Below, piece after piece: positions 1 to 64,000 of a stretch of DNA of 64,000 nucleotides. Source of the stretch: Prosthecodimorpha staleyi. Its GTDB lineage: Bacteria; Pseudomonadota; Alphaproteobacteria; Rhizobiales; Ancalomicrobiaceae. Position 1 is the first letter of the stretch. Each line of letters opens with the position of its first letter. The notes under the pieces were generated by a model that had not been told where the DNA came from, searched no databases, and worked only from the letters and a program-made list of their open reading frames with translations. The DNA is taken from NCBI RefSeq assembly GCF_018729455.1, contig NZ_JAHHZF010000010.1:194122-258121 (forward strand). The letters run 5' to 3'. A program made the translations under genes and the position numbers.

Positions 1-462
1 ATGAACTATCACAAACTCATGGGCGATTTCAGCCGATTGGCCGGCCTCGACGATGTGGAGTTCGAGGACGCCGGCGGCTATTTCGAGATCGGCGGCCAGC
101 CGCTGTTTCTGGCGCACGAGGCGGCCTTCGGGCGCATCACCCTGTCGGCGCCGGTCGCCACGCTCAAGGCGTCGGAGAGCGATCTGGCGGGGCGCCTGCT
201 CGAGCTCAATCTGATGCTGATGCGCAGCGGCGGCTACGCGTTCGGCTACGACCCGGAGACCGCGACCTGCCTGCTGGTCGCCAGCCATCCGATCGCCGCG
301 CTCGACGCCGCCGGGCTCGACGCGGCGATCAGCGCGATCGTCGCCAAGACCGAAGCCGCCCGGGGGCTCGTCCTGCTCGGGCTCGAACTCGACGACGTGG
401 CCGATGCCAAGGCGCTGAACGACCTGATGTCCCGACAGGAAACGACGCTCATCCGCGCTTGA
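1..462 (+). CDS. CesT-like type III secretion chaperone family protein
   Basis: A 153-residue acidic cytosolic protein with no signal peptide or membrane segment. The layout resembles the CesT/Tir-chaperone fold: an N-terminal helix, strands around residues 25-50, a leucine-rich helix with the segment LLELNLMLMRSGG near residues 66-78, strands ending in CLLVASHP, and a final long helix. Family members are dimers that hold a secreted or sticky partner unfolded. The gene sits 14 bases upstream of an unknown gene on the same strand, as chaperone-substrate pairs do. The ATG is the first base of the window, so a ribosome binding site cannot be seen and the true start could lie upstream. The family call rests on pattern recognition only; no secretion apparatus gene is visible nearby. 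Confidence 0.55.
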   Translation: MNYHKLMGDFSRLAGLDDVEFEDAGGYFEIGGQPLFLAHEAAFGRITLSAPVATLKASESDLAGRLLELNLMLMRSGGYAFGYDPETATCLLVASHPIAALDAAGLDAAISAIVAKTEAARGLVLLGLELDDVADAKALNDLMSRQETTLIRA

Positions 463-476
463 ACGGGAGACAGGCC

Positions 477-1295
477 ATGGCTTCGATTCTCAACACCCCC
501 AGCATGGCGCAGCTGAAGCAGGTGATCAGCACCTCGCAGGACAGCAGCTTCGTGACGAAGTCCGGCGGGACGCTGACCAAGCCGGACTTCGCGCTTGGCT
601 ATACGACGAAGCGCGAGGAGGTCGCCTACAGGAAGCTGTCGGACACGCCGACAGTCAAGTCGCGCGGCGGCGTCGAATTCGGCAAGAAGTCCGGCGTCAC
701 GATGGAGACCGTGGTCGCGCTGAGCATGCGCTTCAACACCGGTGCGGCCGAATTCGGCAAATCCCTCCTCAAGGAAAAGCTGATGGATCTTCGGACCAAC
801 GGCACCAGCGAATTGGCCCAGCGTCTCTCCCATCTGTCGGAATCCGAGATCGACGAAATGGTCATGACCTTCGCCAACGACAAACCCGAACTGTTCCTCG
901 GCGTCGGGGGCTCGGCGGCCGAGATGCTGTCGAAGGTCGCCGTCAAGACCAAGCACGGCGAGGGCATCGTGCCCCTGAAAAGCCTGGAGACCGATGAGAA
1001 TCGGGGCGTCGTCAAGGGCGTCCAGCGGGTCACGATCGGCGACCTCAAGGACGTCATCGGGGTCATCGACCGGACCATGAACGCGTCGATCGAAAACCAG
1101 CTGCCCGGCTTCGCCACCAAGTGGCTCGACAAGCACGACGAGGCCAATCTGCGCCTCAGCCCCGGCAAGGCCGACGAACTCCTGTCGAATCTCGACCGCC
1201 TGTGCGGGATCGAGCGGGACCCGATCGCCTCGCTGCGCCTGTCCAACCACCAGGCCCAGGACCTGCTGTCGACCCTCGACCGGATCGGCAGCTGA
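477..1295 (+). CDS. Hypothetical protein, candidate client of the upstream chaperone
   Basis: A 272-residue protein that I do not recognise. The ATG was chosen because GGGAGA lies six bases before it; an in-frame TTG 18 bases upstream overlaps the previous stop and is less likely. The N-terminus (MASILNTPSM, then a Ser/Thr-rich stretch to about residue 35) is polar and probably flexible, and the rest is predicted helical and charged with one cysteine. No membrane segment or classical signal peptide is present. The tight coupling to a CesT-like gene suggests this may be the protein it escorts, possibly a secreted effector, but that is inference from position alone. It converges on coaA, 27 bases away. 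Confidence 0.6.
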   Translation: MASILNTPSMAQLKQVISTSQDSSFVTKSGGTLTKPDFALGYTTKREEVAYRKLSDTPTVKSRGGVEFGKKSGVTMETVVALSMRFNTGAAEFGKSLLKEKLMDLRTNGTSELAQRLSHLSESEIDEMVMTFANDKPELFLGVGGSAAEMLSKVAVKTKHGEGIVPLKSLETDENRGVVKGVQRVTIGDLKDVIGVIDRTMNASIENQLPGFATKWLDKHDEANLRLSPGKADELLSNLDRLCGIERDPIASLRLSNHQAQDLLSTLDRIGS

Positions 1296-1322
1296 CCGAC
1301 CGGCCGCCTGACCGGCCGCGCC

Positions 1323-2342
1323 TCAGAGCTTCCGCAGTCGAACCTGTTCGATCCGGTGGCTCTTGCCCTTATACAGAATGAGATGGGCGCGCGGCCGGGT
1401 CGGGAAGATGGTTTCGCGCAGGTTGACGAGGTTGATGTTGTTCCAGAGATCGTTGGCGATGGTCAGCGCCTCGTCGGTCGAGATCTTGGAATAGCGGTGG
1501 AAATAGCTTTGTGGATCGCGGAAGGCGGTCTCGCGCAGGCTCATGAACCGCTCGACATACCATTGGTGCAGGAGCGGTTCCTCGCTGTCGAGATAGATCG
1601 AGAAGTCGAAGAAGTCCGAGACGAACGGCACGGCGTTGCCGTCGCGCGGCAGCTTGGTGGTCTGCAGGACGTTGAGGCCTTCGAGGATCAGGATGTCGGG
1701 CCGGTCGATCGTGACCTTCCCGCCGGGCACCACGTCGTAGACCAGATGCGAATAGACCGGCGCCTCGACATGGGCCTTGCCGGCCTTGATGTCGGACAGG
1801 AACTTCAGCAGAGCCGGGATGTCGTAGCTCTCCGGGAAGCCCTTGCGGCGCATCAGGCCTTCGCGCTCCAGCACCGCATTCGGGTAGAGAAACCCGTCCG
1901 TGGTGATCAGGTCGACCTTCGGGCTCGAGGCCCAGCGCGACATCAGCGCCCTGAGGACGCGCGCGGTGGTCGACTTGCCGGCCGCCACCGAGCCGGCCAG
2001 GCCGATCACGAACGGCACCTTGCCGTCGCGCACGCCGAGGAAGCGGCTGGTGACGTGGAACAGGTTCTGGGTCGCCTCGACATACATGGAGAGGAGGCGC
2101 GACAGCGGCAGATAGATGTCGACGACCTCGTCCAGCTGGATCGGGTCGTTGAGCGAGCGGAGCCGGGCGAGATCCTCCGCCGTCAGCGTCAGCGGGGTTT
2201 CGCCGCGGAGGTTGGACCACTCGGCGCGGTCGAACGTCCGGTATGGCGTCGCCTCGGACCCGCGAAGACGGGCGATGGCTTCCGGCGACAGCATCGGTGC
2301 CGGAATGTCTTGTGCAACTGCGATCGTCGAGCCTCGGTCCAC
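1323..2342 (-). CDS. coaA: Type I pantothenate kinase
   Basis: Phosphorylates pantothenate with ATP, the first and usually rate-limiting step of coenzyme A synthesis, in the cytosol. The sequence aligns along its length with E. coli CoaA: PYRTF near residue 33, [10 protein letters not shown], the P-loop GSVAAGKST near residues 117-125, [38 protein letters not shown] and the terminal [11 protein letters not shown]. The GTG start was chosen because AAAGGGAG precedes it by about eight bases, giving 339 residues; a downstream ATG at 2294 would give 323, closer to the family norm, but lacks a ribosome site. It follows hisE on the same strand, a common gene order in Hyphomicrobiales. Confidence 0.95.
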
Positions 2343-2508
2343 GTCCGATGCTCCCTTTCGTCGACCGGCCGCGCCGTCGCCGGCGGACCCCCTGCCCCTG
2401 ACGGCCTGCAAGGCCTGCCGCCGCACCCGATCCGGACGATCGCCCGAAGGACATCGTCCGGTCCGCTTCGACCGGCGGACGCCGGCCGCGACACCCCGTC
2501 CGGCGGTC

Positions 2509-2832
2509 TCACTCCGCGGGCCGGGACGCCTTTTCCTCAAGCCCGGTTCTCACCGTGCGGCTTTCCAGTTCGGCATAGACCTCCGCGAGCGGTACCTCCG
2601 CCGCGCGGAGCACCACCAGCAGATGAAACAGCACGTCGGCGGATTCCTTGACCAGTTCGATCCGGTCCCCCGACACCGCCGCCAGAGCGGCTTCGACGCC
2701 CTCCTCGCCGAGCTTCTTGGCGCATTTCGCCATGCCCTTATCGAGAAGCTTGCGCGTGTAGGATCCGGGATCGCCCGATCCGGCCCGTACGGCAATGATG
2801 GTTTCCAACGCGTCGAGGGTAAAGCCGGACAT
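2509..2832 (-). CDS. hisE: Phosphoribosyl-ATP pyrophosphatase
   Basis: Hydrolyses phosphoribosyl-ATP to phosphoribosyl-AMP and pyrophosphate, the second step of histidine synthesis. The 107 residues match the all-alpha NTP pyrophosphatase fold of His[11 protein letters not shown], then [14 protein letters not shown] and [16 protein letters not shown], which carry the acidic residues that bind magnesium (EExxE and ExxD). The ATG has GGAG ten bases upstream. It lies 59 bases behind hisF on the same strand and is probably cotranscribed with hisF and coaA. HisE is a stand-alone protein here; no fused HisI domain is present. Confidence 0.95.
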
Positions 2833-2891
2833 TCGGACTAGTCTCCGGGCGCCAAAACCGCCCTTGCTGCCGCTTCTTAAGCGTTTCGCCG

Positions 2892-3668
2892 TCAGGAGTC
2901 GAGTCGCATTGGTATACCAGATGCCAGCATATGTTCCTTGGCCTGCCGGATGGTGTAGGTGCCGAAATGGAAGATCGAGGCGGCCAGCACCGCGCTGGCA
3001 TGGCCTTCCCGGATGCCCTCGACCAGATGGTCGAGCGTGCCGACCCCGCCGGACGCGATCACCGGTACCGACACCGCATCGGCCACAGCGCGGGTCAGTT
3101 CCAGGTCGAAGCCGGCCTTGGTGCCGTCCCGGTCCATCGAGGTGAGCAGCAATTCGCCGGCACCGAGACCGACCACTTCGCGCGCATAGCCGATCGCGTC
3201 GATGCCGGTGCGGTTGCGCCCGCCATGGGTGAAGACCTCCCATTTCGGCGGCGCGCCCGGCTCGGAAACGCGCTTGGCATCGATGGCGATGACGACCGAC
3301 TGGCCGCCGACCTTGCGCACTGCGTCGGCGACGAACTGGCGGTCCTTCACGGCGGCCGAGTTGATCGACACCTTGTCGGCGCCCGCCTCCATCAGGTTGC
3401 GGATGTCGTCGAGTGTGCGGATGCCGCCGCCGACCGTGACCGGCATGAAGCAGACCTCGGCAGTGCGGCGCACCACGTCGAGGATGATGCCGCGATTCTC
3501 GTGGCTCGCCGTGATGTCGAGGAAGCAGAGTTCGTCCGCGCCGGCGGCGTCGTAGGCTTCCGCCGCCTGGACCGGATCGCCGGCATCGACCAGGTCGACG
3601 AAGTTGACGCCCTTGACCACCCGACCGTCCTTGACGTCGAGACAGGGAATGACGCGGGCTTTCAGCAT
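2892..3668 (-). CDS. hisF: Imidazole glycerol phosphate synthase, cyclase subunit
   Basis: Together with the glutaminase HisH, converts PRFAR and ammonia into imidazole glycerol phosphate and AICAR. At 258 residues it has the normal length of this beta/alpha-barrel. The two catalytic aspartates are in place: Asp11 in PCLDVKDG and Asp130 in VIAIDAKR. Other signatures are the phosphate loops [11 protein letters not shown] and [11 protein letters not shown] and the C-terminal [14 protein letters not shown]. hisA and hisH, often just upstream in relatives, are not here; the gene upstream encodes an unknown small protein. Transcription probably continues into hisE and coaA. Confidence 0.97.
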
Positions 3669-3779
3669 GGCGGGTCCGTCGGCAGGTCGGGTCGCCGGAC
3701 GCGACCGCCCGGCCCCCGTGTCCTATACGACGCCGGCTCCGGAGGCCAGAGCACCGCTTCCGATCAGGCGGCCATCATT

Positions 3780-4115
3780 TCAGGCGGCGGGCGCCGTGAT
3801 CCGGTCGGCGTGCTTGGTCGGCCCCGACGGACCGCTGGAGGCGAAGAACCGTGTCGCACTGGCCTCGGGCTCGGCGAAGACGGCCAGTCTGTCGGCCAGC
3901 GCCGCCCGGCCTTCGGCCCCGCCGTGGAAGCGCAGGATGCGGGCCTGTCCGTCCGGCGCATAGCCGAGGACGGCGACGGCGGGGTGATCGGTCGCCGACA
4001 GGGCGGCGACCATTTCGGCATCCTCGCGCTCCAGGAACCAGAAGGAGAGCGGTGCGGGGCGGGTGGGCTCTTCGGGGCGGCTGATCAGGAGAACGCGGAA
4101 CCGGTGGTCGCGCAC
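3780..4115 (-). CDS. Small hypothetical protein
   Basis: A 111-residue soluble protein of unknown function. The GTG start was chosen for the GAGGAAG sequence seven to eight bases upstream; the open frame extends much further upstream but with composition typical of non-coding GC-rich DNA. Visible features are a beta-like N-terminal strand (HRFRVLLIS), the segment SFWFLEREDAEMVAAL and a C-terminal Ser/Gly/Pro tail. It lies upstream of hisF on the same strand with a 111-base gap, so it may have its own promoter or head the his operon. No homologue is recognised. Confidence 0.45.
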   Translation of the reverse strand: MRDHRFRVLLISRPEEPTRPAPLSFWFLEREDAEMVAALSATDHPAVAVLGYAPDGQARILRFHGGAEGRAALADRLAVFAEPEASATRFFASSGPSGPTKHADRITAPAA

Positions 4116-4551
4116 GTCGGTCTTCCTCTGCTCGCGGCACGGGCCTCGAATGCCCGTCTGCCTATGCGATTCCCATGACGGCGGCATGAAGCCCGCTCGG
4201 CGGCCTGAAGCCGCTCGGCGGCCTGAAGCCCGCTCGGCCCCCGCCACCGCCGCTCCCCCAACGCGCGCACTGCCGGGGTGGTTCCGACACCTTCGGGCGG
4301 AAGAGACCCGGTTCGGCAACGATCGGTCAGCACATGCGGCGAAACCGGGGCGAAGCGGTCGGCCGGGCGCGGGATCGTGACCATGGCGAGGCAGACGCGA
4401 CCGCTCGGCACATGCCTCATCTGTCGACTCGTGTGTTTTACTCATCGGCGAAATGGTCGAGAAATGTCTCTCGGTTACCTTGTTGTACGATTCCAGCGCC
4501 GCCGGCCCTTTCAGACAAGGCCAGGGCGCCAAGCGCCTCTCCAGGACCCCC
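4116..4551. other. Intergenic region with short tandem repeat
   Basis: Divergent spacer between the small gene and the exporter. It holds a near-perfect tandem repeat of an 18-19 base unit (AAGCCCGCTCGGCGGCCTG) in two full copies and a partial third at 4189-4237. No convincing reading frame or RNA gene is seen. The promoters of both flanking genes should lie here, but no clear -35/-10 pair stands out. Confidence 0.5.
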
Positions 4552-5559
4552 ATGAGCCCCCCGCCTGCCGCCGCCGCGACCCTAGCCGATCTCGAATCCG
4601 GGATCGGCCTGGTCGCCCGTCCCGCCCGGATACCGCCGCGTCCCGCCGCCGCACCGGCTGCCCCCGTCGCGACGGCACCGCGCGAGCGGGCGTTGTTCGG
4701 GATCGGGCTGATCATACTGTCGACAGTTTTCTTCTCGTCGACGGACGTGATCGCCAAGATGCTGACGGCCCAGATGCCGGCGATCGAGGTCGCCTGGATC
4801 CGCTATGCGGTCTTCGTCGCGATCGTGCTGCCCTATGCGGTCGCGGTGCGCGGCACCGGCGCCCTCTCCACAGCGCGGCCGGGCCTGCAGATCCTGCGCG
4901 CGCTCGGCATGGTCGGGTCCTCGGTGCTGTTCATCGGCGGCCTGCGTTATCTCCAGGTCGCAGACGCGACGGCGACCAACTTCATCGCCCCGGTCTTCAT
5001 CACCGCCCTGTCGGTGATCCTGCTGCGCGAGAAGGTCGGCATCCGCCGCTGGATCGCGACCGCGGTCGGCCTGATCGGCGTCCTGATCGTGATCCGGCCC
5101 GGGCCGGACGTGTTCCAGTCCGCCGCGCTGATGCCGGCCGGCGCCGCCCTGGTCTGGGCCTTCGCGGCGATCGCGACCCGCATCATGGCCGGCTCGGAAC
5201 GGCCGGAGACGACGCTGGTCTGGTCGGCGGGGGTCGGCTTCCTGGCGCTGAGCGCCGCCGTGCCCTTCGTCTGGGTGACGCCGACCCAGTCGCAGATCGA
5301 ACTCGGCATCCTGATCGGGATCGGTTCGACCATCGGCCACGGCATCCTGGTGATCGCCTTCCGGCACGCCTCCGCGTCCGTGCTGGCGCCGTTCAGCTAC
5401 ACGCAGCTGATCTGGGCCTCGATCTTCGGCTTCATGGCCTTCGGCGCGCTGCCGACCGCCTGGACCCTGATCGGCGGCGCGATCGTGGCGGCGAGCGGCC
5501 TTTACATCGCCCATCGCGAGCATATCCGCGCCCGGGACGCCCGCCGGGCGGTGGCCTGA
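4552..5559 (+). CDS. EamA/DMT-family transporter
   Basis: An inner-membrane protein of 335 residues with about ten transmembrane helices arranged as two EamA repeats, preceded by a proline/alanine-rich cytosolic tail of some 45 residues. The first repeat begins at LFGIGLIILSTVFFSSTDV; the second ends with the typical FGALPTAWTLIGGAIVAASG. DMT exporters of this type move metabolites such as amino acids or purines, but the substrate cannot be read from sequence. The ATG was chosen as the start closest to the domain; an upstream in-frame ATG at 4453 is possible. A strong terminator follows. Confidence 0.85.
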   Translation: MSPPPAAAATLADLESGIGLVARPARIPPRPAAAPAAPVATAPRERALFGIGLIILSTVFFSSTDVIAKMLTAQMPAIEVAWIRYAVFVAIVLPYAVAVRGTGALSTARPGLQILRALGMVGSSVLFIGGLRYLQVADATATNFIAPVFITALSVILLREKVGIRRWIATAVGLIGVLIVIRPGPDVFQSAALMPAGAALVWAFAAIATRIMAGSERPETTLVWSAGVGFLALSAAVPFVWVTPTQSQIELGILIGIGSTIGHGILVIAFRHASASVLAPFSYTQLIWASIFGFMAFGALPTAWTLIGGAIVAASGLYIAHREHIRARDARRAVA

Positions 5560-5589
5560 CCGAGCCTTTTGCCGAGATCCGACGGATGC

Positions 5590-5622
5590 GCCGGCCGGAC
5601 CCGTTCCGGCCGGCTTTCGTTT
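5590..5622 (+). terminator. Rho-independent terminator after the DMT exporter
   Basis: A perfect 10-base-pair stem (GCCGGCCGGA / TCCGGCCGGC) with a five-base loop CCCGT, followed by TTTCGTTT. It separates the exporter gene from the convergent paa operon. The stem also works on the other strand, though without the T-tract. Confidence 0.85.
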
Positions 5623-5677
5623 GGCGCGCCGCTTCCCGCCGGGGGTCGGGGACCCCGGACCCGGCGCGCGGTTCGGA

Positions 5678-6763
5678 TCACATGGCGTCGTAGTCGATCA
5701 CCACATGCGGGCTGGTCGGGTGCGACTGGCAGGTCAGCACGAAGCCGGCCTGCAGTTCCCAGGGTTCGAGCGACCAGTTCGCATCCATCTCGACCGCGCC
5801 CTCGAGCACCTTGGCCCGGCAGGTGCAGCACATGCCGCCCTTGCACGAATAGGGCGCCTCCAGCCCGGCGCGCCGTGCCGCGTCGATCAGCGTCTCGCCG
5901 GCCGCGACCTCGATCCGGGTGCGCCGGCCGTCGAGCCGGATCTCCGCCGTCGCCGCGCCGCCGGCCGCAACCGCCTCGGCGTCGGACCCGACCCGGGTCG
6001 CCACCGGCCGGGCATCGGCCGCCGGGGTGAACAGTTCGACATGGATGCGGTCATGGGCGAGGCCGAGCCCTTCGAGCGTGGTGCGCGCCGCCTCGACCAT
6101 GTCCTGCGGGCCGCACAGGAAGGCGAGATCGACATGCCCGTCCGGACAGGCGCGCCGCACGATGGTGGCAAGCTTGTCGGCATCGATGCGGCCCGACAGC
6201 AGCGGCACGTCCGCGCTCTCGCGGGTCAGCACATGGAACACCGTCAGCCGGTCGAGATGGCGGTCCTTCAGGTCCTCGATCTCGCCGCGGTAGATGATGT
6301 CGGCCGAGGTCCGGTTGCCGTCGACCAGCACGAAGCGGCTCTTCGGCTCGCGCGCCAGCACCGACTTCATCAAGGACAGGATCGGCGTGATGCCCGAGCC
6401 GGCCGCGACCGCCAGATAGGTGCGCTCGGCCTCGGCCTCCAGCGGCACCGTGAAGCGGCCGGACGGCGTCATCACGTCGAGCCGGTCGCCCGGCTTCAGA
6501 GCCGCGCAGGCGAAGCCCGAAAAGCGGCCGCCCTCGACCTTCTTGACCGCGACGCGGATGTCGCCGTCGTCGAGCCCGGACGAGATCGAATAGGAGCGCC
6601 GCACCTCCTCGCCGTCGATCTCGGTCCTGAGCGTCAGATACTGGCCGGGCGAGAAGCGATAGGCCTCATCGAGATCGGCCGGCACCTCGAACAGGATCGA
6701 CACCGCATCGCGGGTCTCCGGGCGGACATCCTTGACGGTGAGCGTGTGGAAGCGCGGGATCAT
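5678..6763 (-). CDS. paaE: Phenylacetyl-CoA epoxidase, reductase subunit PaaE
   Basis: Passes electrons from NADPH through FAD and a 2Fe-2S cluster to the PaaA diiron oxygenase. The 361 residues show the ferredoxin-NADP reductase layout: flavin motif RSYS at residues 56-59, nucleotide loop AGSGITPILS at 121-130, then a C-terminal plant-type ferredoxin with cysteines at 307, 312, 315 and 345. Length matches E. coli PaaE. The long open frame upstream of this ATG is repeat-rich non-coding sequence. It is the last gene of paaABCDE and, unlike the other pairs, is separated from paaD by about 140 bases that hold a palindromic repeat array. Confidence 0.95.
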   Translation of the reverse strand: MIPRFHTLTVKDVRPETRDAVSILFEVPADLDEAYRFSPGQYLTLRTEIDGEEVRRSYSISSGLDDGDIRVAVKKVEGGRFSGFACAALKPGDRLDVMTPSGRFTVPLEAEAERTYLAVAAGSGITPILSLMKSVLAREPKSRFVLVDGNRTSADIIYRGEIEDLKDRHLDRLTVFHVLTRESADVPLLSGRIDADKLATIVRRACPDGHVDLAFLCGPQDMVEAARTTLEGLGLAHDRIHVELFTPAADARPVATRVGSDAEAVAAGGAATAEIRLDGRRTRIEVAAGETLIDAARRAGLEAPYSCKGGMCCTCRAKVLEGAVEMDANWSLEPWELQAGFVLTCQSHPTSPHVVIDYDAM

Positions 6764-6825
6764 CGAAGACCTCAAGGGGTGGCGGCGGCGTGACGCGTGT
6801 GCGGAAAGCGGGACCGGGGCGTGGC

Positions 6826-6905
6826 GCCCGGCGGGCAGTCGCCCGCTGGCGGGCAATGGCCCGCGGGCGGGCGAAAGCCCGCGGGCGGGTGCCGGCCCGG
6901 GCGGC
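6826..6905. repeat. Tandem palindromic repeats between paaD and paaE
   Basis: Five imperfect copies of GCCCGC-NN-GCGGGC-type palindromes. Three full copies start at 6841, 6859 and 6877 with an exact 18-base period and differ mainly in the last four bases; degenerate copies flank them. In mRNA each unit can fold into a small hairpin. The array fills the space between the paaD stop and the paaE leader. Confidence 0.8.
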
Positions 6906-7472
6906 TCAGATGCATTTGAAATAGTCGAACGGTTCCCGGCAGGCGCGGCAGCGGTAGAGCGCCTTGCAGGCCGTCGAGCCGAATTCGGAGATGCGCTCGG
7001 TCTCCGGCGAGCCGCAGTGCGGGCAGGCAACGGCCGTCTCGCCGAACAGGGCCCGCCGTCCGCCGGCGCGGCCGACCGGCGGCGCGATGCCGTAGCCGGC
7101 AAGCGCCCGGCGGCCGGCCTCGGTCATCAGGTCGGTCGACCAGGCCGGCGACAGCACGGTCGTCACCCTGGCGCCCGGAAAGCCGGCCGCATCGAGCGCG
7201 GTCTCGATCTCGACCGCGATCATGTTCATGGCCGGGCAGCCCGAATAGGTCGGCGTGATCACCGCCTCGACCCGGCCGGCCTCATCGAAGCGGATGTCGC
7301 GCAGCACGCCCAGATCGGCGATCGACAGCACCGGGATCTCCGGATCGACCACGCCGGCGGCGGCCGCCCAGGCGCGCGCGCGGCGCTCGTCCGCGGCGGC
7401 ACCGGCGACGCCGGCCGGAACCGCGGGGGAGACCGGCGCGGCCGCCTCGGTGGAGGAAATGGCGGGTTCCAT
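6906..7472 (-). CDS. paaD: Phenylacetate pathway protein PaaD (MIP18/DUF59 family)
   Basis: Required for maturation of the phenylacetyl-CoA epoxidase, probably for iron-sulfur cluster assembly. After an alanine-rich N-terminal tail of about 30 residues comes the DUF59 domain (VVDPEIPVLSIADLGVLRDI, then TPTYSGCPAMNMI with the conserved cysteine), followed by a C-terminal zinc-binding region with CPHC and CRAC pairs and a final FKCI. The 188 residues fit PaaD (paaJ) of other alphaproteobacteria. It lies 13 bases after paaC on the same strand. Confidence 0.93.
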   Translation of the reverse strand: MEPAISSTEAAAPVSPAVPAGVAGAAADERRARAWAAAAGVVDPEIPVLSIADLGVLRDIRFDEAGRVEAVITPTYSGCPAMNMIAVEIETALDAAGFPGARVTTVLSPAWSTDLMTEAGRRALAGYGIAPPVGRAGGRRALFGETAVACPHCGSPETERISEFGSTACKALYRCRACREPFDYFKCI

Positions 7473-7485
7473 GGCGACCTCCGCC

Positions 7486-8238
7486 CTACCAGGTGGCGCC
7501 CGGATGGGCCCGGGCGAGCGACTGCATGACGGCCAGCATCGAGCCGAGATGCTCGGTATGGACGCCGCGGCGGCCGCCGGTCTGCATCCAGCCGTCGCGC
7601 GGCCGGTCGAGCGTGGCTTCCTCCAGAATGGTGTCGACGGTCCGCGACCATTCGGCCTTCAGCGCCGCCCGGTCGACCGCGATGCCGGCCTCGGCCAGCG
7701 CGCGCTCATCATCGGGCATCTCGAACATCTCGCCGGTCCAGGGCCAGAGCTCGTCCAGCGCGGCGATCGAGCGCCGGCGGCTCTCGTCGGTGCCGTCGCC
7801 GAGGCGGACCAGCCATTCGGCAGCATGGCGCAGATGGTAGGAGACCTCCTTCTCGGCCTTGGCGGCGATGGCGGCGAGCGTCGCGTCGCGCGAGGCGGTC
7901 AGGGCGGTCCAGTAGGGCAGCATGAAGGCCGAGACCAGCGCCTGGCGCACGACCGTGAAGGCGAAGTCGCCGTTCGGCAGCTCGTTGACCAGCAGGTTGC
8001 CGAAGGCCGCCTCGTCGCGGAAATAGGCGAGATCGTCCTCGCTGCGGCCGCGGCCTTCGACCTCCCCGGCATAGCTGTAGAGCACGCGGGCCTGGCCGAT
8101 TAGGTCGAGGGCGATGTTGGCCAGCGCCATCTCCTCTTCCAGAGTCGGTGCCCGGCTGGTCCATTCCGAAAGCCGGTGACCGAGCACCAGGGCATCGTCG
8201 GCGAGGCGGAGCGTGTAGGCGAAAAGCGGCGTCGACAT
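7486..8238 (-). CDS. paaC: Phenylacetyl-CoA epoxidase, structural subunit PaaC
   Basis: Ferritin-like partner of the catalytic subunit PaaA in the phenylacetyl-CoA 1,2-epoxidase. It is helical throughout (250 residues), with the family signatures ALANIALDLIGQAR, DEAAFGNLLVNELPNGDFA, KAEKEVSYHLRHA and a C-terminal HTEHLGSMLAVMQSLARAHPG. PaaC has lost the iron-binding site in this family and acts structurally. Start at ATG 8238. It precedes paaD with 13 bases between them; about 200 bases separate it from paaB upstream. Confidence 0.95.
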   Translation of the reverse strand: MSTPLFAYTLRLADDALVLGHRLSEWTSRAPTLEEEMALANIALDLIGQARVLYSYAGEVEGRGRSEDDLAYFRDEAAFGNLLVNELPNGDFAFTVVRQALVSAFMLPYWTALTASRDATLAAIAAKAEKEVSYHLRHAAEWLVRLGDGTDESRRRSIAALDELWPWTGEMFEMPDDERALAEAGIAVDRAALKAEWSRTVDTILEEATLDRPRDGWMQTGGRRGVHTEHLGSMLAVMQSLARAHPGATW

Positions 8239-8443
8239 GGTTCGTCCCTGCCTTCGGCGAACGGATGGAAAGCGCGTGTTCGGCTACGTCCCGCCCACGG
8301 CGCGCCGGCACGATGCCGACGGCAGGGCGCTGGCCGGCCATATGACGGCCGGGCGCAGAGACCGGGTCGGAACGCCGGACGGGTCCGGGCCGGGACGCGC
8401 GATGCGGTACGGCGCCGGCCTCAAGGCCGGGGCCGCGGCCCGG

Positions 8444-8731
8444 TCACATATGCCCGACTTCCTCGGGGATCTCGTAGAAGGTCGGGTGCCGGTAGACCTT
8501 GGAGGCGGTCGGCTCGAACAGCATGTCCTTGTCGGCCGGATCGGAGGCGACGATCGCCGCCGACGGCACGACCCAGATCGAGAGCCCCTCGCCGCGGCGG
8601 GTATAGACGTCGCGCGCGGCGATCAGCGCCATCTCGGCGTCGGGCGCATGGATCGAGCCGCAATGCTGGTGGGCGAGCCCGTTGCGGGAGCGGATGAACA
8701 CCTCCCAGAGCGGCATCTTCTTCTCGGTCAT
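8444..8731 (-). CDS. paaB: Phenylacetyl-CoA epoxidase subunit PaaB
   Basis: Small subunit that bridges PaaAC heterodimers. It aligns along its length with E. coli PaaB (both 95 residues): PLWEVFIRSRNGLAHQH, ARDVYTRRGEGLSIWVV, ASKVYRHPTFYEIP and the terminal GHM. Two ATGs compete. The first, at 8737, is only two bases from GGAGG, while the second, at 8731, has the normal eight-base spacing and gives the family length, so the second is preferred. It lies 58 bases downstream of paaA. Confidence 0.94.
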   Translation of the reverse strand: MTEKKMPLWEVFIRSRNGLAHQHCGSIHAPDAEMALIAARDVYTRRGEGLSIWVVPSAAIVASDPADKDMLFEPTASKVYRHPTFYEIPEEVGHM

Positions 8732-8789
8732 CGTCATGTCCTCCCGGCCGTCTGGCGCGGCTTTTCGAATGCAGATCGGGTGATCGGGA

Positions 8790-9791
8790 TCACTCGGCCG
8801 CGACGCGCCAGGCCGCCGCCTGACGCTGCCGGCGCTTGTCGGCATGGGCGAGCGCCGCCTCGCGCACCCAGGCGCCGTCGGCCTCGGCCTTGCGCTTGGC
8901 GGCCAGGCGCTGCCGGTTGCACGGGCCGTCGCCGGCGACCACGCGGGCGAACTCGCTCCAGTCGATCTCGCCATGCTGCCAATGGCCGGTCGCCTCGTCG
9001 AAGGCGAGGTCCGGGTCGGGGAAGGTCAGGCCCAGGAAATGGCCCTGCGGCACGGTCGCGTCGATGAATTTCTGGCGCAGCTCGTCATTGCTGAAGCGCT
9101 TGATCTTCCAGGCCATGGTCTGGCCGGAATGGACCGACTCCGTGTCGGACGGCCCGAACATCATCAGGCTCGGCCACCACCAGCGATTCAGCGCGTCCTG
9201 CGCCATGGCCTTCTGCTCCGGCGTGCCGCGGCACAGCGTCAGCATCAGCTCGTAGCCCTGGCGCTGGTGAAAGCTCTCCTCCTTGCAGACGCGGATCATC
9301 GCGCGCGCATAGGGGCCGTAGGAGCAGCGGCAGAGCGGGATCTGGTTCATGATCGCCGCGCCGTCGACCAGCCAGCCGATCGCGCCGATATCGGCCCAGT
9401 TCAACGTCGGATAGTTGAAGATCGAGGAATATTTCGCCTTGCCGGAGACGAGCTGCTCGACCAGTTCCTCGCGGCTGACGCCGAGCGTCTCGGCGGCGGC
9501 ATAGAGATACATGCCGTGGCCGCCTTCGTCCTGGACCTTGGCCAGCAGCGCAGCCTTGCGACGCAGCGACGGGGCGCGCGTGATCCAGTTGCCCTCTGGC
9601 TGCATGCCGATGATCTCGGAATGGGCATGCTGGGAGATCTGCCGCACCAGCGTCCGGCGATAGGCCGCCGGCATCCAGTCGTTCGGCTCGATCTTCTCCT
9701 CGGCGTCGATGCGGGCCTGGAAGCGGGCTTCGAGGACCGAATCCTCGGCGGCGGCCTGCGGGTCGAGCGTGTTCAGCGCCTGGGTATACAT
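8790..9791 (-). CDS. paaA: Phenylacetyl-CoA epoxidase, catalytic subunit PaaA
   Basis: Bacterial multicomponent monooxygenase that epoxidises the ring of phenylacetyl-CoA, the key step of aerobic phenylacetate breakdown. The diiron ligands are visible in two E-x2-H pairs: Glu89/His92 in QDEGGHG and Glu172/His175 in VCKEESFH, with Glu59 in HSEII as a further ligand. The 333 residues are slightly longer than E. coli PaaA, with a Lys/Arg-rich C-terminal tail. A GAGGAGGA ribosome site precedes the ATG. It is the first gene of paaABCDE, directly downstream of a strong promoter-like sequence. Confidence 0.96.
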
Positions 9792-9835
9792 GGGCGTCCT
9801 CCTCGCCTGCCGCCTGTCCCCGGCGACCTGGAATT

Positions 9836-9883
9836 AGTATATGTCACGAAATTTCGATCTTCAAGCGGTTTTCTGTAACATAT
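9836..9883 (-). promoter_or_regulatory. paaA promoter with overlapping operator
   Basis: Reading toward paaA, TTGAAG (9864-9859) and TATACT (9841-9836) are separated by exactly 17 bases, a near-consensus sigma-70 promoter. The inverted half-sites ATATGTCAC (9839-9847) and GTAACATAT (9875-9883) match at eight of nine positions and bracket it; the first overlaps the -10 box. The perfect palindrome CGAAATTTCG (9847-9856) lies in the spacer. This is a plausible binding site for PaaX, encoded just upstream, with phenylacetyl-CoA as the expected inducer. Confidence 0.7.
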
Positions 9884-9938
9884 CGACACCCGCGGACAGG
9901 CGCCCTCGGCAGTGGGCGCCGGCATTCAGATCGACAGA

Positions 9939-10877
9939 TCAGACCGGAGGGAAGCGGCGGGCGAGGCGGTCGTCCGGCGGCGGCAGAGGGCCGTCGAGGC
10001 TCTTCGCCTCGCGATCGAGCCAGGCCTCGGCGGGCGCCAGCACGCGGCCGTAGAGTCGCCCGGCCAGCGCACGGGCGGCCCGGCCCGGCCAGTCGGCGGG
10101 CAGGATTTCGGCCGGCAGCAGCGGGTCGCGCAGGGCGAGGCGGCGGAATTCGTGCACCACCGCGATCCGGACCGCCAGCGCCTCGATCGCCACCAGGTCG
10201 GGACCCGCCGCGACGGCCGCCTCGACGGCCGAAAAATCGGCCAGGAACTGCCGGTAGGCCTGCGCCACGCCTTCGAGCGGCCAGAGCCCGGCGGCATAGC
10301 GCGGCGCTTCCGCGGGCGGTCCGGCGGCGTCCAGGCAGGCGCAGGCCGCCAGATCGGGCAGGCGGCCGGAATAGAGCCGGCCGTCCGCGCCGAGCGGCGC
10401 CATGGCGAGGCCGGGCGCGACCAGCGCGAAGCCCTGCCGGATCAGGGCCGCGCGGGTCTCCGCCAACGCCTCGCCGGCCGGCGCCAGGAAGGCGAGCCGC
10501 CAGCGCCCGTCCCAGGGCCGCTCGACGAAACGATAGATCTGCGGCGCGACGCGACGGGTATCGGCCTCCGCGGCCGGGCTGAGCGAGGCGAAGCTGTTGC
10601 GCCCGACGCGGATGCGCTCGAGCAGGCCGTCGGCGGCGAGCCGGGTCAGCGCGGTGCGCACGACGCCGGCATCGAGCCCGAGCGATCCGGCCATGTCCTG
10701 CAGGCTGCCGACCCCGATCGAGCCGCCGCGCGGCGAGATGCAATCGCCGAACATGGTGACGATCAGCGACCAGGCGCGGATCGGCGTGCGCCGGTGCAGC
10801 ACTTCAAGCGCCAGCGCAAGGGCCGGATGGCGGATGGCCGGCAGCACGGCGCCGACCGGCAGGGCGCGCTCAGGCAC
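9939..10877 (-). CDS. paaX: PaaX-family transcriptional regulator
   Basis: GntR-like repressor of phenylacetate genes that senses phenylacetyl-CoA in better-studied bacteria. The 312-residue protein has a winged helix-turn-helix near residues 45-100 (FGDCISPRGG, VGSLQDMAGSLGLDAGVVRTALTRLAADGLLER), then the PaaX central and C-terminal domains (RWRLAFLAP, EFRRLALRDPLLPAEILPADWPG). It starts with GTG inside the last codons of coaBC, an eight-base overlap that suggests translational coupling. It lies upstream of paaA on the same strand. Confidence 0.92.
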   Translation of the reverse strand: MPERALPVGAVLPAIRHPALALALEVLHRRTPIRAWSLIVTMFGDCISPRGGSIGVGSLQDMAGSLGLDAGVVRTALTRLAADGLLERIRVGRNSFASLSPAAEADTRRVAPQIYRFVERPWDGRWRLAFLAPAGEALAETRAALIRQGFALVAPGLAMAPLGADGRLYSGRLPDLAACACLDAAGPPAEAPRYAAGLWPLEGVAQAYRQFLADFSAVEAAVAAGPDLVAIEALAVRIAVVHEFRRLALRDPLLPAEILPADWPGRAARALAGRLYGRVLAPAEAWLDREAKSLDGPLPPPDDRLARRFPPV

Positions 10878-12129
10878 GGCCGAGCCTGTCGGCGATCAGG
10901 GCGACGATGCGGTCGGCGACCGCCGCCTTGGGCAGGTCCGGCCAGTCCTCGATGCCCTCGCGCGCGACGATCCGCACGGTGTTGCGATCTCCGCCCATGA
11001 TGCCGGTCTCCGGCGACACGTCGTTGGCGACGATCAGGTCGGCGCCCTTGCGCTCGAGCTTGGCGGTGGCATTGGCGATCAGGTTCTCGGTCTCCGCCGC
11101 GAAGCCGACGACGAGGCGCGGCCGCAGCGTCGGGTGCCGGCCGACCGTGGCCAGGATGTCGGGATTCTCGACCAGATTCAGGGCGGGCGCCCCGGCCGGC
11201 CCCTTCTTGATCTTCTCGTCGGCCTCCGACGCCACGCGCCAGTCGGCGACCGCCGCCGCCATCACGGCCACGTCGGCGGGAAGCGCGGCCTCGACGGCGG
11301 CCAGCATCTCGCGCGCGGTCTCGACATGCACCACCATGACGCCGGGCGGGTCGGCGATGGTCACCGGGCCGGCGACCAGCACGACGGTCGCGCCGGCCGC
11401 GGCGGCCGCGGCCGCAATGGCATGGCCCTGCTTGCCGGAGGAACGGTTGGCGATGTAGCGGACCGGATCGATCGGTTCGTGGGTCGGCCCGGAGGTGATC
11501 ACGATGCGCCGGCCGGCAAGCGGACCCGGCCGCGTCGCGATGGCCGGATCGGCGGCGAGCAGCGCCTGTCCGGGGAGGCGCCGCGGCGACAGCATGGCCT
11601 CGATGGCGGCCAGGATCTCCATCGGCTCGGCCATCCGGCCGGGACCGAATTCGCCCCGCTCGGCCATGGCGCCGACATTCGGACCGACCATCGCGATGCC
11701 GTCCGCGGCCAACCGGTCGCGATTGCGGCGGGTCGCCGGGTGGTCCCACATGCGCGGATTCATGGCCGGCGCGACCAGCACCGGCTTGTCGGTGGCGAGC
11801 AGGATGTTGGCGGCGAGGTCGTCACAGATCCCGTTGGCCATCTTGGCGATAAGATTGGCGGTCGCCGGCGCGACCACGATCAGATCGGCCTCGCGCGACA
11901 GGCGGATATGGCCGATCTCGTGCTCGGCGGTCAGGTCGAACAGGTCCGCATGGACCCGGTCCTCGGTCAGCGCCCCAACCGAGAGCGGGGTGACGAATTC
12001 CTTCGCCGCCGCGGTCATCACCGCGCGCACCTTGGCGCCGCGCTCCTTCAGCCGCCGGATCAGGTCCAGCACCTTGTAGGCGGCGATGCCGCCGCCGATG
12101 ATCAGTAGAATGCGCTTGCCCTGCAGCAT
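10870..12129 (-). CDS. coaBC: Bifunctional phosphopantothenoylcysteine decarboxylase / phosphopantothenate-cysteine ligase
   Basis: Carries out the second and third steps of CoA synthesis. The N-terminal flavoprotein CoaC half runs from GKRILLIIGGGIAAYK to about residue 185 and includes PAMNPRMW; the CoaB half follows from RRIVITSGPTHEPIDPVRYIANRSSGKQG. At 419 residues its length is normal. The CoaC segment corresponding to the E. coli catalytic cysteine reads AERGEFGPGRMAEP, without cysteine; I recall this as a variant found in other alphaproteobacteria. The ATG is preceded by GGAG at five bases. paaX overlaps its end. Confidence 0.95.
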   Translation of the reverse strand: MLQGKRILLIIGGGIAAYKVLDLIRRLKERGAKVRAVMTAAAKEFVTPLSVGALTEDRVHADLFDLTAEHEIGHIRLSREADLIVVAPATANLIAKMANGICDDLAANILLATDKPVLVAPAMNPRMWDHPATRRNRDRLAADGIAMVGPNVGAMAERGEFGPGRMAEPMEILAAIEAMLSPRRLPGQALLAADPAIATRPGPLAGRRIVITSGPTHEPIDPVRYIANRSSGKQGHAIAAAAAAAGATVVLVAGPVTIADPPGVMVVHVETAREMLAAVEAALPADVAVMAAAVADWRVASEADEKIKKGPAGAPALNLVENPDILATVGRHPTLRPRLVVGFAAETENLIANATAKLERKGADLIVANDVSPETGIMGGDRNTVRIVAREGIEDWPDLPKAAVADRIVALIADRLGRA

Positions 12130-12298
12130 CGTCGCTCCGGTTCGGCCGGGAGTTCGCGGGCGCGCATCATAATGCGGTTCGGGGCTTGGTGGAAACCGGA
12201 TCGCCATCCGGACGCCCATCGAAACAACAGCTTGCTCCCCATCGACGATCATCCGCAAAGCCGCGGCGCGGCCGGCAGCATCGACAGGTTTGCGCCCC

Positions 12299-13513
12299 TC
12301 ACGCGTTGGCGAGGATCATGTTGCGGACGTTGGGATAGATCTGGCCTTCCCATTTGCGGCCGGAGAAGACGCCGTAATGGCCGACGCCGGCCTGCATGTG
12401 GTGGCGCTTCAGGAAGGGGCGCAGGCTGGAACAGAGGTCGTGGGCAGCGACCGTCTGGCCGAGCGCGCAGATGTCGTCGCGCTCGCCCTCGACGGTCAGC
12501 AGCGCGGTGCGCCGGATCGCCTTCGGATTGACCGTGCGGCCGCGGAAGGTCAGCTCGCCCTTGGCGAGCAGGGCGCGCTGGAACACGAAATCGACCGTCT
12601 CGATGTAGAATTCCGCCGGCAGGTCGAGGACCGCAAAATATTCGTCGTAGAAGGTCTTGATCGCCTCGGCCTCGGCGGTCTCGCCGCGCGCCAGATGATC
12701 GTACAAAGCCTGGTGCTGCTTGACGTGGCGCTCCATGTTCATGGTCATGAAGGCCATCAGCTGGATGAAACCGGGATAGACCCGCCGCCCGCCGCCGCGA
12801 TGGCGCGCCGGCACGCTGGCGAGCAGCGTGTCCTCGAACCAGCGGATCGGTTTCGAGGTGGCCAGTTCGTTGACCTTGGTCGGGTTGATGCGGGTATCGA
12901 CCGGCCCGGCCATCAGCGTCATGGTCTTCGGCGTCGCCGGATTGTCGTCCTCGGCCATGATGGCGGTGGCGGCCAGCACCTGGACGCAGGGCTGGCAGAC
13001 GGCGATCACGTTGGCGCCGGGGCCGAGCACCTCCAGGAAGCGGATGACGTGCTCGACATAGTCCTCAAAGCCGAAGCGGCCGGCCGAGACCGGCACGTCG
13101 CGGGCATTGTGCCAGTCGGTGATGTAGACGTCATGATCGGCCAGCAGGGTGCGCACGGTGGCGCGCAGCAGCGTGGCGAAATGGCCCGACAGCGGCGCCA
13201 CGAGCAGCACCTTGGGCTGGACGATGTCGACATCCTTGCGGAAGCGCAGCAGCGTGCCGAACGGCGTCGAGAAGGTCGCCTCCTCGGTGACCGTCGCCTC
13301 GCGGTTGCCGGTGGTCACGGCGGTGATGCCGTAGTCCGGCCGGTGATGCGACATCCGCATCCGGCTGACCATTTCCCATTGGGCTGCCATGCGCCGTGAT
13401 CCCGGCAGTCCCCCGGCGCGCGCCCAGTCGCCCCAATAGTCGAGCGCTCCGGCCGCCGCGGCACGGATCGGCTCCATCAGGTCGTCCTGGCACTGGTAGG
13501 CGAAATAGAGCAT
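12299..13513 (-). CDS. phaZ: Intracellular polyhydroxyalkanoate depolymerase
   Basis: Mobilises stored polyhydroxybutyrate granules. The 404 residues fit the PhaZ family: N-terminal YQCQDDLMEPIRAAA, an alpha/beta-hydrolase core beginning KVLLVAPLSGHFATLLR, and the PHB depolymerase C-terminal domain (KGELTFRGRTVNPKAIRRTALLTVEGERDD and the catalytic-histidine region HYGVFSGRKWEGQIYP). The nucleophile box is VCQPCV near residues 172-177, with cysteine instead of serine, as known for this class. ATG 13513 was chosen over an in-frame TTG nine bases upstream. Confidence 0.93.
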   Translation of the reverse strand: MLYFAYQCQDDLMEPIRAAAAGALDYWGDWARAGGLPGSRRMAAQWEMVSRMRMSHHRPDYGITAVTTGNREATVTEEATFSTPFGTLLRFRKDVDIVQPKVLLVAPLSGHFATLLRATVRTLLADHDVYITDWHNARDVPVSAGRFGFEDYVEHVIRFLEVLGPGANVIAVCQPCVQVLAATAIMAEDDNPATPKTMTLMAGPVDTRINPTKVNELATSKPIRWFEDTLLASVPARHRGGGRRVYPGFIQLMAFMTMNMERHVKQHQALYDHLARGETAEAEAIKTFYDEYFAVLDLPAEFYIETVDFVFQRALLAKGELTFRGRTVNPKAIRRTALLTVEGERDDICALGQTVAAHDLCSSLRPFLKRHHMQAGVGHYGVFSGRKWEGQIYPNVRNMILANA

Positions 13514-13696
13514 CCGGCCCAACCCCCTGGAGCGCCCGGCGTCCGGCGGACGCTGTCGGGCGATCTACCGATATGATGCCGCAGCAGGTTTCCGTGGCCC
13601 GGCGATCCCGCCCGGCCGCCGGGTGTTGCGGCGTCAGACCCGCGCTTACGCATTTGCCCGCTGGTCTCATGTGGAAACGCTAGTGCAATTCTTTTT

Positions 13697-13720
13697 GCGC
13701 TGCGAGATAATTCTCAGCGC
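13697..13720. promoter_or_regulatory. Imperfect palindrome in the phaZ-GST divergent spacer
   Basis: GCGCTGcGAGA and TCTCaGCGC form an inverted repeat around TAAT, in an AT-richer patch that contains GATAAT, a -10-like box. It lies about 60 bases before the GST start and could be an operator, or the hairpin of a leader transcript. The assignment is tentative. Confidence 0.35.
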
Positions 13721-13782
13721 ACCTGCTCACACGGGCGCAGCGCGGCGCGAGGGCACGGGGCCACCGCCACCAGGGGAACGAC

Positions 13783-14439
13783 ATGGCACGGGCGACACTG
13801 ACCATTTCGAGCAAGAACTATTCGTCCTGGTCGCTGCGCGGCTGGCTGCTCTGCCGGATGGCCGGCCTCGACGTGCAGGAACAGGTGATGCCGCTCGACG
13901 ATCCGTCGACCAAGGCCGAACTGCTGCTTCTGTCGCCGTCCTTCCTGGTGCCCTGCCTGACCCATGACGGCGCCCGGGTCTGGGATACGCTGGCGATCGC
14001 CGAATATCTGGCGGAGCTGAAGCCCAAGGCCGGCATCCTGCCGTCCGACCGCATCCAGCGCGCCCATTGCCGCGCGATCGCCGGCGAAATGCATTCCGGC
14101 TTCTACAATCTGCGCTCCGCCCTGCCGATGAATCTTCGAGCCCACTATCCCGACTTCAAGGTCTGGAACGGCGCGCTGCCGGACATCGACCGGATCGTCA
14201 CCATCTGGCGCGAATGCCTGACGGCCTCCGGCGGGCCGTTCCTGTTCGGCGCCAAGCCGACCGTCGCCGACGCCATGTACGCGCCGGTCTGCACCCGCTT
14301 CGTCACCTACGACGTGAAGCTGGATGCGCCCTGCAAGGCCTATTGCCAGACCATCCTGGCCTGGGCACCGATGGCGGAATGGATCGCGGCGGCCAAGTCC
14401 GAGCCGGAGGAACTGGAAGAACTCGACGTCGAATTCTGA
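13783..14439 (+). CDS. Glutathione S-transferase family protein
   Basis: A cytosolic protein of 218 residues. The N-terminal thioredoxin-like domain opens with TISSKNYSSWSLRGWLL, where the serine pair is typical of this bacterial zeta/beta-like GST group. It continues through SPSFLVPCL and VWDTLAIAEYL (the glutathione-binding Ser-rich loop is replaced by DTLAI, as in the group). The helical C-terminal domain carries FLFGAKPTVADAMYAP, the N-capping/hydrophobic staple motif. Substrate unknown. GGGGA lies before the ATG. It is divergent from phaZ. Confidence 0.88.
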   Translation: MARATLTISSKNYSSWSLRGWLLCRMAGLDVQEQVMPLDDPSTKAELLLLSPSFLVPCLTHDGARVWDTLAIAEYLAELKPKAGILPSDRIQRAHCRAIAGEMHSGFYNLRSALPMNLRAHYPDFKVWNGALPDIDRIVTIWRECLTASGGPFLFGAKPTVADAMYAPVCTRFVTYDVKLDAPCKAYCQTILAWAPMAEWIAAAKSEPEELEELDVEF

Positions 14440-14883
14440 GCACCGGGCCGCAGCAAAGGCCCGGCCCATCGGGGCTTGGCCAAGTCCCGGCCTGGCGGGG
14501 CCAGACCAGTCCGCCGATATTTCGTCCCGCCGGCATGCCCACCTCCGAACCTTTTCGCCGCTCGCGGGTTGATGATCAGCGGCGAAGGCGAGGCCCTTTC
14601 GCCCCGGTCTCGCTGTTCCTATCCGGGTGCGCCCTGCCGACCCAATGGCGTGCCCGCTTCCTCCCGGCACCTTCCTGATTCTCAAAGCCTTTTCCTGACG
14701 GCACGGCCGGCGGCACACCCATTGGCCGCGGTGCGGTCGCCCTCCGATACACGAAGCCCGACCCGCGCGGCGACCGCGCGCCCCCCTGGGATCGCGACCG
14801 CCATCCGGCCGCCACCGCACGCACGCCTCGCCAAGCTCCCATCGCCGGTCGACCGGCCGCCGCTTTCCGACAAGGACGTCACC
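14440..14883. other. Intergenic region without a recognised gene
   Basis: A 444-base spacer between the GST and the phasin-like gene. Right after the GST stop, CCGGGCC and GGCCCGG (14443-14464) can form a seven-pair stem with an eight-base loop but without a T-tract. No coding frame with natural composition and no RNA gene is visible. Confidence 0.5.
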
Positions 14884-15243
14884 ATGGATCCCTGGACCCG
14901 CCTGTTCTTCGACACGACGCGCTTCATGATGGGTGCGCAGGCGGCAAGCCTCAACGCCGCAGTGACCATCACGCATCGCCTGCCGCATTTCGCCGCCCTG
15001 GCCCTGAACCCGACCCGACCGCCGAGTGCGGAGGTCAAGCGCGCCGCCTCCGAGAAGATGACCGCCGCCTGGCAGGGCGCCCTCGCCGGCGGCGCGGCGG
15101 CACAACAACTGGCCATGGACTACGCCATGGGCCGCCTGCGTCCGGAACATCTGCCCGGCCGCTCGCTCGCCATCGCCGAGACGGCGCTCCGCCCGGCCCT
15201 CAAGCGCGTGCGCTCGAATGCCCGGCGGTTGACGCGAAGCTGA
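14884..15243 (+). CDS. Small helical protein, possibly phasin-like
   Basis: A 119-residue protein that appears almost entirely helical, alanine-rich and without cysteine. The amphipathic stretch LNAAVTITHRLPHFAALAL and the later EKMTAAWQGALAGGAAAQQL resemble granule-binding phasins in style, and a PHA depolymerase lies 1.4 kb away. This supports a storage-granule role only weakly. The C-terminus is basic (ALKRVRSNARRLTRS). ATG 14884 is the first start after a long stretch of non-coding-like composition; the frame stays open upstream. Confidence 0.55.
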   Translation: MDPWTRLFFDTTRFMMGAQAASLNAAVTITHRLPHFAALALNPTRPPSAEVKRAASEKMTAAWQGALAGGAAAQQLAMDYAMGRLRPEHLPGRSLAIAETALRPALKRVRSNARRLTRS

Positions 15244-15413
15244 TCGGTTCGAAGCCGGCCGACACGGCGACGACGCAGGAGACGGGGCACGGACAGGCCG
15301 GGACGTGGCCCCGATCGGCCGGCCCCGCCCTGCCCGTGCGCGTCGCGGGTATCCGCGCGCCCGGAGCGGCACGGAGATGACGCGCCTGCCCGGCAGGCCC
15401 GAATCCGAAGGAT

Positions 15414-15443
15414 TTGAAGTATTCCATAGTCCGAAATTAACAT
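15414..15443 (+). promoter_or_regulatory. Candidate sigma-70 promoter of the HD-GYP gene
   Basis: TTGAAG (15414-15419) and TAACAT (15438-15443) are 18 bases apart in an unusually AT-rich patch, about 55 bases before the HD-GYP start codon. No operator-like symmetry is seen. Confidence 0.5.
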
Positions 15444-15497
15444 TCCTGGGCAAGACTACCGCGCGTCGGCTCAAGACAAAGCGGGAGGCGCAGTCCG

Positions 15498-16880
15498 GTG
15501 AACCACACTTCCTTCCTGCCGGACCGCGCGCAGAACATTCCCTTGGCGGCTCTTCTGGGCGCCCTGAGCTATGCGCTCGACCTGACCGAGGGGCAACCGG
15601 TCGGCCATTGCGTTCGCTCGACCTGGATCGGCATGCAGGTCGGCCGCCGGATGGGGCTGCCGGAAGACCAGCTCTGGGACCTCTACTACACGATCCTGCT
15701 CAAGGACCTCGGCTGTTCCAGCAATGCGGCGCGCATCTGCGAACTCTACCTGTCCGACGACCTTGCCTTCAAGCGCGACGCCAAGACGATGGGGTCGAGC
15801 CTGCCCAAGGTGCTCGGCTTCATCCTGTCCCATACCGGCCGGCGCTCCGCCCTCGGCGACCGCCTACGCGCCCTGCTCAACATCATGCGCGAAGGCGAGA
15901 CCATCGTCGACGACCTGATCCAGACGCGCTGCCATCGCGGAGCGGCGATCGCCCGCAGCCTGCGCTTCCCCGCCGGCGTTTCCGAAGGAGTCCATTCGCT
16001 CGACGAGCACTGGGACGGCCAGGGCCGGCCGGACCGCCTCGCCGGCACGGCCATCCCGATCAACGCGCGGATCGCACTCCTCGCGCAGGTCGCCGACGTG
16101 TTCCACTCGGCGGCCGGCCGCGAGGCGTCGCTGACCGAAGTGCGCGCCCGCAAGGGCAACTGGCTCGACCCGGAGGCGGTCGCCTGTTTCGAAGCCGCCG
16201 CGGCCGACCCGGCCTTCTGGGCGACGCTGGCCTCGGAGGGCATCGCCGATGTGGTCTTCGCGCTGGCCCCGGCCCGGAGCACCATCACGGTCGACGAGGA
16301 CTATCTCGACGACATCGCCCGCGCCTTCGCGCAGATCGTCGATTCCAAGAGCCCGTTCACGTCCGGCCATTCGGAGCGCGTCGCGCTCTATGCCGATCTG
16401 ATCGCCGCCGAGATGGACTATCCGCCGGCGCGGCGACGCTGGCTGAAGCGGGCCGCCCTGCTGCACGATATCGGCAAGCTGGGCGTCTCCAATGCCATCC
16501 TCGACAAGAACGGCAAGCTCGACGACGAGGAATGGCGCCAGATGCGCCGCCACGCCGCCCTGTCGGAGGAGATCCTGTCGCGCGTGCCGGTCTTCTGCGA
16601 GATGGCCCGCATCGGCGGCGCCCATCACGAACGCCTCGACGGCAGGGGCTATCCGCGCGGATTGCGCGGCGACGAGATCGAGGAGGAGACGCGCATCGTC
16701 TCGGTCGCCGACGTGTTCGACGCCCTCACGGCGGACCGGCCCTACCGGGCGGCCATGCCGGTCGCGAAGGCTTTCGGAATCATGCGCGCCGATGCCGGAA
16801 CGGCCTTCGACCCGGCCTGCCTTGCCGCCCTGGAGCGGGCGATCCAGGCCTCCGAGGGCCGGCTCGCCCTCGTCGCCTGA
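15498..16880 (+). CDS. Tandem HD-GYP domain protein (cyclic di-GMP phosphodiesterase)
   Basis: Likely hydrolyses cyclic di-GMP in the cytosol. The C-terminal half of this 460-residue protein has a complete HD-GYP set: GHSERVALYAD near 290, LLHDIGKLG at 321-329 (His323, Asp324), the HH pair at 376-377 and LDGRGYPRGL at 380-389. The N-terminal half is a second, degenerate copy: LLKDLG stands where LLHDIG should be and HWDGQGRP mirrors the GYP loop, so it is probably a regulatory domain. There is no membrane segment or known sensor domain. The start is GTG, with GGGAGG about 12 bases before it. It converges on a histidine kinase gene. Confidence 0.9.
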   Translation: MNHTSFLPDRAQNIPLAALLGALSYALDLTEGQPVGHCVRSTWIGMQVGRRMGLPEDQLWDLYYTILLKDLGCSSNAARICELYLSDDLAFKRDAKTMGSSLPKVLGFILSHTGRRSALGDRLRALLNIMREGETIVDDLIQTRCHRGAAIARSLRFPAGVSEGVHSLDEHWDGQGRPDRLAGTAIPINARIALLAQVADVFHSAAGREASLTEVRARKGNWLDPEAVACFEAAAADPAFWATLASEGIADVVFALAPARSTITVDEDYLDDIARAFAQIVDSKSPFTSGHSERVALYADLIAAEMDYPPARRRWLKRAALLHDIGKLGVSNAILDKNGKLDDEEWRQMRRHAALSEEILSRVPVFCEMARIGGAHHERLDGRGYPRGLRGDEIEEETRIVSVADVFDALTADRPYRAAMPVAKAFGIMRADAGTAFDPACLAALERAIQASEGRLALVA

Positions 16881-16893
16881 TCGCGGCGGCGGC

Positions 16894-16907
16894 CTGCGGG
16901 GCCGCAG
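16894..16907. terminator. Weak hairpin between convergent genes
   Basis: CTGCG and CGCAG form a short stem with loop GGGC in the 34 bases between the HD-GYP gene and the histidine kinase gene. No T-tract follows, so termination here is uncertain. Confidence 0.25.
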
Positions 16908-16914
16908 ACGCGGA

Positions 16915-18291
16915 TCACTGCAGCATATGGGTCATCAGCGCGCGCAATTCCGCCGGCTTGACCGGCTTCAGCATCAGTTCCGCGCTGGAGGCGGCCGCCT
17001 GCTGGGCAACCTCGTCGCCATGGTCGGCGGTGACCACGATGGCCGGAATGTCCCAGCCGAAGCGCCGGCGCAGCACCCGGATCGCCTCTATGCCGGTCCG
17101 GCCGGCATCGAGATGGTAGTCGGCCAGAACCAGATCCGGCGCCCGGCCCTCCGCCTCGAAGGCGGTCACCACCGCGTCGATGCTGCGCCCGGCCGCGACC
17201 CGGCAGGACCAGCGTTCCAGCAGCGCCGTGGTCGCCTCGCGCACCGCCTCGTCGTTCTCGACCAGCGCGACCAGCGCCCCGGACAGGCCGAAGCCTTGCA
17301 GCGAGCGGGTCATCAGGTTCTCCAGAGCCACCGGCAGGACCGGTTCGGCGCGCGGCAGGACCAGCGAGAAGACCGTGCCGCGGCCAACCGTCGAGGTCAG
17401 CGACAGCAGGTGACCGAGCGCACCGACCAGGCGCTGCACGATCGACAGGCCAAGCCCGAGGGCGATCTCGCCATCGTCGGCTTCGGTGCCGCCGCGGTGG
17501 AATTCCTCGAAGATGGCCAGATGCCGGTCGGGCGGGATGCCGGCGCCGGTATCGACCACGTCGATGCGCAGATGGTCGGGTCCGCGTGCCCGCACCCCGA
17601 CCAGCGCACCGCCGCGCTCGGTGTAGCGCAGCGCATTGGAGACCAGATTCTGCAGGATGCGGCGCAGCATGACCGGATCGGTCACCGCCCAGGCGGTGGT
17701 CGGCGCGATCACCAGGCGCAGGCCCTTGCGGCGCGCGATGGGGCGGAAATCCGATTCGAGTGCTGCCAGCACCTCGGCGATCGGCACCGCCGTCAGGTTC
17801 GGCACCATCACGCCGGCATCGAGCTTGGACATGTCGAGCAGCGTGCGCAGCAGGCTCTCGATCGTGTTGAGCGATCGGTCGATCTGGCGGACGAAGCGGC
17901 GGCCCTCCTCGGAGACGCGGGTGTCCGAAAGCGCCGAGACCGACAGGCGTGCCGCATTGACGGGCTGCAGGAGATCGTGGCCGGCCGCCGCCAGGAAACG
18001 CGTCTTGGAGCGGTTGGCCTCTTCGGCGGCATCCTTCGCAGTCTTCAGTTCCTCGTTGGTGCGCTCCAGCTTGCGCAGCGTCCGGGTCAACTCGTCGGTG
18101 CGCTCGCGGATCTGCCGTTCGAGGCCGATCGCCGTCTGGAACAGCGAGAAGGCCGAGCCCTGACTGTCCATCGACCGCTCGACGCGGTCGATCAGCACCG
18201 AATTGACCTTCTCGAGCCGGGCGACCCGCGTCTCGAGTTCCGCGATCCGGACGGCGGCCGGATCGGCAGGCGAGCGACTGCTTTCGCTCAC
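16915..18291 (-). CDS. Hybrid histidine kinase with receiver domain
   Basis: A cytosolic sensor kinase of 458 residues. Residues 15-100 form a coiled coil, with no transmembrane segment. The HisKA box FLAAAGHDLLQP carries His105; the ATPase domain has NLVSNALRY (Asn215/219), DTGAGIPP at 247-254 and LGLGLSIVQRL. A receiver domain follows with phospho-acceptor Asp391 in LADYHLD and Lys442 in LKPV. The layout matches orphan hybrid kinases of the NahK type. The GTG start overlaps the stop of the FIST gene by three bases, so the FIST protein very probably supplies the sensory input. Confidence 0.9.
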   Translation of the reverse strand: MSESSRSPADPAAVRIAELETRVARLEKVNSVLIDRVERSMDSQGSAFSLFQTAIGLERQIRERTDELTRTLRKLERTNEELKTAKDAAEEANRSKTRFLAAAGHDLLQPVNAARLSVSALSDTRVSEEGRRFVRQIDRSLNTIESLLRTLLDMSKLDAGVMVPNLTAVPIAEVLAALESDFRPIARRKGLRLVIAPTTAWAVTDPVMLRRILQNLVSNALRYTERGGALVGVRARGPDHLRIDVVDTGAGIPPDRHLAIFEEFHRGGTEADDGEIALGLGLSIVQRLVGALGHLLSLTSTVGRGTVFSLVLPRAEPVLPVALENLMTRSLQGFGLSGALVALVENDEAVREATTALLERWSCRVAAGRSIDAVVTAFEAEGRAPDLVLADYHLDAGRTGIEAIRVLRRRFGWDIPAIVVTADHGDEVAQQAAASSAELMLKPVKPAELRALMTHMLQ

Positions 18292-19421
18292 CGGAGCGCC
18301 TCCCGGCGTCCGATTGCCACCCCGGTGAAGGTCTGGTTCAGATGCATGGTGCGGTACTGTTCGCCATAAGTGTTGAAGCCGACCACCCTGTGCTTCAGGT
18401 AGAGATCGTTGACCTGCCGGATGACCTGCCGGTTCTGGGCATCGAGGCGGCGCAGTACACAGTCGAAACCGATCAGAGCCTCGATCCCGCCGACCGCCTT
18501 GTCGACCTCGCCGAGGGCGCGGCCGAGCGCACCGACCAGATCGACCGGCCGGGCCGCGGTCAGCACCACGCCGGTATCGATGGCGCAGAAGAAGGACAGG
18601 CTGCCGTCCTCGTTCATCTTCTGGATCGAGCGCGAATAGTATTCGCCGCCGACCCGGACCAGGACCGGATGGGAGGCGAAGGAGAGCGGACCGAGGGTGG
18701 CGCCATCCAGGCCGACCGCCTCCGCATAGGCGAGCGAGGCCGGCTCGGCGTTGATCTCCGACACGGTGCGGGTCTCGCCGTCGCATTCGGTCACGACCAG
18801 CTTCACGTCGGTCGGCTCGAAATGCTCCGAGCGGATCAGTTCGAAGGGGTGGTCGGTGTGGATCAGGACCAGGATCCCGGCATTGTTCCAGGCCCGGCCG
18901 TCGTGGAACACCCAGGTATTGCGGAAATCCAGTCCGTCGCCGCAGGAGCCGCCGACCAGCGGCATGTTGTCCAGACAGCGCTGCAGCGCGGCGACCACCA
19001 CCTCCTCGCGCCGGCACATCCCGTCCAGAAAGGTCATCGCGAAGGTGGCACCCTCGGCAAGGCCGGCGGTCCGGCGGGCGAGGCGCGACTGCAGCGGCCA
19101 GACGATTTCCGGCCCCTGCTCGACCGTGAAGCTGCGCAGGTCCGGCAGGAGTGCGGTTTCGACGACGAAGCCGTCGCGCGGCAGGGCCACGACCACGAGG
19201 CTGCCCTCGTCCAGGCCTTCGGGGCCGATCTCCCCGGCCGTGGTGCCGCCGGCATAACCGATGCCCGGAAACCGCTCCGTCAGCCCGGCCGCAAGGCCGG
19301 CGGGATCATAGACCGGGCTGGCGAAGACCAGCAGGAAGCCGATGGCACCCGGATCGCCGAGAACGCCGGCGATCTGGTCGAGCGCCGTGGACACGCCATC
19401 CGCATGGGCCGACGCGGTCAT
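18288..19421 (-). CDS. FIST domain sensory protein
   Basis: FIST proteins are soluble small-ligand sensors, suspected to bind amino acids or nitric oxide-related signals, often next to kinases or cyclic di-GMP enzymes. The 377 residues show FIST_N (GFLLVFASPVYDPAGLAAGL, GYAGGTTAGEIGPEG, PLVGGSCGDGLDF) and FIST_C (KMNEDGSLSFFCAIDTG, VVGFNTYGEQY, LNQTFTGVAIG). The ATG has GGGGGA four to five bases upstream; an ATG at 19535 would add an alanine/glycine-rich tail and is less likely. The gene is translationally coupled to the downstream histidine kinase. Confidence 0.88.
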   Translation of the reverse strand: MTASAHADGVSTALDQIAGVLGDPGAIGFLLVFASPVYDPAGLAAGLTERFPGIGYAGGTTAGEIGPEGLDEGSLVVVALPRDGFVVETALLPDLRSFTVEQGPEIVWPLQSRLARRTAGLAEGATFAMTFLDGMCRREEVVVAALQRCLDNMPLVGGSCGDGLDFRNTWVFHDGRAWNNAGILVLIHTDHPFELIRSEHFEPTDVKLVVTECDGETRTVSEINAEPASLAYAEAVGLDGATLGPLSFASHPVLVRVGGEYYSRSIQKMNEDGSLSFFCAIDTGVVLTAARPVDLVGALGRALGEVDKAVGGIEALIGFDCVLRRLDAQNRQVIRQVNDLYLKHRVVGFNTYGEQYRTMHLNQTFTGVAIGRREALR

Positions 19422-19911
19422 GATTCCCCCGGACGATCGCGCCGGCCGGGCCGCAACGGCGGTCATGCCGCCGGCAGGGCCGGCCCCGGCGGCGACGCCG
19501 GCCGGACCGGTCGCGATCCCGCTCTCAGCCTTCATATCGTCCGATCCCTGGCGTCTCCCGGCAGCCCGCTTCTGCGTCGCGCCGCCGCCCGGCCGCGTGC
19601 GGGCCGAAAAATGTAACAGATCCGGCGCAGCCGGGCCAAGCCGGCGCCGACCGAAAGTACAATTCCCGCTCGCCGGGGCCGGACATAACCTCCGGCCCGC
19701 ATTGCAGTCGTCGTCTCCGGCAGGCACTGTCGACCCGGCGCGCGGCGTCAGGCAGGGCGCGGGCGATGGCGGCCCTGGGCACAGGGCTCCGTGGGAGACG
19801 GAGCTCCGGTGGGACGGGAGCATCGCGGGGGGACGCGACGGCGGCGCGCCGCAATGCCAAGAGGGATGCCGGCACGACGGCATCTGAATTTGCGTGACGG
19901 GAGGATGTCCG
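19422..19911. other. Divergent intergenic region FIST / cox
   Basis: About 490 bases between the FIST gene and coxG. It should contain the promoters of the signalling pair and of the cox operon. A short AT-rich patch occurs near 19,605-19,620, but no clear -35/-10 pair, operator or RNA gene is recognised. Confidence 0.5.
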
Positions 19912-20640
19912 ATGGAAATGTCCGGCGAGTACCGGATCCCCGCCCCGCGGGAGAAGGTTTGGGCGGCGCTCAACGACCCTGCGATCCTGAAGGCCTGCAT
20001 TCCCGGCTGCGAAAGCCTGGACATGGCTTCGCCGACCGAGATGACCGCCAAGGTCGTGGCCAAGATCGGCCCCGTGAAGGCGACCTTCACCGGCAAGGTT
20101 CATCTCAACGACATCGTGCCGCCGGAGAGCTACACGATCTCCGGCGAGGGCCAGGGCGGCGTCGCCGGCTTCGCCAAGGGCGGCGCCGACGTGAAGCTGA
20201 CGCCGGACGGCGCCGGCACGCTGCTGGTCTACCACGCCAAGGCGCAGATCGGCGGCAAGCTTGCTCAACTCGGCGCGCGGCTGATCGATTCCACCGCCAA
20301 GATGATGGCCGACCAGTTCTTCGCGAAATTCGCCGAACTGGCCGGCGGCGGTGCCGAGGACGAAGCCGACACTGCCCCGGCCGCCGCAGCGGGCGCAGCC
20401 GCGGCGGTCTCCGCCGCGCCGGCACCGGCTGGCACTGCGGCTTCGGCGGCTTCGGCAGCCCCGGCTCCGGCGGCAACGCCCGCGGCCGCGCCGCGGACCA
20501 GCGCCTCCCCGGCCGGCGCCGCGACCCCGTCGGCCAAGTCCGGCGGGATCCCGTCGGCCAAGTCCGGCGGGATCCCGTCGTGGATCTGGATCGTCGCGGC
20601 CCTTGCGCTGGCGCTGATCGTTTGGAAACTTAAGGCCTGA
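19912..20640 (+). CDS. coxG: CoxG family protein, membrane-anchored
   Basis: CoxG proteins anchor carbon monoxide dehydrogenase to the cytoplasmic membrane and are thought to help feed electrons to the quinone pool. Residues 1-150 are the SRPBCC-type CoxG domain (SGEYRIPAPREKVWAALNDP, LKACIPGCE, GGKLAQLGARLID). Then comes an Ala/Pro-rich linker of about 65 residues, two copies of SAKSGGIP encoded by a perfect 24-base direct repeat (20,529-20,576), and a C-terminal membrane helix (WIWIVAALALALIVW). The ATG is preceded by GGGAGG at eight bases. It is first in the order G-S-L-M. Confidence 0.88.
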   Translation: MEMSGEYRIPAPREKVWAALNDPAILKACIPGCESLDMASPTEMTAKVVAKIGPVKATFTGKVHLNDIVPPESYTISGEGQGGVAGFAKGGADVKLTPDGAGTLLVYHAKAQIGGKLAQLGARLIDSTAKMMADQFFAKFAELAGGGAEDEADTAPAAAAGAAAAVSAAPAPAGTAASAASAAPAPAATPAAAPRTSASPAGAATPSAKSGGIPSAKSGGIPSWIWIVAALALALIVWKLKA

Positions 20641-20741
20641 CGGCGGTCTCGCGCCCGGGAGGGCGGGATCGATCGACAGGCAGACAACGACCGTGAGCCC
20701 GAAGGGCGACGGCGCCCCGGGCCAGATAGGGAGGAGTTCGA

Positions 20742-21227
20742 ATGACGACCGTTTCCATGACGGTGAACGGGCGGCAGGTCTCGGCGGATGTCGAGGACCG
20801 TACGCTGCTCGTCGACTACCTGCGCAATGCGATCAACCTGACCGGCACGCATGTCGGCTGCGACACCTCGCAGTGCGGCGCCTGCGTGGTCCATGTCGAC
20901 GGCCGCGCCGTCAAGTCCTGCACCATGCTGGCCGTCCAGGCGTCCGGCTCGGCGGTGACCACCATCGAGGGTCTCGCCACCGGCGACGAGCTGCACCCGG
21001 TCCAGGCCGCGTTCCGCGAACATCATGGCCTGCAGTGCGGATTCTGTACGCCCGGCATGATCATGACGGCGGTCGACATGATCCGGCGTCACGGCGGCCA
21101 GCTCGACGAGGCGACCGTCCGGCACGAGCTGGAAGGCAACATCTGTCGCTGCACGGGCTACCACAATATCGTGAAGGCCATTCTGGACGCCGCCGCCAAG
21201 ATGCAGATGCCGGCCGCCGCCGAGTAA
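20742..21227 (+). CDS. coxS: Carbon monoxide dehydrogenase-like small (2Fe-2S) subunit
   Basis: Electron-transfer subunit of a molybdenum hydroxylase. Its 161 residues bind two 2Fe-2S clusters: a ferredoxin-type site with Cys40, 45, 48 and 60, and a C-terminal four-helix site with Cys99, 102, 135 and 137 (QCGFCTPGM and ICRCTGY). GGGAGGAG lies before the ATG. It is followed by coxL after about 235 bases. The sequence matches the xanthine dehydrogenase family small subunit; assignment to CO rather than another substrate depends on the large subunit. Confidence 0.93.
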
Positions 21228-21462
21228 CGGCGCGCGAGCGGTCGACCGGTCCGGTCGCCGGACCCGCCTGGCCCGCGCGCCGATCGTTCGGCGACACGGG
21301 TGGCGGTTCTGGGAGGCCGCCCAGCCGAAGGCGCGGGTGATCGCGCGCGGGGCGCGGGCGGGTCCGGGGCCGTGAACGGCCGACATGCGACTGCACTGGC
21401 CATGCGAACAAGCCGACGGTCATGTCGGCAATATTGGGATCGGTCCTGGGAGGGACGATATC

Positions 21463-23817
21463 ATGGGTATGGAAGGGATCGGACAGCGCGTCGTCCGCAA
21501 GGAAGACAAGCGCTTCATCACCGGTAAGGGCAAGTATACCGACGACGTGAAGCTGGTCGGCATGACGCACGCCCATTTCGTGCGCTCGCCCCACGCCCAC
21601 GCCAAGGTCGTTTCGATCGATTCCGCCGCCGCCCTGGCCATGCCGGGCGTGATCGCGGTGCTGACCGGCGCCGAACTGGTCGCCGACCGCATCGGCAACC
21701 TGATCTGCGGCTGGATGGTCCATTCCAAGGACGGCAGCCCGATGAAGATGGGCGCCTATCCGGCCATGGCGCCGGAGACGGTGCGCTATGTCGGCCAGGC
21801 GGTCGCGGTGGTGATCGCCGAGACCAAGAACCAGGCCCGCGATGCGGCGGAAGCGGTCGCGGTCGAGTATGAGGAACTGCCGGCGGCCACCACCGTCGCC
21901 GCCGCGCTGGCCCCCGACGCGCCGCAGCTGCACCCGGAAGCGGCCGGCAACCGCGTTTACGAATGGTCGATCGGCGACAAGGCCGCGACCGAAGCCGCCT
22001 TCTCGGGTGCCGCCCATGTGGTGTCGATGGACATCACCAACAACCGCCTCGTCCCGAATCCGATGGAGCCCCGCTCGGCGGTGGCCAACTACGATTCCGG
22101 CGACGACGCGCTGACGCTCTGGACCACCTCGCAGAACCCGCATGTGGCCCGGCTGGTGCTCTCGGCCTTCTACAACATCGCCCCGGAACACAAGCTGCGC
22201 GTGATCGCGCCGGATGTCGGTGGCGGCTTCGGCTCGAAGATCTACATCTATCCGGAAGAGATCGTCTGCCTCTGGGCGGCGCGCAAGGTCAACCGGCCGA
22301 TCAAGTGGACCTCGGACCGCACCGAGGCCTTCCTGACCGATGCCCACGGCCGCGACCACATCTCCAAGGCCGAGATGGCCTTCGATGCCGACCACAAGAT
22401 CCTCGGCCTGCGCGTCCACACCTACGCGAATTTCGGCGCCTACATGTCGCTGTTCTCGTCGTCGGTGCCGACCTATCTCTACGCCACGCTGCTCTCCGGG
22501 CAGTATGTCATCCCGGCCATCTATGCCGAGGTCGACGGCGTCTACACCAACACGGTGCCGGTCGACGCCTATCGCGGCGCGGGCCGCCCCGAGGCGACCT
22601 ATCTGCTCGAGCGCATGATGGAGACCGCGGCGCGTCAGTTCGGCCTCGATCCGACCGATCTGCGGCGCAAGAACTTCATCACGAGCTTCCCGTACCAGAC
22701 GCCGGTCATCATGACCTACGACGCCGGCGACTATAACGCCTCGCTCGACGCGGCCCTGAAGGCGGTCGACTATGCCGGCTTCCCGGCCCGCAAGGCGGCG
22801 GCGGCGGCGCGCGGCAAGCTGCGCGGCATCGGCTTCTCCTGCTACATCGAAGCCTGCGGCATCGCCCCGTCCAAGGCGGTCGGCTCGCTCGGCGCCGGCG
22901 TCGGCCTGTGGGAATCGGCGGAAGTGCGCGTCAACCCGGTCGGCACCGTCGAGGTCCTGACCGGCTCGCACAGCCACGGCCAGGGCCACGAGACCACCTT
23001 CGCGCAGCTCATCTCCGAGCGGCTCGGCATCGGCATCGACCAGGTTTCGATCGTCCACGGTGACACCGACAAGGTGCAGTTCGGCATGGGCACCTACGGC
23101 TCGCGCTCCGGCGCGGTCGGCATGTCGGCCATCGTCAAGGCGATGGACAAGGTCGAGGCCAAGGCGCGCAAGATCGCCGCGCATCTGATGGAAGCCGCCG
23201 AGGGCGACATCGTCATCGAGGGCGGCGAGTTCAAGGTCGCCGGCACCGACAAGAAGATGCCCTTCGCGCTGGTCGCGCTGGCCGCCTATACCGGCCACAA
23301 CCTGCCGGACGGCATGGAGCCGGGCCTGAAGGAAGGCGCCTTCTACGATCCGACCAACTTCACCTTCCCGGCCGGCACCTATGTGTGCGAGGTCGAGATC
23401 GATGCCGATACCGGCAAGACCGAGGTGGTCAACTTCGTCGCCGCCGACGATTTCGGGCGCATGATCAACCCGATGATCGTCGAGGGTCAGGTCCATGGCG
23501 GTCTCGCCCAGGGCATCGGCCAGGCACTGCTGGAAGGCACGGTCTATTCGGACGACGGTCAGCTGATGACCGCCTCCTACATGGACTACTGCATGCCGCG
23601 CGCGGACGACCTGCCGTCCTTCGACCTGCACCACACCACGACCCTGTGCCCGGGCAATCCGCTCGGCATCAAGGGCTGCGGCGAGGCGGGCGCGATCGGC
23701 TCGCCGCCGGCGGTGATCAATGCGATCACCGACGCGATCGGCCACAACGACATGTCCATGCCGGCGACCCCGGCCAAGGTCTGGGCCGCGATCCACGGCC
23801 GGGCCGCTGCAGAGTGA
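21463..23817 (+). CDS. coxL: Form II CO dehydrogenase-like molybdopterin large subunit
   Basis: Molybdenum-binding catalytic subunit of 784 residues. Molybdopterin-contact motifs include GGGFGSK at 253-259, and the C-terminal [10 protein letters not shown] holds the catalytic glutamate. The active-site loop is [10 protein letters not shown] at 369-378, the form II signature; the form I loop AYxCSFR of proven high-affinity CO oxidisers is absent. Form II enzymes are widespread in Hyphomicrobiales, and their true substrate is debated. The order S-L-M is also that of form II clusters. The ATG has GGGAGG nine bases upstream. Confidence 0.93.
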
Positions 23818-23829
23818 TCTGATCCCGTC

Positions 23830-23854
23830 TGGCCGCCGGCACCCCCGGCGGCCA
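23830..23854 (+). terminator. Intercistronic hairpin between coxL and coxM
   Basis: Perfect 10-pair stem TGGCCGCCGG / CCGGCGGCCA with loop CACCC, eleven bases after the coxL stop. Only TTCTCCC follows, so it may stabilise the upstream mRNA or attenuate coxM rather than end transcription fully. Confidence 0.45.
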
Positions 23855-23941
23855 TTCTCCCATTCCCGGCGCCCGCCGCGCGCGCTCTCGGATCTGCCGA
23901 GACCCCGGCCGGACGCGGAACCGAACGTTCCGGAGGACAGC

Positions 23942-24742
23942 ATGTACGCCACCAATTTCAGCCGCGCCGCGAATCTCGCCGACGCCAGTGCCAAGATGGG
24001 CGCGGCCACCGACGGCAAGTATCTGGCCGGCGGCCAGACCCTGATCCCGACCATGAAGCAGCGCCTCGCCGCGCCGAGCGACCTGATCGACCTGACCCGC
24101 ATCCCGGATCTCTCCGGCATCAAGGCCGATGCCGACACCGTCACGATCGGCGCCGCCACGCGCCACTACGATGTCGCCACCTCGGCCACCGTTCGCGGTG
24201 CCATCCCGGCCATCGCGGCGCTCGCCGCCGGCATCGGCGATCCGGCCGTGCGCCACATGGGCACGATCGGCGGTTCGATCGCCAACAACGACCCGGCTGC
24301 CGACTATCCGGCCGCCGTACTGGCGCTCGGCGCCGGCATCATCACCGACAAGCGCACCATCTTCGCAGAAGCCTGGTTCCAGGGCCTGTTCTCGACGGCG
24401 CTCGGCACGGACGAGATCGTCAAGGCGATCCAGTTCCCGATCCCCGCCAAGGCGGCCTACGCCAAGTTCCCGAACCCGGCCTCGCGCTATGCGCTGGCCG
24501 GCGTCTTCGTCGCCAAGATGAAGAACGGTTCGGTCCGCGTCGCCGCGACCGGCGTCGGCGAGGGCGGCGTGCTGCGCTTCCCGGCGCTCGAAGCCGCCCT
24601 GCAGGCCAACTGGTCGGCCGCCGCCATCGCCAACGTCGCCGTCTCGCCGGAAGGCCTGCTCTCCGACATCCACGGCTCGGCCGAATACCGCGCCAACCTG
24701 ATCAATGTCATGGCCCGCCGGGCCGTGGCTGCCGCCGGCTGA
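23942..24742 (+). CDS. coxM: CO dehydrogenase-like medium (FAD) subunit
   Basis: FAD-binding subunit of 266 residues that passes electrons from the iron-sulfur subunit to the acceptor. The pyrophosphate-binding signatures of the vanillyl-alcohol-oxidase fold are AGGQTLIP at residues 29-36 and TIGGSIANNDPAADYPAA from 108. GGAGGA precedes the ATG at normal spacing. It is last in the cox order G-S-L-M and is followed by a long hairpin. No maturation genes (coxD, E, F) are in the window; they may lie elsewhere. Confidence 0.94.
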   Translation: MYATNFSRAANLADASAKMGAATDGKYLAGGQTLIPTMKQRLAAPSDLIDLTRIPDLSGIKADADTVTIGAATRHYDVATSATVRGAIPAIAALAAGIGDPAVRHMGTIGGSIANNDPAADYPAAVLALGAGIITDKRTIFAEAWFQGLFSTALGTDEIVKAIQFPIPAKAAYAKFPNPASRYALAGVFVAKMKNGSVRVAATGVGEGGVLRFPALEAALQANWSAAAIANVAVSPEGLLSDIHGSAEYRANLINVMARRAVAAAG

Positions 24743-24771
24743 GAACGCCGTACCGCGGAATGGCGATCCTC

Positions 24772-24799
24772 GAAGCCGCCCGGCCCGCCGGGCGGCTTC
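24772..24799. terminator. Bidirectional terminator between coxM and cbiD
   Basis: A perfect 13-base inverted repeat (GAAGCCGCCCGGC / GCCGGGCGGCTTC) with two central bases, followed on the plus strand by TTGC. It lies between two convergent genes and can fold in either transcript. Confidence 0.65.
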
Positions 24800-24841
24800 T
24801 TGCATCGGGACAGGGGGCGGGTCCGCGCCCGGCGCCGACCG

Positions 24842-26053
24842 TCAGTCGACCGTACGGAACCCGGTCTCGGCGACGAGGCCGCCCTGCCGGTCGAACACCA
24901 CGATCTCCAGCGCGATGCCGGTCCCGACCAAGGGCCGCGCCGCCGTCGCCCAAGCCGCCTCCGCGACGAGACGGCCGAGATCGAGGCTGGCGGCCCGCGC
25001 CATCTCCATGACTTCGAGCGCGCTGTTGGCACCCCGCGCGGCGGCGACCAGGTCGGCCGCGGCACCGGCCTCGGCAAGGCGTCCGGCCAGCCAGTCGAGA
25101 TCGACGGCGCCGCGCTTGGAATGGAGATCCAGGAGGCCCTGGCCGAGCTTGGCCATCTTGGCGAAGCCGCCGCACACCGTGACCCGGGCGACCGGGTGGG
25201 CGCGAATGTATTTCAGCATGCCGCCGACGAAGTCGCCCATGTCGATCAGCTGGACCTCGTCGAGCCCGTGCAAGACCCGCACTGCATCCTCCGAGGTCGA
25301 TCCGGTCGAACCCGCGACGTGATCGAAGCCCATGGCGCGCGCCACATCGATGCCGCGGTGGATCGAGTGGATCCAGGCCGCGCAGGAATAGGGCACGACG
25401 ATCCCGGTCGTCCCCAGGATCGACAGCCCGCCGACGATGCCGAGCCGGCCGTTGAGCGTGCGCTCGGCCAGCCGCGCGCCGCCCGGGATGGCAATCTCGA
25501 TCTCGACATCCCCCGACACAACATCGCCCGACACAACGTCGCCCGATAGAACATCGCCGGAGCGGCCGAGCCGGCCGGCGACCTCGGCGATCGCCTCGCG
25601 CATCATCCGCCGCGGCACCGGGTTGATCGCCGGCTCGCCCGGCGGGATCGGCAGGCCCGGCCGGGTCACCGTGCCGACGCCCTCGCCGGCCCTGAAGGTC
25701 ACCCCGGACCCGACCGGACCGAAGCGCAAAGTGGCGGTGACCAGCGCGCCATGGGTCACGTCCGGATCGTCGCCCGCATCCTTGACAATGCCGGCCCGGG
25801 CCCAGCCGGCCCCATGCTCCTGCAGGGCCAATGTGAAGGCGGGCGTCTCGCCGCCGGGCAGCCGGATCGACACGGGGTCCGGGAAGGCGCCGGTCAGCAG
25901 CGCCTCGCAGGCGGCCTTGGCGGCGGCGGTCGCGCAGGCGCCCGTGGTCCAGCCGCGGCGCAACGCGGTGCCGGCCGGCGGCTCGCCCGTCTCGAGCGTC
26001 GGGTCCGGCGTCGCATCCGCGTCGTTCGGGTCGGGATTTGCGCTTTCGTCCAT
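24842..26053 (-). CDS. cbiD: Cobalt-precorrin-5B C1-methyltransferase
   Basis: Methylates C1 of the corrin ring during cobalamin synthesis. Signatures are LRRGWTTGACATAAAKAA near residue 31, GEGVGTVTRPGLPIPPGEPAINPVPRRM, GGLSILGTTGIVVPYS and VTVCGGFAKMAKLGQG. The 403 residues are somewhat longer than usual because of an acidic N-terminal tail and an insertion of four SGDV-type pentapeptides encoded by four 15-base units at 25,502-25,561. The ribosome site GGAGAG lies six bases before the ATG, inside a hairpin loop. It is divergent from cobA. Confidence 0.94.
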   Translation of the reverse strand: MDESANPDPNDADATPDPTLETGEPPAGTALRRGWTTGACATAAAKAACEALLTGAFPDPVSIRLPGGETPAFTLALQEHGAGWARAGIVKDAGDDPDVTHGALVTATLRFGPVGSGVTFRAGEGVGTVTRPGLPIPPGEPAINPVPRRMMREAIAEVAGRLGRSGDVLSGDVVSGDVVSGDVEIEIAIPGGARLAERTLNGRLGIVGGLSILGTTGIVVPYSCAAWIHSIHRGIDVARAMGFDHVAGSTGSTSEDAVRVLHGLDEVQLIDMGDFVGGMLKYIRAHPVARVTVCGGFAKMAKLGQGLLDLHSKRGAVDLDWLAGRLAEAGAAADLVAAARGANSALEVMEMARAASLDLGRLVAEAAWATAARPLVGTGIALEIVVFDRQGGLVAETGFRTVD

Positions 26054-26097
26054 CGGCTTCTCTCCTATAAGAAGCCGGATGCCGGGCAAAGCCGGCA
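26054..26097 (-). promoter_or_regulatory. cbiD leader hairpins, one holding the ribosome binding site
   Basis: CGGCTTC and GAAGCCG (26,054-26,060 and 26,071-26,077) can pair as a seven-base stem directly against the cbiD start codon; the ten-base loop contains the GGAGA ribosome site. A second stem, TGCCGG / CCGGCA (26,080-26,097), lies just upstream in the leader. No cobalamin riboswitch signature is seen. Translational control is inferred. Confidence 0.5.
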
Positions 26098-26177
26098 GAG
26101 GGCCATTTGCCGCGCCGGCACCACCGCCGTCGAAAGGCCCGTCCCCTCTCCATACGCCAAGACACCCGACCGAACCG

Positions 26178-27008
26178 ATGACCGATCTCGACGCCCTCGT
26201 GCCGAACCTTCCCGTCTTCGAGCCGGGCACCGTCTGGCTGGTCGGCGCCGGGCCGGGCGATCCGGGCCTGTTCACGCTGGCAGGCCTGCATGCCATGCGC
26301 CAGGCCGACGTGATCGTGCATGACGCGCTGGTCGGCGACGGCGTCATGGCGCTCGCCCCAGCCGGCACGGAACGGGACTATGCCGGCAAGCGCGGCGGCC
26401 GGCCCTCGCACAGCCAGGCCGACATCACCGAGCGGCTGATCGCCCATGCCCGCGCCGGCAAGCGCGTACTGCGCCTGAAGGGCGGCGACCCGTTCGTGTT
26501 CGGGCGCGGCGGCGAGGAGACGCTCGCGCTGGCCGCGGCCGGCATCCGCTTCCACATCGTGCCGGGCATCACCTCGGGGCTCGCCGGCCTCGCCGCGGCC
26601 TCGATTCCCGCGACCACGCGCGGCACCAACCATGCCGTCATCCTGATGACCGGGCATCCGGCGGCCGGCGCGGAGGGCCCGGCCGCCAGCCATGCCGACT
26701 GGCCGGCCTTCGCGGCGACCGGCGCGCCGCTGATCCTCTACATGGCCATGACGCATCTCGACGCCATCGCCCGGCGCCTGCTCGAGGGCGGCATGGCGCC
26801 GGACACGGCGGTCGCTGTGGTCACCGACGCAACCACGCCGCGCCAGCGCGTGCTGGTCACCCGGCTCGAAACCTGCGCGGCCGATGCCGCCGCCGCCGCC
26901 CTGAAGGCGCCCGCCATTGTGGCGATCGGCTCGATCGTCGGTCTGCGCGCCACCCTGGCGCCGTTCGCGATCGGGCCTGGCGCGCCCGAACCGGAAAACG
27001 GCGCATGA
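26178..27008 (+). CDS. cobA: Uroporphyrinogen-III C-methyltransferase
   Basis: Adds two methyl groups from S-adenosylmethionine to uroporphyrinogen III, giving precorrin-2 for cobalamin and siroheme. The 276 residues have the tetrapyrrole methylase fold: VGAGPGDPGLFTLAGL from 22, KRGGRPSHSQADI, LRLKGGDPFVFGRGGEE from 98, PGITSGLAGLAAASIP and the C-terminal VTRLET. The stand-alone enzyme has no fused CysG dehydrogenase or HemD domain. Its stop overlaps the cobB start by four bases, so the two are translated together. Confidence 0.93.
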   Translation: MTDLDALVPNLPVFEPGTVWLVGAGPGDPGLFTLAGLHAMRQADVIVHDALVGDGVMALAPAGTERDYAGKRGGRPSHSQADITERLIAHARAGKRVLRLKGGDPFVFGRGGEETLALAAAGIRFHIVPGITSGLAGLAAASIPATTRGTNHAVILMTGHPAAGAEGPAASHADWPAFAATGAPLILYMAMTHLDAIARRLLEGGMAPDTAVAVVTDATTPRQRVLVTRLETCAADAAAAALKAPAIVAIGSIVGLRATLAPFAIGPGAPEPENGA

Positions 27009-28324
27009 CCGCGCCCGGCCTCCTGGTTGCCGCGCCGCGCTCGGGCAGCGGCAAGACCACCGTGACGCTCGGGTTGATGCGCGCACTGGCCCGGCGCGGC
27101 CTGGCGGTCGCCGGGGCCAAATGCGGCCCGGACTATATCGATCCGGCCTTCCACCGCGCCGCGACCGGCCGGCCGAGCCTCAATCTCGACGCCTGGGCGA
27201 TGCCGCCGGACCTCGTCGCCGTGCTCGCGACCGCCACCGGCGCGGGCGCCGATCTGGTCGTCGCGGAAGCCCTGATGGGCCTCTTCGACGGCGTGCCGGC
27301 CGGCCCCGGCCGCTCCGGCGCCTCGGCCGACGTGGCGGCGGCAACCGGCTGGCCGATCCTGCTGGTGCTGGACATTTCCGGGCAGTCGCAATCCGCTGCC
27401 GCGGTCGCACTCGGCTGCGCCCGCTACGACCCGCGCCTGCGCATCGCCGGCGTGATCCTGAACCGCGTCGGCTCGGAGCGGCACCGCCGCCTCGCCACCG
27501 ACGCGATCGAGGCGGTCGGCCTGCCGGTGCTCGGCAGCCTGCCGCGCTCGGACGCCGTCGTCCTGCCCGAGCGCCATCTCGGCCTCGTCCAGGCCGAGGA
27601 GACCGCCGGCCTCGCCGCGATCCTCGACCGCATGGCCGATCTCATCGAGGCCCATGTCGATCTCGACCGCATCGTCGCCGCCGCTGCGGGCACGGTGACG
27701 GACACGGGCGCCGGCGCCCGCGAGGCCATGCTGCCGCCGCCCGGCCAGCGGATCGCCGTGGCGCGCGATGCCGCCTTCACGTTCCTCTACGGCCATCTGG
27801 AGCGCGGCTGGCGGCTGGCCGGCGCCGAGATCGCCTTCTTCTCGCCGCTCGCCGACATGGCCCCGCCGGACGACTGCGACGCCTGCTGGCTGCCGGGCGG
27901 CTATCCGGAACTGCATGCCGGCCGGCTCGCCGCCGCACGCGGCTTCCGCGACGGCCTCGCCCGCTTCGCCGAGACCCGGCCGGTCCATGGCGAGTGCGGC
28001 GGCTACATGGTGCTCGGCCGCAGCCTGACCGATGCCGACGGCGTCGCCCATCCCATGGCCGGCCTGCTCGACGTGGCGACCAGCTTCGCCCGGCGCCGCA
28101 TGACGCTCGGCTACCGCACCGCGACGCTGCTCGCCGACGGCCCGCTCGGCCCGGCCGGCACGGTGCTGAAGGGCCATGAATTCCATTACGCGACCATCGC
28201 GGATCCCGGCACCGACCCGGCCTTCGCGACGGTCACCGACGCCTACGGTTCCGCCCCCATCCCCGCCGGCAGCCGGCGCGGCCCGGTCTCGGGCAGCTTC
28301 TTCCACGCCATCGCGCGCGGCTGA
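27005..28324 (+). CDS. cobB: Cobyrinate / hydrogenobyrinate a,c-diamide synthase
   Basis: Amidates the a and c side chains of the corrin ring using glutamine and ATP. The N-terminal P-loop domain has APRSGSGKTTV at 10-20 and KCGPDYIDPAFH. The C-terminal class I glutamine amidotransferase domain carries the nucleophile Cys331 in GECGGYMVLG, together with LPGGYPELHA upstream and GHEFHYA downstream. The 439 residues are normal for the family. It starts within the ATGA shared with cobA. Confidence 0.95.
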   Translation: MTAPGLLVAAPRSGSGKTTVTLGLMRALARRGLAVAGAKCGPDYIDPAFHRAATGRPSLNLDAWAMPPDLVAVLATATGAGADLVVAEALMGLFDGVPAGPGRSGASADVAAATGWPILLVLDISGQSQSAAAVALGCARYDPRLRIAGVILNRVGSERHRRLATDAIEAVGLPVLGSLPRSDAVVLPERHLGLVQAEETAGLAAILDRMADLIEAHVDLDRIVAAAAGTVTDTGAGAREAMLPPPGQRIAVARDAAFTFLYGHLERGWRLAGAEIAFFSPLADMAPPDDCDACWLPGGYPELHAGRLAAARGFRDGLARFAETRPVHGECGGYMVLGRSLTDADGVAHPMAGLLDVATSFARRRMTLGYRTATLLADGPLGPAGTVLKGHEFHYATIADPGTDPAFATVTDAYGSAPIPAGSRRGPVSGSFFHAIARG

Positions 28325-28415
28325 TCATGCCGCTGCGGCCGCACGCCGGCCGGGCCGACGCTCTTCAGGACCGGGCGGCCTGCCCTCTGGCGACCCACGC
28401 TCAGGCCCTCCGCCT

Positions 28416-28940
28416 TCAGGCCGGCGGCTCGAACAGGCGTCGGACGATGTCCGGGGTCTCGTGCGGCGCCGGGTCCCATTTGTAGACCGCGCTGGTGCGC
28501 GCCACCAACGCCCCGTCGGCCTTCGCCACCAGCGCCTGGGTGAACAGGAACTGCCGGCTGGAGCGCAGCAGGTCGGTCCTCAGTTCCAGGAAATCGCCAT
28601 GTCCCGCCGGGGCGATGAAGTCGACCGTCAGCGAGACGGTGGCGGCGAAGCGATCATGCATGCCGACCGTATAGCTCGCCGCCAGCGACTGCAGGTCGGC
28701 GAGCCCCGTGATCACCGCGCCGTGGCAATAGCCGCGCACGCTGACATGGATGTCGCGCAGCGGCAGCCCGATCAGCGGCCGGCCGGCATCGACGCGCGCA
28801 TAATAGGGCCCGACCGCCGCCGTGAAGTCATCGGGCAACGGCATGATTCGATAGTCGGCATGCGGCAGGGCCGCCTCGCAGCCGCGCGCACCGCCGAGGC
28901 GATCCGGCCGGGACGGCTCGAGGATTTCGTTTCTGCTCAC
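28416..28940 (-). CDS. PaaI-type hotdog thioesterase
   Basis: A 174-residue hotdog-fold protein that probably hydrolyses acyl- or aryl-CoA thioesters. The core runs from DFTAAVGPYYARVD through HVSVRGYCHGAVITGLADLQSLAASY, in which the HGG-type loop reads CHGAV, to ATVSLTVDFIAPAGHGDFLELRTDLLRSSRQFLFTQALV. The start is GTG. Substrate unknown. A second, divergent family member lies 315 bases upstream on the same strand. Confidence 0.85.
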   Translation of the reverse strand: MSRNEILEPSRPDRLGGARGCEAALPHADYRIMPLPDDFTAAVGPYYARVDAGRPLIGLPLRDIHVSVRGYCHGAVITGLADLQSLAASYTVGMHDRFAATVSLTVDFIAPAGHGDFLELRTDLLRSSRQFLFTQALVAKADGALVARTSAVYKWDPAPHETPDIVRRLFEPPA

Positions 28941-29255
28941 GGCTCGCCTGCCCCCGGTCCGTCTCCCCCGCCTGCGACCTGTCGCACGCGACCCCGCCTC
29001 CCGGCATCCGGGCCGATACGATCATGGCCGCCCGCCGATGAAAAGGCGGCCGAACGGTCGGGTCCGGCGGTGCCGGGCCTTCGCCGATGAGGGATCGGCC
29101 GCGTTTCCGGCGGTGCGGGGTGCGGGCCGGGCGGTGCGCTGGAGCGGCCGCACCGGTTCGTGCAGGCCGGACGCTCCGATCGCGCAAGGCAAGGTCCGAT
29201 CGGAGCAACCGGCTCCGAGCGGGAAAGATTTCCGAAGACAAAGGCAGGGCGAGCA
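28941..29255. other. Intergenic region, nothing recognised
   Basis: A spacer of 315 bases between the two thioesterase genes. The frames that stay open are arginine/proline-rich, as expected for non-coding GC-rich DNA. No promoter or RNA gene is recognised. Confidence 0.5.
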
Positions 29256-29870
29256 TCATCGGGTTCCGTCGGATCCGGCGATGCTCCCGGAGACCGCTGC
29301 CCCGGTCGCGCCCGGCGCGTCGGCATCCGGCGCCCGTGCCGCGGCCCTGCGGTCCCGCGCCCCCGCCCGTCCCCGCTTGATGATGCCGCTGCCGACCAGG
29401 ATCGGGGCGCCGTCGACACGGCAATCGCCGGTCAGAACGATCTCGGTCGTGTCCATGCCGGCGACGGCGATGCGGCAGACGACGAAATCGCCGCAACGGG
29501 CCTCCCGCAGGAACTGGCAATTGAGCTGGATCGTGGCCAGCATGGCCTGCTCCCCGGCGACCCGGTAGCTGGCGACCCCGACCGCATGGTCGAACAGGGC
29601 CAGCAGCAGACCGGCCGCCGCGGCGCCGCCGCGTGTCAGATGCTGCGGCGCGATTTGGACGGCGATCAGCTCTTCGGGACCGTCCACGCGCCGCCAGAGC
29701 GGGCCGATATGGGCGACGAAATCTCCATAGGGGTCGGGATGCCAGCCCTGCGCGGCCGGGTCGAAGCCGGCCGCATCGGATCCGGTGGGGCGCCGTCCGG
29801 CCGGACTCCATCCCGCGGACTCCGCATCCCGCCCGGATCCCCCGGCCGCCTGCACCTCGCCATCGCTCAC
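29256..29870 (-). CDS. Hotdog-fold thioesterase family protein
   Basis: A 204-residue protein with one hotdog domain at about residues 50-165: FVAHIGPLWRRV, IAPQHLTRGGAAAAGLLLALFDHAVG (HLTRGG at the active-site loop), TIQLNCQFLREARCGDFVVCR and GSGIIKRG. The ends are low-complexity Ala/Gly/Arg. The GTG start was chosen because GGAGG lies about ten bases upstream. It probably acts on an acyl-CoA; the substrate cannot be told. It is the last chromosomal gene before the tRNA-Ser. Confidence 0.75.
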   Translation of the reverse strand: MSDGEVQAAGGSGRDAESAGWSPAGRRPTGSDAAGFDPAAQGWHPDPYGDFVAHIGPLWRRVDGPEELIAVQIAPQHLTRGGAAAAGLLLALFDHAVGVASYRVAGEQAMLATIQLNCQFLREARCGDFVVCRIAVAGMDTTEIVLTGDCRVDGAPILVGSGIIKRGRAGARDRRAAARAPDADAPGATGAAVSGSIAGSDGTR

Positions 29871-30167
29871 GATTCGCGCCCCTCCGGCACCGATCAGGAC
29901 CCGCCCAGGGTGCGCTGCCGCCTGCGCCCCGGCAAGCCGCCCGAACGGATGCCCACAATCTCCCGGAAGCGGCCGACCGCCGACGCCGAAACGGCCCATG
30001 TGGCGTGCCCCGGACGCCGCCGCCTGGCGCTCCCGGCGGCGCTCCCGGTGGCGCCGGCGCCACGATCCGCACCCCCGTCCGGAAAGGTTCCGAACCGGCC
30101 ATGATCGGGCTTGCCATCCCGAATCTCTCTGTGTAGGTTCCGCCGCCTGTCGACCGGGTCTTCTTGC

Positions 30168-30257
<90 letters not shown>

Positions 30258-30649
30258 TTACCACAAGCGTTACTGTCTCTCTCGGCGGATTTGACCGTCA
30301 AAATCGGCAGTCTTCCTGCGGATTTTACGGATAGCTCATGACTTCTTGCACAAGGGAGGGCGCGCAATTCTCGCTCTCTCGTGGCTTTCTCTCTGAAGCT
30401 CCTGACTTCTCGATTTTAGTACGGATATGCAAGCGTTTGCACTGACTCGTTTTTTCCAATCGGTTTTGCCGTACTTTTGTAGTCGCCGTTCTCTTTCCAA
30501 GACGGACCGGAATCGGAATCAGTCACTGGAATTGAACGCCATTCTTGGTTCGCTGGGATACTCGCCCCGAAGAGTCGCCAGAACATCAGCCTCATCGCTG
30601 CTCGGTAGTGCCGGGGCTACAAACTGGTGAGCAACAAGGACGAGTGGGG
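30258..30649. other. Island left-end spacer after the tRNA
   Basis: About 390 bases of clearly more AT-rich DNA than the chromosome to the left. It holds no convincing gene; one short open frame at 30,427-30,630 lacks a ribosome site. It presumably carries the left boundary of the acquired region, but no second copy of the tRNA 3' end was found in the window. Confidence 0.5.
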
Positions 30650-31366
30650 CTACGCCATCGCTCTTTCAAGCCTCTGCTTGCGCGTTGACCAATCCGGCAG
30701 GACGAGACCCAATAGCTCAAAAAACTCTGCCCCGTGGTGTGGCACGGCAATGTGGCAAAGCTCGTGCGTGATTACGTAGTCAATCGCGTCTATGGGCGCC
30801 TCGATTAGGCGCCGATTGAGCAGAAGGCGCGATCCTGGTGACATCGAACCCCACCGCTGCCGGAGTTGGCGCACAATCAAGCCTCTGGGGCGGAAGTCTT
30901 CAGGGACCGGGAAGCGCAGCAGATTGACTTCTAGGCGCTCTACGAATTTCACATGAGCCCGCTGCCGATACCAACCCTCGACAAGTTCGCGGGTGACCTC
31001 AGTCCGTTCGGGCCTGTGGGTTTGGACCACGATGAAGCCACGGACGAGCTTCACCGCCGCCTGAACATGGGGCACTATCTTCAATCGATACTGGCGTCCG
31101 AGATAGAGATGGGTCTCGCCAGCCACATACTGGCGATCCGGGGTGCGCGGCAGGAACTGGATGAAATACCGCTGCTGACGCTGAATCCACGCGGCGCGCT
31201 TGCGCACTTTCTCCTCGATGGCCGCCAGTTGAGCATCCTGCGGAACAGCGACCACAACAGAGGCATCAGGCTCTACGGCGATTTCCAGCGTCGTCCGGTC
31301 GCGGCGCACGACAGAGAAATCGATCCGGTGTTCACCATATCGGATGCTGTGTCGTTCCGGCATCAT
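30650..31366 (-). CDS. SprT/YgjP-like metallopeptidase
   Basis: A 238-residue DUF45/YgjP-type zinc metalloprotein. The zinc site THELCHIAVPHH (HExxH) lies near residue 200, preceded by the family hallmark RWGSMSPGSRLLLNRRLI. Genes of this family are often found in type I restriction-modification loci, where their role is not settled. The ATG overlaps the hsdR stop by four bases, so it is translated as part of that operon, as its last gene. Confidence 0.88.
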   Translation of the reverse strand: MMPERHSIRYGEHRIDFSVVRRDRTTLEIAVEPDASVVVAVPQDAQLAAIEEKVRKRAAWIQRQQRYFIQFLPRTPDRQYVAGETHLYLGRQYRLKIVPHVQAAVKLVRGFIVVQTHRPERTEVTRELVEGWYRQRAHVKFVERLEVNLLRFPVPEDFRPRGLIVRQLRQRWGSMSPGSRLLLNRRLIEAPIDAIDYVITHELCHIAVPHHGAEFFELLGLVLPDWSTRKQRLERAMA

Positions 31367-34300
31367 CCAGGAAACCGCGCTCGGGCCAGGCCCATGATAC
31401 TGAGTTCAAGATCGTCCATCACCTCGACCGTCAGCTCGATGCCGCGCTCATCGCGAAGGACGTCAAAGAAGTAATCGTCGATGGCGTTGCGCATCTTGTT
31501 CTGAGCGATGTCGTTGGACCAGACGTCGACGATGTGATGGGACTTGATAATGTCGATGATCGTGAGCGCAATGGCGGCTACCTCATCTGACGCGACCGGT
31601 TTACCGTCGGCGGTCGCGAGCACGCCCTCAAGGATCCCGAAGAACGCCTGCCCATCGTCGTTGCCCTTGATCGCATCCGGCACCTCGCGCCCCCGGTCCT
31701 TGCGGGCGACCTTGCTGGCCAAATCGACTACGTTCTTGAGGTAATCGCGCTCGGAAATCCTTTTGGCCCGATAGTCGCGGATGGTTTCCTCCAGCAGCTC
31801 CGAGAAGCTGCGGTAGAAGGTCGGGTCCTCGTCCATCTTTTCCGTGATGGTCCGTCGCGTCGCGCTTGCTATCCGGTCCGCCCTCGACGCCTCGGAGACG
31901 CCCGTTTCCTCAACCACAGCCTTCAGGGCGTCCGGGTCGTTGATGTTGACCATCTCGATGATCGTTTCGGCCGGCATGGCAACCACATGGTCGTCCAGCA
32001 GCTTCTGGATCTTTGGCTCGAACTCCTTGACGTCGACGGTCTCTTGGTAGCGCAGTTGAACTGAACGCCGCAGCTCGGAGAACTGCTTCCAGTCCCTCTT
32101 CATGGAATCGATCTTCGCCTCGTCGAAGACGTCGAAGAGCTTGTCCGACGACAGCGAGATATGAAGGCAGCGGCTGAACGCCTTCAGTCGTTCATAGAAT
32201 TCCTGCCGGATAGCTTCATCTGCCAGGAACTGCTCGAACTGCTCCATGTCCTTCTTGTTCTTGACCGGCTTGAACAGGTCCCAAAGCTGATCGTGCAGCT
32301 GATGAAGCTTTCGGATTTCCTCGCGCACGTCGTGGACTGTGCCGGCGAGATCGGTGGCGTCAAAGCCCTCGAAGGCGCTGTAGGTCGTCAGCGCCGTGTC
32401 GAGTTCTCCGAGCAGCCCCTCGAAGTCGATGATGAAGCCGAACTGCTTCTCGGTCACACCGTCTTCGTAGAGCCGGTTCACGCGGGCGATCGCCTGCAGA
32501 AGGTTATGTTCGCGCAGCGACTTGCAGACATAGAGCACAGTGTTGCGTGGCGCATCGAACCCGGTCAGCAGCTTCGACACGACGATGAGGATCTCCGGAT
32601 CGCCCGAGCCCTTGAATGCATCGATGATTTGCCGGGTATATTCGTCCTCGGTCTTGTACCGGGCGATCATTCGCGCCCAGAATCCGCGCACAAGGTCCTT
32701 CGACTCCTTGTCGACCTCCTCGTTGCCCTCGTTGTCATCGGGCGGCGAGATGACGATTTCGCTGGTGACGTGCCCGATCTCGTCGAGCACCTCCTTGAAG
32801 CGGACTGCTGCCGCCTTGGACGGAGCCACAAGCTGCGCCTTGAATCCCGTGCCTTGCCAGTGTTGGCGGAAGTGCTCCGAGATGTCGAAGGCCTTCGCCC
32901 GGATCGCTTGGCCTGTTTTCGACAGTGCATCCATGCGGGAGAACTTGCGCTTAAGGTCGGCCTTCTGGCTGGAGGTCAGGCCCTCGCTGATTTTGTCAAA
33001 CCACTTGTCGATCACGCCGCCATTGACCTGTTGTTCGACAAGCCGTCCCTCATAGAGGAGCGGCACGACGGCTCCGTCCGCAACAGCCTCGTCGATCGCG
33101 TACTTGTGGATGAGGCCGCCAAAGGTGGAGAGGGTGTTCTTCTCCTTCTTCAGGAGCGGCGTTCCGGTGAAGCCGAGATAGCAGGCCTTCGGCAGCAACC
33201 GGCGCATCCGCGTTGCGAACTGGCTGTGACCGCCATAACGGCCGGTCTGTGAACGATGGCTCTCGTCGACCAGGACGAAAACGTTGGCATCCTCGTCGAC
33301 GTCCTCCGCAGCTTTGGCGGCCGTATCGAACTTGTTGATGATGGTCGTCACGAGCGGTGTCCGGTCGCGGATCAGCTCGATCAGGCGGGCGCCGCTGGTT
33401 GCCCGCACGGGTTCCAGTTCGCAGGACTTGAAGGTGTCCTTGATCTGCTTGTCGAGATCGTCGCGGTCAGTGACAATGAGGATGCGCGGATTGGGGATGG
33501 CCTTGTCGAGTGCGAGAGAGCGCCCCAGCATCACCATAGTCAGCGATTTGCCCGACCCTTGGGTGTGCCAGATCACGCCACCCTTGCGGCGGCCGTCCAG
33601 ATTGAACTGGCGGACGCGTTCGACAGCCTTCCGGATCCCGAAGAACTGCTGGTGGCGCGCGACCTTGCGTGCGCCGCCATCGAACACGGTGAAGCGACGG
33701 ATCAGGTCCAGCAGGCGTTCCGGCCGGCACATCGCATGGATTGCTCGGTCCTGTGCCGTGATCGCGCGCGCACCTTCGGCGGCCAGGGCTTCGAAATGAG
33801 CGCGGGCAAAGGCGAAGTCGCCCGAGAAGATCGCGTCGGCCTCCGCCGCGGTGAGCGGCCGATTGGCCAGCGGATCGATGAACTCGTCCCGGTCTTCCTC
33901 GTCCCGCCACGTCTGCCAGAACTGCCGCGGCGTGCCCACGGTTGCGTAGCGCGCCTCGACACGGTTCATCACCATGAGAAGCTGCGCGAAGTGGAACAAC
34001 TGCGGGATGTTGTCCTCGTTCTGATAGCCGATCAGCTGGCTACCGGCCTTCTTCAGGCTCTCGGTCGGCCGCTTGTTCTCGATCACGAGGAACGGAATGC
34101 CGTTCACATAGGCGACGATATCGCAACGCTTGGTCTGGGTGCTGGCCGTCCGCTCGACGGAGACTTCGGCCGTCACATGAAAGACGTTGTTCGATGGGGT
34201 TTCCCAATCGACGTAGCGGAATGAGTAGGACTTCGAGTCTCCCTGGATCGTCTTGGTGATGGTCGTGCCAAGGACGAGGGTGTCGTAAATGTCCTGGTTG

Positions 34301-34578
34301 GTGCCGCGCAGTCCCTTTTGCCGGTCGGGCGTGGGCTTCAGCCGCCGGATGGCTTCGTGCGCATCCTCGAGGTCGAAGGGATACTCCCGGCCGCGATGGG
34401 TGAAGCTGTTGATCCGCAGAAGCTGGTCCGCAAGAACGTCGTCGAGCACCACGTTGCGCAGACGACCGGCGCGGAGGCGCACATCCTCCGCCTGGGAGAG
34501 CGGCTTGAACCCCAGCGCCACCAGGAGCTGCAGGGCAGGGATCTGCGACTGATGCTTCTCGGCGGCATCGAAGGTCAT
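31363..34578 (-). CDS. hsdR: Type I restriction enzyme, R subunit
   Basis: Motor and nuclease subunit of the restriction complex, cutting unmodified DNA after translocation. The N-terminal PD-(D/E)XK nuclease has Asp153 and Glu167-x-Lys169 (FLVIENKRP). The SF2 helicase core follows with Walker A THQGSGKS at 338-345, the DEAD-like DESH at 438-441 and GFTGTPL, then a helical C-terminal HsdM-contact region. The length of 1,071 residues is normal. The ATG lies in the ATGA shared with the DUF3800 gene; upstream open sequence in the same frame is the shadow of that gene. Confidence 0.95.
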   Translation of the reverse strand: MTFDAAEKHQSQIPALQLLVALGFKPLSQAEDVRLRAGRLRNVVLDDVLADQLLRINSFTHRGREYPFDLEDAHEAIRRLKPTPDRQKGLRGTNQDIYDTLVLGTTITKTIQGDSKSYSFRYVDWETPSNNVFHVTAEVSVERTASTQTKRCDIVAYVNGIPFLVIENKRPTESLKKAGSQLIGYQNEDNIPQLFHFAQLLMVMNRVEARYATVGTPRQFWQTWRDEEDRDEFIDPLANRPLTAAEADAIFSGDFAFARAHFEALAAEGARAITAQDRAIHAMCRPERLLDLIRRFTVFDGGARKVARHQQFFGIRKAVERVRQFNLDGRRKGGVIWHTQGSGKSLTMVMLGRSLALDKAIPNPRILIVTDRDDLDKQIKDTFKSCELEPVRATSGARLIELIRDRTPLVTTIINKFDTAAKAAEDVDEDANVFVLVDESHRSQTGRYGGHSQFATRMRRLLPKACYLGFTGTPLLKKEKNTLSTFGGLIHKYAIDEAVADGAVVPLLYEGRLVEQQVNGGVIDKWFDKISEGLTSSQKADLKRKFSRMDALSKTGQAIRAKAFDISEHFRQHWQGTGFKAQLVAPSKAAAVRFKEVLDEIGHVTSEIVISPPDDNEGNEEVDKESKDLVRGFWARMIARYKTEDEYTRQIIDAFKGSGDPEILIVVSKLLTGFDAPRNTVLYVCKSLREHNLLQAIARVNRLYEDGVTEKQFGFIIDFEGLLGELDTALTTYSAFEGFDATDLAGTVHDVREEIRKLHQLHDQLWDLFKPVKNKKDMEQFEQFLADEAIRQEFYERLKAFSRCLHISLSSDKLFDVFDEAKIDSMKRDWKQFSELRRSVQLRYQETVDVKEFEPKIQKLLDDHVVAMPAETIIEMVNINDPDALKAVVEETGVSEASRADRIASATRRTITEKMDEDPTFYRSFSELLEETIRDYRAKRISERDYLKNVVDLASKVARKDRGREVPDAIKGNDDGQAFFGILEGVLATADGKPVASDEVAAIALTIIDIIKSHHIVDVWSNDIAQNKMRNAIDDYFFDVLRDERGIELTVEVMDDLELSIMGLARARFPG

Positions 34579-35414
34579 GGCTTCCACTCCGCATGCTTCG
34601 CCGCCCTGTAGAACTTCACGCAGGGGGCATCCGGGCAGCGGCCGAGCGTCTCGCGCGCGGGTTCCAGAATGGCTACAAGCTCGGCGTAGTAGTCCTTCTC
34701 GCCTGCCCACGCTTCCGCGACGGTCTGCAGCTCCAGATGCCGCCGATAGACGTAGGAGATGGCGTCGGCCACCTGCACCATCGAGGAATGGTCGGACTTG
34801 ATCGCGAAGGCGGTGTTGATGATGTGGTCGAAACGATCCTTCTTGCTGCGCTCCAGCCAGACCGTTTTCCCACGCTTCTTGCCTTGCGTCCGATAGAGGC
34901 CATCGAACCAGGCATCGCCCTGATACAGCCCGTCCGACAGCTTCGGCATCTCGCTCTTGTTGTCGTCCATGATGACGACGGTGAGGCCTTTGCTGTTCTT
35001 GACGCCCTGCATCCTCTTCTGAACAAGGCACGCCGTGAACATGGCTGAGGCCAGCCAGTAGTTCGTGCCGAAAGGCTGCCCATGGCCAGCGGCCGCGGCT
35101 GCATCGAATGCCCCATAGGAAAGCGCGTATCCGAAGACCTTGCCGCCATTCTCGACAGCCAGCTCGCAGACCGTCTTGAGGAAAGCCTTGCGTTCCGTCG
35201 CATCAACCTCGCGCCACCCCCCCTTGCCGTTGATGAAACGGCTGGTCTTGAAGTCCGCGCGGTTGCCGGGATGGAGCGCAAAGAGGGCTTCCAGCCGCCG
35301 GTCGAAATCCTCGGTCATCTTGCGCAGCTTGTAGGCGTCGACCATCAGCCCCGTCATGACGAACACATCGCCCTGATCGCGGGCGCCGCTTTCGTCGATG
35401 TAGATGAACTTCAT
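34575..35414 (-). CDS. DUF3800 domain protein
   Basis: A 279-residue protein with the RNase H-like DUF3800 pattern: MKFIYIDESG at the very N-terminus, DFKTSRF, VVIMDDNKSE in the middle and SSMVQVADAISYVYRRHLE near the end, which place acidic residues as in a nuclease-type active site. Function is unproven; such genes recur in defence islands. ATG 35414 was chosen because GGAGGG lies seven bases upstream and the start overlaps the hsdS stop by four bases. Confidence 0.88.
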   Translation of the reverse strand: MKFIYIDESGARDQGDVFVMTGLMVDAYKLRKMTEDFDRRLEALFALHPGNRADFKTSRFINGKGGWREVDATERKAFLKTVCELAVENGGKVFGYALSYGAFDAAAAAGHGQPFGTNYWLASAMFTACLVQKRMQGVKNSKGLTVVIMDDNKSEMPKLSDGLYQGDAWFDGLYRTQGKKRGKTVWLERSKKDRFDHIINTAFAIKSDHSSMVQVADAISYVYRRHLELQTVAEAWAGEKDYYAELVAILEPARETLGRCPDAPCVKFYRAAKHAEWKP

Positions 35415-36601
35415 GGGCTGACCCTCCATTCGCCCGTCAGCAGCTTCTGCATCAGGCCGCGTTTCTGGCGGGTGAGGGCTTCAAGCTGCTTTCCGATCAC
35501 CACCCCCTCTGCGGTCAAAGCATCCAGCAGATCGGCCTGCTTTTCTTGATCATCTATGGGCGGAAGGAAGACCCTAATCTTCGAGAAGGCCGGAAACTTC
35601 AGGTTCCAAGTGTCGCTCGTCAGGCCTTGGGAGTAGCGTTCGAAGTCGAAGACCATCCGGCGCGACTTAAAGAGGTGCGCGGCGTAGCGTCCCAAGATCC
35701 GGGCATGGATCGGCGTGACGACCGTATAGGCGGGGCTGATGATGCCACGAAGGGTAGACAAGCCCGAGACGCCCTGCCACATGCGCATTGTATTGTAGCC
35801 GATGTCACCAGGCAGGATGAGCTTGTATTTCGACTTGTCGTCGGTCGAAGTGTCCTTGCGGCCAACATCGTCACGGTCAATTACACCGCCGTTCATGGTG
35901 ATGCTGAGGAGTCGGTCGTGTTCCTCGCCGGACTGGTTACGTTCACGGAAAACGTCGCCGAGCTCGAACTCTCGCCATGTATTGGGCCGACCATGGAAGG
36001 TCGGATGGCAGGGGTCAAAGAACCGTCTTGCCAGTGCTTTGTATCGACCCTCGTTAGCCGCCCGCAGCGCCTCCAGCTTCTCGATGGCCTCATCCCATGT
36101 CCGCAGGATTTCGACGATCTTGCGCTGTTCGGGGAGTGGGGGCAGGAGAACGAGCATCTCCTTGTAAGCGCCTACATTGAAGTGCTGAAGAGCGAGTCCG
36201 CCCTTGTTCCCGAGGACATGCTGCTTGCCGACAGCCGAGTTGGTGTATTCGGCAAGGTACTCGGGGAGAACTGCCTTGGGGTTCGGACGTGCAAACACGA
36301 CGTCGATGCAGTTGGACCCTTGGAACTCGGGCGTGACGACACAGGCTGTTCCAGGAGCCCCAGACCTAACGACAAGCACGTCGCCAGTTCTCAAGCACGA
36401 CTTGGCGTTTGCTGCATGTCCTTCAGGGGATAAGTACACCCAGTTCTCATCAACGATCCTGTTCTCCGCTACGTTAGCAGAACGAAATGCGCGGACTCCT
36501 TGGCCCTCATCGACATAATATTGTGACGGCTTGATAACGATGCCGACGCTTACGCGTTCGCAGATTTCTTCGACAGGCTTTTGTTTCCATCCCTCAATCA
36601 T
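35411..36601 (-). CDS. hsdS: Type I restriction enzyme, specificity subunit (two target domains)
   Basis: Sets the DNA target of the complex. The 396 residues contain two target-recognition domains, each followed by the conserved helical spacer: LLPPLPEQRKIVEILRTWDEAIEKLEAL after the first, LPPIDDQEKQADLLDALTAEG after the second, with a terminal RGLMQKLLTGEWRV. It overlaps rhuM upstream by eight bases and the DUF3800 gene downstream by four. The target domains are more AT-rich than neighbouring genes, as expected for exchangeable modules. Confidence 0.93.
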   Translation of the reverse strand: MIEGWKQKPVEEICERVSVGIVIKPSQYYVDEGQGVRAFRSANVAENRIVDENWVYLSPEGHAANAKSCLRTGDVLVVRSGAPGTACVVTPEFQGSNCIDVVFARPNPKAVLPEYLAEYTNSAVGKQHVLGNKGGLALQHFNVGAYKEMLVLLPPLPEQRKIVEILRTWDEAIEKLEALRAANEGRYKALARRFFDPCHPTFHGRPNTWREFELGDVFRERNQSGEEHDRLLSITMNGGVIDRDDVGRKDTSTDDKSKYKLILPGDIGYNTMRMWQGVSGLSTLRGIISPAYTVVTPIHARILGRYAAHLFKSRRMVFDFERYSQGLTSDTWNLKFPAFSKIRVFLPPIDDQEKQADLLDALTAEGVVIGKQLEALTRQKRGLMQKLLTGEWRVSP

Positions 36602-37610
36602 CGCTGCCGCCCTTCTTCCGCTCTTTGGCGGCCTTCTCCAGCTCCTCCAGCTGAGCGATGTCCGCCTCATCCGCCGCCAGCGCCTCGGCGGCGCGGCGGT
36701 TGGCGTCGAACACCTCGAACCGCTCGACTGCCAGCTTCTGCGCCACGTCCATCCGCAGCCGGCCGGCATGGGTCAGCACGTCGCGCTCGTTGAAGGACAG
36801 GAAGGCGTCGAGCTTGTCGGCCCATTCGGCCATGCTGACCGGGCGGCGGCGCCTCGCCTGGTCCTCGGCGTAGTCGAGGTACATCACGACGATGCGGTTG
36901 AGTTCCTCGACCTCCTCTGCCTTCAGGTAGTTCTTGGCAGTGCCGACGTCGCCCTTGCGCACAACCGAGCCTTTCCAGCTGGTCAGGCCCATGTTGGGGG
37001 CGCTCGGATCGCTGCGGTTCTCGATTAGCTCGGCGGCCGTCTTGCCCGTGACCGCCCAGAGCATCTTGTTCTGCACCTTCTTGAAGAAGGCCTGCGCCTG
37101 GTCGGACGTCTTGTCGTAGTCGATGGCGGTCGTGTAGAGGTCGCGCACCTTGTGGTAGAAGCGCTTCTCCGAGGCGCGGATGTCCCGGATGCGGGCAAGC
37201 CACTCATCGAAATAGTCCCATTGCTCGGCCTGCTTCAGCCGAGCATCGTCCATCGCGAAGCCCTTGACCAGGTACTCGCGCAGGACGGTGGTGGCCCACC
37301 GGCGGAACTGGGTTCCCCTCGGGGAGCGAACGCGGTAGCCGACCGCCAGAATGGCGTCCAGATTGTAGACCTTGGTGCGGTAGGCCTTGCCGTCCGCGGC
37401 AGTTGTCAAGGATTCCTTGACAACTGACTCCGCCGCCAGCTCTCCCTCGGACAGGATGTTGTTGATGTGGAGGCTGACATTCTGCTTGGAGGTGTCGAAC
37501 AGCTCGGCCATCTCCAGCTGCGTCAGCCAGACCGTGCCGTCGATGGCCCGCAGGCCGATGATCGCGGCGCCGTCCTCGGTGCTGTAAAGGATCAGCTCGC
37601 CCTCAGACAT
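36594..37610 (-). CDS. rhuM: RhuM-family protein
   Basis: RhuM proteins were named from a Salmonella pathogenicity island and are frequent companions of type I restriction systems; their role is unclear. The 338 residues open with the typical GTVWLTQLEMAELFDTSKQNVSLHINNIL, a helix-turn-helix-like segment, then TKVYNLDAILAVGYRVRSPRGTQFRRWATTVLREYLVKGF. The rest is a helical region with a highly charged C-terminus (ELEKAAKERKKGGSDD). It overlaps hsdM by eight bases upstream and hsdS by eight downstream. Confidence 0.9.
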   Translation of the reverse strand: MSEGELILYSTEDGAAIIGLRAIDGTVWLTQLEMAELFDTSKQNVSLHINNILSEGELAAESVVKESLTTAADGKAYRTKVYNLDAILAVGYRVRSPRGTQFRRWATTVLREYLVKGFAMDDARLKQAEQWDYFDEWLARIRDIRASEKRFYHKVRDLYTTAIDYDKTSDQAQAFFKKVQNKMLWAVTGKTAAELIENRSDPSAPNMGLTSWKGSVVRKGDVGTAKNYLKAEEVEELNRIVVMYLDYAEDQARRRRPVSMAEWADKLDAFLSFNERDVLTHAGRLRMDVAQKLAVERFEVFDANRRAAEALAADEADIAQLEELEKAAKERKKGGSDD

Positions 37611-39120
37611 CGACGCCCAACTCCTTCAGGTAGCCGGCCATCTTGCCCCGCACCTCGACCAGCTCTGCCTCGATCGTGTTGATCTGCTTCTGCAGAGCTG
37701 CGACGTCGATTTCCTCTTCAGCCTCGAAAGTGTCGACATAGCGAGGGATGTTGAGGTTGAAGTCGTTTTCGGCGATCTCCTTAAGGCTGGTGCGGTGGGA
37801 GTATCTCGGTGTCTCGGCCCGCGCAGCGTAGGTTTCCAGTACCTTGTTGATATGCGCCTCATCCATCACGTTCTGGGTCTTGCCCGGTGTGAACTCCTTG
37901 CTGGCGTCGATGAACAGGACGTCGCGGCGGTCCTCGTTGGCGCCGCCCTGTTCGCGAGAGCGGTCGAAGACCAGAATGGCCACTGGAATGCCCGTGGTCG
38001 TGAACAGGTTGGCGGGCAGGCCCACCACCGCGTCGAGCAGGTTCTCCTCGATCAGCGCCTGGCGGATACGCCCCTCGGCCCCACCCCTGAACAGCACGCC
38101 ATGCGGAACGATGACGGCCACCCGGCCGCTCTGGCGCTTGGCGATCTCGATCATGTGGGTGATGAAGCCATAGTCGCCTTTGGACTTCGGCGGGATCCCG
38201 CGCCAGTAGCGCTTGAACTGGTCGGTATCCGCGTTCTCCGCGCCCCACTTGTCGAGGCTGAACGGCGGATTGGCCACCACCACGTCGAACTTCATAAGGT
38301 GGTCACCCTCGACCAGCGCAGGACTGTTGAGCGTGTCGCACCACTCGATGCGCGCGGCATCCTTGGCGTGAAGGAACATATTCATCCGCGCCAGAGCCCA
38401 GGTCGCGCCGTTCACTTCCTGGCCGTAGAGGGCAAAGTTCTCGGAGCCGACTTCCTCGGCTGCGCGGATCAGCAGCGACCCGGACCCGCAGGCAGGGTCG
38501 CAGATCGTATCGCCCGGCTTCGGGGCCGCCAGCTTCGCCAGAAGGCGTGAGACAGCGGAGGGCGTGTAGAACTCGCCGGCCTTCTTTCCTGCGTCGGAGG
38601 CAAAGCGCGAGATCAGGTAGATGTAGCACTCGCCGATAATGTCTTCGGTCACGCGGCTGGGGCGCAGGTCGAGCGCAGGCTTGGCGAAGTCCTCCAGCAC
38701 GTTCTTGAGGCGGCGGTTGCGGTCCTTCACGCGACCGAGATTGGCCTCTGAGTTGAAGTCGATGTTGCGGAACACGCCTTCGAGCTTGGCGCGATTGGCA
38801 TCCTCGATCCGCTCCAGCGCGATGTTGATCCGCTCGCCGATATTGGGTTCGTTCCGGGCCTCGTAGAGGTCGTAGAAGCTGGCGCCTTCGGGTAGGACGA
38901 AGCGCTCGCGCTCCAGCCTGCGCCGGATCCGGATTTCATCTCCGCCATACTGCTTGCGATAGGTTTCGAGGTGATCCTTCCAGTGATCTGAGATATATTT
39001 CAGGAACAACATCACGAGGATGTAGTCCTTGTACTGACCGGCATCGACGACACCGCGGAATGTGTCGCACGCGGCCCAGGCCGTCTGATTGACCTGTTGC
39101 TGTGTGAGTTGATCGGTCAT
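37603..39120 (-). CDS. hsdM: Type I restriction enzyme, M subunit (adenine methyltransferase)
   Basis: Methylates adenine at the target sites and forms the modification core with HsdS. Residues 1-140 are the helical HsdM N-terminal domain. The catalytic domain has GEFYTPSAVSRLLAKL, the SAM motif CDPACGSGSLL near 208-216 and the catalytic NPPF at 284-287. The 505 residues are a normal length. Its ATG overlaps the stop of the half-S gene by four bases, and its end overlaps rhuM by eight. Confidence 0.96.
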   Translation of the reverse strand: MTDQLTQQQVNQTAWAACDTFRGVVDAGQYKDYILVMLFLKYISDHWKDHLETYRKQYGGDEIRIRRRLERERFVLPEGASFYDLYEARNEPNIGERINIALERIEDANRAKLEGVFRNIDFNSEANLGRVKDRNRRLKNVLEDFAKPALDLRPSRVTEDIIGECYIYLISRFASDAGKKAGEFYTPSAVSRLLAKLAAPKPGDTICDPACGSGSLLIRAAEEVGSENFALYGQEVNGATWALARMNMFLHAKDAARIEWCDTLNSPALVEGDHLMKFDVVVANPPFSLDKWGAENADTDQFKRYWRGIPPKSKGDYGFITHMIEIAKRQSGRVAVIVPHGVLFRGGAEGRIRQALIEENLLDAVVGLPANLFTTTGIPVAILVFDRSREQGGANEDRRDVLFIDASKEFTPGKTQNVMDEAHINKVLETYAARAETPRYSHRTSLKEIAENDFNLNIPRYVDTFEAEEEIDVAALQKQINTIEAELVEVRGKMAGYLKELGVDV

Positions 39121-39722
39121 TTGGACGTCCTTTCCATCCCAATGGTGGGGCTAGTCCTGTTTGCTCTCTCGACGAGGATCAGGCTGATCATCTGTTTTCG
39201 CGTCTCGGCGGCGAGCTGTGAAAGCGCGCGCTCCCGCTCAGCCAAGGCGTCGACCGCGACGATCTTTTCTTGAGTTTCGATGTCCGGCACATCGAGGTCG
39301 AGGTTGTCGAGACTGGATCGGGGTATCATCCGGATGTTCGTGCCCCGGGCCGCAGCGTCGAAGTGGCGCTGTGCCGGGGGCTGATTGATCGCCCATGCCA
39401 GATACTCCGGCGTCACGACGTCACGATTCGGACGCAGGACCATCAGAGGGAGCACTGCAAGAGCGGGTTCCTGCAAACGCTCGTCCAGGGCGGAAGCCGT
39501 GTTGCGATCACCCCGCGATCGAAACAGGACGTCGCCGGCGCGGACGAAGTACCGGTCTGCCAAGTCTTCCAGTTGGACGCGAGTGAGGCGATCCGGGTCG
39601 ATGCGGCCTTCCGGGGAAATGTCCCGCAACTGGATCGCGAGCACGCCCCCGGCGGCCAACGGCTCCAGTCTGCCGCGAGCTGTGTAGCCGGTGTGGATGG
39701 TGCAGGTATCAGCAAGGCGCAT
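39117..39722 (-). CDS. Half-size HsdS-like specificity protein (single target domain)
   Basis: A 201-residue protein that looks like one half of an HsdS: a single target-recognition domain (YTARGRLEPLAAGGVLAIQLRDI, RAGDVLFRSRGDRNTASA, PEYLAWAINQP, GTNIRMIPRSSLDNLDLDVP) followed by one helical spacer (IETQEKIVAVDALAERERALSQLAAE). It is the first gene of the restriction operon, ahead of hsdM, although a full hsdS is present too. It could act as a homodimer with its own specificity, or regulate the complex. GAGG lies eight bases before the ATG. Confidence 0.82.
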   Translation of the reverse strand: MRLADTCTIHTGYTARGRLEPLAAGGVLAIQLRDISPEGRIDPDRLTRVQLEDLADRYFVRAGDVLFRSRGDRNTASALDERLQEPALAVLPLMVLRPNRDVVTPEYLAWAINQPPAQRHFDAAARGTNIRMIPRSSLDNLDLDVPDIETQEKIVAVDALAERERALSQLAAETRKQMISLILVERANRTSPTIGMERTSK

Positions 39723-39732
39723 CGAAAATCCT

Positions 39733-39806
39733 CTGTAACTTTCGCTACAGAAGATAGGCACTCACCATGTTGCCGTCGATCCCGCGATCGCTGTAGGACA
39801 TCCTAC
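39733..39806. promoter_or_regulatory. Inverted repeats upstream of the restriction operon
   Basis: CTGTAAC-TTTC-GCTACAG (39,733-39,750) is an inverted repeat with one mismatch, ending about ten bases before the half-S start and touching its ribosome site. GTAGGA-CA-TCCTAC (39,793-39,806) is a perfect palindrome further upstream. Either could bind a regulator of the operon. No clean -35/-10 pair was identified. Confidence 0.45.
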
Positions 39807-39824
39807 TGCGTAGAATACGAAAAA

Positions 39825-40256
39825 TTAGAGGTCCGGCGAGACCCGCGATGCCAGTTTGGTATGCAGAAACGAGAGCTTTTGAGCTTCCCACTCCACCGGG
39901 AACGGCGCCAGAAGGTCATCCAGCTGCATCGCCGCAGGTTGCCACCCGTCGAGCACCGACACGACGATTTCCGGCGCCAGCAGAGTGAGCCGAAGCAGGC
40001 GACTGACGTAGGACGGGTTGATCCGCTCGGCCGTGGCAAGCTCGTCGATGGTCGCGTAGGCGCCAGTTTCGAGCAGCTTCCGCCACCGGAATGCGCGAGC
40101 GATCGCCTTAACCAACACATTGTCGACCTTCGGCCCGGCGGGCGCCCAGTCGGCGCCATCCGGAGCGAGGACCAGCTTCCGCCCACCGCGCTTGCGCATC
40201 TTGATCGGGATGCTGATCGTGATCGTGTTCGTGCTGGGGTCAAGGATCGCCGTCAT
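39825..40256 (-). CDS. Recombinase-associated helix-turn-helix protein
   Basis: A 143-residue basic protein. Residues 65-95 (TGAYATIDELATAERINPSYVSRLLRLTLLAP) read as a ParB-like helix-turn-helix, suggesting DNA binding. Its ATG overlaps the end of the serine recombinase gene by four bases. I recall this set (DUF2924 gene, recombinase, then such a protein) as recurrent in alphaproteobacterial prophages, so it is probably an accessory or directionality factor for the recombinase; no experiment known to me shows this. Confidence 0.75.
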   Translation of the reverse strand: MTAILDPSTNTITISIPIKMRKRGGRKLVLAPDGADWAPAGPKVDNVLVKAIARAFRWRKLLETGAYATIDELATAERINPSYVSRLLRLTLLAPEIVVSVLDGWQPAAMQLDDLLAPFPVEWEAQKLSFLHTKLASRVSPDL

Positions 40257-41572
40257 GCCGCGACCCTTTCGGTTCCGGTCTGCCGCGCCGCCATGTCCGC
40301 AACCACGCTGCCGATGCCGTCGGCCCGGAACCGAACACGGACATCGGCCAGACCGACGTCGACCCGCGCCACCAGGAGCTGGACGATACGGGCCTGCTCG
40401 GCGGGGAAGAGTTCATCCCACAGCGGGTCGAACCGGATGAGTGCGTCGCGAACGTCGGCCTCGGCAACCTGGCCGCCGCCACGTCGGGCGGCTGCCCAGG
40501 CGGATACGATCGCTTCCGGTGATCTCAGCAGGCAGCGCAGCTGGGCGATGACGGCGCCCTCGATCTCTGCGGCGGGTAACCTGGCCGACGGAGACGGCCC
40601 GCCGGCATTCTTGAGAACGCTCTGGCTGACATAGTACCGATAGAGCCGCCCGCCTTTCCGTGTGTGGGTCGGCGACATCGCCCGCCCGTCCGGACCGAAG
40701 ATCAGCCCCTTCAGCAAGGCCGGCACCTGCGCCCGCGTATTCGCCGCGCGCTTGCGCGGGCTCTCGCCCAGGATGGCGTGGACCTTGGCCCAAAGCTCCG
40801 GCGGCACGATCGCCTCGTGCTCTCCCGGATAGGCGGTGCCCTTGTGAACCGCCTCGCCCAGGTAGACCCGGTTGTTCAGCGTCTTGTAGAGGAACCCCTT
40901 GTCGACCAACCGGCCGCGCTTCGAGGTCACACCCTCTGCGACCAGAGTCTTGGCCAGGGTCGTCGCCGAGCCGATGGTGACGAAGCGCTCGAACAGCGAT
41001 CTGACAGTCTCCGCCTCGGCCGGGTTGATGATCAGCTTGCGGTCCCGGACGTCGTAGCCGAGCGGCGGATGCCCGCCCATCCACATGCCGCGTCGGCGTG
41101 AAGCGGCGAACTTATCGCGGATGCGCTCGCCGATCACCTCGCGCTCGAACTGGGCGAAGGAAAGCAGGATGTTGAGCGTCAGCCGCCCCATGGAGGTTGT
41201 GGTGTTGAACGACTGGGTCACCGACACGAAGGTCACGTCATTCCGATCGAAGACATCGACCAATTTGGCGAAGTCCATCAATGCGCGCGAGAGCCGGTCG
41301 ATCTTGTAGACCACGATGATGTCGACGAGGCCCTCCTCGATATCGGCTAGGAGCCGTTGCAGTGCCGGCCGCTCGAGCGTCCCGCCGGAGATACCGCCGT
41401 CGTCGTAGCGGTCGCGGACAAGGATCCACCCTTCAGCCTTCTGGCTGGCAATATAGGCCTCGCAGGCCTCGCGCTGGGCGTCGAGGCTGTTGAACTCCAT
41501 GTCGAGGCCTTCCTCGCTGGACTTGCGGGTATAGACGGCACAGCGCCGCTTCAGCACCACGGGTTTCGTCAT
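40253..41572 (-). CDS. Large serine recombinase
   Basis: Site-specific integrase/excisionase of the serine family, 439 residues. The resolvase domain begins CAVYTRKSSEEG (nucleophile Ser18) and continues through RYDDGGISGGTLERPALQRLLADI, VYKIDRLSR and AQFEREVIGERIRDK. A recombinase domain follows from about residue 150 (GGHPPLGY, KTLNNRVYLGEAVHKG). The usual zinc-ribbon cysteines are absent. GGAGGA lies eight bases before the ATG, which overlaps the DUF2924 stop by four bases. It probably moved part of this island, though serine integrases seldom use tRNA genes as targets. Confidence 0.93.
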   Translation of the reverse strand: MTKPVVLKRRCAVYTRKSSEEGLDMEFNSLDAQREACEAYIASQKAEGWILVRDRYDDGGISGGTLERPALQRLLADIEEGLVDIIVVYKIDRLSRALMDFAKLVDVFDRNDVTFVSVTQSFNTTTSMGRLTLNILLSFAQFEREVIGERIRDKFAASRRRGMWMGGHPPLGYDVRDRKLIINPAEAETVRSLFERFVTIGSATTLAKTLVAEGVTSKRGRLVDKGFLYKTLNNRVYLGEAVHKGTAYPGEHEAIVPPELWAKVHAILGESPRKRAANTRAQVPALLKGLIFGPDGRAMSPTHTRKGGRLYRYYVSQSVLKNAGGPSPSARLPAAEIEGAVIAQLRCLLRSPEAIVSAWAAARRGGGQVAEADVRDALIRFDPLWDELFPAEQARIVQLLVARVDVGLADVRVRFRADGIGSVVADMAARQTGTERVAA

Positions 41573-42021
41573 GCTGCCGTCCTCCCCGTCTTTAGGCCGA
41601 AGAAGACGAGACCGTTCCAGCGCGTACCCGTGATCGCGCGTGCGATCGCCGAGAGCGACTTGTAGGGTCGGCCCTGGTACTCGAAGTCCTGATCGCGGAC
41701 CGTGACACAGTGCTCGATGCCCTGGTACTCGCGGATCAGCCGCGTTCCAGAGATCGGCCGATCGTCGGCGCGCTTCTTGCGGACCGCGATCTTGCCGCCG
41801 TCGAGCTGTTCGCCGAGCGCCTCGAGGCGCTTGATGGTCGCGGACTTCAGCCCACCGTAGGCTAGCTCCTGGATGCGATAGGCGAGCCGGCTTTCGAGGA
41901 AGCGTCGGTTGTAGGGCGGCGGCTCGGCGTTGAAGAGCTTGCGCCATTCGGCCTTCAGGTCCGGTGTGGAAGTGGTCTTCAGGGCCGCGACGCGCACCAG
42001 CACCCCGTCATCCTTCATCAT
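41569..42021 (-). CDS. DUF2924 domain protein
   Basis: A 150-residue basic protein with the DUF2924 signatures: LKAEWRKLFNAEPPPYNRRFLESRLAYRIQELAYGGL in the first half and GTRLIREYQGIEHCVTVRDQDFEYQGRPYKSLSAIARAITGTRWNGLVFFGL in the second. The family is found next to serine recombinases in prophages of alphaproteobacteria; its function is unknown, and DNA binding is plausible. It overlaps its neighbours on both sides by four bases, so the module is translated as one unit. Confidence 0.92.
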   Translation of the reverse strand: MMKDDGVLVRVAALKTTSTPDLKAEWRKLFNAEPPPYNRRFLESRLAYRIQELAYGGLKSATIKRLEALGEQLDGGKIAVRKKRADDRPISGTRLIREYQGIEHCVTVRDQDFEYQGRPYKSLSAIARAITGTRWNGLVFFGLKTGRTAA

Positions 42022-42221
42022 GCCGTTCTCCTTCTGTGGGCGGTTTCATGACGCCATCGGTCGTCGGTGAAGTCGACGGAACTTTCTCCTGTTCGTTCAG
42101 ATGTTTGGCTTGACTGGCGGGCTCGCTCGCGGAGGCGGAGAATGCCGCGGGCGAGGATATCGGCGACCTCGGCGAGACGCTCGGCGGCGGTCATACGATC
42201 GGGGTGGAGGGCGTTGGTCAT
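42018..42221 (-). CDS. Small recombinase-module protein
   Basis: A 67-residue protein starting MTNALHPDRMTAAERLAEVADILARGILRLRERA; this N-terminal pattern recurs in small genes that precede DUF2924 and recombinase genes in Hyphomicrobiales. The C-terminal half is polar (SSQTSERTGESSVDFTDDRW). The upstream extension of the frame is low-quality sequence, so this ATG is preferred. It is the first gene of the recombinase module, overlapping DUF2924 by four bases. Function unknown. Confidence 0.75.
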   Translation of the reverse strand: MTNALHPDRMTAAERLAEVADILARGILRLRERARQSSQTSERTGESSVDFTDDRWRHETAHRRRTA

Positions 42222-42470
42222 CGGAGCCGTTGGGTGTGGGGGGCGTTCCCCATTTTGTAGCGATCCACCCCCCTCGATCCTTCCGGCAATCGTCCCCGTC
42301 CATGCGGATTTCCGGCAAGCGATTGGTCGCATTCGGCTTTTCGCGACAGACTCACCGGGACGATGCAAGGCCCGGCGCATCAAAAGCCCGGAAGATGAGC
42401 TAAAACAAAGGCTTGCCGACAATCTTGTGACCGCGCGCAATTCCGGCTGGACTCGTTCGACGGGTCATGA

Positions 42471-42485
42471 GAACAAATTAGGAAC
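42471..42485. promoter_or_regulatory. Candidate LexA (SOS) box
   Basis: GAAC-N7-GAAC, the form of the LexA site known in alphaproteobacteria, ending 20 bases before the ImmA start codon. The divergent recombinase module begins 250 bases away. A further GAAC follows two bases later. A match of this length is expected about twice by chance in a window of this size, so position is the main support. Confidence 0.45.
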
Positions 42486-42505
42486 AAGAACCGCCGGAGC
42501 CCGCG

Positions 42506-43288
42506 ATGCCGATCACCGCCGACTACCCTCACCACGCCGATACCGCCGAGCCGGTCACCATGACGGCGCCGCAGATCTGGGCGGTGGCGAACCGGGTCCG
42601 CCGCCAGGTCCATGCCGATCTGGCCGAGCGGGCGATCGATGTCGGGGCGATCATCGATGGTGCGTCCGGGTTCAGCATCAACGGCATCGCGTTCGACGCC
42701 TTCTGGGACCTTGATCATGCGGTCGCGAACGAGGCCGGCGACGAGGTCATGGGCACGACCGAGTATGATCCGGCCGATCCGACCAGCATCATGGTCTCGA
42801 TCAACGGGCCGGTGCTCGCCGGCCGCGACGACCTGCTGCGCTCGACGGTCGCCCATGAACTCGGCCACGTGGTGTTCGAGGCCCCGGCCTGGATCGCCAA
42901 GGCGACCGGGCAGGTCAGTGTGAGCTACTGTGCCGAGGGATCGACGATGGGGCGGCTCGCCGAACTGCCGGTGTCGCGCCGGACCAACCTGACGGCCCAC
43001 GAGATCCGCGAGGCGCGGGCCAATGAGTTCATGGGCGGCTTCCTGGTGCCGCCGCAACTCGCCAAGGTCGACCTTCTCAGGATCGCCAAGCGGTCCCGGA
43101 TGAAGCCGTCGCCGCGGCCGTCGGCGATCCTGCAGGGGCCGGCGTTCGATGCCGAGGCGATCGACGGCAGTGCCGGCGAGGACCTGCTGTTCGAACTGGC
43201 CGAGCGCTACCGGGTCTCGGAGGCCTTCATCCGGGTCCGCCTGTCGCGCTATGACCTGCTGCGCACGGAGTTCTCCCATGGTCGTTAA
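42506..43288 (+). CDS. ImmA/IrrE-family metallopeptidase
   Basis: A 260-residue soluble protein with the zinc site STVAHELGHVVFE (His117, His121). ImmA/IrrE proteases cleave partner XRE repressors, often to induce a mobile element after DNA damage. The C-terminal region (REARANEFMGGFLVPPQLAKVDLLRIAKRSRM) is also typical, placing the third ligand in ExxxNxF. The XRE gene overlaps its end by 11 bases, so the pair is coupled. The candidate SOS box upstream fits a damage-responsive switch. Confidence 0.92.
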   Translation: MPITADYPHHADTAEPVTMTAPQIWAVANRVRRQVHADLAERAIDVGAIIDGASGFSINGIAFDAFWDLDHAVANEAGDEVMGTTEYDPADPTSIMVSINGPVLAGRDDLLRSTVAHELGHVVFEAPAWIAKATGQVSVSYCAEGSTMGRLAELPVSRRTNLTAHEIREARANEFMGGFLVPPQLAKVDLLRIAKRSRMKPSPRPSAILQGPAFDAEAIDGSAGEDLLFELAERYRVSEAFIRVRLSRYDLLRTEFSHGR

Positions 43289-43595
43289 GAAGAAGCTGGT
43301 CCGACAGCAGGACCTGACCGGGTTCGGTCCCTGGGTTCGGCGCGAGCGCGAGAAGCTCGACATCCCGCTCAATGTGTTTGCGCGTGAGATCGATATCTCC
43401 CCGGCCTATTGGTCGCGCATCGAACGGGGCCTGGAGAACGCGCCGAAGGACGAGCTGATCCTGGCGGCCTGCGAGCGGCTCGGGCTCGACACCGACCAGG
43501 CTTTCGTCGAGGCCCAACGCCTGCCGCCGGATGTGCGCGACGACATCTCGACGGCGCTCAGGGCTTATCGCGAGTTCAAGAACAGGCCGCGCTGA
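43278..43595 (+). CDS. XRE-family transcriptional regulator
   Basis: A 105-residue DNA-binding protein with one helix-turn-helix: GFGPWVRREREKLDIPLNVFAREIDISPAYWSRIERGLENAPKDELILAACERLGL. The basic N-terminus (VVKKKLVRQQ) precedes it. It is probably the repressor that the coupled ImmA/IrrE protease inactivates. The ATG has GGAG eight bases upstream and lies within the end of the protease gene. Confidence 0.88.
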   Translation: MVVKKKLVRQQDLTGFGPWVRREREKLDIPLNVFAREIDISPAYWSRIERGLENAPKDELILAACERLGLDTDQAFVEAQRLPPDVRDDISTALRAYREFKNRPR

Positions 43596-43703
43596 AGCGC
43601 GTTCGCCGTCTCCTCAAGGATCATCGATGAGAGCCGTGCCGGACCTCCGGCGCGAACGCAGAATTGCGCGTCTCGTGAACGCACAAGACCAGGATCCGCC
43701 CCT

Positions 43704-44303
43704 GTGATGAGCCCACATCCTTCGACCCTTGCCGCTGGTCAGTCCCCGCCGCTCGGCGACGCCGATCTCGCCGTAATGCGATCCGCGGCCGCCTACCAGG
43801 CGCGGCGGATCGCCCGCACCATGCGTCTGCCCCGTCATGCGATCGAGGACATCGAGCAGGATATCCTGCTCACGATCCTGACCCGCCGGTGCTACTTCGA
43901 TTGCCGTCGCGGCCCATGGGTGCCGTTCGTCCATCGCGTCGCCGCCCAGGCCGCCCAGCAGGTTGCCGACACCGTCGCCACCGAGCGGCGGCGTCACATT
44001 GGCTCGCTCGACGAACCGCTGGACGAGGACGGGGCGACCCTTGCCGAACGTCTGGTCGATCCCACGCCTTTCGCCGATCCCGTGGTCCAGCTGATCGCCG
44101 GCCGGGTCATCGACGGGCTTCCGCCGCGCCTGCAATGCATCGCCTGGGCGGCGCTCGCGGCCGAGGGCGACTACGGCGAAGCCGGACGCGCGACCGGCCT
44201 GTCGCCGGTGAGCTTCCACCGCGGGATCGCCGAGGTGCGGCTCCGGCTGCGCCGCCACGGCATCGGTCCCGACCTTAGTATGCATGATCTGTCAGAGGCT
44301 TGA
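43704..44303 (+). CDS. Sigma-70-like (ECF-type) factor
   Basis: A 199-residue protein laid out like a small sigma factor: region 2-like residues 25-80 (AAAYQARRIARTMRLPRHAIEDIEQDILLTILTRRCYFDCRRGPWVPFVHRVA), then an acidic linker and a region 4-like helix-turn-helix (LPPRLQCIAWAALAAEGDYGEAGRATGLSPVSFHRGIAEVRLRL). It may direct transcription of the phage-type operon downstream. GTG 43704 has AGGA nine bases upstream; ATG 43707 is the alternative. No anti-sigma gene follows. Confidence 0.8.
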   Translation: MMSPHPSTLAAGQSPPLGDADLAVMRSAAAYQARRIARTMRLPRHAIEDIEQDILLTILTRRCYFDCRRGPWVPFVHRVAAQAAQQVADTVATERRRHIGSLDEPLDEDGATLAERLVDPTPFADPVVQLIAGRVIDGLPPRLQCIAWAALAAEGDYGEAGRATGLSPVSFHRGIAEVRLRLRRHGIGPDLSMHDLSEA

Positions 44304-44499
44304 GCGGAATCGACTGGGCCGTTGCGCTTTGTTGTCAATCTCAGCCTCGCCGATCGCTACCTTCATGAGTGAACCGATCACCGCGGAAGAGTGAGGCACC
44401 GCCGAGCGGCGCCGGATCATCCGCACCATCGAACCCGTCCATCCCCCGGATCAACCCATGACCGGCGCAGCGCGCCCGTCGACGAGGAAGGCTTGTCCC

Positions 44500-44913
44500 A
44501 TGCGCCGTTCTCCGCTCCTGCTCCGTCCCCTCGCCGAGCTGGACCTCGCGCCCTTCGCCATGCCGCTCGACGTGACCGGCTTCTGCGATTGGCTCGCCGA
44601 CGCCGAAGCCGGCTCTGCTGTCGCCTATTACCGCGGCCATCTGGTCTTCGACCGGCTGCCGGAGAAGAGCGGGCTCTCGGCGCAGAAGCGCCATGCCCTG
44701 GCGGCGGTCGCCGACCGGGTCATGAGCGCGGCCACGAATGGCTTCTGCTTCCCCGTCCAGCGCAGGCTCGGACAGAACGACTGGCTTTACATCGCCGTCC
44801 GCGCATCGCGGCTGCGGTCCGCCTCGAGGCCGGCGCTGCGCATCGCGGGACCCGTCGCTGCCGTCGCCGCCAACGACTTTGTCCCGTCCCCGGTTCCCCT
44901 CGTTGCCGCCTGA
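44500..44913 (+). CDS. Hypothetical phage-associated protein
   Basis: A 137-residue soluble protein of unknown function. Its middle reads YYRGHLVFDRLPEKSGLSAQKRHALAAVADRVMSAATNGFCFPVQRRLGQNDWLYIAVRAS, a pattern I associate with unnamed proteins in rhizobial prophages. The ATG was chosen for GAGGAAGG eight bases before it; an in-frame ATG at 44,458 is the alternative. It opens the replication/recombination operon, with eleven bases to the next gene. Confidence 0.7.
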   Translation: MRRSPLLLRPLAELDLAPFAMPLDVTGFCDWLADAEAGSAVAYYRGHLVFDRLPEKSGLSAQKRHALAAVADRVMSAATNGFCFPVQRRLGQNDWLYIAVRASRLRSASRPALRIAGPVAAVAANDFVPSPVPLVAA

Positions 44914-44924
44914 GAGGTCTGCCC

Positions 44925-45443
44925 ATGATCGCCGTCGCAGTCCTGACCGACCATATCCGTGATCTCGATACTGGCGCCGTCGCAGCGCTGACCACCCCGG
45001 AGCTTGCCTGCATCGCCGACGATCTCGCCGAGCAGAAGGCTTCCCTCAATCTCGTTGAGGACAAGCTGCGCGCTGCGCTCGATCTGAAGTACGGCGCCCG
45101 CGCCGCCCAGCGCCGGGCCGAGGAGGCCAAGGACACCGGCACGGTCCGGTTCGAGGATAACGGCTTCGTCGTCGTCGCCGATCTGCCGAAGCGGGTGAAG
45201 TGGGATCAGGCGAAGCTCCGGCACGCCGCCGAGATCATCCGGGCGAGTTGGGGCGACGACCCGGACGCGTACATCAAGACCAAGCTGGAGGTGTCGGAGG
45301 CGGCTTTCGCCCATTGGCCGAAGCCGCTGAGGGACGTGTTTCTCCCGGCCCGGACGGTGGAGACCGGCAAGCCGAGCTACCGGATCGAGACCGCCGGCGA
45401 GGCCGAGCGCTCGGCCGGTCGGTCCGAGCCGCACGCGGCCTGA
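44925..45443 (+). CDS. Hypothetical protein of the recombination operon
   Basis: A 172-residue charged protein. Residues 20-70 are helical and probably form a coiled coil (DLAEQKASLNLVEDKLRAALDLKYGARAAQRRAEEAKD). The second half includes VVVADLPKRVKWDQAKLRHAAEIIRASWGDDPDAYIKTKLEVSEAAFAHWP. GAGAGG lies before the ATG. It sits directly upstream of the Sak4-like ATPase gene and is likely a partner in DNA recombination or replication, but no named family is recognised. Confidence 0.7.
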   Translation: MIAVAVLTDHIRDLDTGAVAALTTPELACIADDLAEQKASLNLVEDKLRAALDLKYGARAAQRRAEEAKDTGTVRFEDNGFVVVADLPKRVKWDQAKLRHAAEIIRASWGDDPDAYIKTKLEVSEAAFAHWPKPLRDVFLPARTVETGKPSYRIETAGEAERSAGRSEPHAA

Positions 45444-45606
45444 ACCGAGCGCGAACCGGCACCACCCAACACCCGCTCGCCCGACAACGGCGGGGCGGCC
45501 CTCTCCGCAAGGACGGGCGGGCTTCCCCTTCGGCGCCTGGTCAACGCCCCGCCGCCCCAATCCCAGTCCCAATCTCAATGCCCCATTCTCGATCAGGGAG
45601 ACCTCG

Positions 45607-46482
45607 ATGGCCATTCGCATCGTCACCGCCGACGAGCGGCTCTCGGCCGCCGCCAACAAGACCTCCTTCGCGATCTTCGGCCCGCCCGGTGCCGGCAAGA
45701 CGACGCTCCTGAAGTCGCTGCCGGCAGACAGTACCCTCTGCCTCGATCTCGAAGCCGGCATGAAGTCGGTTCAGGACTGGCCCGGCGCCAGCATTCCGAT
45801 CCGTTCCTATGCCGACTTCCGCGACATCGTCGTGCTGGCAAGTGGGCCGGACCCGGCGGTGGCCCCGAACGCCACCTACAGCGAAGCCCACTATGTCCAT
45901 GCCCGGGCCGTCCATGGACCGAGCGGGCTGGAGGCTTTCATCGCGTCGAAGGCAATCCTGTTCGTCGATTCCATCACCGACCTCAGCCGCCAGGTGATGA
46001 CCTATGCCAAGCAGCAGCCCGAGGCCTTCTCGGAGCGCACCAGCAAGCCGGATATCCGCGGCGCCTATGGGCTGCTCGGCCGCGAGATCATCCACGCGCT
46101 GAAGATGCTCCAGCACGCGCCGGGCAAGACCGTCATCTTCGTCGGCGTGCTGGAGAAGGTGACCGACGAGTTCCATGTCGCCAGCTGGCAGCCCCAGATG
46201 GAGGGCAGCAAGATCGGCCGCGAACTGCCTGGCATCGTCGACCAGGTCATGACGCTGCACTTCTTCTCGGGCGCCGAGAACGAGTTGATCTTCGACGAGA
46301 AGGGCACGGTCCGCCGCCTGGTCTGCCGGGCCGGCAATCCCTGGGGCCTGCCGGCCAAGGATCGCAGCGGACGGCTGGCCGAGACCGAAGCCCCCGACCT
46401 CGGCGCCATCTTGGCCAAGATCAATGCGGTCCCGACCGTGTCGCCGCTCGCACGAAGCGCGTCCGTCAGCATGACGCCGTGA
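45607..46482 (+). CDS. Phage RecA-like ATPase (Sak4/AAA_24 type)
   Basis: A 291-residue P-loop ATPase with Walker A GPPGAGKT at 25-32 and Walker B KAILFVDSITD near residue 115-125, then RGAYGLLGREIIHALKMLQHAPGKTVIFVGVLEK. The compact RecA-like core without the RecA N- and C-terminal domains fits the AAA_24/Sak4 group of phage single-strand annealing proteins. It probably acts with the following gene product on single-stranded DNA. GGGAG lies before the ATG. Confidence 0.85.
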   Translation: MAIRIVTADERLSAAANKTSFAIFGPPGAGKTTLLKSLPADSTLCLDLEAGMKSVQDWPGASIPIRSYADFRDIVVLASGPDPAVAPNATYSEAHYVHARAVHGPSGLEAFIASKAILFVDSITDLSRQVMTYAKQQPEAFSERTSKPDIRGAYGLLGREIIHALKMLQHAPGKTVIFVGVLEKVTDEFHVASWQPQMEGSKIGRELPGIVDQVMTLHFFSGAENELIFDEKGTVRRLVCRAGNPWGLPAKDRSGRLAETEAPDLGAILAKINAVPTVSPLARSASVSMTP

Positions 46483-46530
46483 TCGCCGATCCCTTCGGTT
46501 CATTTGTCCCAACCTTCTATGGGAGCCTCC

Positions 46531-47301
46531 ATGTTCGATCTCAACGATGCGCAAGCGCAGATGCCGCCCGTCGGCGACCTGATCCCGGACGGGACCTTCG
46601 CCAAGGTCAGGATGACCATTCGGCCCGGCTTCCTCGATGGCGCCACCCCGCTCGACGCCGGCCTCCTGAAGGCGGGCCGAGAGCCCGATACCCGCATGCT
46701 CGACGCCGAGTTCACGGTGGTCGAGGGACCCTTCGTGCGGCGGAAGTTCTGGCAGAACTTCACCGTCGCCGGCGGCAAGCTCGACGAGAAGGGCGTGTCG
46801 AAGGGCTGGAACATCGCCAAGGCCAGCTTCCGTGCCATGGTGGACAGCGCGCTCGGGCTCGACCCGAAGGACCTCGGGGAGGCCGCCAAGGCCAAGCGGC
46901 GCTTGCGGGGCCTGCGCGATCTCGACGGCATCACCTTCGTCGCCCAGATCATGATCGAGCCGACCACCAACCCGGCCTACAAGGACCAGAACCGCCTTGC
47001 CCATGTGGTGACCCCGGATGAGCCGCAGTATGGGCCGGTCATGCGCGGCGAGACGATGCCGCCCGAGCCGATCAACGCCAAGCCACGCAAGGCGCCCGAG
47101 ACGGTGCCGTCCGCCGACATGCCATGGGCGACCCCGGCCGCAGCTGCACCGTCGGCGCCTGCATTCGCGGCCCCGACCGCGGCCCCATCCCCTGCCGCGC
47201 CCGTGGCTGTACCCCCCGCAGCTCCGGCCTGGCTGACCCCGTCAAACCCGGCGCCGGCCCCAGACGCCGCCACGGCGCGTCCGGCTTGGCTTTCTGGCTG
47301 A
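46531..47301 (+). CDS. Phage-type single-strand DNA partner protein (candidate)
   Basis: A 256-residue protein. Residues 1-170 form a beta-rich domain (MFDLNDAQAQ, DGTFAKVRMTIRP, RRKFWQNFTVAGG, FVAQIMIEPT) resembling the SSB-like or DUF669-like partners of phage annealing proteins; the last 85 residues are a Pro/Ala-rich tail ending in PAWLSG, as flexible SSB tails do. GGGAG lies six bases before the ATG. Its N-terminus resembles those of two other proteins of the operon. Function is inferred from position and shape. Confidence 0.7.
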   Translation: MFDLNDAQAQMPPVGDLIPDGTFAKVRMTIRPGFLDGATPLDAGLLKAGREPDTRMLDAEFTVVEGPFVRRKFWQNFTVAGGKLDEKGVSKGWNIAKASFRAMVDSALGLDPKDLGEAAKAKRRLRGLRDLDGITFVAQIMIEPTTNPAYKDQNRLAHVVTPDEPQYGPVMRGETMPPEPINAKPRKAPETVPSADMPWATPAAAAPSAPAFAAPTAAPSPAAPVAVPPAAPAWLTPSNPAPAPDAATARPAWLSG

Positions 47302-47312
47302 GGGCGGTGTCG

Positions 47313-47543
47313 ATGACCGATGATGAATGGCAGGCGCATGTCACGCGCGAGGCGGCGAAGGCGATCGGTCAATGGCTAGAGGCACGCGGCCGCCTGCACC
47401 AGCCTCTGCGCGCGCTCAACTTTCGGGAGCTGGAGGCCATGGCGGACGCGGCGATCGCACGCTTCATCGTGCTGGCCTCCCACAAGATCAGGGACCGGTC
47501 GAAGGCAGACCCCCGCCTCGTCGACCTCCTCCTCGCCGGATAG
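47313..47543 (+). CDS. Small hypothetical protein
   Basis: A 76-residue helical protein (MTDDEWQAHVTREAAKAIGQWLEARGRLHQPLR, then a helix LEAMADAAIARFIVLASHKI). It has a good ribosome site (GAGGG eight bases before the ATG) and lies 11 bases behind the preceding gene. The zinc-finger frame begins at its stop. Possibly an accessory factor of the recombination module; no family is recognised. Confidence 0.7.
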   Translation: MTDDEWQAHVTREAAKAIGQWLEARGRLHQPLRALNFRELEAMADAAIARFIVLASHKIRDRSKADPRLVDLLLAG

Positions 47544-47884
47544 ACCTCTGCGCGCTCTGCTCCCGTCAATCCCGCGGCTTCGGCTTCTGCCTCCATCTGC
47601 GCTTCGACCGATATCCGGACCACCGCTTCTGTTCGCAGGCCTGCCTGAAGGCCGGCACCCGCCTCGCCCGGAGGAGCAACGGCATGATCGACAAGTCCCC
47701 CATGGAGCGGCAGGCGATCCGCGACGCCCGCCAGCCGCTCGCCGAAGCGCTCGGCGAGCTCGGGCTGCTCGCCGCCTTCCAGGATCGCAGCGCCGGCGAG
47801 ATAGACCGCCTGATCGAGGCCTGCATCGACGGCTTCCAGGCGTCCATGCGCGCCCAGGCCGATGCCGGCGTCGCCCCGTTTTGA
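47540..47884 (+). CDS. Zinc-finger (DUF6511-like) protein with unclear start
   Basis: About 114 residues. The first 35 carry two cysteine pairs, CALC and CSQAC, around GFGFCLHLRFDRYPDHRF, the pattern of DUF6511-type phage proteins that bind zinc. The rest is helical (MERQAIRDARQPLAEALGELGLLAAF). No ATG, GTG or TTG lies between the upstream stop and the first cysteine; the only positions are ATA at 47,540, overlapping the upstream TAG, or an ATG at 47,327 that would cover the preceding gene in another frame with unnatural composition. The start given is therefore provisional. Confidence 0.6.
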   Translation: MDLCALCSRQSRGFGFCLHLRFDRYPDHRFCSQACLKAGTRLARRSNGMIDKSPMERQAIRDARQPLAEALGELGLLAAFQDRSAGEIDRLIEACIDGFQASMRAQADAGVAPF

Positions 47885-47895
47885 CCGGAGCCGCC

Positions 47896-48693
47896 ATGCT
47901 CGACCTGAACCACGGCTCGGGCGCGACCTACGGAGCGCAACGCCACGCGACCGCCGTCGTCGAAGCCGTCAATGCGGCGATCGATGCCGCTCTTCTCACC
48001 CGCCACCGGACCGAGCCCCCACGGCGCTATGTCAGCACCTCCGGCCTCGGCCGACCCTGCCTGCGCCAGATCCAGTTCGATACGCTGAACGTTCCCAAGG
48101 ATGAGGGTCGCGACTTCGAGCCCGCCACCTTGCGCATCTTCGAGGCCGGCCATCGCGGCGAGGATGTCGTTGCCGATTGGATCCGCGCCGCAGGCTTCGA
48201 CTTGCGCACCCACCGTTCCGACGGTCGTCAGTTCGGCTTCTCCGCGCTCGACGGCCGCTTCCGCGGGCATATCGACGGCTGCCTCGTCGCCGGCCCGGTC
48301 GGGATCGCCTATCCGGCGCTGTGGGAGAACAAGGCCCTTGGGGCTGCCTCCTGGAAGGACGTGGTCAAGCGCGGCGTCGTCCTGTCGAAGCCGGTCTATG
48401 CCGCCCAGATCGCCCTCTATCAGGCCTATCTGGAACTTCCCCATCCGGCCCTGTTCACGGCGCTGAACCGCGACACCTGGGAGCTTCACGCCGAACTCGT
48501 GCCCTTCGATGCCGCGCTCGCCCAGCGCATGAGCGACCGCGCCGTGACGGTGGTGCGCGCCAACGACCACCAGGAGCTTCTGCCCCGGGCGGCGCGGGAA
48601 CGCTCCTCGGTCGTCTGCCGTGGCGGGCGCGCCGGCGACCACTGGCATCCGTCCTGCGCGTGGATCGATCGCTGTTGGAGGCTCGCGCCATGA
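47896..48693 (+). CDS. PD-(D/E)XK nuclease (phage exonuclease-like)
   Basis: A 265-residue nuclease of the RecB/Cas4-like superfamily. Visible core elements are GLGRPCLRQIQFD, ATLRIFEAGHRGEDVVADWIRAAGF, the metal-binding Asp in FRGHIDGCLV and the E-x-K pair in PALWENKALGAASWKDVVKRG, followed by YAAQIALYQAYLELPHPALF. Such enzymes resect double-stranded DNA to give the substrate for annealing proteins. GGAG lies six bases before the ATG. Its stop overlaps the helicase start by four bases. Confidence 0.82.
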   Translation: MLDLNHGSGATYGAQRHATAVVEAVNAAIDAALLTRHRTEPPRRYVSTSGLGRPCLRQIQFDTLNVPKDEGRDFEPATLRIFEAGHRGEDVVADWIRAAGFDLRTHRSDGRQFGFSALDGRFRGHIDGCLVAGPVGIAYPALWENKALGAASWKDVVKRGVVLSKPVYAAQIALYQAYLELPHPALFTALNRDTWELHAELVPFDAALAQRMSDRAVTVVRANDHQELLPRAARERSSVVCRGGRAGDHWHPSCAWIDRCWRLAP

Positions 48694-50012
48694 CCGACCT
48701 GACCCCTTCGGACGCACAGGCCCGTGCCATCGCGGCGATCAAGACCTGGTTCGAGACGCGAGCCCACGAGCAGCCGGTGTTCCGGCTCTTCGGCTATGCC
48801 GGGACCGGCAAGTCCACGGTCGTGAAGTTCGCGCTCGACGAACTCGGGCTCGATCCCCACCGCTCCTCGCGCGATGGCGGCTCGCTTGTGCCCGGCGTCG
48901 TCACCGCGACCTTCACCGGCAAGGCCGCCCTGGTGCTCCGGCGCAAGGGCACACCGGCCCGCACCATCCACAGTCTGATCTACAGCGTGGTCGAGGCGAC
49001 CGATGCGGAGATCGAGACCGCCATGGCCGGGATCGAGATGGCCGCGGCCGCCGCCCGGTCGCTCTCCGGCTTTGAGCGGATCGCCGCCGAAGCGGCCATC
49101 GAGGCGCAGCGTCTATCGCTCTCGGCGATGAAGAAGCCGCGCTTCGCCCTGAACCCGCAGAGCGACGCGGCGCATGCCCGCCTCATCGTTCTCGACGAGG
49201 TCTCCATGGTCGGCGAGGACATGGCGCGCGATCTGATGAGCTTCCGGACCCCGATCCTGGTCCTCGGCGATCCGGGTCAACTGCCGCCGATCCATGGCGA
49301 GGGCGCCTTCACGCGCGATGCGCCCGACATCATGCTGACCGACATCCACCGGCAGGCGGCCGAGAGTGCCATCATCCGCGTCGCCACCCTGGCCCGTCAC
49401 GGCGAGCCGATCGGCTTCGGCCGTTACGACGATCATGTCTGCAAACTCCGCAAGCAGGAGGTCACGCCCGCCGAGGCGCTCAAGGCCGGCCAGGTCATCT
49501 GCGGCCTCAACGCCACGCGGCGCCAGCTCAACAACGCCATGCGGCATGCCGCAGGGCTCGGCCTCGGGACGCTCCCGACCGGACCGGCTGAGAAGATCGT
49601 CTGCCTGAAGAACCAGAACGACCTCGGCCTGATCAACGGCATGTTCCTGACGCTGACCGACATCGTCGACGACGGCAGCCTGCACGTCTCGGCCCGGGTC
49701 ACCGACGAGGACGGCCATCCGGTCGGGGCCCCGGGGCCCGACGGTCGGCTCGCGCGGTTGCGCATCTACAAGGGCGACTTCGAGGATCACGCCGCCTTCG
49801 ATCCCACCCGGCACGACCGGGACTGGAAGGCCAAGCGCGGTCTCGTCGAAGCGACCTTCGGCTGGGCGATCACGGGCCACAAGGCGCAAGGCTCGCAGTG
49901 GGAGACGGTGATCGTCTGGGACGACGGTCTCGGCCGGACCGATCTCGATCGACGCCGTTGGCTCTATACCGCGGTCACCCGTGCCGAGCGGGGCCTCGTC
50001 ATCTTAAGCTGA
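48690..50012 (+). CDS. SF1 helicase (RecD/Dda-like)
   Basis: A 440-residue DNA helicase with Walker A GYAGTGKS at 35-42, HSLIYS, motif II LIVLDEVSMVG, motif III LGDPGQLPPIHGEGAF, motif V-like GWAITGHKAQGSQW and motif VI LYTAVTRAERGLVIL. It lacks the long N-terminal domain of RecD2, so it resembles phage Dda-type helicases. GGAGG lies eight bases before the ATG, which overlaps the nuclease gene by four bases; the two proteins probably work together. Confidence 0.92.
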   Translation: MTDLTPSDAQARAIAAIKTWFETRAHEQPVFRLFGYAGTGKSTVVKFALDELGLDPHRSSRDGGSLVPGVVTATFTGKAALVLRRKGTPARTIHSLIYSVVEATDAEIETAMAGIEMAAAAARSLSGFERIAAEAAIEAQRLSLSAMKKPRFALNPQSDAAHARLIVLDEVSMVGEDMARDLMSFRTPILVLGDPGQLPPIHGEGAFTRDAPDIMLTDIHRQAAESAIIRVATLARHGEPIGFGRYDDHVCKLRKQEVTPAEALKAGQVICGLNATRRQLNNAMRHAAGLGLGTLPTGPAEKIVCLKNQNDLGLINGMFLTLTDIVDDGSLHVSARVTDEDGHPVGAPGPDGRLARLRIYKGDFEDHAAFDPTRHDRDWKAKRGLVEATFGWAITGHKAQGSQWETVIVWDDGLGRTDLDRRRWLYTAVTRAERGLVILS

Positions 50013-50020
50013 GGGGCTCG

Positions 50021-52555
50021 ATGCTCGACCTCAACGATGTCTGGACGCCGCCCGTCCGGATCGATTGGCGCCAGGTGCGCGAGCGTCTGGAAGCGACGGC
50101 GGCCGATTGGCTGCCGGCGCTTTTTCCGGCTGCGCGCCTTGCCGCCGACCGCAGCCACATGCGTGTTGCAGACCTCTCCGGCCGGCCGCCACGACGGGAG
50201 GGGTCTTGCGTCATCCATCTCGTCGGTCCCTATGCCGGCTGGGGCTTCGACCACGCCACCGGCGAGAGCGCCGGGCCGATCGACCTGATCCATCATGCGA
50301 CCGGGCTTGCTCAAGGAGCTTTGTTCGAAGAGGCCACCAGACTGGCGAAGCTCGATGCGCCGCTCCCGGCGCCGCGGCCGCTCGTCACCAAGCTCGATCC
50401 GGGACCGGAGATCGCGCGCATTCTCGCTGGCTGCCGTCCGGTCGCGGGGAGCATCGGAGATGCCTACCTTCGCGCGCGCGGCCTGACCGATCCAAAGTCG
50501 CCCGATCTCTTGTTCCACCCCGATCTGACCGACTACGAGGGCCGACGCGGCTGGCCCGGCCTCGTCGCCCGCCCGCGCGATGCTTTCGGCGAGCCCGTCG
50601 CCGGCATCCACCGCACCTTCCTGCTCGAGGACGGGTCCGCCAAGGCGCCGCCGAACAAAAAGATGCTGGGCTCCGTGGCCGGCGGTTCCGTCCGGCTGAG
50701 CCCGATCGGTTCCGACGGCCGCATCGGCATCGCCGAGGGCATCGAGACCGCGCTCGCCGCGGCTCACCTGTTTGGTATGCCGACCTGGGCGGCTCTGTCG
50801 GCCGACGGCTTGCGCCGCTGGGTCTGGCCCGAGGGATTGACCCACGTCACGATCTTTGCCGATGCCGGCGCGGCTGGCCGACAAGCCGCCGCGATCCTGG
50901 CCGACCGACTGAACCTTGCAGACATCCCCAACACCATCGTCGTCCCGCTTCACGGCGACGACTTTGCCGACGATCTTGCCCGCGGGGCGACAGCCGCGGA
51001 CTATGGTCCCCATCCTGCGAATCCTCCGCCCGGGCCAACCGCACTCGCCTCGACCGCGAGCTTCGAGGCCGAGTTGGAAGCGACCGCCCGCGCGCTCACC
51101 CGCCCGCCCGATCTTGCCGCGCTCGGCGCACTCCTCGCCCGTCTCGTCGTCGCTCGCCTCGATCCCGTTCCAGAACGCCAGATCCTGGCTGCGATCCGGA
51201 CCTCGACCGGGATCGCCGTCTCGATCCTGGAGAAGCAGATCGGCGAACTCCGCCGCCGCCTCAATGCCACCGGCGACGTGCACCGCACCCTGCCGCGTCC
51301 CGCCTGGGCGGGCCGCCTCCGCCTCGATCTCTCCGGCACGCCCGAGCGCAATGAGGCCAATGTCATCACCGCGCTCACCGCCGACGAGGCCTTTGCCGGC
51401 GCCCTCGTCTTCGACGAGTTCCGGCAGGAGATCGTCGTCAACCGGCGCCTGCCCTGGGACGAGCACGACCACGGCCGCCCCCGCGCCTGGTCGGATGCCG
51501 ACGACGTCCGCTGCGCCGAATGGCTGCAGCGCCGAGAGATCAACGTCGCCCCGGTCGTCGTCGGCCGCAGCGTCGCTGCGGTTGCCCGCGACATTCGCGT
51601 CCATCCGGTTCGCGACTATCTGCGCGCCTTGCGCTGGGACGGCATGCCCCGCCTTGAGCGCTGGACCCTCGACTATCTCGGCGCCGACGACACCGCGCTC
51701 GCCCGCGCCTTCGGATCGCTGTGGATGATCTCCGCCGTCGCCCGCGTCATGCGTCCCGGCGCCAAGGTCGACCACATGCTGATCCTCGAAGGCCCGCAAG
51801 GCGCCCGCAAATCCTCCGCCCTCAAGGCCCTCGCCGGCGCCGACTGGTTCACCGATGAGCTCGCCGAGATCGGCTCCAAGGACGCCGCCCAGCAGATGCG
51901 CGGCATCTGGATCATCGAGATCGCCGAACTCGACGCCATCGGCCGTGCCGAGGTCTCGCGCATCAAGGCCTTCCTCACCCGCACCGTCGACCGCTACCGG
52001 CCGCCCTACGAGCGCTACGTCGTCGAAGTGCCGCGCCAGTGCGTCTTCGCCGGCAGCGTCAACCCCGACACCTACCTGCGCGACGAGACCGGCAACCGCC
52101 GCTTCTGGCCCGTGCGCTGCGGCCGCATCGACCTCGCCGCCCTGGCGCGCGACCGCGACCAGCTCTGGGCCGAGGCCGTCGCCCGCTTCGATGCCGGCGC
52201 CATCTGGTGGCTCGACGACCCCGGCCTCATTGCCGCGGCCAGCGCAGAGCAGGAAGCGCGCTACCAGTCCGATGCCTGGGACGACCTCATCGAGGCCTGG
52301 CTCACGACCGAGACCCACCGCGTGAATCGCGGCTACAACGGGTTCGACGACTGGCGCGATGAGACCGTCGAGCGAGCCTCGCCGCTCACCGACGTCGCGA
52401 TTGGCGAGATCCTGCGCGACGCCATTGGGATCGAGCCGGGGCGGTGGACCAAGTTCGACCAGATGCGTGTTGCGGCGTACCTGAAGGCGAACGGGTGGAC
52501 CAGGTATCAGCGGCGGCTGGGCGACGTGAGAGAATGGCGGTATCGCAAAAGTTGA
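50021..52555 (+). CDS. Primase-helicase: Toprim plus virulence-associated E domain
   Basis: A large replication protein of 844 residues. The N-terminal part is a primase with a zinc-less entry domain and a Toprim core (IGIAEGIETALAAAHLFG near 235-251 and VTIFADAGAAGRQA near 276-289). The C-terminal half is a VapE/SF3-like ATPase domain: EFRQEIVVNRRLPW, P-loop GPQGARKSS at 591-599, IIEIAELDAI and DETGNRRFWPVR. Proteins of this type start replication in phages and phage satellites. The start has GAGGGG five bases upstream; the N-terminus MLDLNDV resembles those of two upstream operon genes. It ends 34 bases before an IS remnant. Confidence 0.9.
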   Translation: MLDLNDVWTPPVRIDWRQVRERLEATAADWLPALFPAARLAADRSHMRVADLSGRPPRREGSCVIHLVGPYAGWGFDHATGESAGPIDLIHHATGLAQGALFEEATRLAKLDAPLPAPRPLVTKLDPGPEIARILAGCRPVAGSIGDAYLRARGLTDPKSPDLLFHPDLTDYEGRRGWPGLVARPRDAFGEPVAGIHRTFLLEDGSAKAPPNKKMLGSVAGGSVRLSPIGSDGRIGIAEGIETALAAAHLFGMPTWAALSADGLRRWVWPEGLTHVTIFADAGAAGRQAAAILADRLNLADIPNTIVVPLHGDDFADDLARGATAADYGPHPANPPPGPTALASTASFEAELEATARALTRPPDLAALGALLARLVVARLDPVPERQILAAIRTSTGIAVSILEKQIGELRRRLNATGDVHRTLPRPAWAGRLRLDLSGTPERNEANVITALTADEAFAGALVFDEFRQEIVVNRRLPWDEHDHGRPRAWSDADDVRCAEWLQRREINVAPVVVGRSVAAVARDIRVHPVRDYLRALRWDGMPRLERWTLDYLGADDTALARAFGSLWMISAVARVMRPGAKVDHMLILEGPQGARKSSALKALAGADWFTDELAEIGSKDAAQQMRGIWIIEIAELDAIGRAEVSRIKAFLTRTVDRYRPPYERYVVEVPRQCVFAGSVNPDTYLRDETGNRRFWPVRCGRIDLAALARDRDQLWAEAVARFDAGAIWWLDDPGLIAAASAEQEARYQSDAWDDLIEAWLTTETHRVNRGYNGFDDWRDETVERASPLTDVAIGEILRDAIGIEPGRWTKFDQMRVAAYLKANGWTRYQRRLGDVREWRYRKS

Positions 52556-52588
52556 TTGCCAGTGACGTGCTCCCCGTTTTCCTGCCGG

Positions 52589-52981
52589 TCATAAGTTTGG
52601 TCCGGCGGTGATTTGGCCCTGATCGGGCCGGCTGGCGAAGACCGACGGTGCGAGGCCGCCGAGGCTCGAATGGGGGCGGAGGGTGTTGTCGTCGATCCAC
52701 TAGTTTTCGATGATCCGTCTCGCCTCGGGCCGAGCGAGGAGAAGACATGCTCGTTCATGCATTCGTTTCGGAGCCGACCGTTCAAGCTCTCGGCGAAGGC
52801 ATTCTTGCCCAGCGCGATGTAGTGCCACTCGATCCGGATCGCCTCGCGGAAGCGCAGGACGGTATGGCTGATGAATTCGGTGGCGTTGTCGCTGACGATC
52901 ATGACAGGCTTCCCACGACGGGCCACCAGCGCCTCCAACTCTCGCATGACCCGCATGTTCGCGCGATCAAACAATTCCGAC
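52589..52981 (-). pseudogene. IS3-family transposase remnant
   Basis: C-terminal piece of an IS3 OrfB integrase-core transposase. The frame shows NMRVMRELEALVARRGKPVM, then IVSDNATEFIS (second catalytic Asp) and AFAESLNGRLRNECMNEHVF (third catalytic residue, Glu). The sequence then shifts frame near 52,737 and resumes as EARRIIEN, a TAG stop where tryptophan is expected, and WIDDNTLRPHSSLGGLAPSVFA. The 5' part is missing upstream of 52,981. It is non-functional debris between the primase gene and hipA. Confidence 0.85.
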
Positions 52982-52991
52982 GGCTAAGATC

Positions 52992-54272
52992 TCACGTGAG
53001 CCGTCCGGCCATCTCGCGGATGATGGTGTGCAGGACGCCGCGGAGACAGCGCTGTTCGCCTTGAGGCGTCACGATACCGTCGTTGCCTGCTTCTATTTCG
53101 GCGAGCATCTCCTCTGCGATTCCTACGATGCGGCCATGTTGCCTGCTGATGAGACGCTCGGCAGTGGCCGCCTGCAATCCAAGTGTACGTGCAGCGTCGA
53201 TAAGAATAGGGCGGTTGAGCGCTGAAAAGCGACCGGCTCCCATGACTGGCCATGCAAGCGTCGACCCATCGGGCCACCCCTGTTTTTGATAGAGGCGCGA
53301 GTCATAGATCGCTGTGCTCAGCAGATCATAGAAGGGTGCCGGTTGAATACCTGCGGACGTTACGAGGAAGCTCAGGTTCTTGAGGTGTGCGTCTCCGTTG
53401 CCGAGCAGCACATTAAAGACAAGCCAGTTGAAGAGGCGGGTGCGCGCAAGCGCCGGGCTGCGGCAGAGTTCGGCCAGTGCCGCGAGCGTTTCGACGCTGC
53501 CGCGCGCGTATTTGAATGAGCGGTCGAGATTGAGAAGCTGGCAGGCATCGATGGCGTGCAGCCGCCGCCATTCGGCTGCGGTCTGTTGCCTGTCAAAGCG
53601 TCGGATCAGGTAGACGGGCTCGGGGACGTAGCGGCGTTCTACATCGGGAACCTCGAGGCCGAGCGCGCGCGCGAGCCTCATCGAGAACCACTCGTTGATG
53701 ACGGAGTGGGGATAGTCTTCGTCTGGATGATCCGGCTTTAGGATGTGGGTCGATGGCTGTGCACCAATTGGCTCGAAGAGTGCGCCGTTCTCGATCACGA
53801 CGGCGAGCTTGTGCTGTGCACCGGCCAACGACATGCGCTTTACGGCATGGCGTCCGAGGGGGGCATTCGGAAGCGCCTTGATGCGGGCGGAGAGGTCGGC
53901 GTCGGGCAGCGGCCTCAAGCCGCCGGCGGGTACTTGCGCCTCGGGAGGCAGGAGGGTCAGGGCGCCGGCAGACTCGGCGCCGTAGTAGGCGAGCAAGCCG
54001 AAGGCATCGGCAGCGTCGATTTTGGCGTCGGTGGCGAGGAGTGTGCGCTGCGCTTCCTCGGGGAGGAGATTGTCGAAGAACCACTGCACGGGTCGGTTGC
54101 TGCCGCCATCGATATGGGGCTCAGCGCGTAGGGCCAGGTGTGGGCTCAGCGGGTAGCGCTGCGCATTCTCGAGCCAGCTTTCGACGTAGGTGAACGACCA
54201 GAGGCCCGCGACCTCGCCCAATTCGCCGACCGGTTGACCGTTGATGGAGGCGACGAGCGTCCGGGCGGCCAT
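52992..54272 (-). CDS. hipA: HipA-family toxin kinase
   Basis: Serine/threonine kinase toxin; the E. coli enzyme phosphorylates glutamyl-tRNA synthetase and causes persistence. The 426 residues match HipA: NGQPVGELGE and FFDNLLPEE in the N-terminal subdomain, SLAGAQHKLAVV (autophosphorylation serine, here Ser148), LIRRFDR, catalytic GNGDAHLKN (Asp294) and PFYDLLST (Asp316). All key residues are present, so the kinase should be active. Its ATG shares one base with the hipB stop (TGATG), so translation is coupled. It may stabilise the island. Confidence 0.93.
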   Translation of the reverse strand: MAARTLVASINGQPVGELGEVAGLWSFTYVESWLENAQRYPLSPHLALRAEPHIDGGSNRPVQWFFDNLLPEEAQRTLLATDAKIDAADAFGLLAYYGAESAGALTLLPPEAQVPAGGLRPLPDADLSARIKALPNAPLGRHAVKRMSLAGAQHKLAVVIENGALFEPIGAQPSTHILKPDHPDEDYPHSVINEWFSMRLARALGLEVPDVERRYVPEPVYLIRRFDRQQTAAEWRRLHAIDACQLLNLDRSFKYARGSVETLAALAELCRSPALARTRLFNWLVFNVLLGNGDAHLKNLSFLVTSAGIQPAPFYDLLSTAIYDSRLYQKQGWPDGSTLAWPVMGAGRFSALNRPILIDAARTLGLQAATAERLISRQHGRIVGIAEEMLAEIEAGNDGIVTPQGEQRCLRGVLHTIIREMAGRLT

Positions 54273-54529
54273 CAACTCTGCTCCGTGCCCTTCGGCAGGT
54301 ATGACCGGGCTTCCTCGGGCAGGTCCAAGACGACGTGGATCCCGAGGCCCTGCAGGACCTGGAACAGCTTGTTCCATTGGGCCTTGTCGGCACCGTGCTC
54401 GATCTTGCTCAGGAAGTTCTCGCTCACGCCGACAGCGCCCGCGGTATCGTCCTGGCGCATTTTCTGGGCCTTACGGACGGCCCGGACCAGTGGGCCGATG
54501 TCGGTCGCCTTGGAGAGTTTGATGCGCAT
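54272..54529 (-). CDS. hipB: HipB-family antitoxin
   Basis: An 85-residue antitoxin and repressor. The XRE-type helix-turn-helix spans residues 12-65 (LVRAVRKAQKMRQDDTAGAVGVSENFLSKIEHGADKAQWNKLFQVLQGLGI). A short strand (HVVLDLP) and a flexible tail (RSYLPKGTEQS) follow; in E. coli HipB the tail is where Lon degradation starts. It is the first gene of the pair. Three symmetrical operators lie directly upstream, with the first two bases before the start codon. Confidence 0.93.
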   Translation of the reverse strand: MRIKLSKATDIGPLVRAVRKAQKMRQDDTAGAVGVSENFLSKIEHGADKAQWNKLFQVLQGLGIHVVLDLPEEARSYLPKGTEQS

Positions 54530-54530
54530 G

Positions 54531-54653
54531 AATCCTCACGATCATGAGGATTTTAACAGAAGCGTCGGCCTCCAGCAATATAATCCTGACGATCGTGAGG
54601 ATTATGGTCCTCGACGCTCAGCAAATGCCGAAATCCTCGCATTTGTAAGGATT
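54531..54653. promoter_or_regulatory. Three hipBA operators
   Basis: Three 22-base palindromes of the form AATCCTCA-N6-TGAGGATT: 54,531-54,552 (perfect), 54,582-54,603 (one mismatch) and 54,632-54,653 (a weaker copy with two differences). Their centres are 51 and 50 bases apart, about five helical turns, so bound dimers would face the same side of the DNA. E. coli HipB binds TATCC-N8-GGATA, which shares the ATCC/GGAT core but with shorter spacing. Confidence 0.75.
54550..54578 (-). promoter_or_regulatory. hipBA promoter
   Basis: Reading toward hipB, TTGCTG (54,578-54,573) and TAAAAT (54,555-54,550) are 17 bases apart, about 20 bases before the ATG. The first operator overlaps the -10 box and the second lies just upstream of the -35 box. 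Confidence 0.65.
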
Positions 54654-54839
54654 TCTCGACAAGGCTACCGCGACAGGGACTGACACCGACTGGCCGGGCC
54701 CGGCACGGAGCTCGGATCCGCACCGCCCGGGCGCGGGCTTCCGGCAAGAAATTGTTCGTCGTCTGGCTTGTCATGGCTCCATCCTATTCGGGAGTTGGAG
54801 CCTCCGGCAAACCCGGGCGGTTCACTCCGTCGAGAACCG

Positions 54840-57800
54840 CTATTCTTGCGCGGCACGCCAACCACTACGAAAGACAAGACCAGTCCGCCACCGCATCAAC
54901 GCCGCCTCGCCGACATCGCATCGAACACTGACCAATTCGCGCAACATGTTGAATTCACGATCGTCGAGAAGAGCGACTTGCCAGCAGTCTTCGGAGAATT
55001 CTCCCAAGACGTTGTTCTTTTGAGTAATGCGCCAACGGGCAACGATGGCCTCCAGGGCTCGGCCTTTGAACTGGGCATGACCGTAATCGTCGACCTCGAT
55101 TTCCCGTTTCACGACGGTCCAGCCATCCTCGGCCCTGGAAGCCTGGGATTGGGTTATCGGGGTCAAGCCATCAAAGGAAACCGGTGCCGAACCAGCCGCC
55201 TGCTTCTCGAGCAAGAGGCGAACCTTTTCCAAAAGGCCGCGGGCCGTAGCGCCATTCTGGGCACGCAACCGGGCTTCCACGGCATCCCGTTCGGCTGCCG
55301 CCTGTGCTTGGCGGCGCTCCGCAAGCTGGGCAGCGTCGCGGGACGCGCGGGCACGGTCCTCCTCGGCCGCAATGGCCTCAGCATCCCGTGCGCGGATAGC
55401 GGAGGCTTCCGCGTCGATTGCCGAGGCTTCCACAAGGACCGGTGCCGCTGCATAGGGGAGTGCATCACGCCGCATCGCCGTCATGAGTTTGCGAACGGTT
55501 TCCGCCGTTCCCGTCACGGCTCCGCAACTGCGCTTCTGAACGCCCACGAACATCGCTTCAGCGCCGAGCGACAAGCGACGCGCTGATCCTCCCGGCGGCA
55601 ACCCCGGCCAAATGGCTCGCGACTCGCGGCCCAAGAGTTCGATGGCCGCCCGGTTCTTGGCAGGATCCTGCAACTCTTCAACGCAAAGGATGGGGGTCTT
55701 GTCGGAAACGACCAATACCGACCAGCCGGTCGCCCGACCGGCCTCGATCGCGGCTTCGATCTCCATACCGCGCGTCGCAGCCGCGCGGACGGTTTCATCA
55801 TACTCGTTGCCAGCCATATTCCGATGCAGCTTCAAGTCGCCCTTGTCGAGCGCCCGGCCGTAGAAGGCGAGGCTCTCGGGTGTATCGGCGCGCAGATCGG
55901 CACGCCGGAAGCCGACGAAGTCGGATGTCACCCGTCCGGTTCCGCACGCCGTCGGTGCCACCTCGACGTTCAATCCTGGTCGTGCGAGCAATCGGGCGAG
56001 CGCAAGCCTGTCCGCCGCTTCGACCTTAGCTGCGACGATGCAGGCGGTGGCGATGTTATCCTTGAAGCGAAAATCACCGTCGAGGGTTCGGGTGAGATTC
56101 GGCGCACGGCCGCTGGCGTCGAAGAGGATCAAGACTGCAGCCGGATCTCCTTCCACCACCTCCCGTGCCGTCGGTCCGAGGCCTAGTCTCTCCGAAAGGC
56201 TTGCAGGCGGTCGTGGCGGCTCAGGCGGACGCTGACGTTCGGCATAGGCCTTCGCGGCGAGATCATAATCGCTCTTCAACGGCTCCGTCTGAACCTGCGC
56301 CGCCAAGGCTTGATTGGCGGCGCGCAAGTCAGACGCAGATTTAAGTTTCAAGGCGTGGGCCAGCGATTCTTGGATCGGCAGAAGCCGTGCAGCAGCCTGC
56401 GTGGCGAAATTATTCGCCATGTATCGATCAATGAAGAAGAGGCCAAGTTGGGCTTCGGCTTCGGCTTGGCTGAGAATTCGCGCCTCCTCCCGCTGGCGCA
56501 ATTCGCGCCGGTCCGAAACGTAGGCTTCGAAGCCTTGAAGTGACCGGACTGCCTCGTCGAGCTTGCGGCGCGCCTCGGTCAGCCGAAGCAGGTCACCGGC
56601 CTCGAGGGCGGATTGAAGCTGCAGGGCGACGCGGCTGAGGTCGGCGATGCCAGGGACGACTCCCCGATCCGCCAGATAGGCCTTCAGATCGGCGAGCAGG
56701 TCACGCGCCGCGACCATGCGCGGGTCGTCCGCGCGCAAGACGACAGCCGGCGCGGGGGGCGGGGAGCCTTGGCCCGTGGTGGCCGAGGCTCCGCCATTCG
56801 ACGTCGCGGCGCTGCTGCCAACGCCCGTCCCCGCGGCCATGGCATCCGGGACCGGAGCGAAAGCCTGGGTGCTGTTCAGGGCCGCGATGCCTGAGGTGCC
56901 TGGTCTCGTGCCTGCGGCGACTGCCAAATTTGGCGGTGTCGCGATCCGACACTCCGCATTCCACGAGTCGGTCTGCCGCTTCGTGCGCGTATCGAAAACG
57001 CCTTCGGAATAGATGAGCCGCCCGCGGGCATCGACCTTGGTGGTGCCGACCATGCTGAGCGTGGGGCGATTGCGCCGCACTCCGGTCCATTCGATCGCCC
57101 GTCGACGGGCATCGGCGGTGACGGACCTTGCCTCGTATTGATCGGCCCGGTGATACTCCGTGCCAGACGCCATGCGATGGACGATCGACAGACGGCCTCC
57201 GGAAATCTGGATGGTCGTGAGTGCGATAGGGTCCGGGTCGGACGATATCGTCGTCGGACTGCAATCGAGCGCAAGGTCTCCGGTTCCGGGGGACGCCGTG
57301 AAAGTCTGGTGCACGACGGTGGGCGCCACTGGAGGCATCGCGGCTGCGAGCCCGTCCGACGACGCCGTGCAGAGCGATGTCGATCCATCCGTGACCCGGC
57401 CGAGGTTCAGGTCGGTTACCGTTTCCGTGTAGAGAACGCGACCACCGGCATCCAACGAGGTTCGGCCATCCATGCGGATGTTGGGCCGTGTGCGGAGAAC
57501 GCCTGACCAGATCAAGGCTTTCTGCCGCGCGTCGGCGCTGCCCGGCGACGCGATATATTGATCCCCACGGTGGTACTCCGCACCGGAAGCGGCCCGGTGA
57601 ACGATGGAAAGACGGCCGGCCGTCACGGCGATCGTGGTCGAGACGATCGGGTCGGAGTCCGATGAAGGCTCCGAGGGCCGACATCTGAGCGTGAAATCGA
57701 TAGTCGATGCGACCGGAATGCTCGCGTGAAGATCGGACGCGACCGACGGGTCCGGTGTCAGAACATTGCCACGGGCTCTCGCGCAGCGGCTGCGCGGGGC

Positions 57801-58046
57801 GACGAGCATGGGGTCATCGGGTGAAACACCGTTGCTGATGATGCGCCGCAACGACATGCCTTGCCTGGCCATCTCCGCGTCGATGCAGGCAAGCTCCCGT
57901 TCGTCGAATTGCCTCCAGGCCACGACGTTTCGCGCGCCCTGCTGTTGCGCCATGGCACCAAACATCAACGCGAACGGATCCACCTGTTGGGCGAAAGTCG
58001 GCGCTGCGAGCAAGATGAAAACAAGGGAGATAGGAGCACGCAGCAT
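54840..58046 (-). CDS. Large exported protein of unknown function with duplicated domain
   Basis: A 1,068-residue protein with a classical signal peptide (MLRAPISLVFILLAAPTFAQ), so it acts in the periplasm or outside. Order: a cysteine-bounded helical domain (about 40-95; ACIDAEMARQGMSLRRIISNGVSPDDP); two homologous repeats of about 110 residues at 116-226 and 257-366, each beginning and ending with a cysteine exactly 104 residues apart and sharing GRLSIVHR-ASG-EYHR-DQY; a Ser/Thr/Pro linker; a long helical region (about 445-620); a mixed alpha/beta part; an Ala/Glu coiled coil; and a C-terminal domain around ARWRITQKNNVLGEFSEDCW. No named family fits. The start is the ATG nearest the signal peptide; ATGs at 58,061 and 58,076 are alternatives. 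Confidence 0.8.
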   Translation of the reverse strand: MLRAPISLVFILLAAPTFAQQVDPFALMFGAMAQQQGARNVVAWRQFDERELACIDAEMARQGMSLRRIISNGVSPDDPMLVAPRSRCARARGNVLTPDPSVASDLHASIPVASTIDFTLRCRPSEPSSDSDPIVSTTIAVTAGRLSIVHRAASGAEYHRGDQYIASPGSADARQKALIWSGVLRTRPNIRMDGRTSLDAGGRVLYTETVTDLNLGRVTDGSTSLCTASSDGLAAAMPPVAPTVVHQTFTASPGTGDLALDCSPTTISSDPDPIALTTIQISGGRLSIVHRMASGTEYHRADQYEARSVTADARRRAIEWTGVRRNRPTLSMVGTTKVDARGRLIYSEGVFDTRTKRQTDSWNAECRIATPPNLAVAAGTRPGTSGIAALNSTQAFAPVPDAMAAGTGVGSSAATSNGGASATTGQGSPPPAPAVVLRADDPRMVAARDLLADLKAYLADRGVVPGIADLSRVALQLQSALEAGDLLRLTEARRKLDEAVRSLQGFEAYVSDRRELRQREEARILSQAEAEAQLGLFFIDRYMANNFATQAAARLLPIQESLAHALKLKSASDLRAANQALAAQVQTEPLKSDYDLAAKAYAERQRPPEPPRPPASLSERLGLGPTAREVVEGDPAAVLILFDASGRAPNLTRTLDGDFRFKDNIATACIVAAKVEAADRLALARLLARPGLNVEVAPTACGTGRVTSDFVGFRRADLRADTPESLAFYGRALDKGDLKLHRNMAGNEYDETVRAAATRGMEIEAAIEAGRATGWSVLVVSDKTPILCVEELQDPAKNRAAIELLGRESRAIWPGLPPGGSARRLSLGAEAMFVGVQKRSCGAVTGTAETVRKLMTAMRRDALPYAAAPVLVEASAIDAEASAIRARDAEAIAAEEDRARASRDAAQLAERRQAQAAAERDAVEARLRAQNGATARGLLEKVRLLLEKQAAGSAPVSFDGLTPITQSQASRAEDGWTVVKREIEVDDYGHAQFKGRALEAIVARWRITQKNNVLGEFSEDCWQVALLDDREFNMLRELVSVRCDVGEAALMRWRTGLVFRSGWRAAQE

Positions 58047-58409
58047 ACAATTTCCACGCATTCTTGCTGACCACACGGCCGTCTTAAGGGAGGAGGGGAC
58101 CTCCTGTCAGACGACCTTCAGCAAGCTAGACCTGTGCCTGCGGGCTGGCAATGCTCGCGGGTAGCAATAACGGAGTGCGCATCCGGCGAGTACCACGGTC
58201 CCCGTCGTTGACGGTGGGGAGCGTCAGGCAACGACGTGTTGGTCCGGCTTCGGCTTCCAGTTCCAGGGCGGCAGGGCATTGATCGCCCCCGCGGAAAATC
58301 CGGAGACCCCAATCCTAATCATCTGCACCAAATTGCATCGGCACATCGAGCGCAACCATCAAGACTTGAAGCAGGGAGTCGATCACTAAGAGAGTCGAGG
58401 GTGGCTCCT
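58047..58409. other. Intergenic region with possible transposase scar
   Basis: Upstream of the exported protein. On the minus strand near 58,226-58,290 one frame reads AINALPPWNWKPKPDQHVVA followed by a stop, which looks like the tail of a transposase, possibly IS66-like, without the rest of the gene. No complete gene or RNA is recognised. Confidence 0.35.
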
Positions 58410-58674
58410 GTCACCAACCCCCCGTTTGTCACCAACCTCCAAACGAGGTTGGTGACAAAATTTCCTCATTAAATTCAACGCTGTCACCAACGTCACCATT
58501 GTCACCAACCTCTTTCAAACATGCATGAAGGAGGCGGTGTCCGGCTTTGGGGTTTCACACCCCTATAGGAATATGTTTGGTGAGGTTGGTGACAGCCGAG
58601 GTTGGTGACTATCGGACCAACCATTTGACGTAGAACGGAATTTCCTGTCACTAACCTCCCACGGGGTTGGTGAC
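58410..58674. repeat. Array of GTCACCAAC(C) repeats in both orientations
   Basis: Forward copies of GTCACCAAC or close variants start at 58,410, 58,428, 58,483, 58,492, 58,501 and 58,647; reverse copies (GGTTGGTGAC) start at 58,447, 58,584, 58,600 and 58,665. The copies at 58,483, 58,492 and 58,501 follow each other with a 9-base period. The pair at 58,425-58,459 forms a perfect 15-base inverted repeat with a 5-base loop. The intervening DNA is AT-rich. It lies 138 bases before the RuvC-like gene and resembles an iteron or operator cluster. Confidence 0.85.
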
Positions 58675-58811
58675 AGGAGAGGCGCGGGTCTGTGTCTTTT
58701 CGATCCGGCCGGCCTTGCCGCTTCTGATTTTGGCTTCCGGACATCGGGGCGCTGAAGCTATTCTCGCGACGACCAAAGCCGAAGGCCCACGCAGTCCCGT
58801 GAGCCTTCCCC

Positions 58812-59342
58812 ATGCAGAAATCCCTGATCTCGGCGACCGACCCGACGGCTCAATCCCGCCGGCTGTCGAACGACCATCACGCCTTCCTCGCCCTCGACCT
58901 TGGCAGCGCGACCGGCTGGGCCTTGCGCTCGCCGGACGGGCACATATCCAGTGGGACGGTCTCGTTCCGCCCAAGTCGCTACGACGGCGGCGGCATGCGC
59001 TACCTGCGCTTCCGGTCTTGGCTCGACCAGATCGAAGCCCAAGCGCGTGGGATCTCGGCGGTCTATTTTGAAGAGGTCCGCCGCCATGTCGGTACCGACG
59101 CCGCTCACATCTACGGCGGCTTCCTCGCAACCCTGACCGCCTGGTGTGAGACGCATTCGATCGCCTACCAGGGTGTTCCGGTCGGGACGATCAAGCGGCA
59201 TATCACCGGCAAGGGCAATGCCAACAAGGCCGCCGTCACCGCGGCGGTGCGCGCCCATGGCTTCGTCCCGGCCGACGACAACGAAGCAGACGCCATCGCC
59301 ATTCTGATCTGGGCGACCGAGACCGATGGAGGTGTGCGATGA
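58812..59342 (+). CDS. RuvC-like Holliday junction resolvase (phage type)
   Basis: A 176-residue nuclease with the RuvC/RNase H fold: LALDLGSATGWAL (first catalytic Asp), VYFEEVRRHVG (Glu), AHIYGGFLATLTAWCETHSI, GTIKRHITGKGNANKAAVTAAV and DDNEADAIAILIWA (terminal acidic pair). Phage RuvC proteins resolve branched DNA before packaging. It resumes the phage-type plus-strand operon after the cargo region, and overlaps the next gene by four bases. Confidence 0.9.
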   Translation: MQKSLISATDPTAQSRRLSNDHHAFLALDLGSATGWALRSPDGHISSGTVSFRPSRYDGGGMRYLRFRSWLDQIEAQARGISAVYFEEVRRHVGTDAAHIYGGFLATLTAWCETHSIAYQGVPVGTIKRHITGKGNANKAAVTAAVRAHGFVPADDNEADAIAILIWATETDGGVR

Positions 59343-59557
59343 GCCGCCCCCTCCCAGGCGCTCCGCGTGAGCCGAGCTGTGTGCTCGGGCGGATGATCCC
59401 GACCTCGATTGCCCCGGACGCCGTGAAGGCGGCGGGCTGGCGGGATCACGGCCTTCTTGTCGTCGCTCTCAACGACCCCCGTCTTGGCTGGGCCGACCGT
59501 GAACTGATCCGCACCATCGGCGAAAAGCTCTACGGCACTCGGGAGGGAAGGCGATGA
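59339..59557 (+). CDS. Small hypothetical phage protein
   Basis: A 72-residue protein (MSRPLPGAPREPSCVLGRMIPTSIAPDAVKAAGW, then LLVVALNDPRLGWADRELIRTIGEKLYG). GGAGG lies five bases before the ATG. It shares ATGA with the RuvC-like gene upstream and another ATGA with the gene downstream. Function unknown; the overlaps support it being translated. Confidence 0.75.
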   Translation: MSRPLPGAPREPSCVLGRMIPTSIAPDAVKAAGWRDHGLLVVALNDPRLGWADRELIRTIGEKLYGTREGRR

Positions 59558-60108
59558 GCACGGGACGCAAGCGGAAGGCCCGTGCCACCATTGACCGGCC
59601 CGCCAAGCCGTCGGCGCGTCTCGTGACCCACCAAGTTGTCGAGGCCGATCCCGATGGCGTTCGCGTCGTCCACCACCGCGTTGTCGACACGCTGGGCCGG
59701 ATGTTCGCTGCCGGCACGATCGACGGCGACATGCTGAGCGCCGCCCGCGACTTTGAAGCGGCCTTCACGCTCGCGAGTTTCGATCGCATGCCGTCGGCGT
59801 CGCTTGTGCTGGTTCACGCGCCCGGCACCCACATGGGCACGATGAGCGATCGGCAGATTGGCGCCCGCGAGAGCGTGTTCCGGGCGCTTGACACGCTGGG
59901 CGGCATGGGCTCGCCGGCCGGCTCCTGCGTCTGGCACGTGGTCGGCCTGCAGTCGTCGCTTCGGGAATGGTCGATGCGCCAGGGCTGGGGTGGCCGGGCC
60001 GTTCGCCATGAAGCGGCCCAGGGCATCCTGGTCGCCGCGCTTGGGGTGTTGGCGAGCCGGTCGCGTGGCAACAGCCGAATGAGCGCTGCGATGGAGAGGA
60101 ATAGATAG
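59554..60108 (+). CDS. DUF6456-like phage protein
   Basis: A 184-residue basic protein. The C-terminal half (VWHVVGLQSSLREWSMRQGWGGRAVRHEAAQGILVAALGVLASR) matches the DUF6456 style of proteins seen in alphaproteobacterial phages and gene transfer agents. The N-terminal half contains VRVVHHRVVDTLGRMFAAGTIDGDMLSAARDFEAAF. It may bind DNA. A GGGAGG-rich stretch precedes the ATG. It ends the overlapping RuvC gene string. Confidence 0.7.
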   Translation: MSTGRKRKARATIDRPAKPSARLVTHQVVEADPDGVRVVHHRVVDTLGRMFAAGTIDGDMLSAARDFEAAFTLASFDRMPSASLVLVHAPGTHMGTMSDRQIGARESVFRALDTLGGMGSPAGSCVWHVVGLQSSLREWSMRQGWGGRAVRHEAAQGILVAALGVLASRSRGNSRMSAAMERNR

Positions 60109-60172
60109 CTAATACAATGTCTTGACGGAAAACGACAAGGGCACTTCAGCTTCCGTCTTGCAGCCTGTCCGA

Positions 60173-60211
60173 CGTAACTCTAGGATTCTCCCATGGTCCG
60201 GAAGTGGGTCT
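60173..60211. repeat. Duplicated 39-base element, copy A (copy B at 60,930-60,968)
   Basis: The block starts CGTAACTCTA and ends AAGTGGGTCT; copy B is the same length and differs at only a few positions (one shifted G in the first third, then two scattered changes). Both include an ATG in the same relative place. Copy A lies 41 bases before the tail-like gene; in copy B the ATG is followed after six codons by a stop. Confidence 0.8.
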
Positions 60212-60252
60212 CGACCCCTCCGGAACATCCTCTTCAAACCCATGAGCATCCG

Positions 60253-60858
60253 ATGTCCGGCACAATCGTCGTCACATATGACGGGCGTGGCATCGCCAGT
60301 ATGCTGTCGGCAGCGATGCTGCTCGCCGCACCAGGCCGGCTGGAACGCGCCCTGCACGAAGGCGTGCGCGCCGCCGGCGACAAGACCAGGACCGTGGTTC
60401 GCAAGAGCCTGCACCAGCAGATGGGGACGAAGCGCTACGGGACGGTCGTCGCCGCGACCCGTTCGTTCATCCCCGGCCCAATGACCTACGTGATCGAGGG
60501 CAGCGGCAAGGGCCTGCCGATCGTCGAGTTCCCGGTCCGCGGCAGTCGGACGAAAGGTCGGACCTGGCGCCAGCAGCCTCGCGACGGTGCTGGCCGGTTC
60601 GGGCCGTTGCCGCCGTCCGACATCGGCTTCGTCACCGCCAGGTCTTGGCGGGTGGCGCACAATTTCAAGCGCTCGTTCGTGGCAGCCGACGGCACGTACA
60701 AAGCCCGCCTGCCAAGCTCACCGCGGACGCGAAAGCTGTTCGGGCCGTCGGTCGCCAAGGAGATCGTGAAGGGCGCGACCTGCACCGCGTTCGAAGCGAC
60801 GGCTCTGCGGGAGATGGAAGCGAATCTGGCCAAGCGACTTGCACGGATTGTTCCATAA
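60253..60858 (+). CDS. Phage tail-like protein
   Basis: A 201-residue basic protein (SGTIVVTYDGRGIASMLSAAM, RALHEGVRAAGDKTRTVVRKSLHQQMGTKRYGTVVAATRSFIPGP, then FEATALREMEANLAKRLARIV). The arrangement, an N-terminal helical RGxxT-R-V-R-x-L pattern and a beta middle, resembles minor tail proteins of the GPZ type. The upstream extension starting in the duplicated element (60,193) is possible but less likely. The only structural-type gene in the window, so the call is tentative. Confidence 0.6.
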   Translation: MSGTIVVTYDGRGIASMLSAAMLLAAPGRLERALHEGVRAAGDKTRTVVRKSLHQQMGTKRYGTVVAATRSFIPGPMTYVIEGSGKGLPIVEFPVRGSRTKGRTWRQQPRDGAGRFGPLPPSDIGFVTARSWRVAHNFKRSFVAADGTYKARLPSSPRTRKLFGPSVAKEIVKGATCTAFEATALREMEANLAKRLARIVP

Positions 60859-60970
60859 AAGCACGTCAGAACAGTCGCTTATGGATAATCGACAACGCCC
60901 GTTCCGTTTCTGTATTGCGTGGTTTCCTGCGTAACTCTAGATTCTCGCCATGGTCGGAAAGTGGGTCTGA

Positions 60971-61123
60971 AGACGCCACGACGGCCCGAGAATCCCCAGC
61001 CTCAACACCTTCGAACTCGCTCTTCGGGGCGGGTTCCATTTTGTCCGCGCCATCGAGGTGATCCCCGAGTCCATCGCCCCGCGGGTATCCCGCGCTGACG
61101 CCACGATAGTCATGGTCCCGTAG
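60971..61123 (+). pseudogene. Short orphan reading frame after repeat copy B
   Basis: Fifty codons with natural-looking composition (RIPSLNTFELALRGGFHFVRAIEVIPESIAPRVSRAD) that end in TAG. The frame is cut from the preceding ATG (60,950) by a TGA at 60,968-60,970, so it either uses an unseen start or is a broken gene. No family is recognised. Confidence 0.35.
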
Positions 61124-61250
61124 CTGCAGAGCGCGGGTGCAGCTTCTGGGAGGCCTTGGGTCCTTACGGCACCCCCTTGCCCGCGGGTGCGCGCGCAGCC
61201 CGAGAATCCGCTAGCGGCTCTTGTGGGTTTGGGTTGGAAACGGTTGGAAA

Positions 61251-61922
61251 CTAATCCTTCTCGGGGCCGTCTAGTGGCTGACCTTCGATCCGCGCCGCCA
61301 AAAATAAGGCGAATTCAACACGCCGCAGCGGTCCAACGTCTTCGCCCGCCAGGGCGGCAAGCCTCCCAATTTCCGAAGGGTGTCCGTCAAGCCAAGCATG
61401 GATCGCGCGTGAGTAAGATAAATATGCCGCAGGGCTATTGTGACTCTGCCCAGAGGCCGAATATCCAAATCGAGTCGCAATGATCTTGTCCCAAATTGGG
61501 CAGAGGTCTGGGTTTGCGAAATGCAGTAACTTGCTTGTTCCCACGACAGAGCGGTTCACAGAAAGGAGTGTACCGCGTTCGCCAGCGTGAGTCAGAATTC
61601 GAAAGATTTCCTCTTTTGAACGCGCGCAAATTCGTAAACTTGTCACAAGCTGCCCGAGTTCTCTTGCAGATTGCTCCCAATCCTGTCTCAGCTTCAGAAC
61701 GGTCGGCATCCATCCATATGACGCGTACATCATCGCGAGAATGGCGTGTGGGTCCAGCCAGTCAGTTCTTGAGCCTAGCATAACAAGAGATTTGTACCCT
61801 AGCCGGTAGCCCCTGGGGTCAAGCTCATCCGTGGGGAGCGGATGCTTTAGCACAGCGGATACGGCATCAGAAATGATGTTCATTGAATCGTCAAATCGCT
61901 GCAGGTGGTTGTGTGAGCTCAT
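61251..61922 (-). CDS. Orphan hypothetical protein, AT-richer than neighbours
   Basis: A 223-residue soluble protein of unknown function on the strand opposite its neighbours, with lower GC. Segments are RGYRLGYKSLVMLGSRTDWLDPHAILAMMYASYGWMPTV, then KEEIFRILTHAGERGTLLSVNRSVVGTSKLLHFANPDLCPIWDKIIATRFG and AAYLSYSRAIHAWLDGH. The block KLLHFANPDLCPIWD resembles a motif I know from helical, DNA-glycosylase-fold-like uncharacterised proteins, but this is weak. No ribosome site precedes the ATG; ATG 61,883 is an alternative. It has the look of cargo inserted between phage genes. Confidence 0.65.
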   Translation of the reverse strand: MSSHNHLQRFDDSMNIISDAVSAVLKHPLPTDELDPRGYRLGYKSLVMLGSRTDWLDPHAILAMMYASYGWMPTVLKLRQDWEQSARELGQLVTSLRICARSKEEIFRILTHAGERGTLLSVNRSVVGTSKLLHFANPDLCPIWDKIIATRFGYSASGQSHNSPAAYLSYSRAIHAWLDGHPSEIGRLAALAGEDVGPLRRVEFALFLAARIEGQPLDGPEKD

Positions 61923-61955
61923 CGGTGGTGGTGTCTCTGTTGCGGAGGTACTCGC

Positions 61956-63215
61956 ATGCTGCAGGTGAACTACCGGCATGTCGATGGCCTCTTTCCGTAT
62001 GCCCGCAACGCCCGCACCCATTCCGACGAGCAGGTTGCCCAGATCGCCGCCTCCATCCGTGAGTTCGGCTGGACCAACCCGATCCTGATCGACGACGATG
62101 GGGGTATCATCGCCGGCCACGGCCGGCTTCTGGCGGCGCGCAAGCTCGGCATGGTCGAGGTGCCGACCATCACGCTCGCCGGACTGTCCGAGACGCAGAA
62201 GCGCGCGCTGGTCATCGCCGACAACAAGCTGGCACTCAATGCCGGCTGGGATGACGAACTGCTTGCGGTCGAACTCCAGGCGCTCATCGACGAGGGTTAT
62301 GAGGCCGCCATCACGGGCTTCTCCGACGCCGAGATTGAGCGGCTGATTGCGTCGGCCGCCGCGACAGCCTCCGGCCTCGTCGATGAGGACGAGATTCCCG
62401 AAGCGCCGCCGCATCCGACCACCGTGCCGGGCGACCTCTGGGTTCTTGGACGCCATCGCCTGATCTGCGGCGACGCCACCCAGGCCGACGCCGTCGCTCG
62501 CCTTCTCGGTGCAGTCAGGCCGCATCTGATGGTCACGGACCCGCCCTATGGCGTCGACTACGATCCGGAATGGCGGGAACGTGCCGGGGTCAACACGTCG
62601 ACCGCCGCCAAGGGCAAGGTGCTCAACGACGATCGGGCGGATTGGCGGGAAGCCTGGGCGCTCTTCCCCGGAGACGTGGCCTATGTCTGGCACGCTGGCC
62701 TGTTTGCCGGAACTGCCGGCGAGAGCCTGATCGCGTCCGGGTTCAAGTTGCGATCACAGATCATCTGGGACAAGGGGCAACTCGTCCTCAGCCGAGGCGA
62801 CTATCACTGGCAGCACGAACCCTGCTGGTACGCCGTGCGCGGCAAGGGACACTGGTCCGGAGATCGCAAGCAGACGACCGTCTGGGCGATTGCGAAGCCG
62901 CAAAAGTCCGAGACCGGCCATGGCACGCAGAAGCCGGTGGAATGCATGCGTCGCCCCATAGAGAACAATTCGTCGCCGGGGCAAGCCGTCTATGAGCCGT
63001 TCTCGGGCTCGGGCACGACCATCATCGCCGGCGAGCAATCCGGGCGTTCGGTCTATGCGGTCGAACTCAATCCCGCTTACGTTGATATTGCGGTCGAGCG
63101 CTGGCAGGCGTTCACGGGCTCGACCGCCACCCTCGAAGGAACTGATCGATCCTTCGCGAAGGTCAAGGCGGACCGATCGGCCGGCACCATCGACGCGCGG
63201 AAGGACGCTGCATGA
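61956..63215 (+). CDS. ParB-like nuclease domain fused to DNA methyltransferase
   Basis: A 419-residue phage-type modification enzyme. The N-terminal ParB/sulfiredoxin-like domain (residues 5-90) has NARTHSDEQVAQIAASI and GHGRLLAA at 54-61. The methyltransferase domain carries the catalytic DPPYGV at 195-200, a central target region and the SAM-binding FSGSGTT at 349-355, an order typical of beta-class amino-methyltransferases. It probably modifies adenine or cytosine in element DNA, perhaps against host restriction. No cognate nuclease gene is adjacent. Its stop overlaps the next start by four bases. Confidence 0.92.
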   Translation: MLQVNYRHVDGLFPYARNARTHSDEQVAQIAASIREFGWTNPILIDDDGGIIAGHGRLLAARKLGMVEVPTITLAGLSETQKRALVIADNKLALNAGWDDELLAVELQALIDEGYEAAITGFSDAEIERLIASAAATASGLVDEDEIPEAPPHPTTVPGDLWVLGRHRLICGDATQADAVARLLGAVRPHLMVTDPPYGVDYDPEWRERAGVNTSTAAKGKVLNDDRADWREAWALFPGDVAYVWHAGLFAGTAGESLIASGFKLRSQIIWDKGQLVLSRGDYHWQHEPCWYAVRGKGHWSGDRKQTTVWAIAKPQKSETGHGTQKPVECMRRPIENNSSPGQAVYEPFSGSGTTIIAGEQSGRSVYAVELNPAYVDIAVERWQAFTGSTATLEGTDRSFAKVKADRSAGTIDARKDAA

Positions 63216-63424
63216 GGCAGTCGCGCAGCCTGTCGCTGGTGGAAGCCGGCGCCAATGTGTTGGTCGGTTTTGGAATCGCGGTTCTCACCCAGATGGTGGT
63301 CTTCCCTATGTTCGGGCTGAAGGCAGCCCTCTCGGATCACCTCACGATCGGCCTCGTCTTCACGGTCGTGTCGCTGGCGAGGGGCTATCTGCTGCGACGG
63401 CTGTTCGACCGGCTTGCAGAATGA
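63212..63424 (+). CDS. Small membrane protein (DUF7220-like)
   Basis: A 70-residue protein with two likely membrane helices (ANVLVGFGIAVLTQMVVFPMF and LTIGLVFTVVSLARGYL) and a basic C-terminus (RRLFDRLAE). It begins RQSRSLSLVEAGANV, typical of the small phage proteins that follow ParB-methyltransferase genes. It is translationally coupled to the upstream gene through ATGA. Role unknown. Confidence 0.8.
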   Translation: MRQSRSLSLVEAGANVLVGFGIAVLTQMVVFPMFGLKAALSDHLTIGLVFTVVSLARGYLLRRLFDRLAE

Positions 63425-63476
63425 CGATGCCCGCCACGGGGACGTGAGCCGAAGGCGGGCTCCTGGTCGGTCACCG

Positions 63477-64000
63477 TCAGTCGGCTATGCGATAGACCCG
63501 ACCCCTCTGATCCTCTTTGGCCGAGGCAACCTCAAGCCCAAGCTTCTTCTTGAGCGGCCCGGCGAGTACACCTCGGACGGTGTGGCTCTGCCAGCCTGTC
63601 GCCTCGGCGATCTCGGCGATGGTCGCGCCGGCGGGCGCCTTCAGCATGGCGATGAGCTTCGCCTGCTTGGTCCCGTCGCGGGTCTTGCGGACCGGTGCGC
63701 CGTTGGCACCTGTGGGCGCGACCGGGGCTTCGGGCGCGGACGTCTTGACCGGAACGGCGACATCGCCCCCGCCGCCTGCCTGTAGCGCAGCGTCCGGCGA
63801 CGTGACAGGCTCGATGCCGAGGACCGCGAGGCCGTCATTCGTTAGGATCAGCCTCGTCTCGCGACCGTCGTCCATGCGCCGCCAAACCGGTTCGTCCTCG
63901 ACCGCTTCGACTTCCACCACCAGTCCGCTGGTCAGGAGCACGTGCAGCACCTTCGGGATGGCCCCTCCCTTCAGATGATTGGGCATCGGCAGGAGGTTAA
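63477..64000 (-). CDS. DUF3489 protein, partial (start outside window)
   Basis: The C-terminal part has the DUF3489 signature: KQAKLIAMLKAPAGATIAEIAEATGWQSHTVRGVLAGPLKKKLGLEVASAKEDQRGRVYRI, a winged-helix-like DNA-binding fold. The N-terminal part (LPMPNHLKGGAIPKVLHVLLTSGLV) matches the usual N-terminal repeat of the family, which begins further upstream; the frame stays open to the last base, so the gene runs off the window. An internal ATG at 63,986 is not the likely start. A proline/alanine-rich linker joins the two parts. Common in alphaproteobacterial prophages; function unknown. Confidence 0.85.
   Translation of the reverse strand, partial: NLLPMPNHLKGGAIPKVLHVLLTSGLVVEVEAVEDEPVWRRMDDGRETRLILTNDGLAVLGIEPVTSPDAALQAGGGGDVAVPVKTSAPEAPVAPTGANGAPVRKTRDGTKQAKLIAMLKAPAGATIAEIAEATGWQSHTVRGVLAGPLKKKLGLEVASAKEDQRGRVYRIAD

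Follow-up and report, generated by a model that had tools for sequence, protein, structure and literature searches.

A cysteine-rich, apparently exported protein encoded as prophage cargo between VapE and RuvC genes, with a tentative role in phage exclusion

The window analysed here, a 64,000-nucleotide stretch of a Prosthecodimorpha staleyi contig, contains a prophage that encodes, outside its structural genes, a large modular protein of 1,068 amino acids. The protein is read as a single ORF on the minus strand, from an ATG at 58046 to a stop at 54840 (Table 1). An in-frame GTG at 58076 is an alternative start that would add 10 residues, and a promoter scan found nothing. The gene is accessory cargo of the prophage, located in a slot between its VapE-type primase and RuvC genes. 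A first-pass annotation had placed it beside hipBA in an apparent cargo slot, and this is borne out, as hipA and a hipB-like HTH gene are adjacent and the slot can now be delimited more sharply by VapE and RuvC.

Table 1. Features of the VapE-RuvC slot and of the protein encoded in it (window coordinates)
Feature	Position	Strand	Basis
VapE-type primase/helicase, left slot border	49898..52555	+	prophage gene scan
Integrase-core (rve) gene or gene remnant, read as IS3-like	52507..52974	-	neighbour scan
hipA, neighbouring cargo	52992..54377	-	neighbour scan
hipB-like HTH gene	54272..54529	-	neighbour scan
Single-gene unit, missing in sister species G001; CTCC at both edges	54829..58404		comparison with G001
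Modular protein of 1,068 aa, apparently exported	54840..58046	-	ORF and cysteine map
Two-Cys C-terminal domain, residues 931-1068; D-[YF]-G, C1021, C1043, S-x-W	54843..55256	-	conservation
Ala/charge-rich presumed coil linker, residues 869-930	55257..55442	-	composition
Four-Cys domain, residues 620-868; C669, C701, C788, C841 invariant	55443..56189	-	family alignment
Ala-rich, presumably helical stalk, residues 441-605, family-conserved	56232..56726	-	composition and family alignment
Twin repeat copy 2, residues 250-372; C262-C366	56931..57299	-	cysteine spacing and alignment
Twin repeat copy 1, residues 112-232; C122-C226	57351..57713	-	cysteine spacing and alignment
Two-Cys N-terminal module, residues 40-92; C54, C88	57771..57929	-	pairwise comparison with Methylobacterium plasmid relative
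Putative signal peptide, residues 1-19 (ending TFA, followed by QQ)	57990..58046	-	sequence reading
GTCACCAACC inverted-repeat array; outer arm 58405-58421 / 58663-58679 is the unit's right edge	58405..58679		comparison
RuvC-like resolvase, right slot border	58812..59342	+	prophage gene scan

VapE and RuvC were both present in 34 distinct loci among the 117 viral loci examined, and the gap between them measured 356-523 bp in 25, 1,013 bp in one and 1,517-4,654 bp in eight; in the window it spans 6,256 bp. Slot cargo in related viral contigs includes a CBASS cyclase with a phospholipase, and AbiEi/AbiEii, which counts in favor of a role in phage exclusion for the gene studied here. Counting against it, established defence systems occupy only 2 of the 9 filled slots, and in others the cargo is an HNH gene of the homing type, a multicopper oxidase, a histidine kinase, or DNA-modification genes. 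When nine slots were checked for the inverted-repeat array, several repeats were found in L047, L050, L051, L052 and L055 and one in L048, while the array was not found in L054, L057 or the CBASS-bearing L063.

The sister species G001 carries the same hipBA directly abutting the repeat array, with the gene missing, so hipBA is a separate unit and not an obligate partner. We favor a gain in the window as the source of this 3.6-kb difference (a single-gene unit of 3,576 bp), because the G001 junction sits exactly at the repeat edge, where the flanks of other phages also switch. The difference may instead reflect a loss in G001, as the prophage there is a remnant with a second deletion, lacking the counterpart of window positions 42.2-52.1 kb.

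The protein's N-terminus resembles a signal peptide, from which we infer export, and its cysteines (54, 88, 122, 226, 262, 366, 669, 701, 788, 841, 1021 and 1043) would form disulfides in the envelope. The N-terminal module and the stalk are presumably helical, judging from composition and reading; the stalk also has a weak internal repeat. Between these lies a twin repeat that the first-pass annotation had recognized by its two cysteine pairs, and the spacing is indeed 104 in each copy. The copies share 61 of 121 identical residues (50%), and their local alignment scores 290 where 500 shuffles reached at most 51, clearly a duplication. DNA identity between the copies is 60%, 68% and 34% at codon positions 1, 2 and 3, which marks the duplication as old and maintained by selection on the protein.

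This pattern bears on whether the unit is simply a passenger that arrived with mobile DNA and brings the phage no benefit. An integrase-core remnant in the same slot, a third-position GC of 0.71 where most host genes of the window have about 0.86-0.92, and CTCC at both edges, which is compatible with chance end-joining, all fit such an origin. However, the reading frame is uninterrupted over 3.2 kb and the repeat copies differ far more at third codon positions than at the first two, which shows that the protein was maintained by selection, until recent times at least. We thus regard the passenger explanation as rather improbable.

The cysteine-bounded repeats contain an SG-x-E-Y-H-R motif, and single-copy relatives of the twin repeat occur in two other genomes. 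Matches to the N-terminal half were found in 8 of 297 genomes, the window's own included; besides that one, the strong matches in G157 and G055 were kept and five with E > 3e-4 were dropped. The N-terminal 355 residues had no match at E 1 among all plasmids. The two-Cys module is perhaps common to the window protein and a Methylobacterium plasmid relative, the two sharing 28% identity over 55 columns in a pairwise comparison. The idea that this module is widespread in Bradyrhizobium was dropped, since among 219 genomes of the order a weak, two-row profile matched the window's own and no other. Conceivably, the twin repeat acts as a lysin or lysozyme inhibitor or as a decoy, by binding cell-wall hydrolases, among them those that phage tails carry. 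These small repeats occupy the place of the wall-binding domain of relatives, and they may resemble MliC/LprI-type inhibitors. Nevertheless, neither the window protein nor the repeat relative L037 matches a Pfam inhibitor family, and we consider this quite unlikely.

The remainder of the protein is not unique. Residues ~445-1068, comprising the stalk, the four-Cys domain, the coil and the two-Cys domain, are homologous to several relatives. Together these form an alphaproteobacterial family, rare and so far uncharacterised, in which six cysteines are invariant. Wherever the four-Cys domain is present, its four mid cysteines are retained (15 of 15 rows), and the C-terminal pair is retained in 16 of 16. 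The window protein has the stalk, homology across both cysteine domains, the D-[YF]-G motif and every one of the six cysteines, and thus belongs to this family; the distinct C-terminal domain described by the first-pass annotation is real and conserved in relatives. Among the closest known proteins are those encoded on plasmids of Aminobacter SR38, Methylobacterium NYY1, Agrobacterium A47a and Mesorhizobium 131-2-5, which have the same core, six cysteines and domain order at about 19-24% identity over the core, yet bear a PG_binding_1-type N-terminal half where the window protein has its two-Cys module and twin repeat. The NYY1 protein has a doubled middle domain, and the annotation of these plasmid relatives reads only peptidoglycan-binding, hypothetical or YqkE family protein. 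The nearest relative in the tree is L020 (genome G219, same order; support 98/99), a placement to be read with the long branch of the window protein and the 49% of columns that L020 occupies. Both have the stalk and C-terminal domain and no PG-binding match, whereas the four-Cys domain is missing from L020, whose N-terminal half also differs. The tree omits L035 (N-terminal match only), the broken L034/L006 copy, L022-L024 (C-terminal domain only), L004 (identical protein to L025) and L027 (near copy of L026).

The sequences of most relatives scanned point to the cell wall. Of 15 relatives scanned, 12 matched PG_binding_1 (PF01471), 4 of them above the Pfam cut-off and the weakest at E 0.013; 3 of the 12 had been retrieved with N-terminal-half patterns and 9 with the core. 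This counts in favor of phage exclusion at the envelope, and would also suit a peptidoglycan-associated factor of general envelope fitness, aiding wall integrity or stress tolerance with no anti-phage role. The settings of several relatives support such a general factor: an Aminobacter copy lies within a denitrification cluster, Aureimonas copies are surrounded by genes read as housekeeping, and relatives with the C-terminal domain alone adjoin genes read as pyrG and eno, the last two settings also counting against phage exclusion. On the other hand, the Pfam scan found no PG_binding_1 in the window protein, an absence that weighs against exclusion too; the gene sits in a slot able to host defence genes, and the family is patchy across plasmids and chromosomes. 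It occurs in 4 of 397 genomes of the order, and the gene in 1 of 3 genus genomes and 1 of 15 genomes of the taxonomic family, its own being included each time; in this lineage it is sporadic and not housekeeping. We hold the general fitness role to be a serious though somewhat unlikely explanation.

Some other relatives have defence genes nearby. IetA/IetS adjoin the Agrobacterium copy, in favor of phage exclusion, a PDC-S37/Hhe helicase is near one Mesorhizobium copy and an N-terminal fragment of GajA near another, these matches coming from 10 neighbouring genes chosen by eye. An HNH restriction-like gene lies by the relative in L030. Ten close neighbours from seven loci gave one restriction-like match and a second that was false, in which a MoeB-like gene hit E1-E2 models; as this gene scores equally well, we discount the PADLOC E1-E2 matches of a Mesorhizobium ThiF gene as defence evidence. 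A His-Xaa-Ser (Hxs) system was seen beside the Agrobacterium copy, and its maturase is absent among the ten window proteins scanned. Beyond the window's slot nothing connects the family with phages, which counts against exclusion: no match was found in phage collections or PHROGs, and no homolog among the 117 viral loci.

That no described family fits, as first proposed, has held throughout these searches, full-length similarity included. Profile libraries and the PDB library gave no recognised match for the window protein, and PADLOC returned 0 families at E 0.001. A Pfam UCR_14kD match under the cut-off (E 0.035) and PDB matches of the core profile at E 2 or worse were taken as chance, a two-half repeat within the four-Cys domain gained no support from comparison, and a solute-binding or SPOR-like identity for parts of the protein was an impression without database support. 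Modularity and apparent export are likewise supported by sequence. The label of effector is not: we see no toxin, protease or secretion signature, and the relatives point to the cell wall. An antibacterial effector or surface toxin against competitors might well be large, exported and modular, with a long stalk and a variable N-terminal half. Still, there is no toxin-domain match, the ten neighbours scanned in the window include no gene for secretion or immunity, and hipBA stands in G001 without the gene, making such a function very improbable.

Our best explanation, which we offer tentatively and as a guess at function, is that the gene encodes a disulfide-rich envelope protein expressed by the lysogen, perhaps stopping competing phages at entry (superinfection exclusion). 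The protein would be Sec-exported and disulfide-bonded, built on the conserved C-terminal core, with the two-Cys module and two tandem ~120-residue repeats in the place of the peptidoglycan-binding domain of most relatives scanned. The prophage carries the gene as single-gene cargo in an accessory-gene slot, and the lysogen would thereby express a periplasmic or wall-located barrier; the N-terminal modules might position the protein while the six-Cys core acts. A broader proposal, which we think unlikely, is that the whole family is an undescribed alphaproteobacterial envelope device for phage exclusion, moving as a single gene among plasmids, chromosomes and the prophage slot, with exchangeable N-terminal anchors (a peptidoglycan-binding domain or a twin cysteine-framed repeat) fixing the site of the core. 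A literature search pairing descriptors of such a family with superinfection exclusion gave no match for those terms, and to our knowledge exclusion at the envelope is poorly sampled by searches for cytoplasmic defence operons. An unannotated gene thus gains a defined family, and its location and role become testable. The VapE-RuvC slot, which bears CBASS and AbiE in other phages, offers a practical hunting ground for new lysogen-encoded functions.

Known systems offer possible functional analogues. CwpV of Clostridioides difficile is described as a cell-wall protein that is exported, contains a domain with repeats and blocks phage after adsorption; unlike the window protein it is host-encoded and phase-variable, and its antiphage part is the C-terminal repeat domain (PMC4737114). 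SieA of P22 is, by the cited account, a prophage-encoded envelope protein that blocks DNA injection, although it is an inner-membrane protein (PMC10883804). Finally, the hotspots of P2, P4 and other prophages are described as fixed sites with variable accessory genes, including defence systems (PMC9122126), whereas here the phages are different, the site is VapE-RuvC, only 2 of 9 filled slots hold established defence systems and the cargo looks exported.

The stretch from 42.5 to 64 kb is a prophage, with genes for a Sak4-like protein, a Dda-like helicase, a VapE-type primase, RuvC, a ParB/methyltransferase and a neck-type protein, in a host genome of 6.19 Mb on 47 contigs, alphaproteobacterial to judge by its named relatives. 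The window protein is encoded between VapE (ending at 52555) and RuvC (starting at 58812) by an opposite-strand ORF (minus strand, 54840-58046; 1,068 residues), and the gap also contains hipBA and an integrase-core remnant. Elsewhere in the window, a tRNA-Ser(cga) at 30168-30257 is followed at 30650-42000 by type I restriction-like genes (read by eye), and this region is a possible integration site of an island or of the prophage.

We inspected the same gap in 117 viral loci collected through their VapE or RuvC in two rounds, the second round being the best 80 of 379. Both genes were present in 34 distinct loci; 49 had RuvC without an upstream VapE, 20 had a VapE match falling short of its end, and the remainder were duplicates or had no RuvC. 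The gap measured 356-523 bp in 25 loci, 1,013 bp in one and 1,517-4,654 bp in eight, while the first 38 loci, under slightly different rules and with duplicates kept, had given 26 short and 8 long gaps among 34. Nine slots were filled. One carried AbiEi/AbiEii and another a CBASS cyclase together with a phospholipase effector. HNH genes appeared in two, in one as an HNH effector-like gene beside a weakly ATPase-like gene and in the other as a NUMOD4-HNH gene. The other five carried, respectively, a DUF3800 gene; a multicopper oxidase; a histidine kinase paired with a gene that reads as response-regulator-like; an M78 peptidase alongside thymidylate-synthase and DNA-modification genes; and an acetyltransferase plus an HTH gene. 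Established defense systems occupy two of these nine slots and candidates one or two more, the rest having other functions, and none of the 117 loci encodes a homolog of the window protein. Defense-rich prophage hotspots are known from other phages (PMC9122126).

A sister-species genome, G001, carries the same hipBA (HipA 99.6% identical), which there runs directly into the RuvC region. Window positions 52069-54828 (97.5%) and 58405-59791 (91.1%) match G001 contiguously, and 54829-58404 is therefore missing from it: a 3,576-bp unit comprising the gene, 11 bp past its stop and 358 bp upstream, with CTCC on either side. On its right the unit is bounded by the outer end of a perfect inverted repeat of 17 bp (58405-58421 paired with 58663-58679), and in five related loci (L047, L050, L051, L052 and L055) the flanks likewise differ up to the first GTCACCAAC repeat. 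We read the unit as a probable insertion at the edge of the repeat array, though the 3.6-kb difference could instead reflect loss in G001, whose prophage is a remnant. Of nine related slots checked, five have the array, perhaps an origin or regulatory site; in the other four, the CBASS slot among them, it is absent or reduced, so cargo does not depend on it.

Features of the window protein (residue numbers) and of its prophage slot (nucleotide positions)
Feature	Position	Remark
Two-cysteine module	C54, C88	after the signal sequence
Tandem repeat, first copy	C122-C226	cysteines spaced 104
Tandem repeat, second copy	C262-C366	cysteines spaced 104
Ala/Gly/Pro-rich linker		after the tandem repeats
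Stalk, presumably helical		followed by the four-cysteine domain
Ala/charge-rich coil		after the four-cysteine domain, before the two-cysteine C-terminal domain
VapE-RuvC gap	52556-58811	slot whose cargo varies across this phage group
Dense array of direct and inverted GTCACCAACC repeats	58405-58679	before RuvC

The window protein begins with a putative Sec-type signal sequence (read by eye), and sequence searches against Pfam, NCBIfam, PHROGs, PADLOC and PDB assigned it to no described family. Its repeat copies are identical at 61 of 121 residues (alignment score 290 vs a shuffled maximum of 51). Codon-position identity between them is lowest at third positions (34%, against 60% and 68% at the other two), which marks the duplication as old and protein-constrained. 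The repeat unit occurs singly in apparently exported proteins of about 400 residues in two other genomes of the order (L037 and L038); there it accompanies a second conserved part, for which L037 gave no Pfam match. The N-terminal 355 residues had no plasmid match at E 1; the two-cysteine module resembles one in a Methylobacterium relative by pairwise comparison, and a two-row profile found no further copy in 219 genomes.

The window protein is a member of a rare family defined by its C-terminal core of stalk, four-cysteine domain, coil and two-cysteine domain. By tblastn, five were found among 72,556 plasmid records, all in Hyphomicrobiales, and seven plasmid records matched a Mesorhizobium query; three plasmid relatives match the window protein from about residue 445 to 1068, the Methylobacterium relative matches it over 572-1063 and a Rhizobium fragment over 970-1066. 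The Rhizobium RCAM05350 plasmid relative (L006/L034) is broken, and each of its several pieces is annotated as a hypothetical protein in its own right. Because the genome search scores few candidates per genome, its counts are lower bounds: at least 4 of 397 genomes in the order and at least 5 of 385 in the class, own genome counted in each, and at least 3 of 398 in the phylum by a C-terminal-domain profile of which two of the three are themselves rows. The remaining four class-level matches belong to one family, three being to the C-terminal domain only (E 1e-6 to 3e-6). Our genome is the sole carrier in its genus (1/3) and family (1/15). A scan of species-genome contigs gave 11 loci, 10 with the core (five Aureimonas, two Mesorhizobium, Pseudaminobacter, Agrobacterium with the plasmid-type protein again, and a broken Rhizobium plasmid copy); both its patterns sit in the N-terminal half of members with a peptidoglycan (PG)-binding-type domain, so it is blind to other member types. 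An earlier scan of such contigs with the window protein found no relative, a search of 50,697 phage records yielded no family member, and three pattern scans of viral contigs gave no confirmed candidate.

In a 16-row alignment, all 15 rows with the middle domain keep its four cysteines, and all 16 keep the C-terminal pair. A comparison of 12 C-terminal domains shows D, G, C, C, S and W to be invariant. Identity of the window protein to full-core rows is 19-27%; on the tree it pairs, on a long branch, with L020 from the same order (support 98/99). Domains are shuffled between members: the middle domain is present in two copies in the Methylobacterium relative and missing from L020, L021 combines it with the C-terminal domain, and L022-L024 have the C-terminal domain only. 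PG_binding_1 appeared among the matches of 12 of the 15 scanned relatives, four above the curated cut-off and the weakest at E 0.013, a count that includes several close kin and three proteins (L028, L030, L031) fetched by N-terminal patterns; a wall-binding domain is thus the core's usual companion. It was not listed for L020, L021, the 150-residue fragment P0006 or the window protein; in the window protein other modules take its place. The small, apparently exported L022-L024, with weak PG-binding matches, adjoin another such protein and a pyrG-like gene (by reading) in three genomes of one genus.

Neighboring genes suggest, but do not prove, an association with defense. The Agrobacterium copy (L004, 2678-14242) is preceded by hxsBCA and an SH3 gene and followed by IetA/IetS and a PDC-S31 gene; the HxsA tail there resembles a PG-binding domain by eye. 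A PDC-S37/Hhe helicase lies near one Mesorhizobium copy and a GajA N-terminal fragment near another. Xre/RES toxin-antitoxin genes adjoin the copy in L002 and lie within about 5 kb in two Mesorhizobium plasmids (L005 and L099, the latter copy truncated), which also have multiubiquitin/ThiF/E2-type genes within a few kb. The association is suggestive because the ten neighbor proteins compared with PADLOC, including the IetA/IetS and GajA matches, were hand-picked, because ten close neighbors, drawn from seven loci, produced a single HNH restriction-like gene plus a false positive (a MoeB-like gene matching defense models), and because the Aureimonas copies are surrounded by genes reading as housekeeping.

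The signal-peptide-like start, the even numbers of conserved cysteines and the PG-binding relatives argue for an oxidized, wall-associated protein. Extra genes expressed in a lysogen benefit the prophage, and the window protein, if so expressed, may block a second phage as it enters. Gene position and probable protein location make entry exclusion our first, tentative choice, with a general envelope function of the protein nearly as likely. Entry exclusion by exported or envelope proteins has precedents: CwpV blocks infection post-adsorption and needs its signal peptide (PMC4737114), and SieA blocks P22 DNA injection (PMC10883804).
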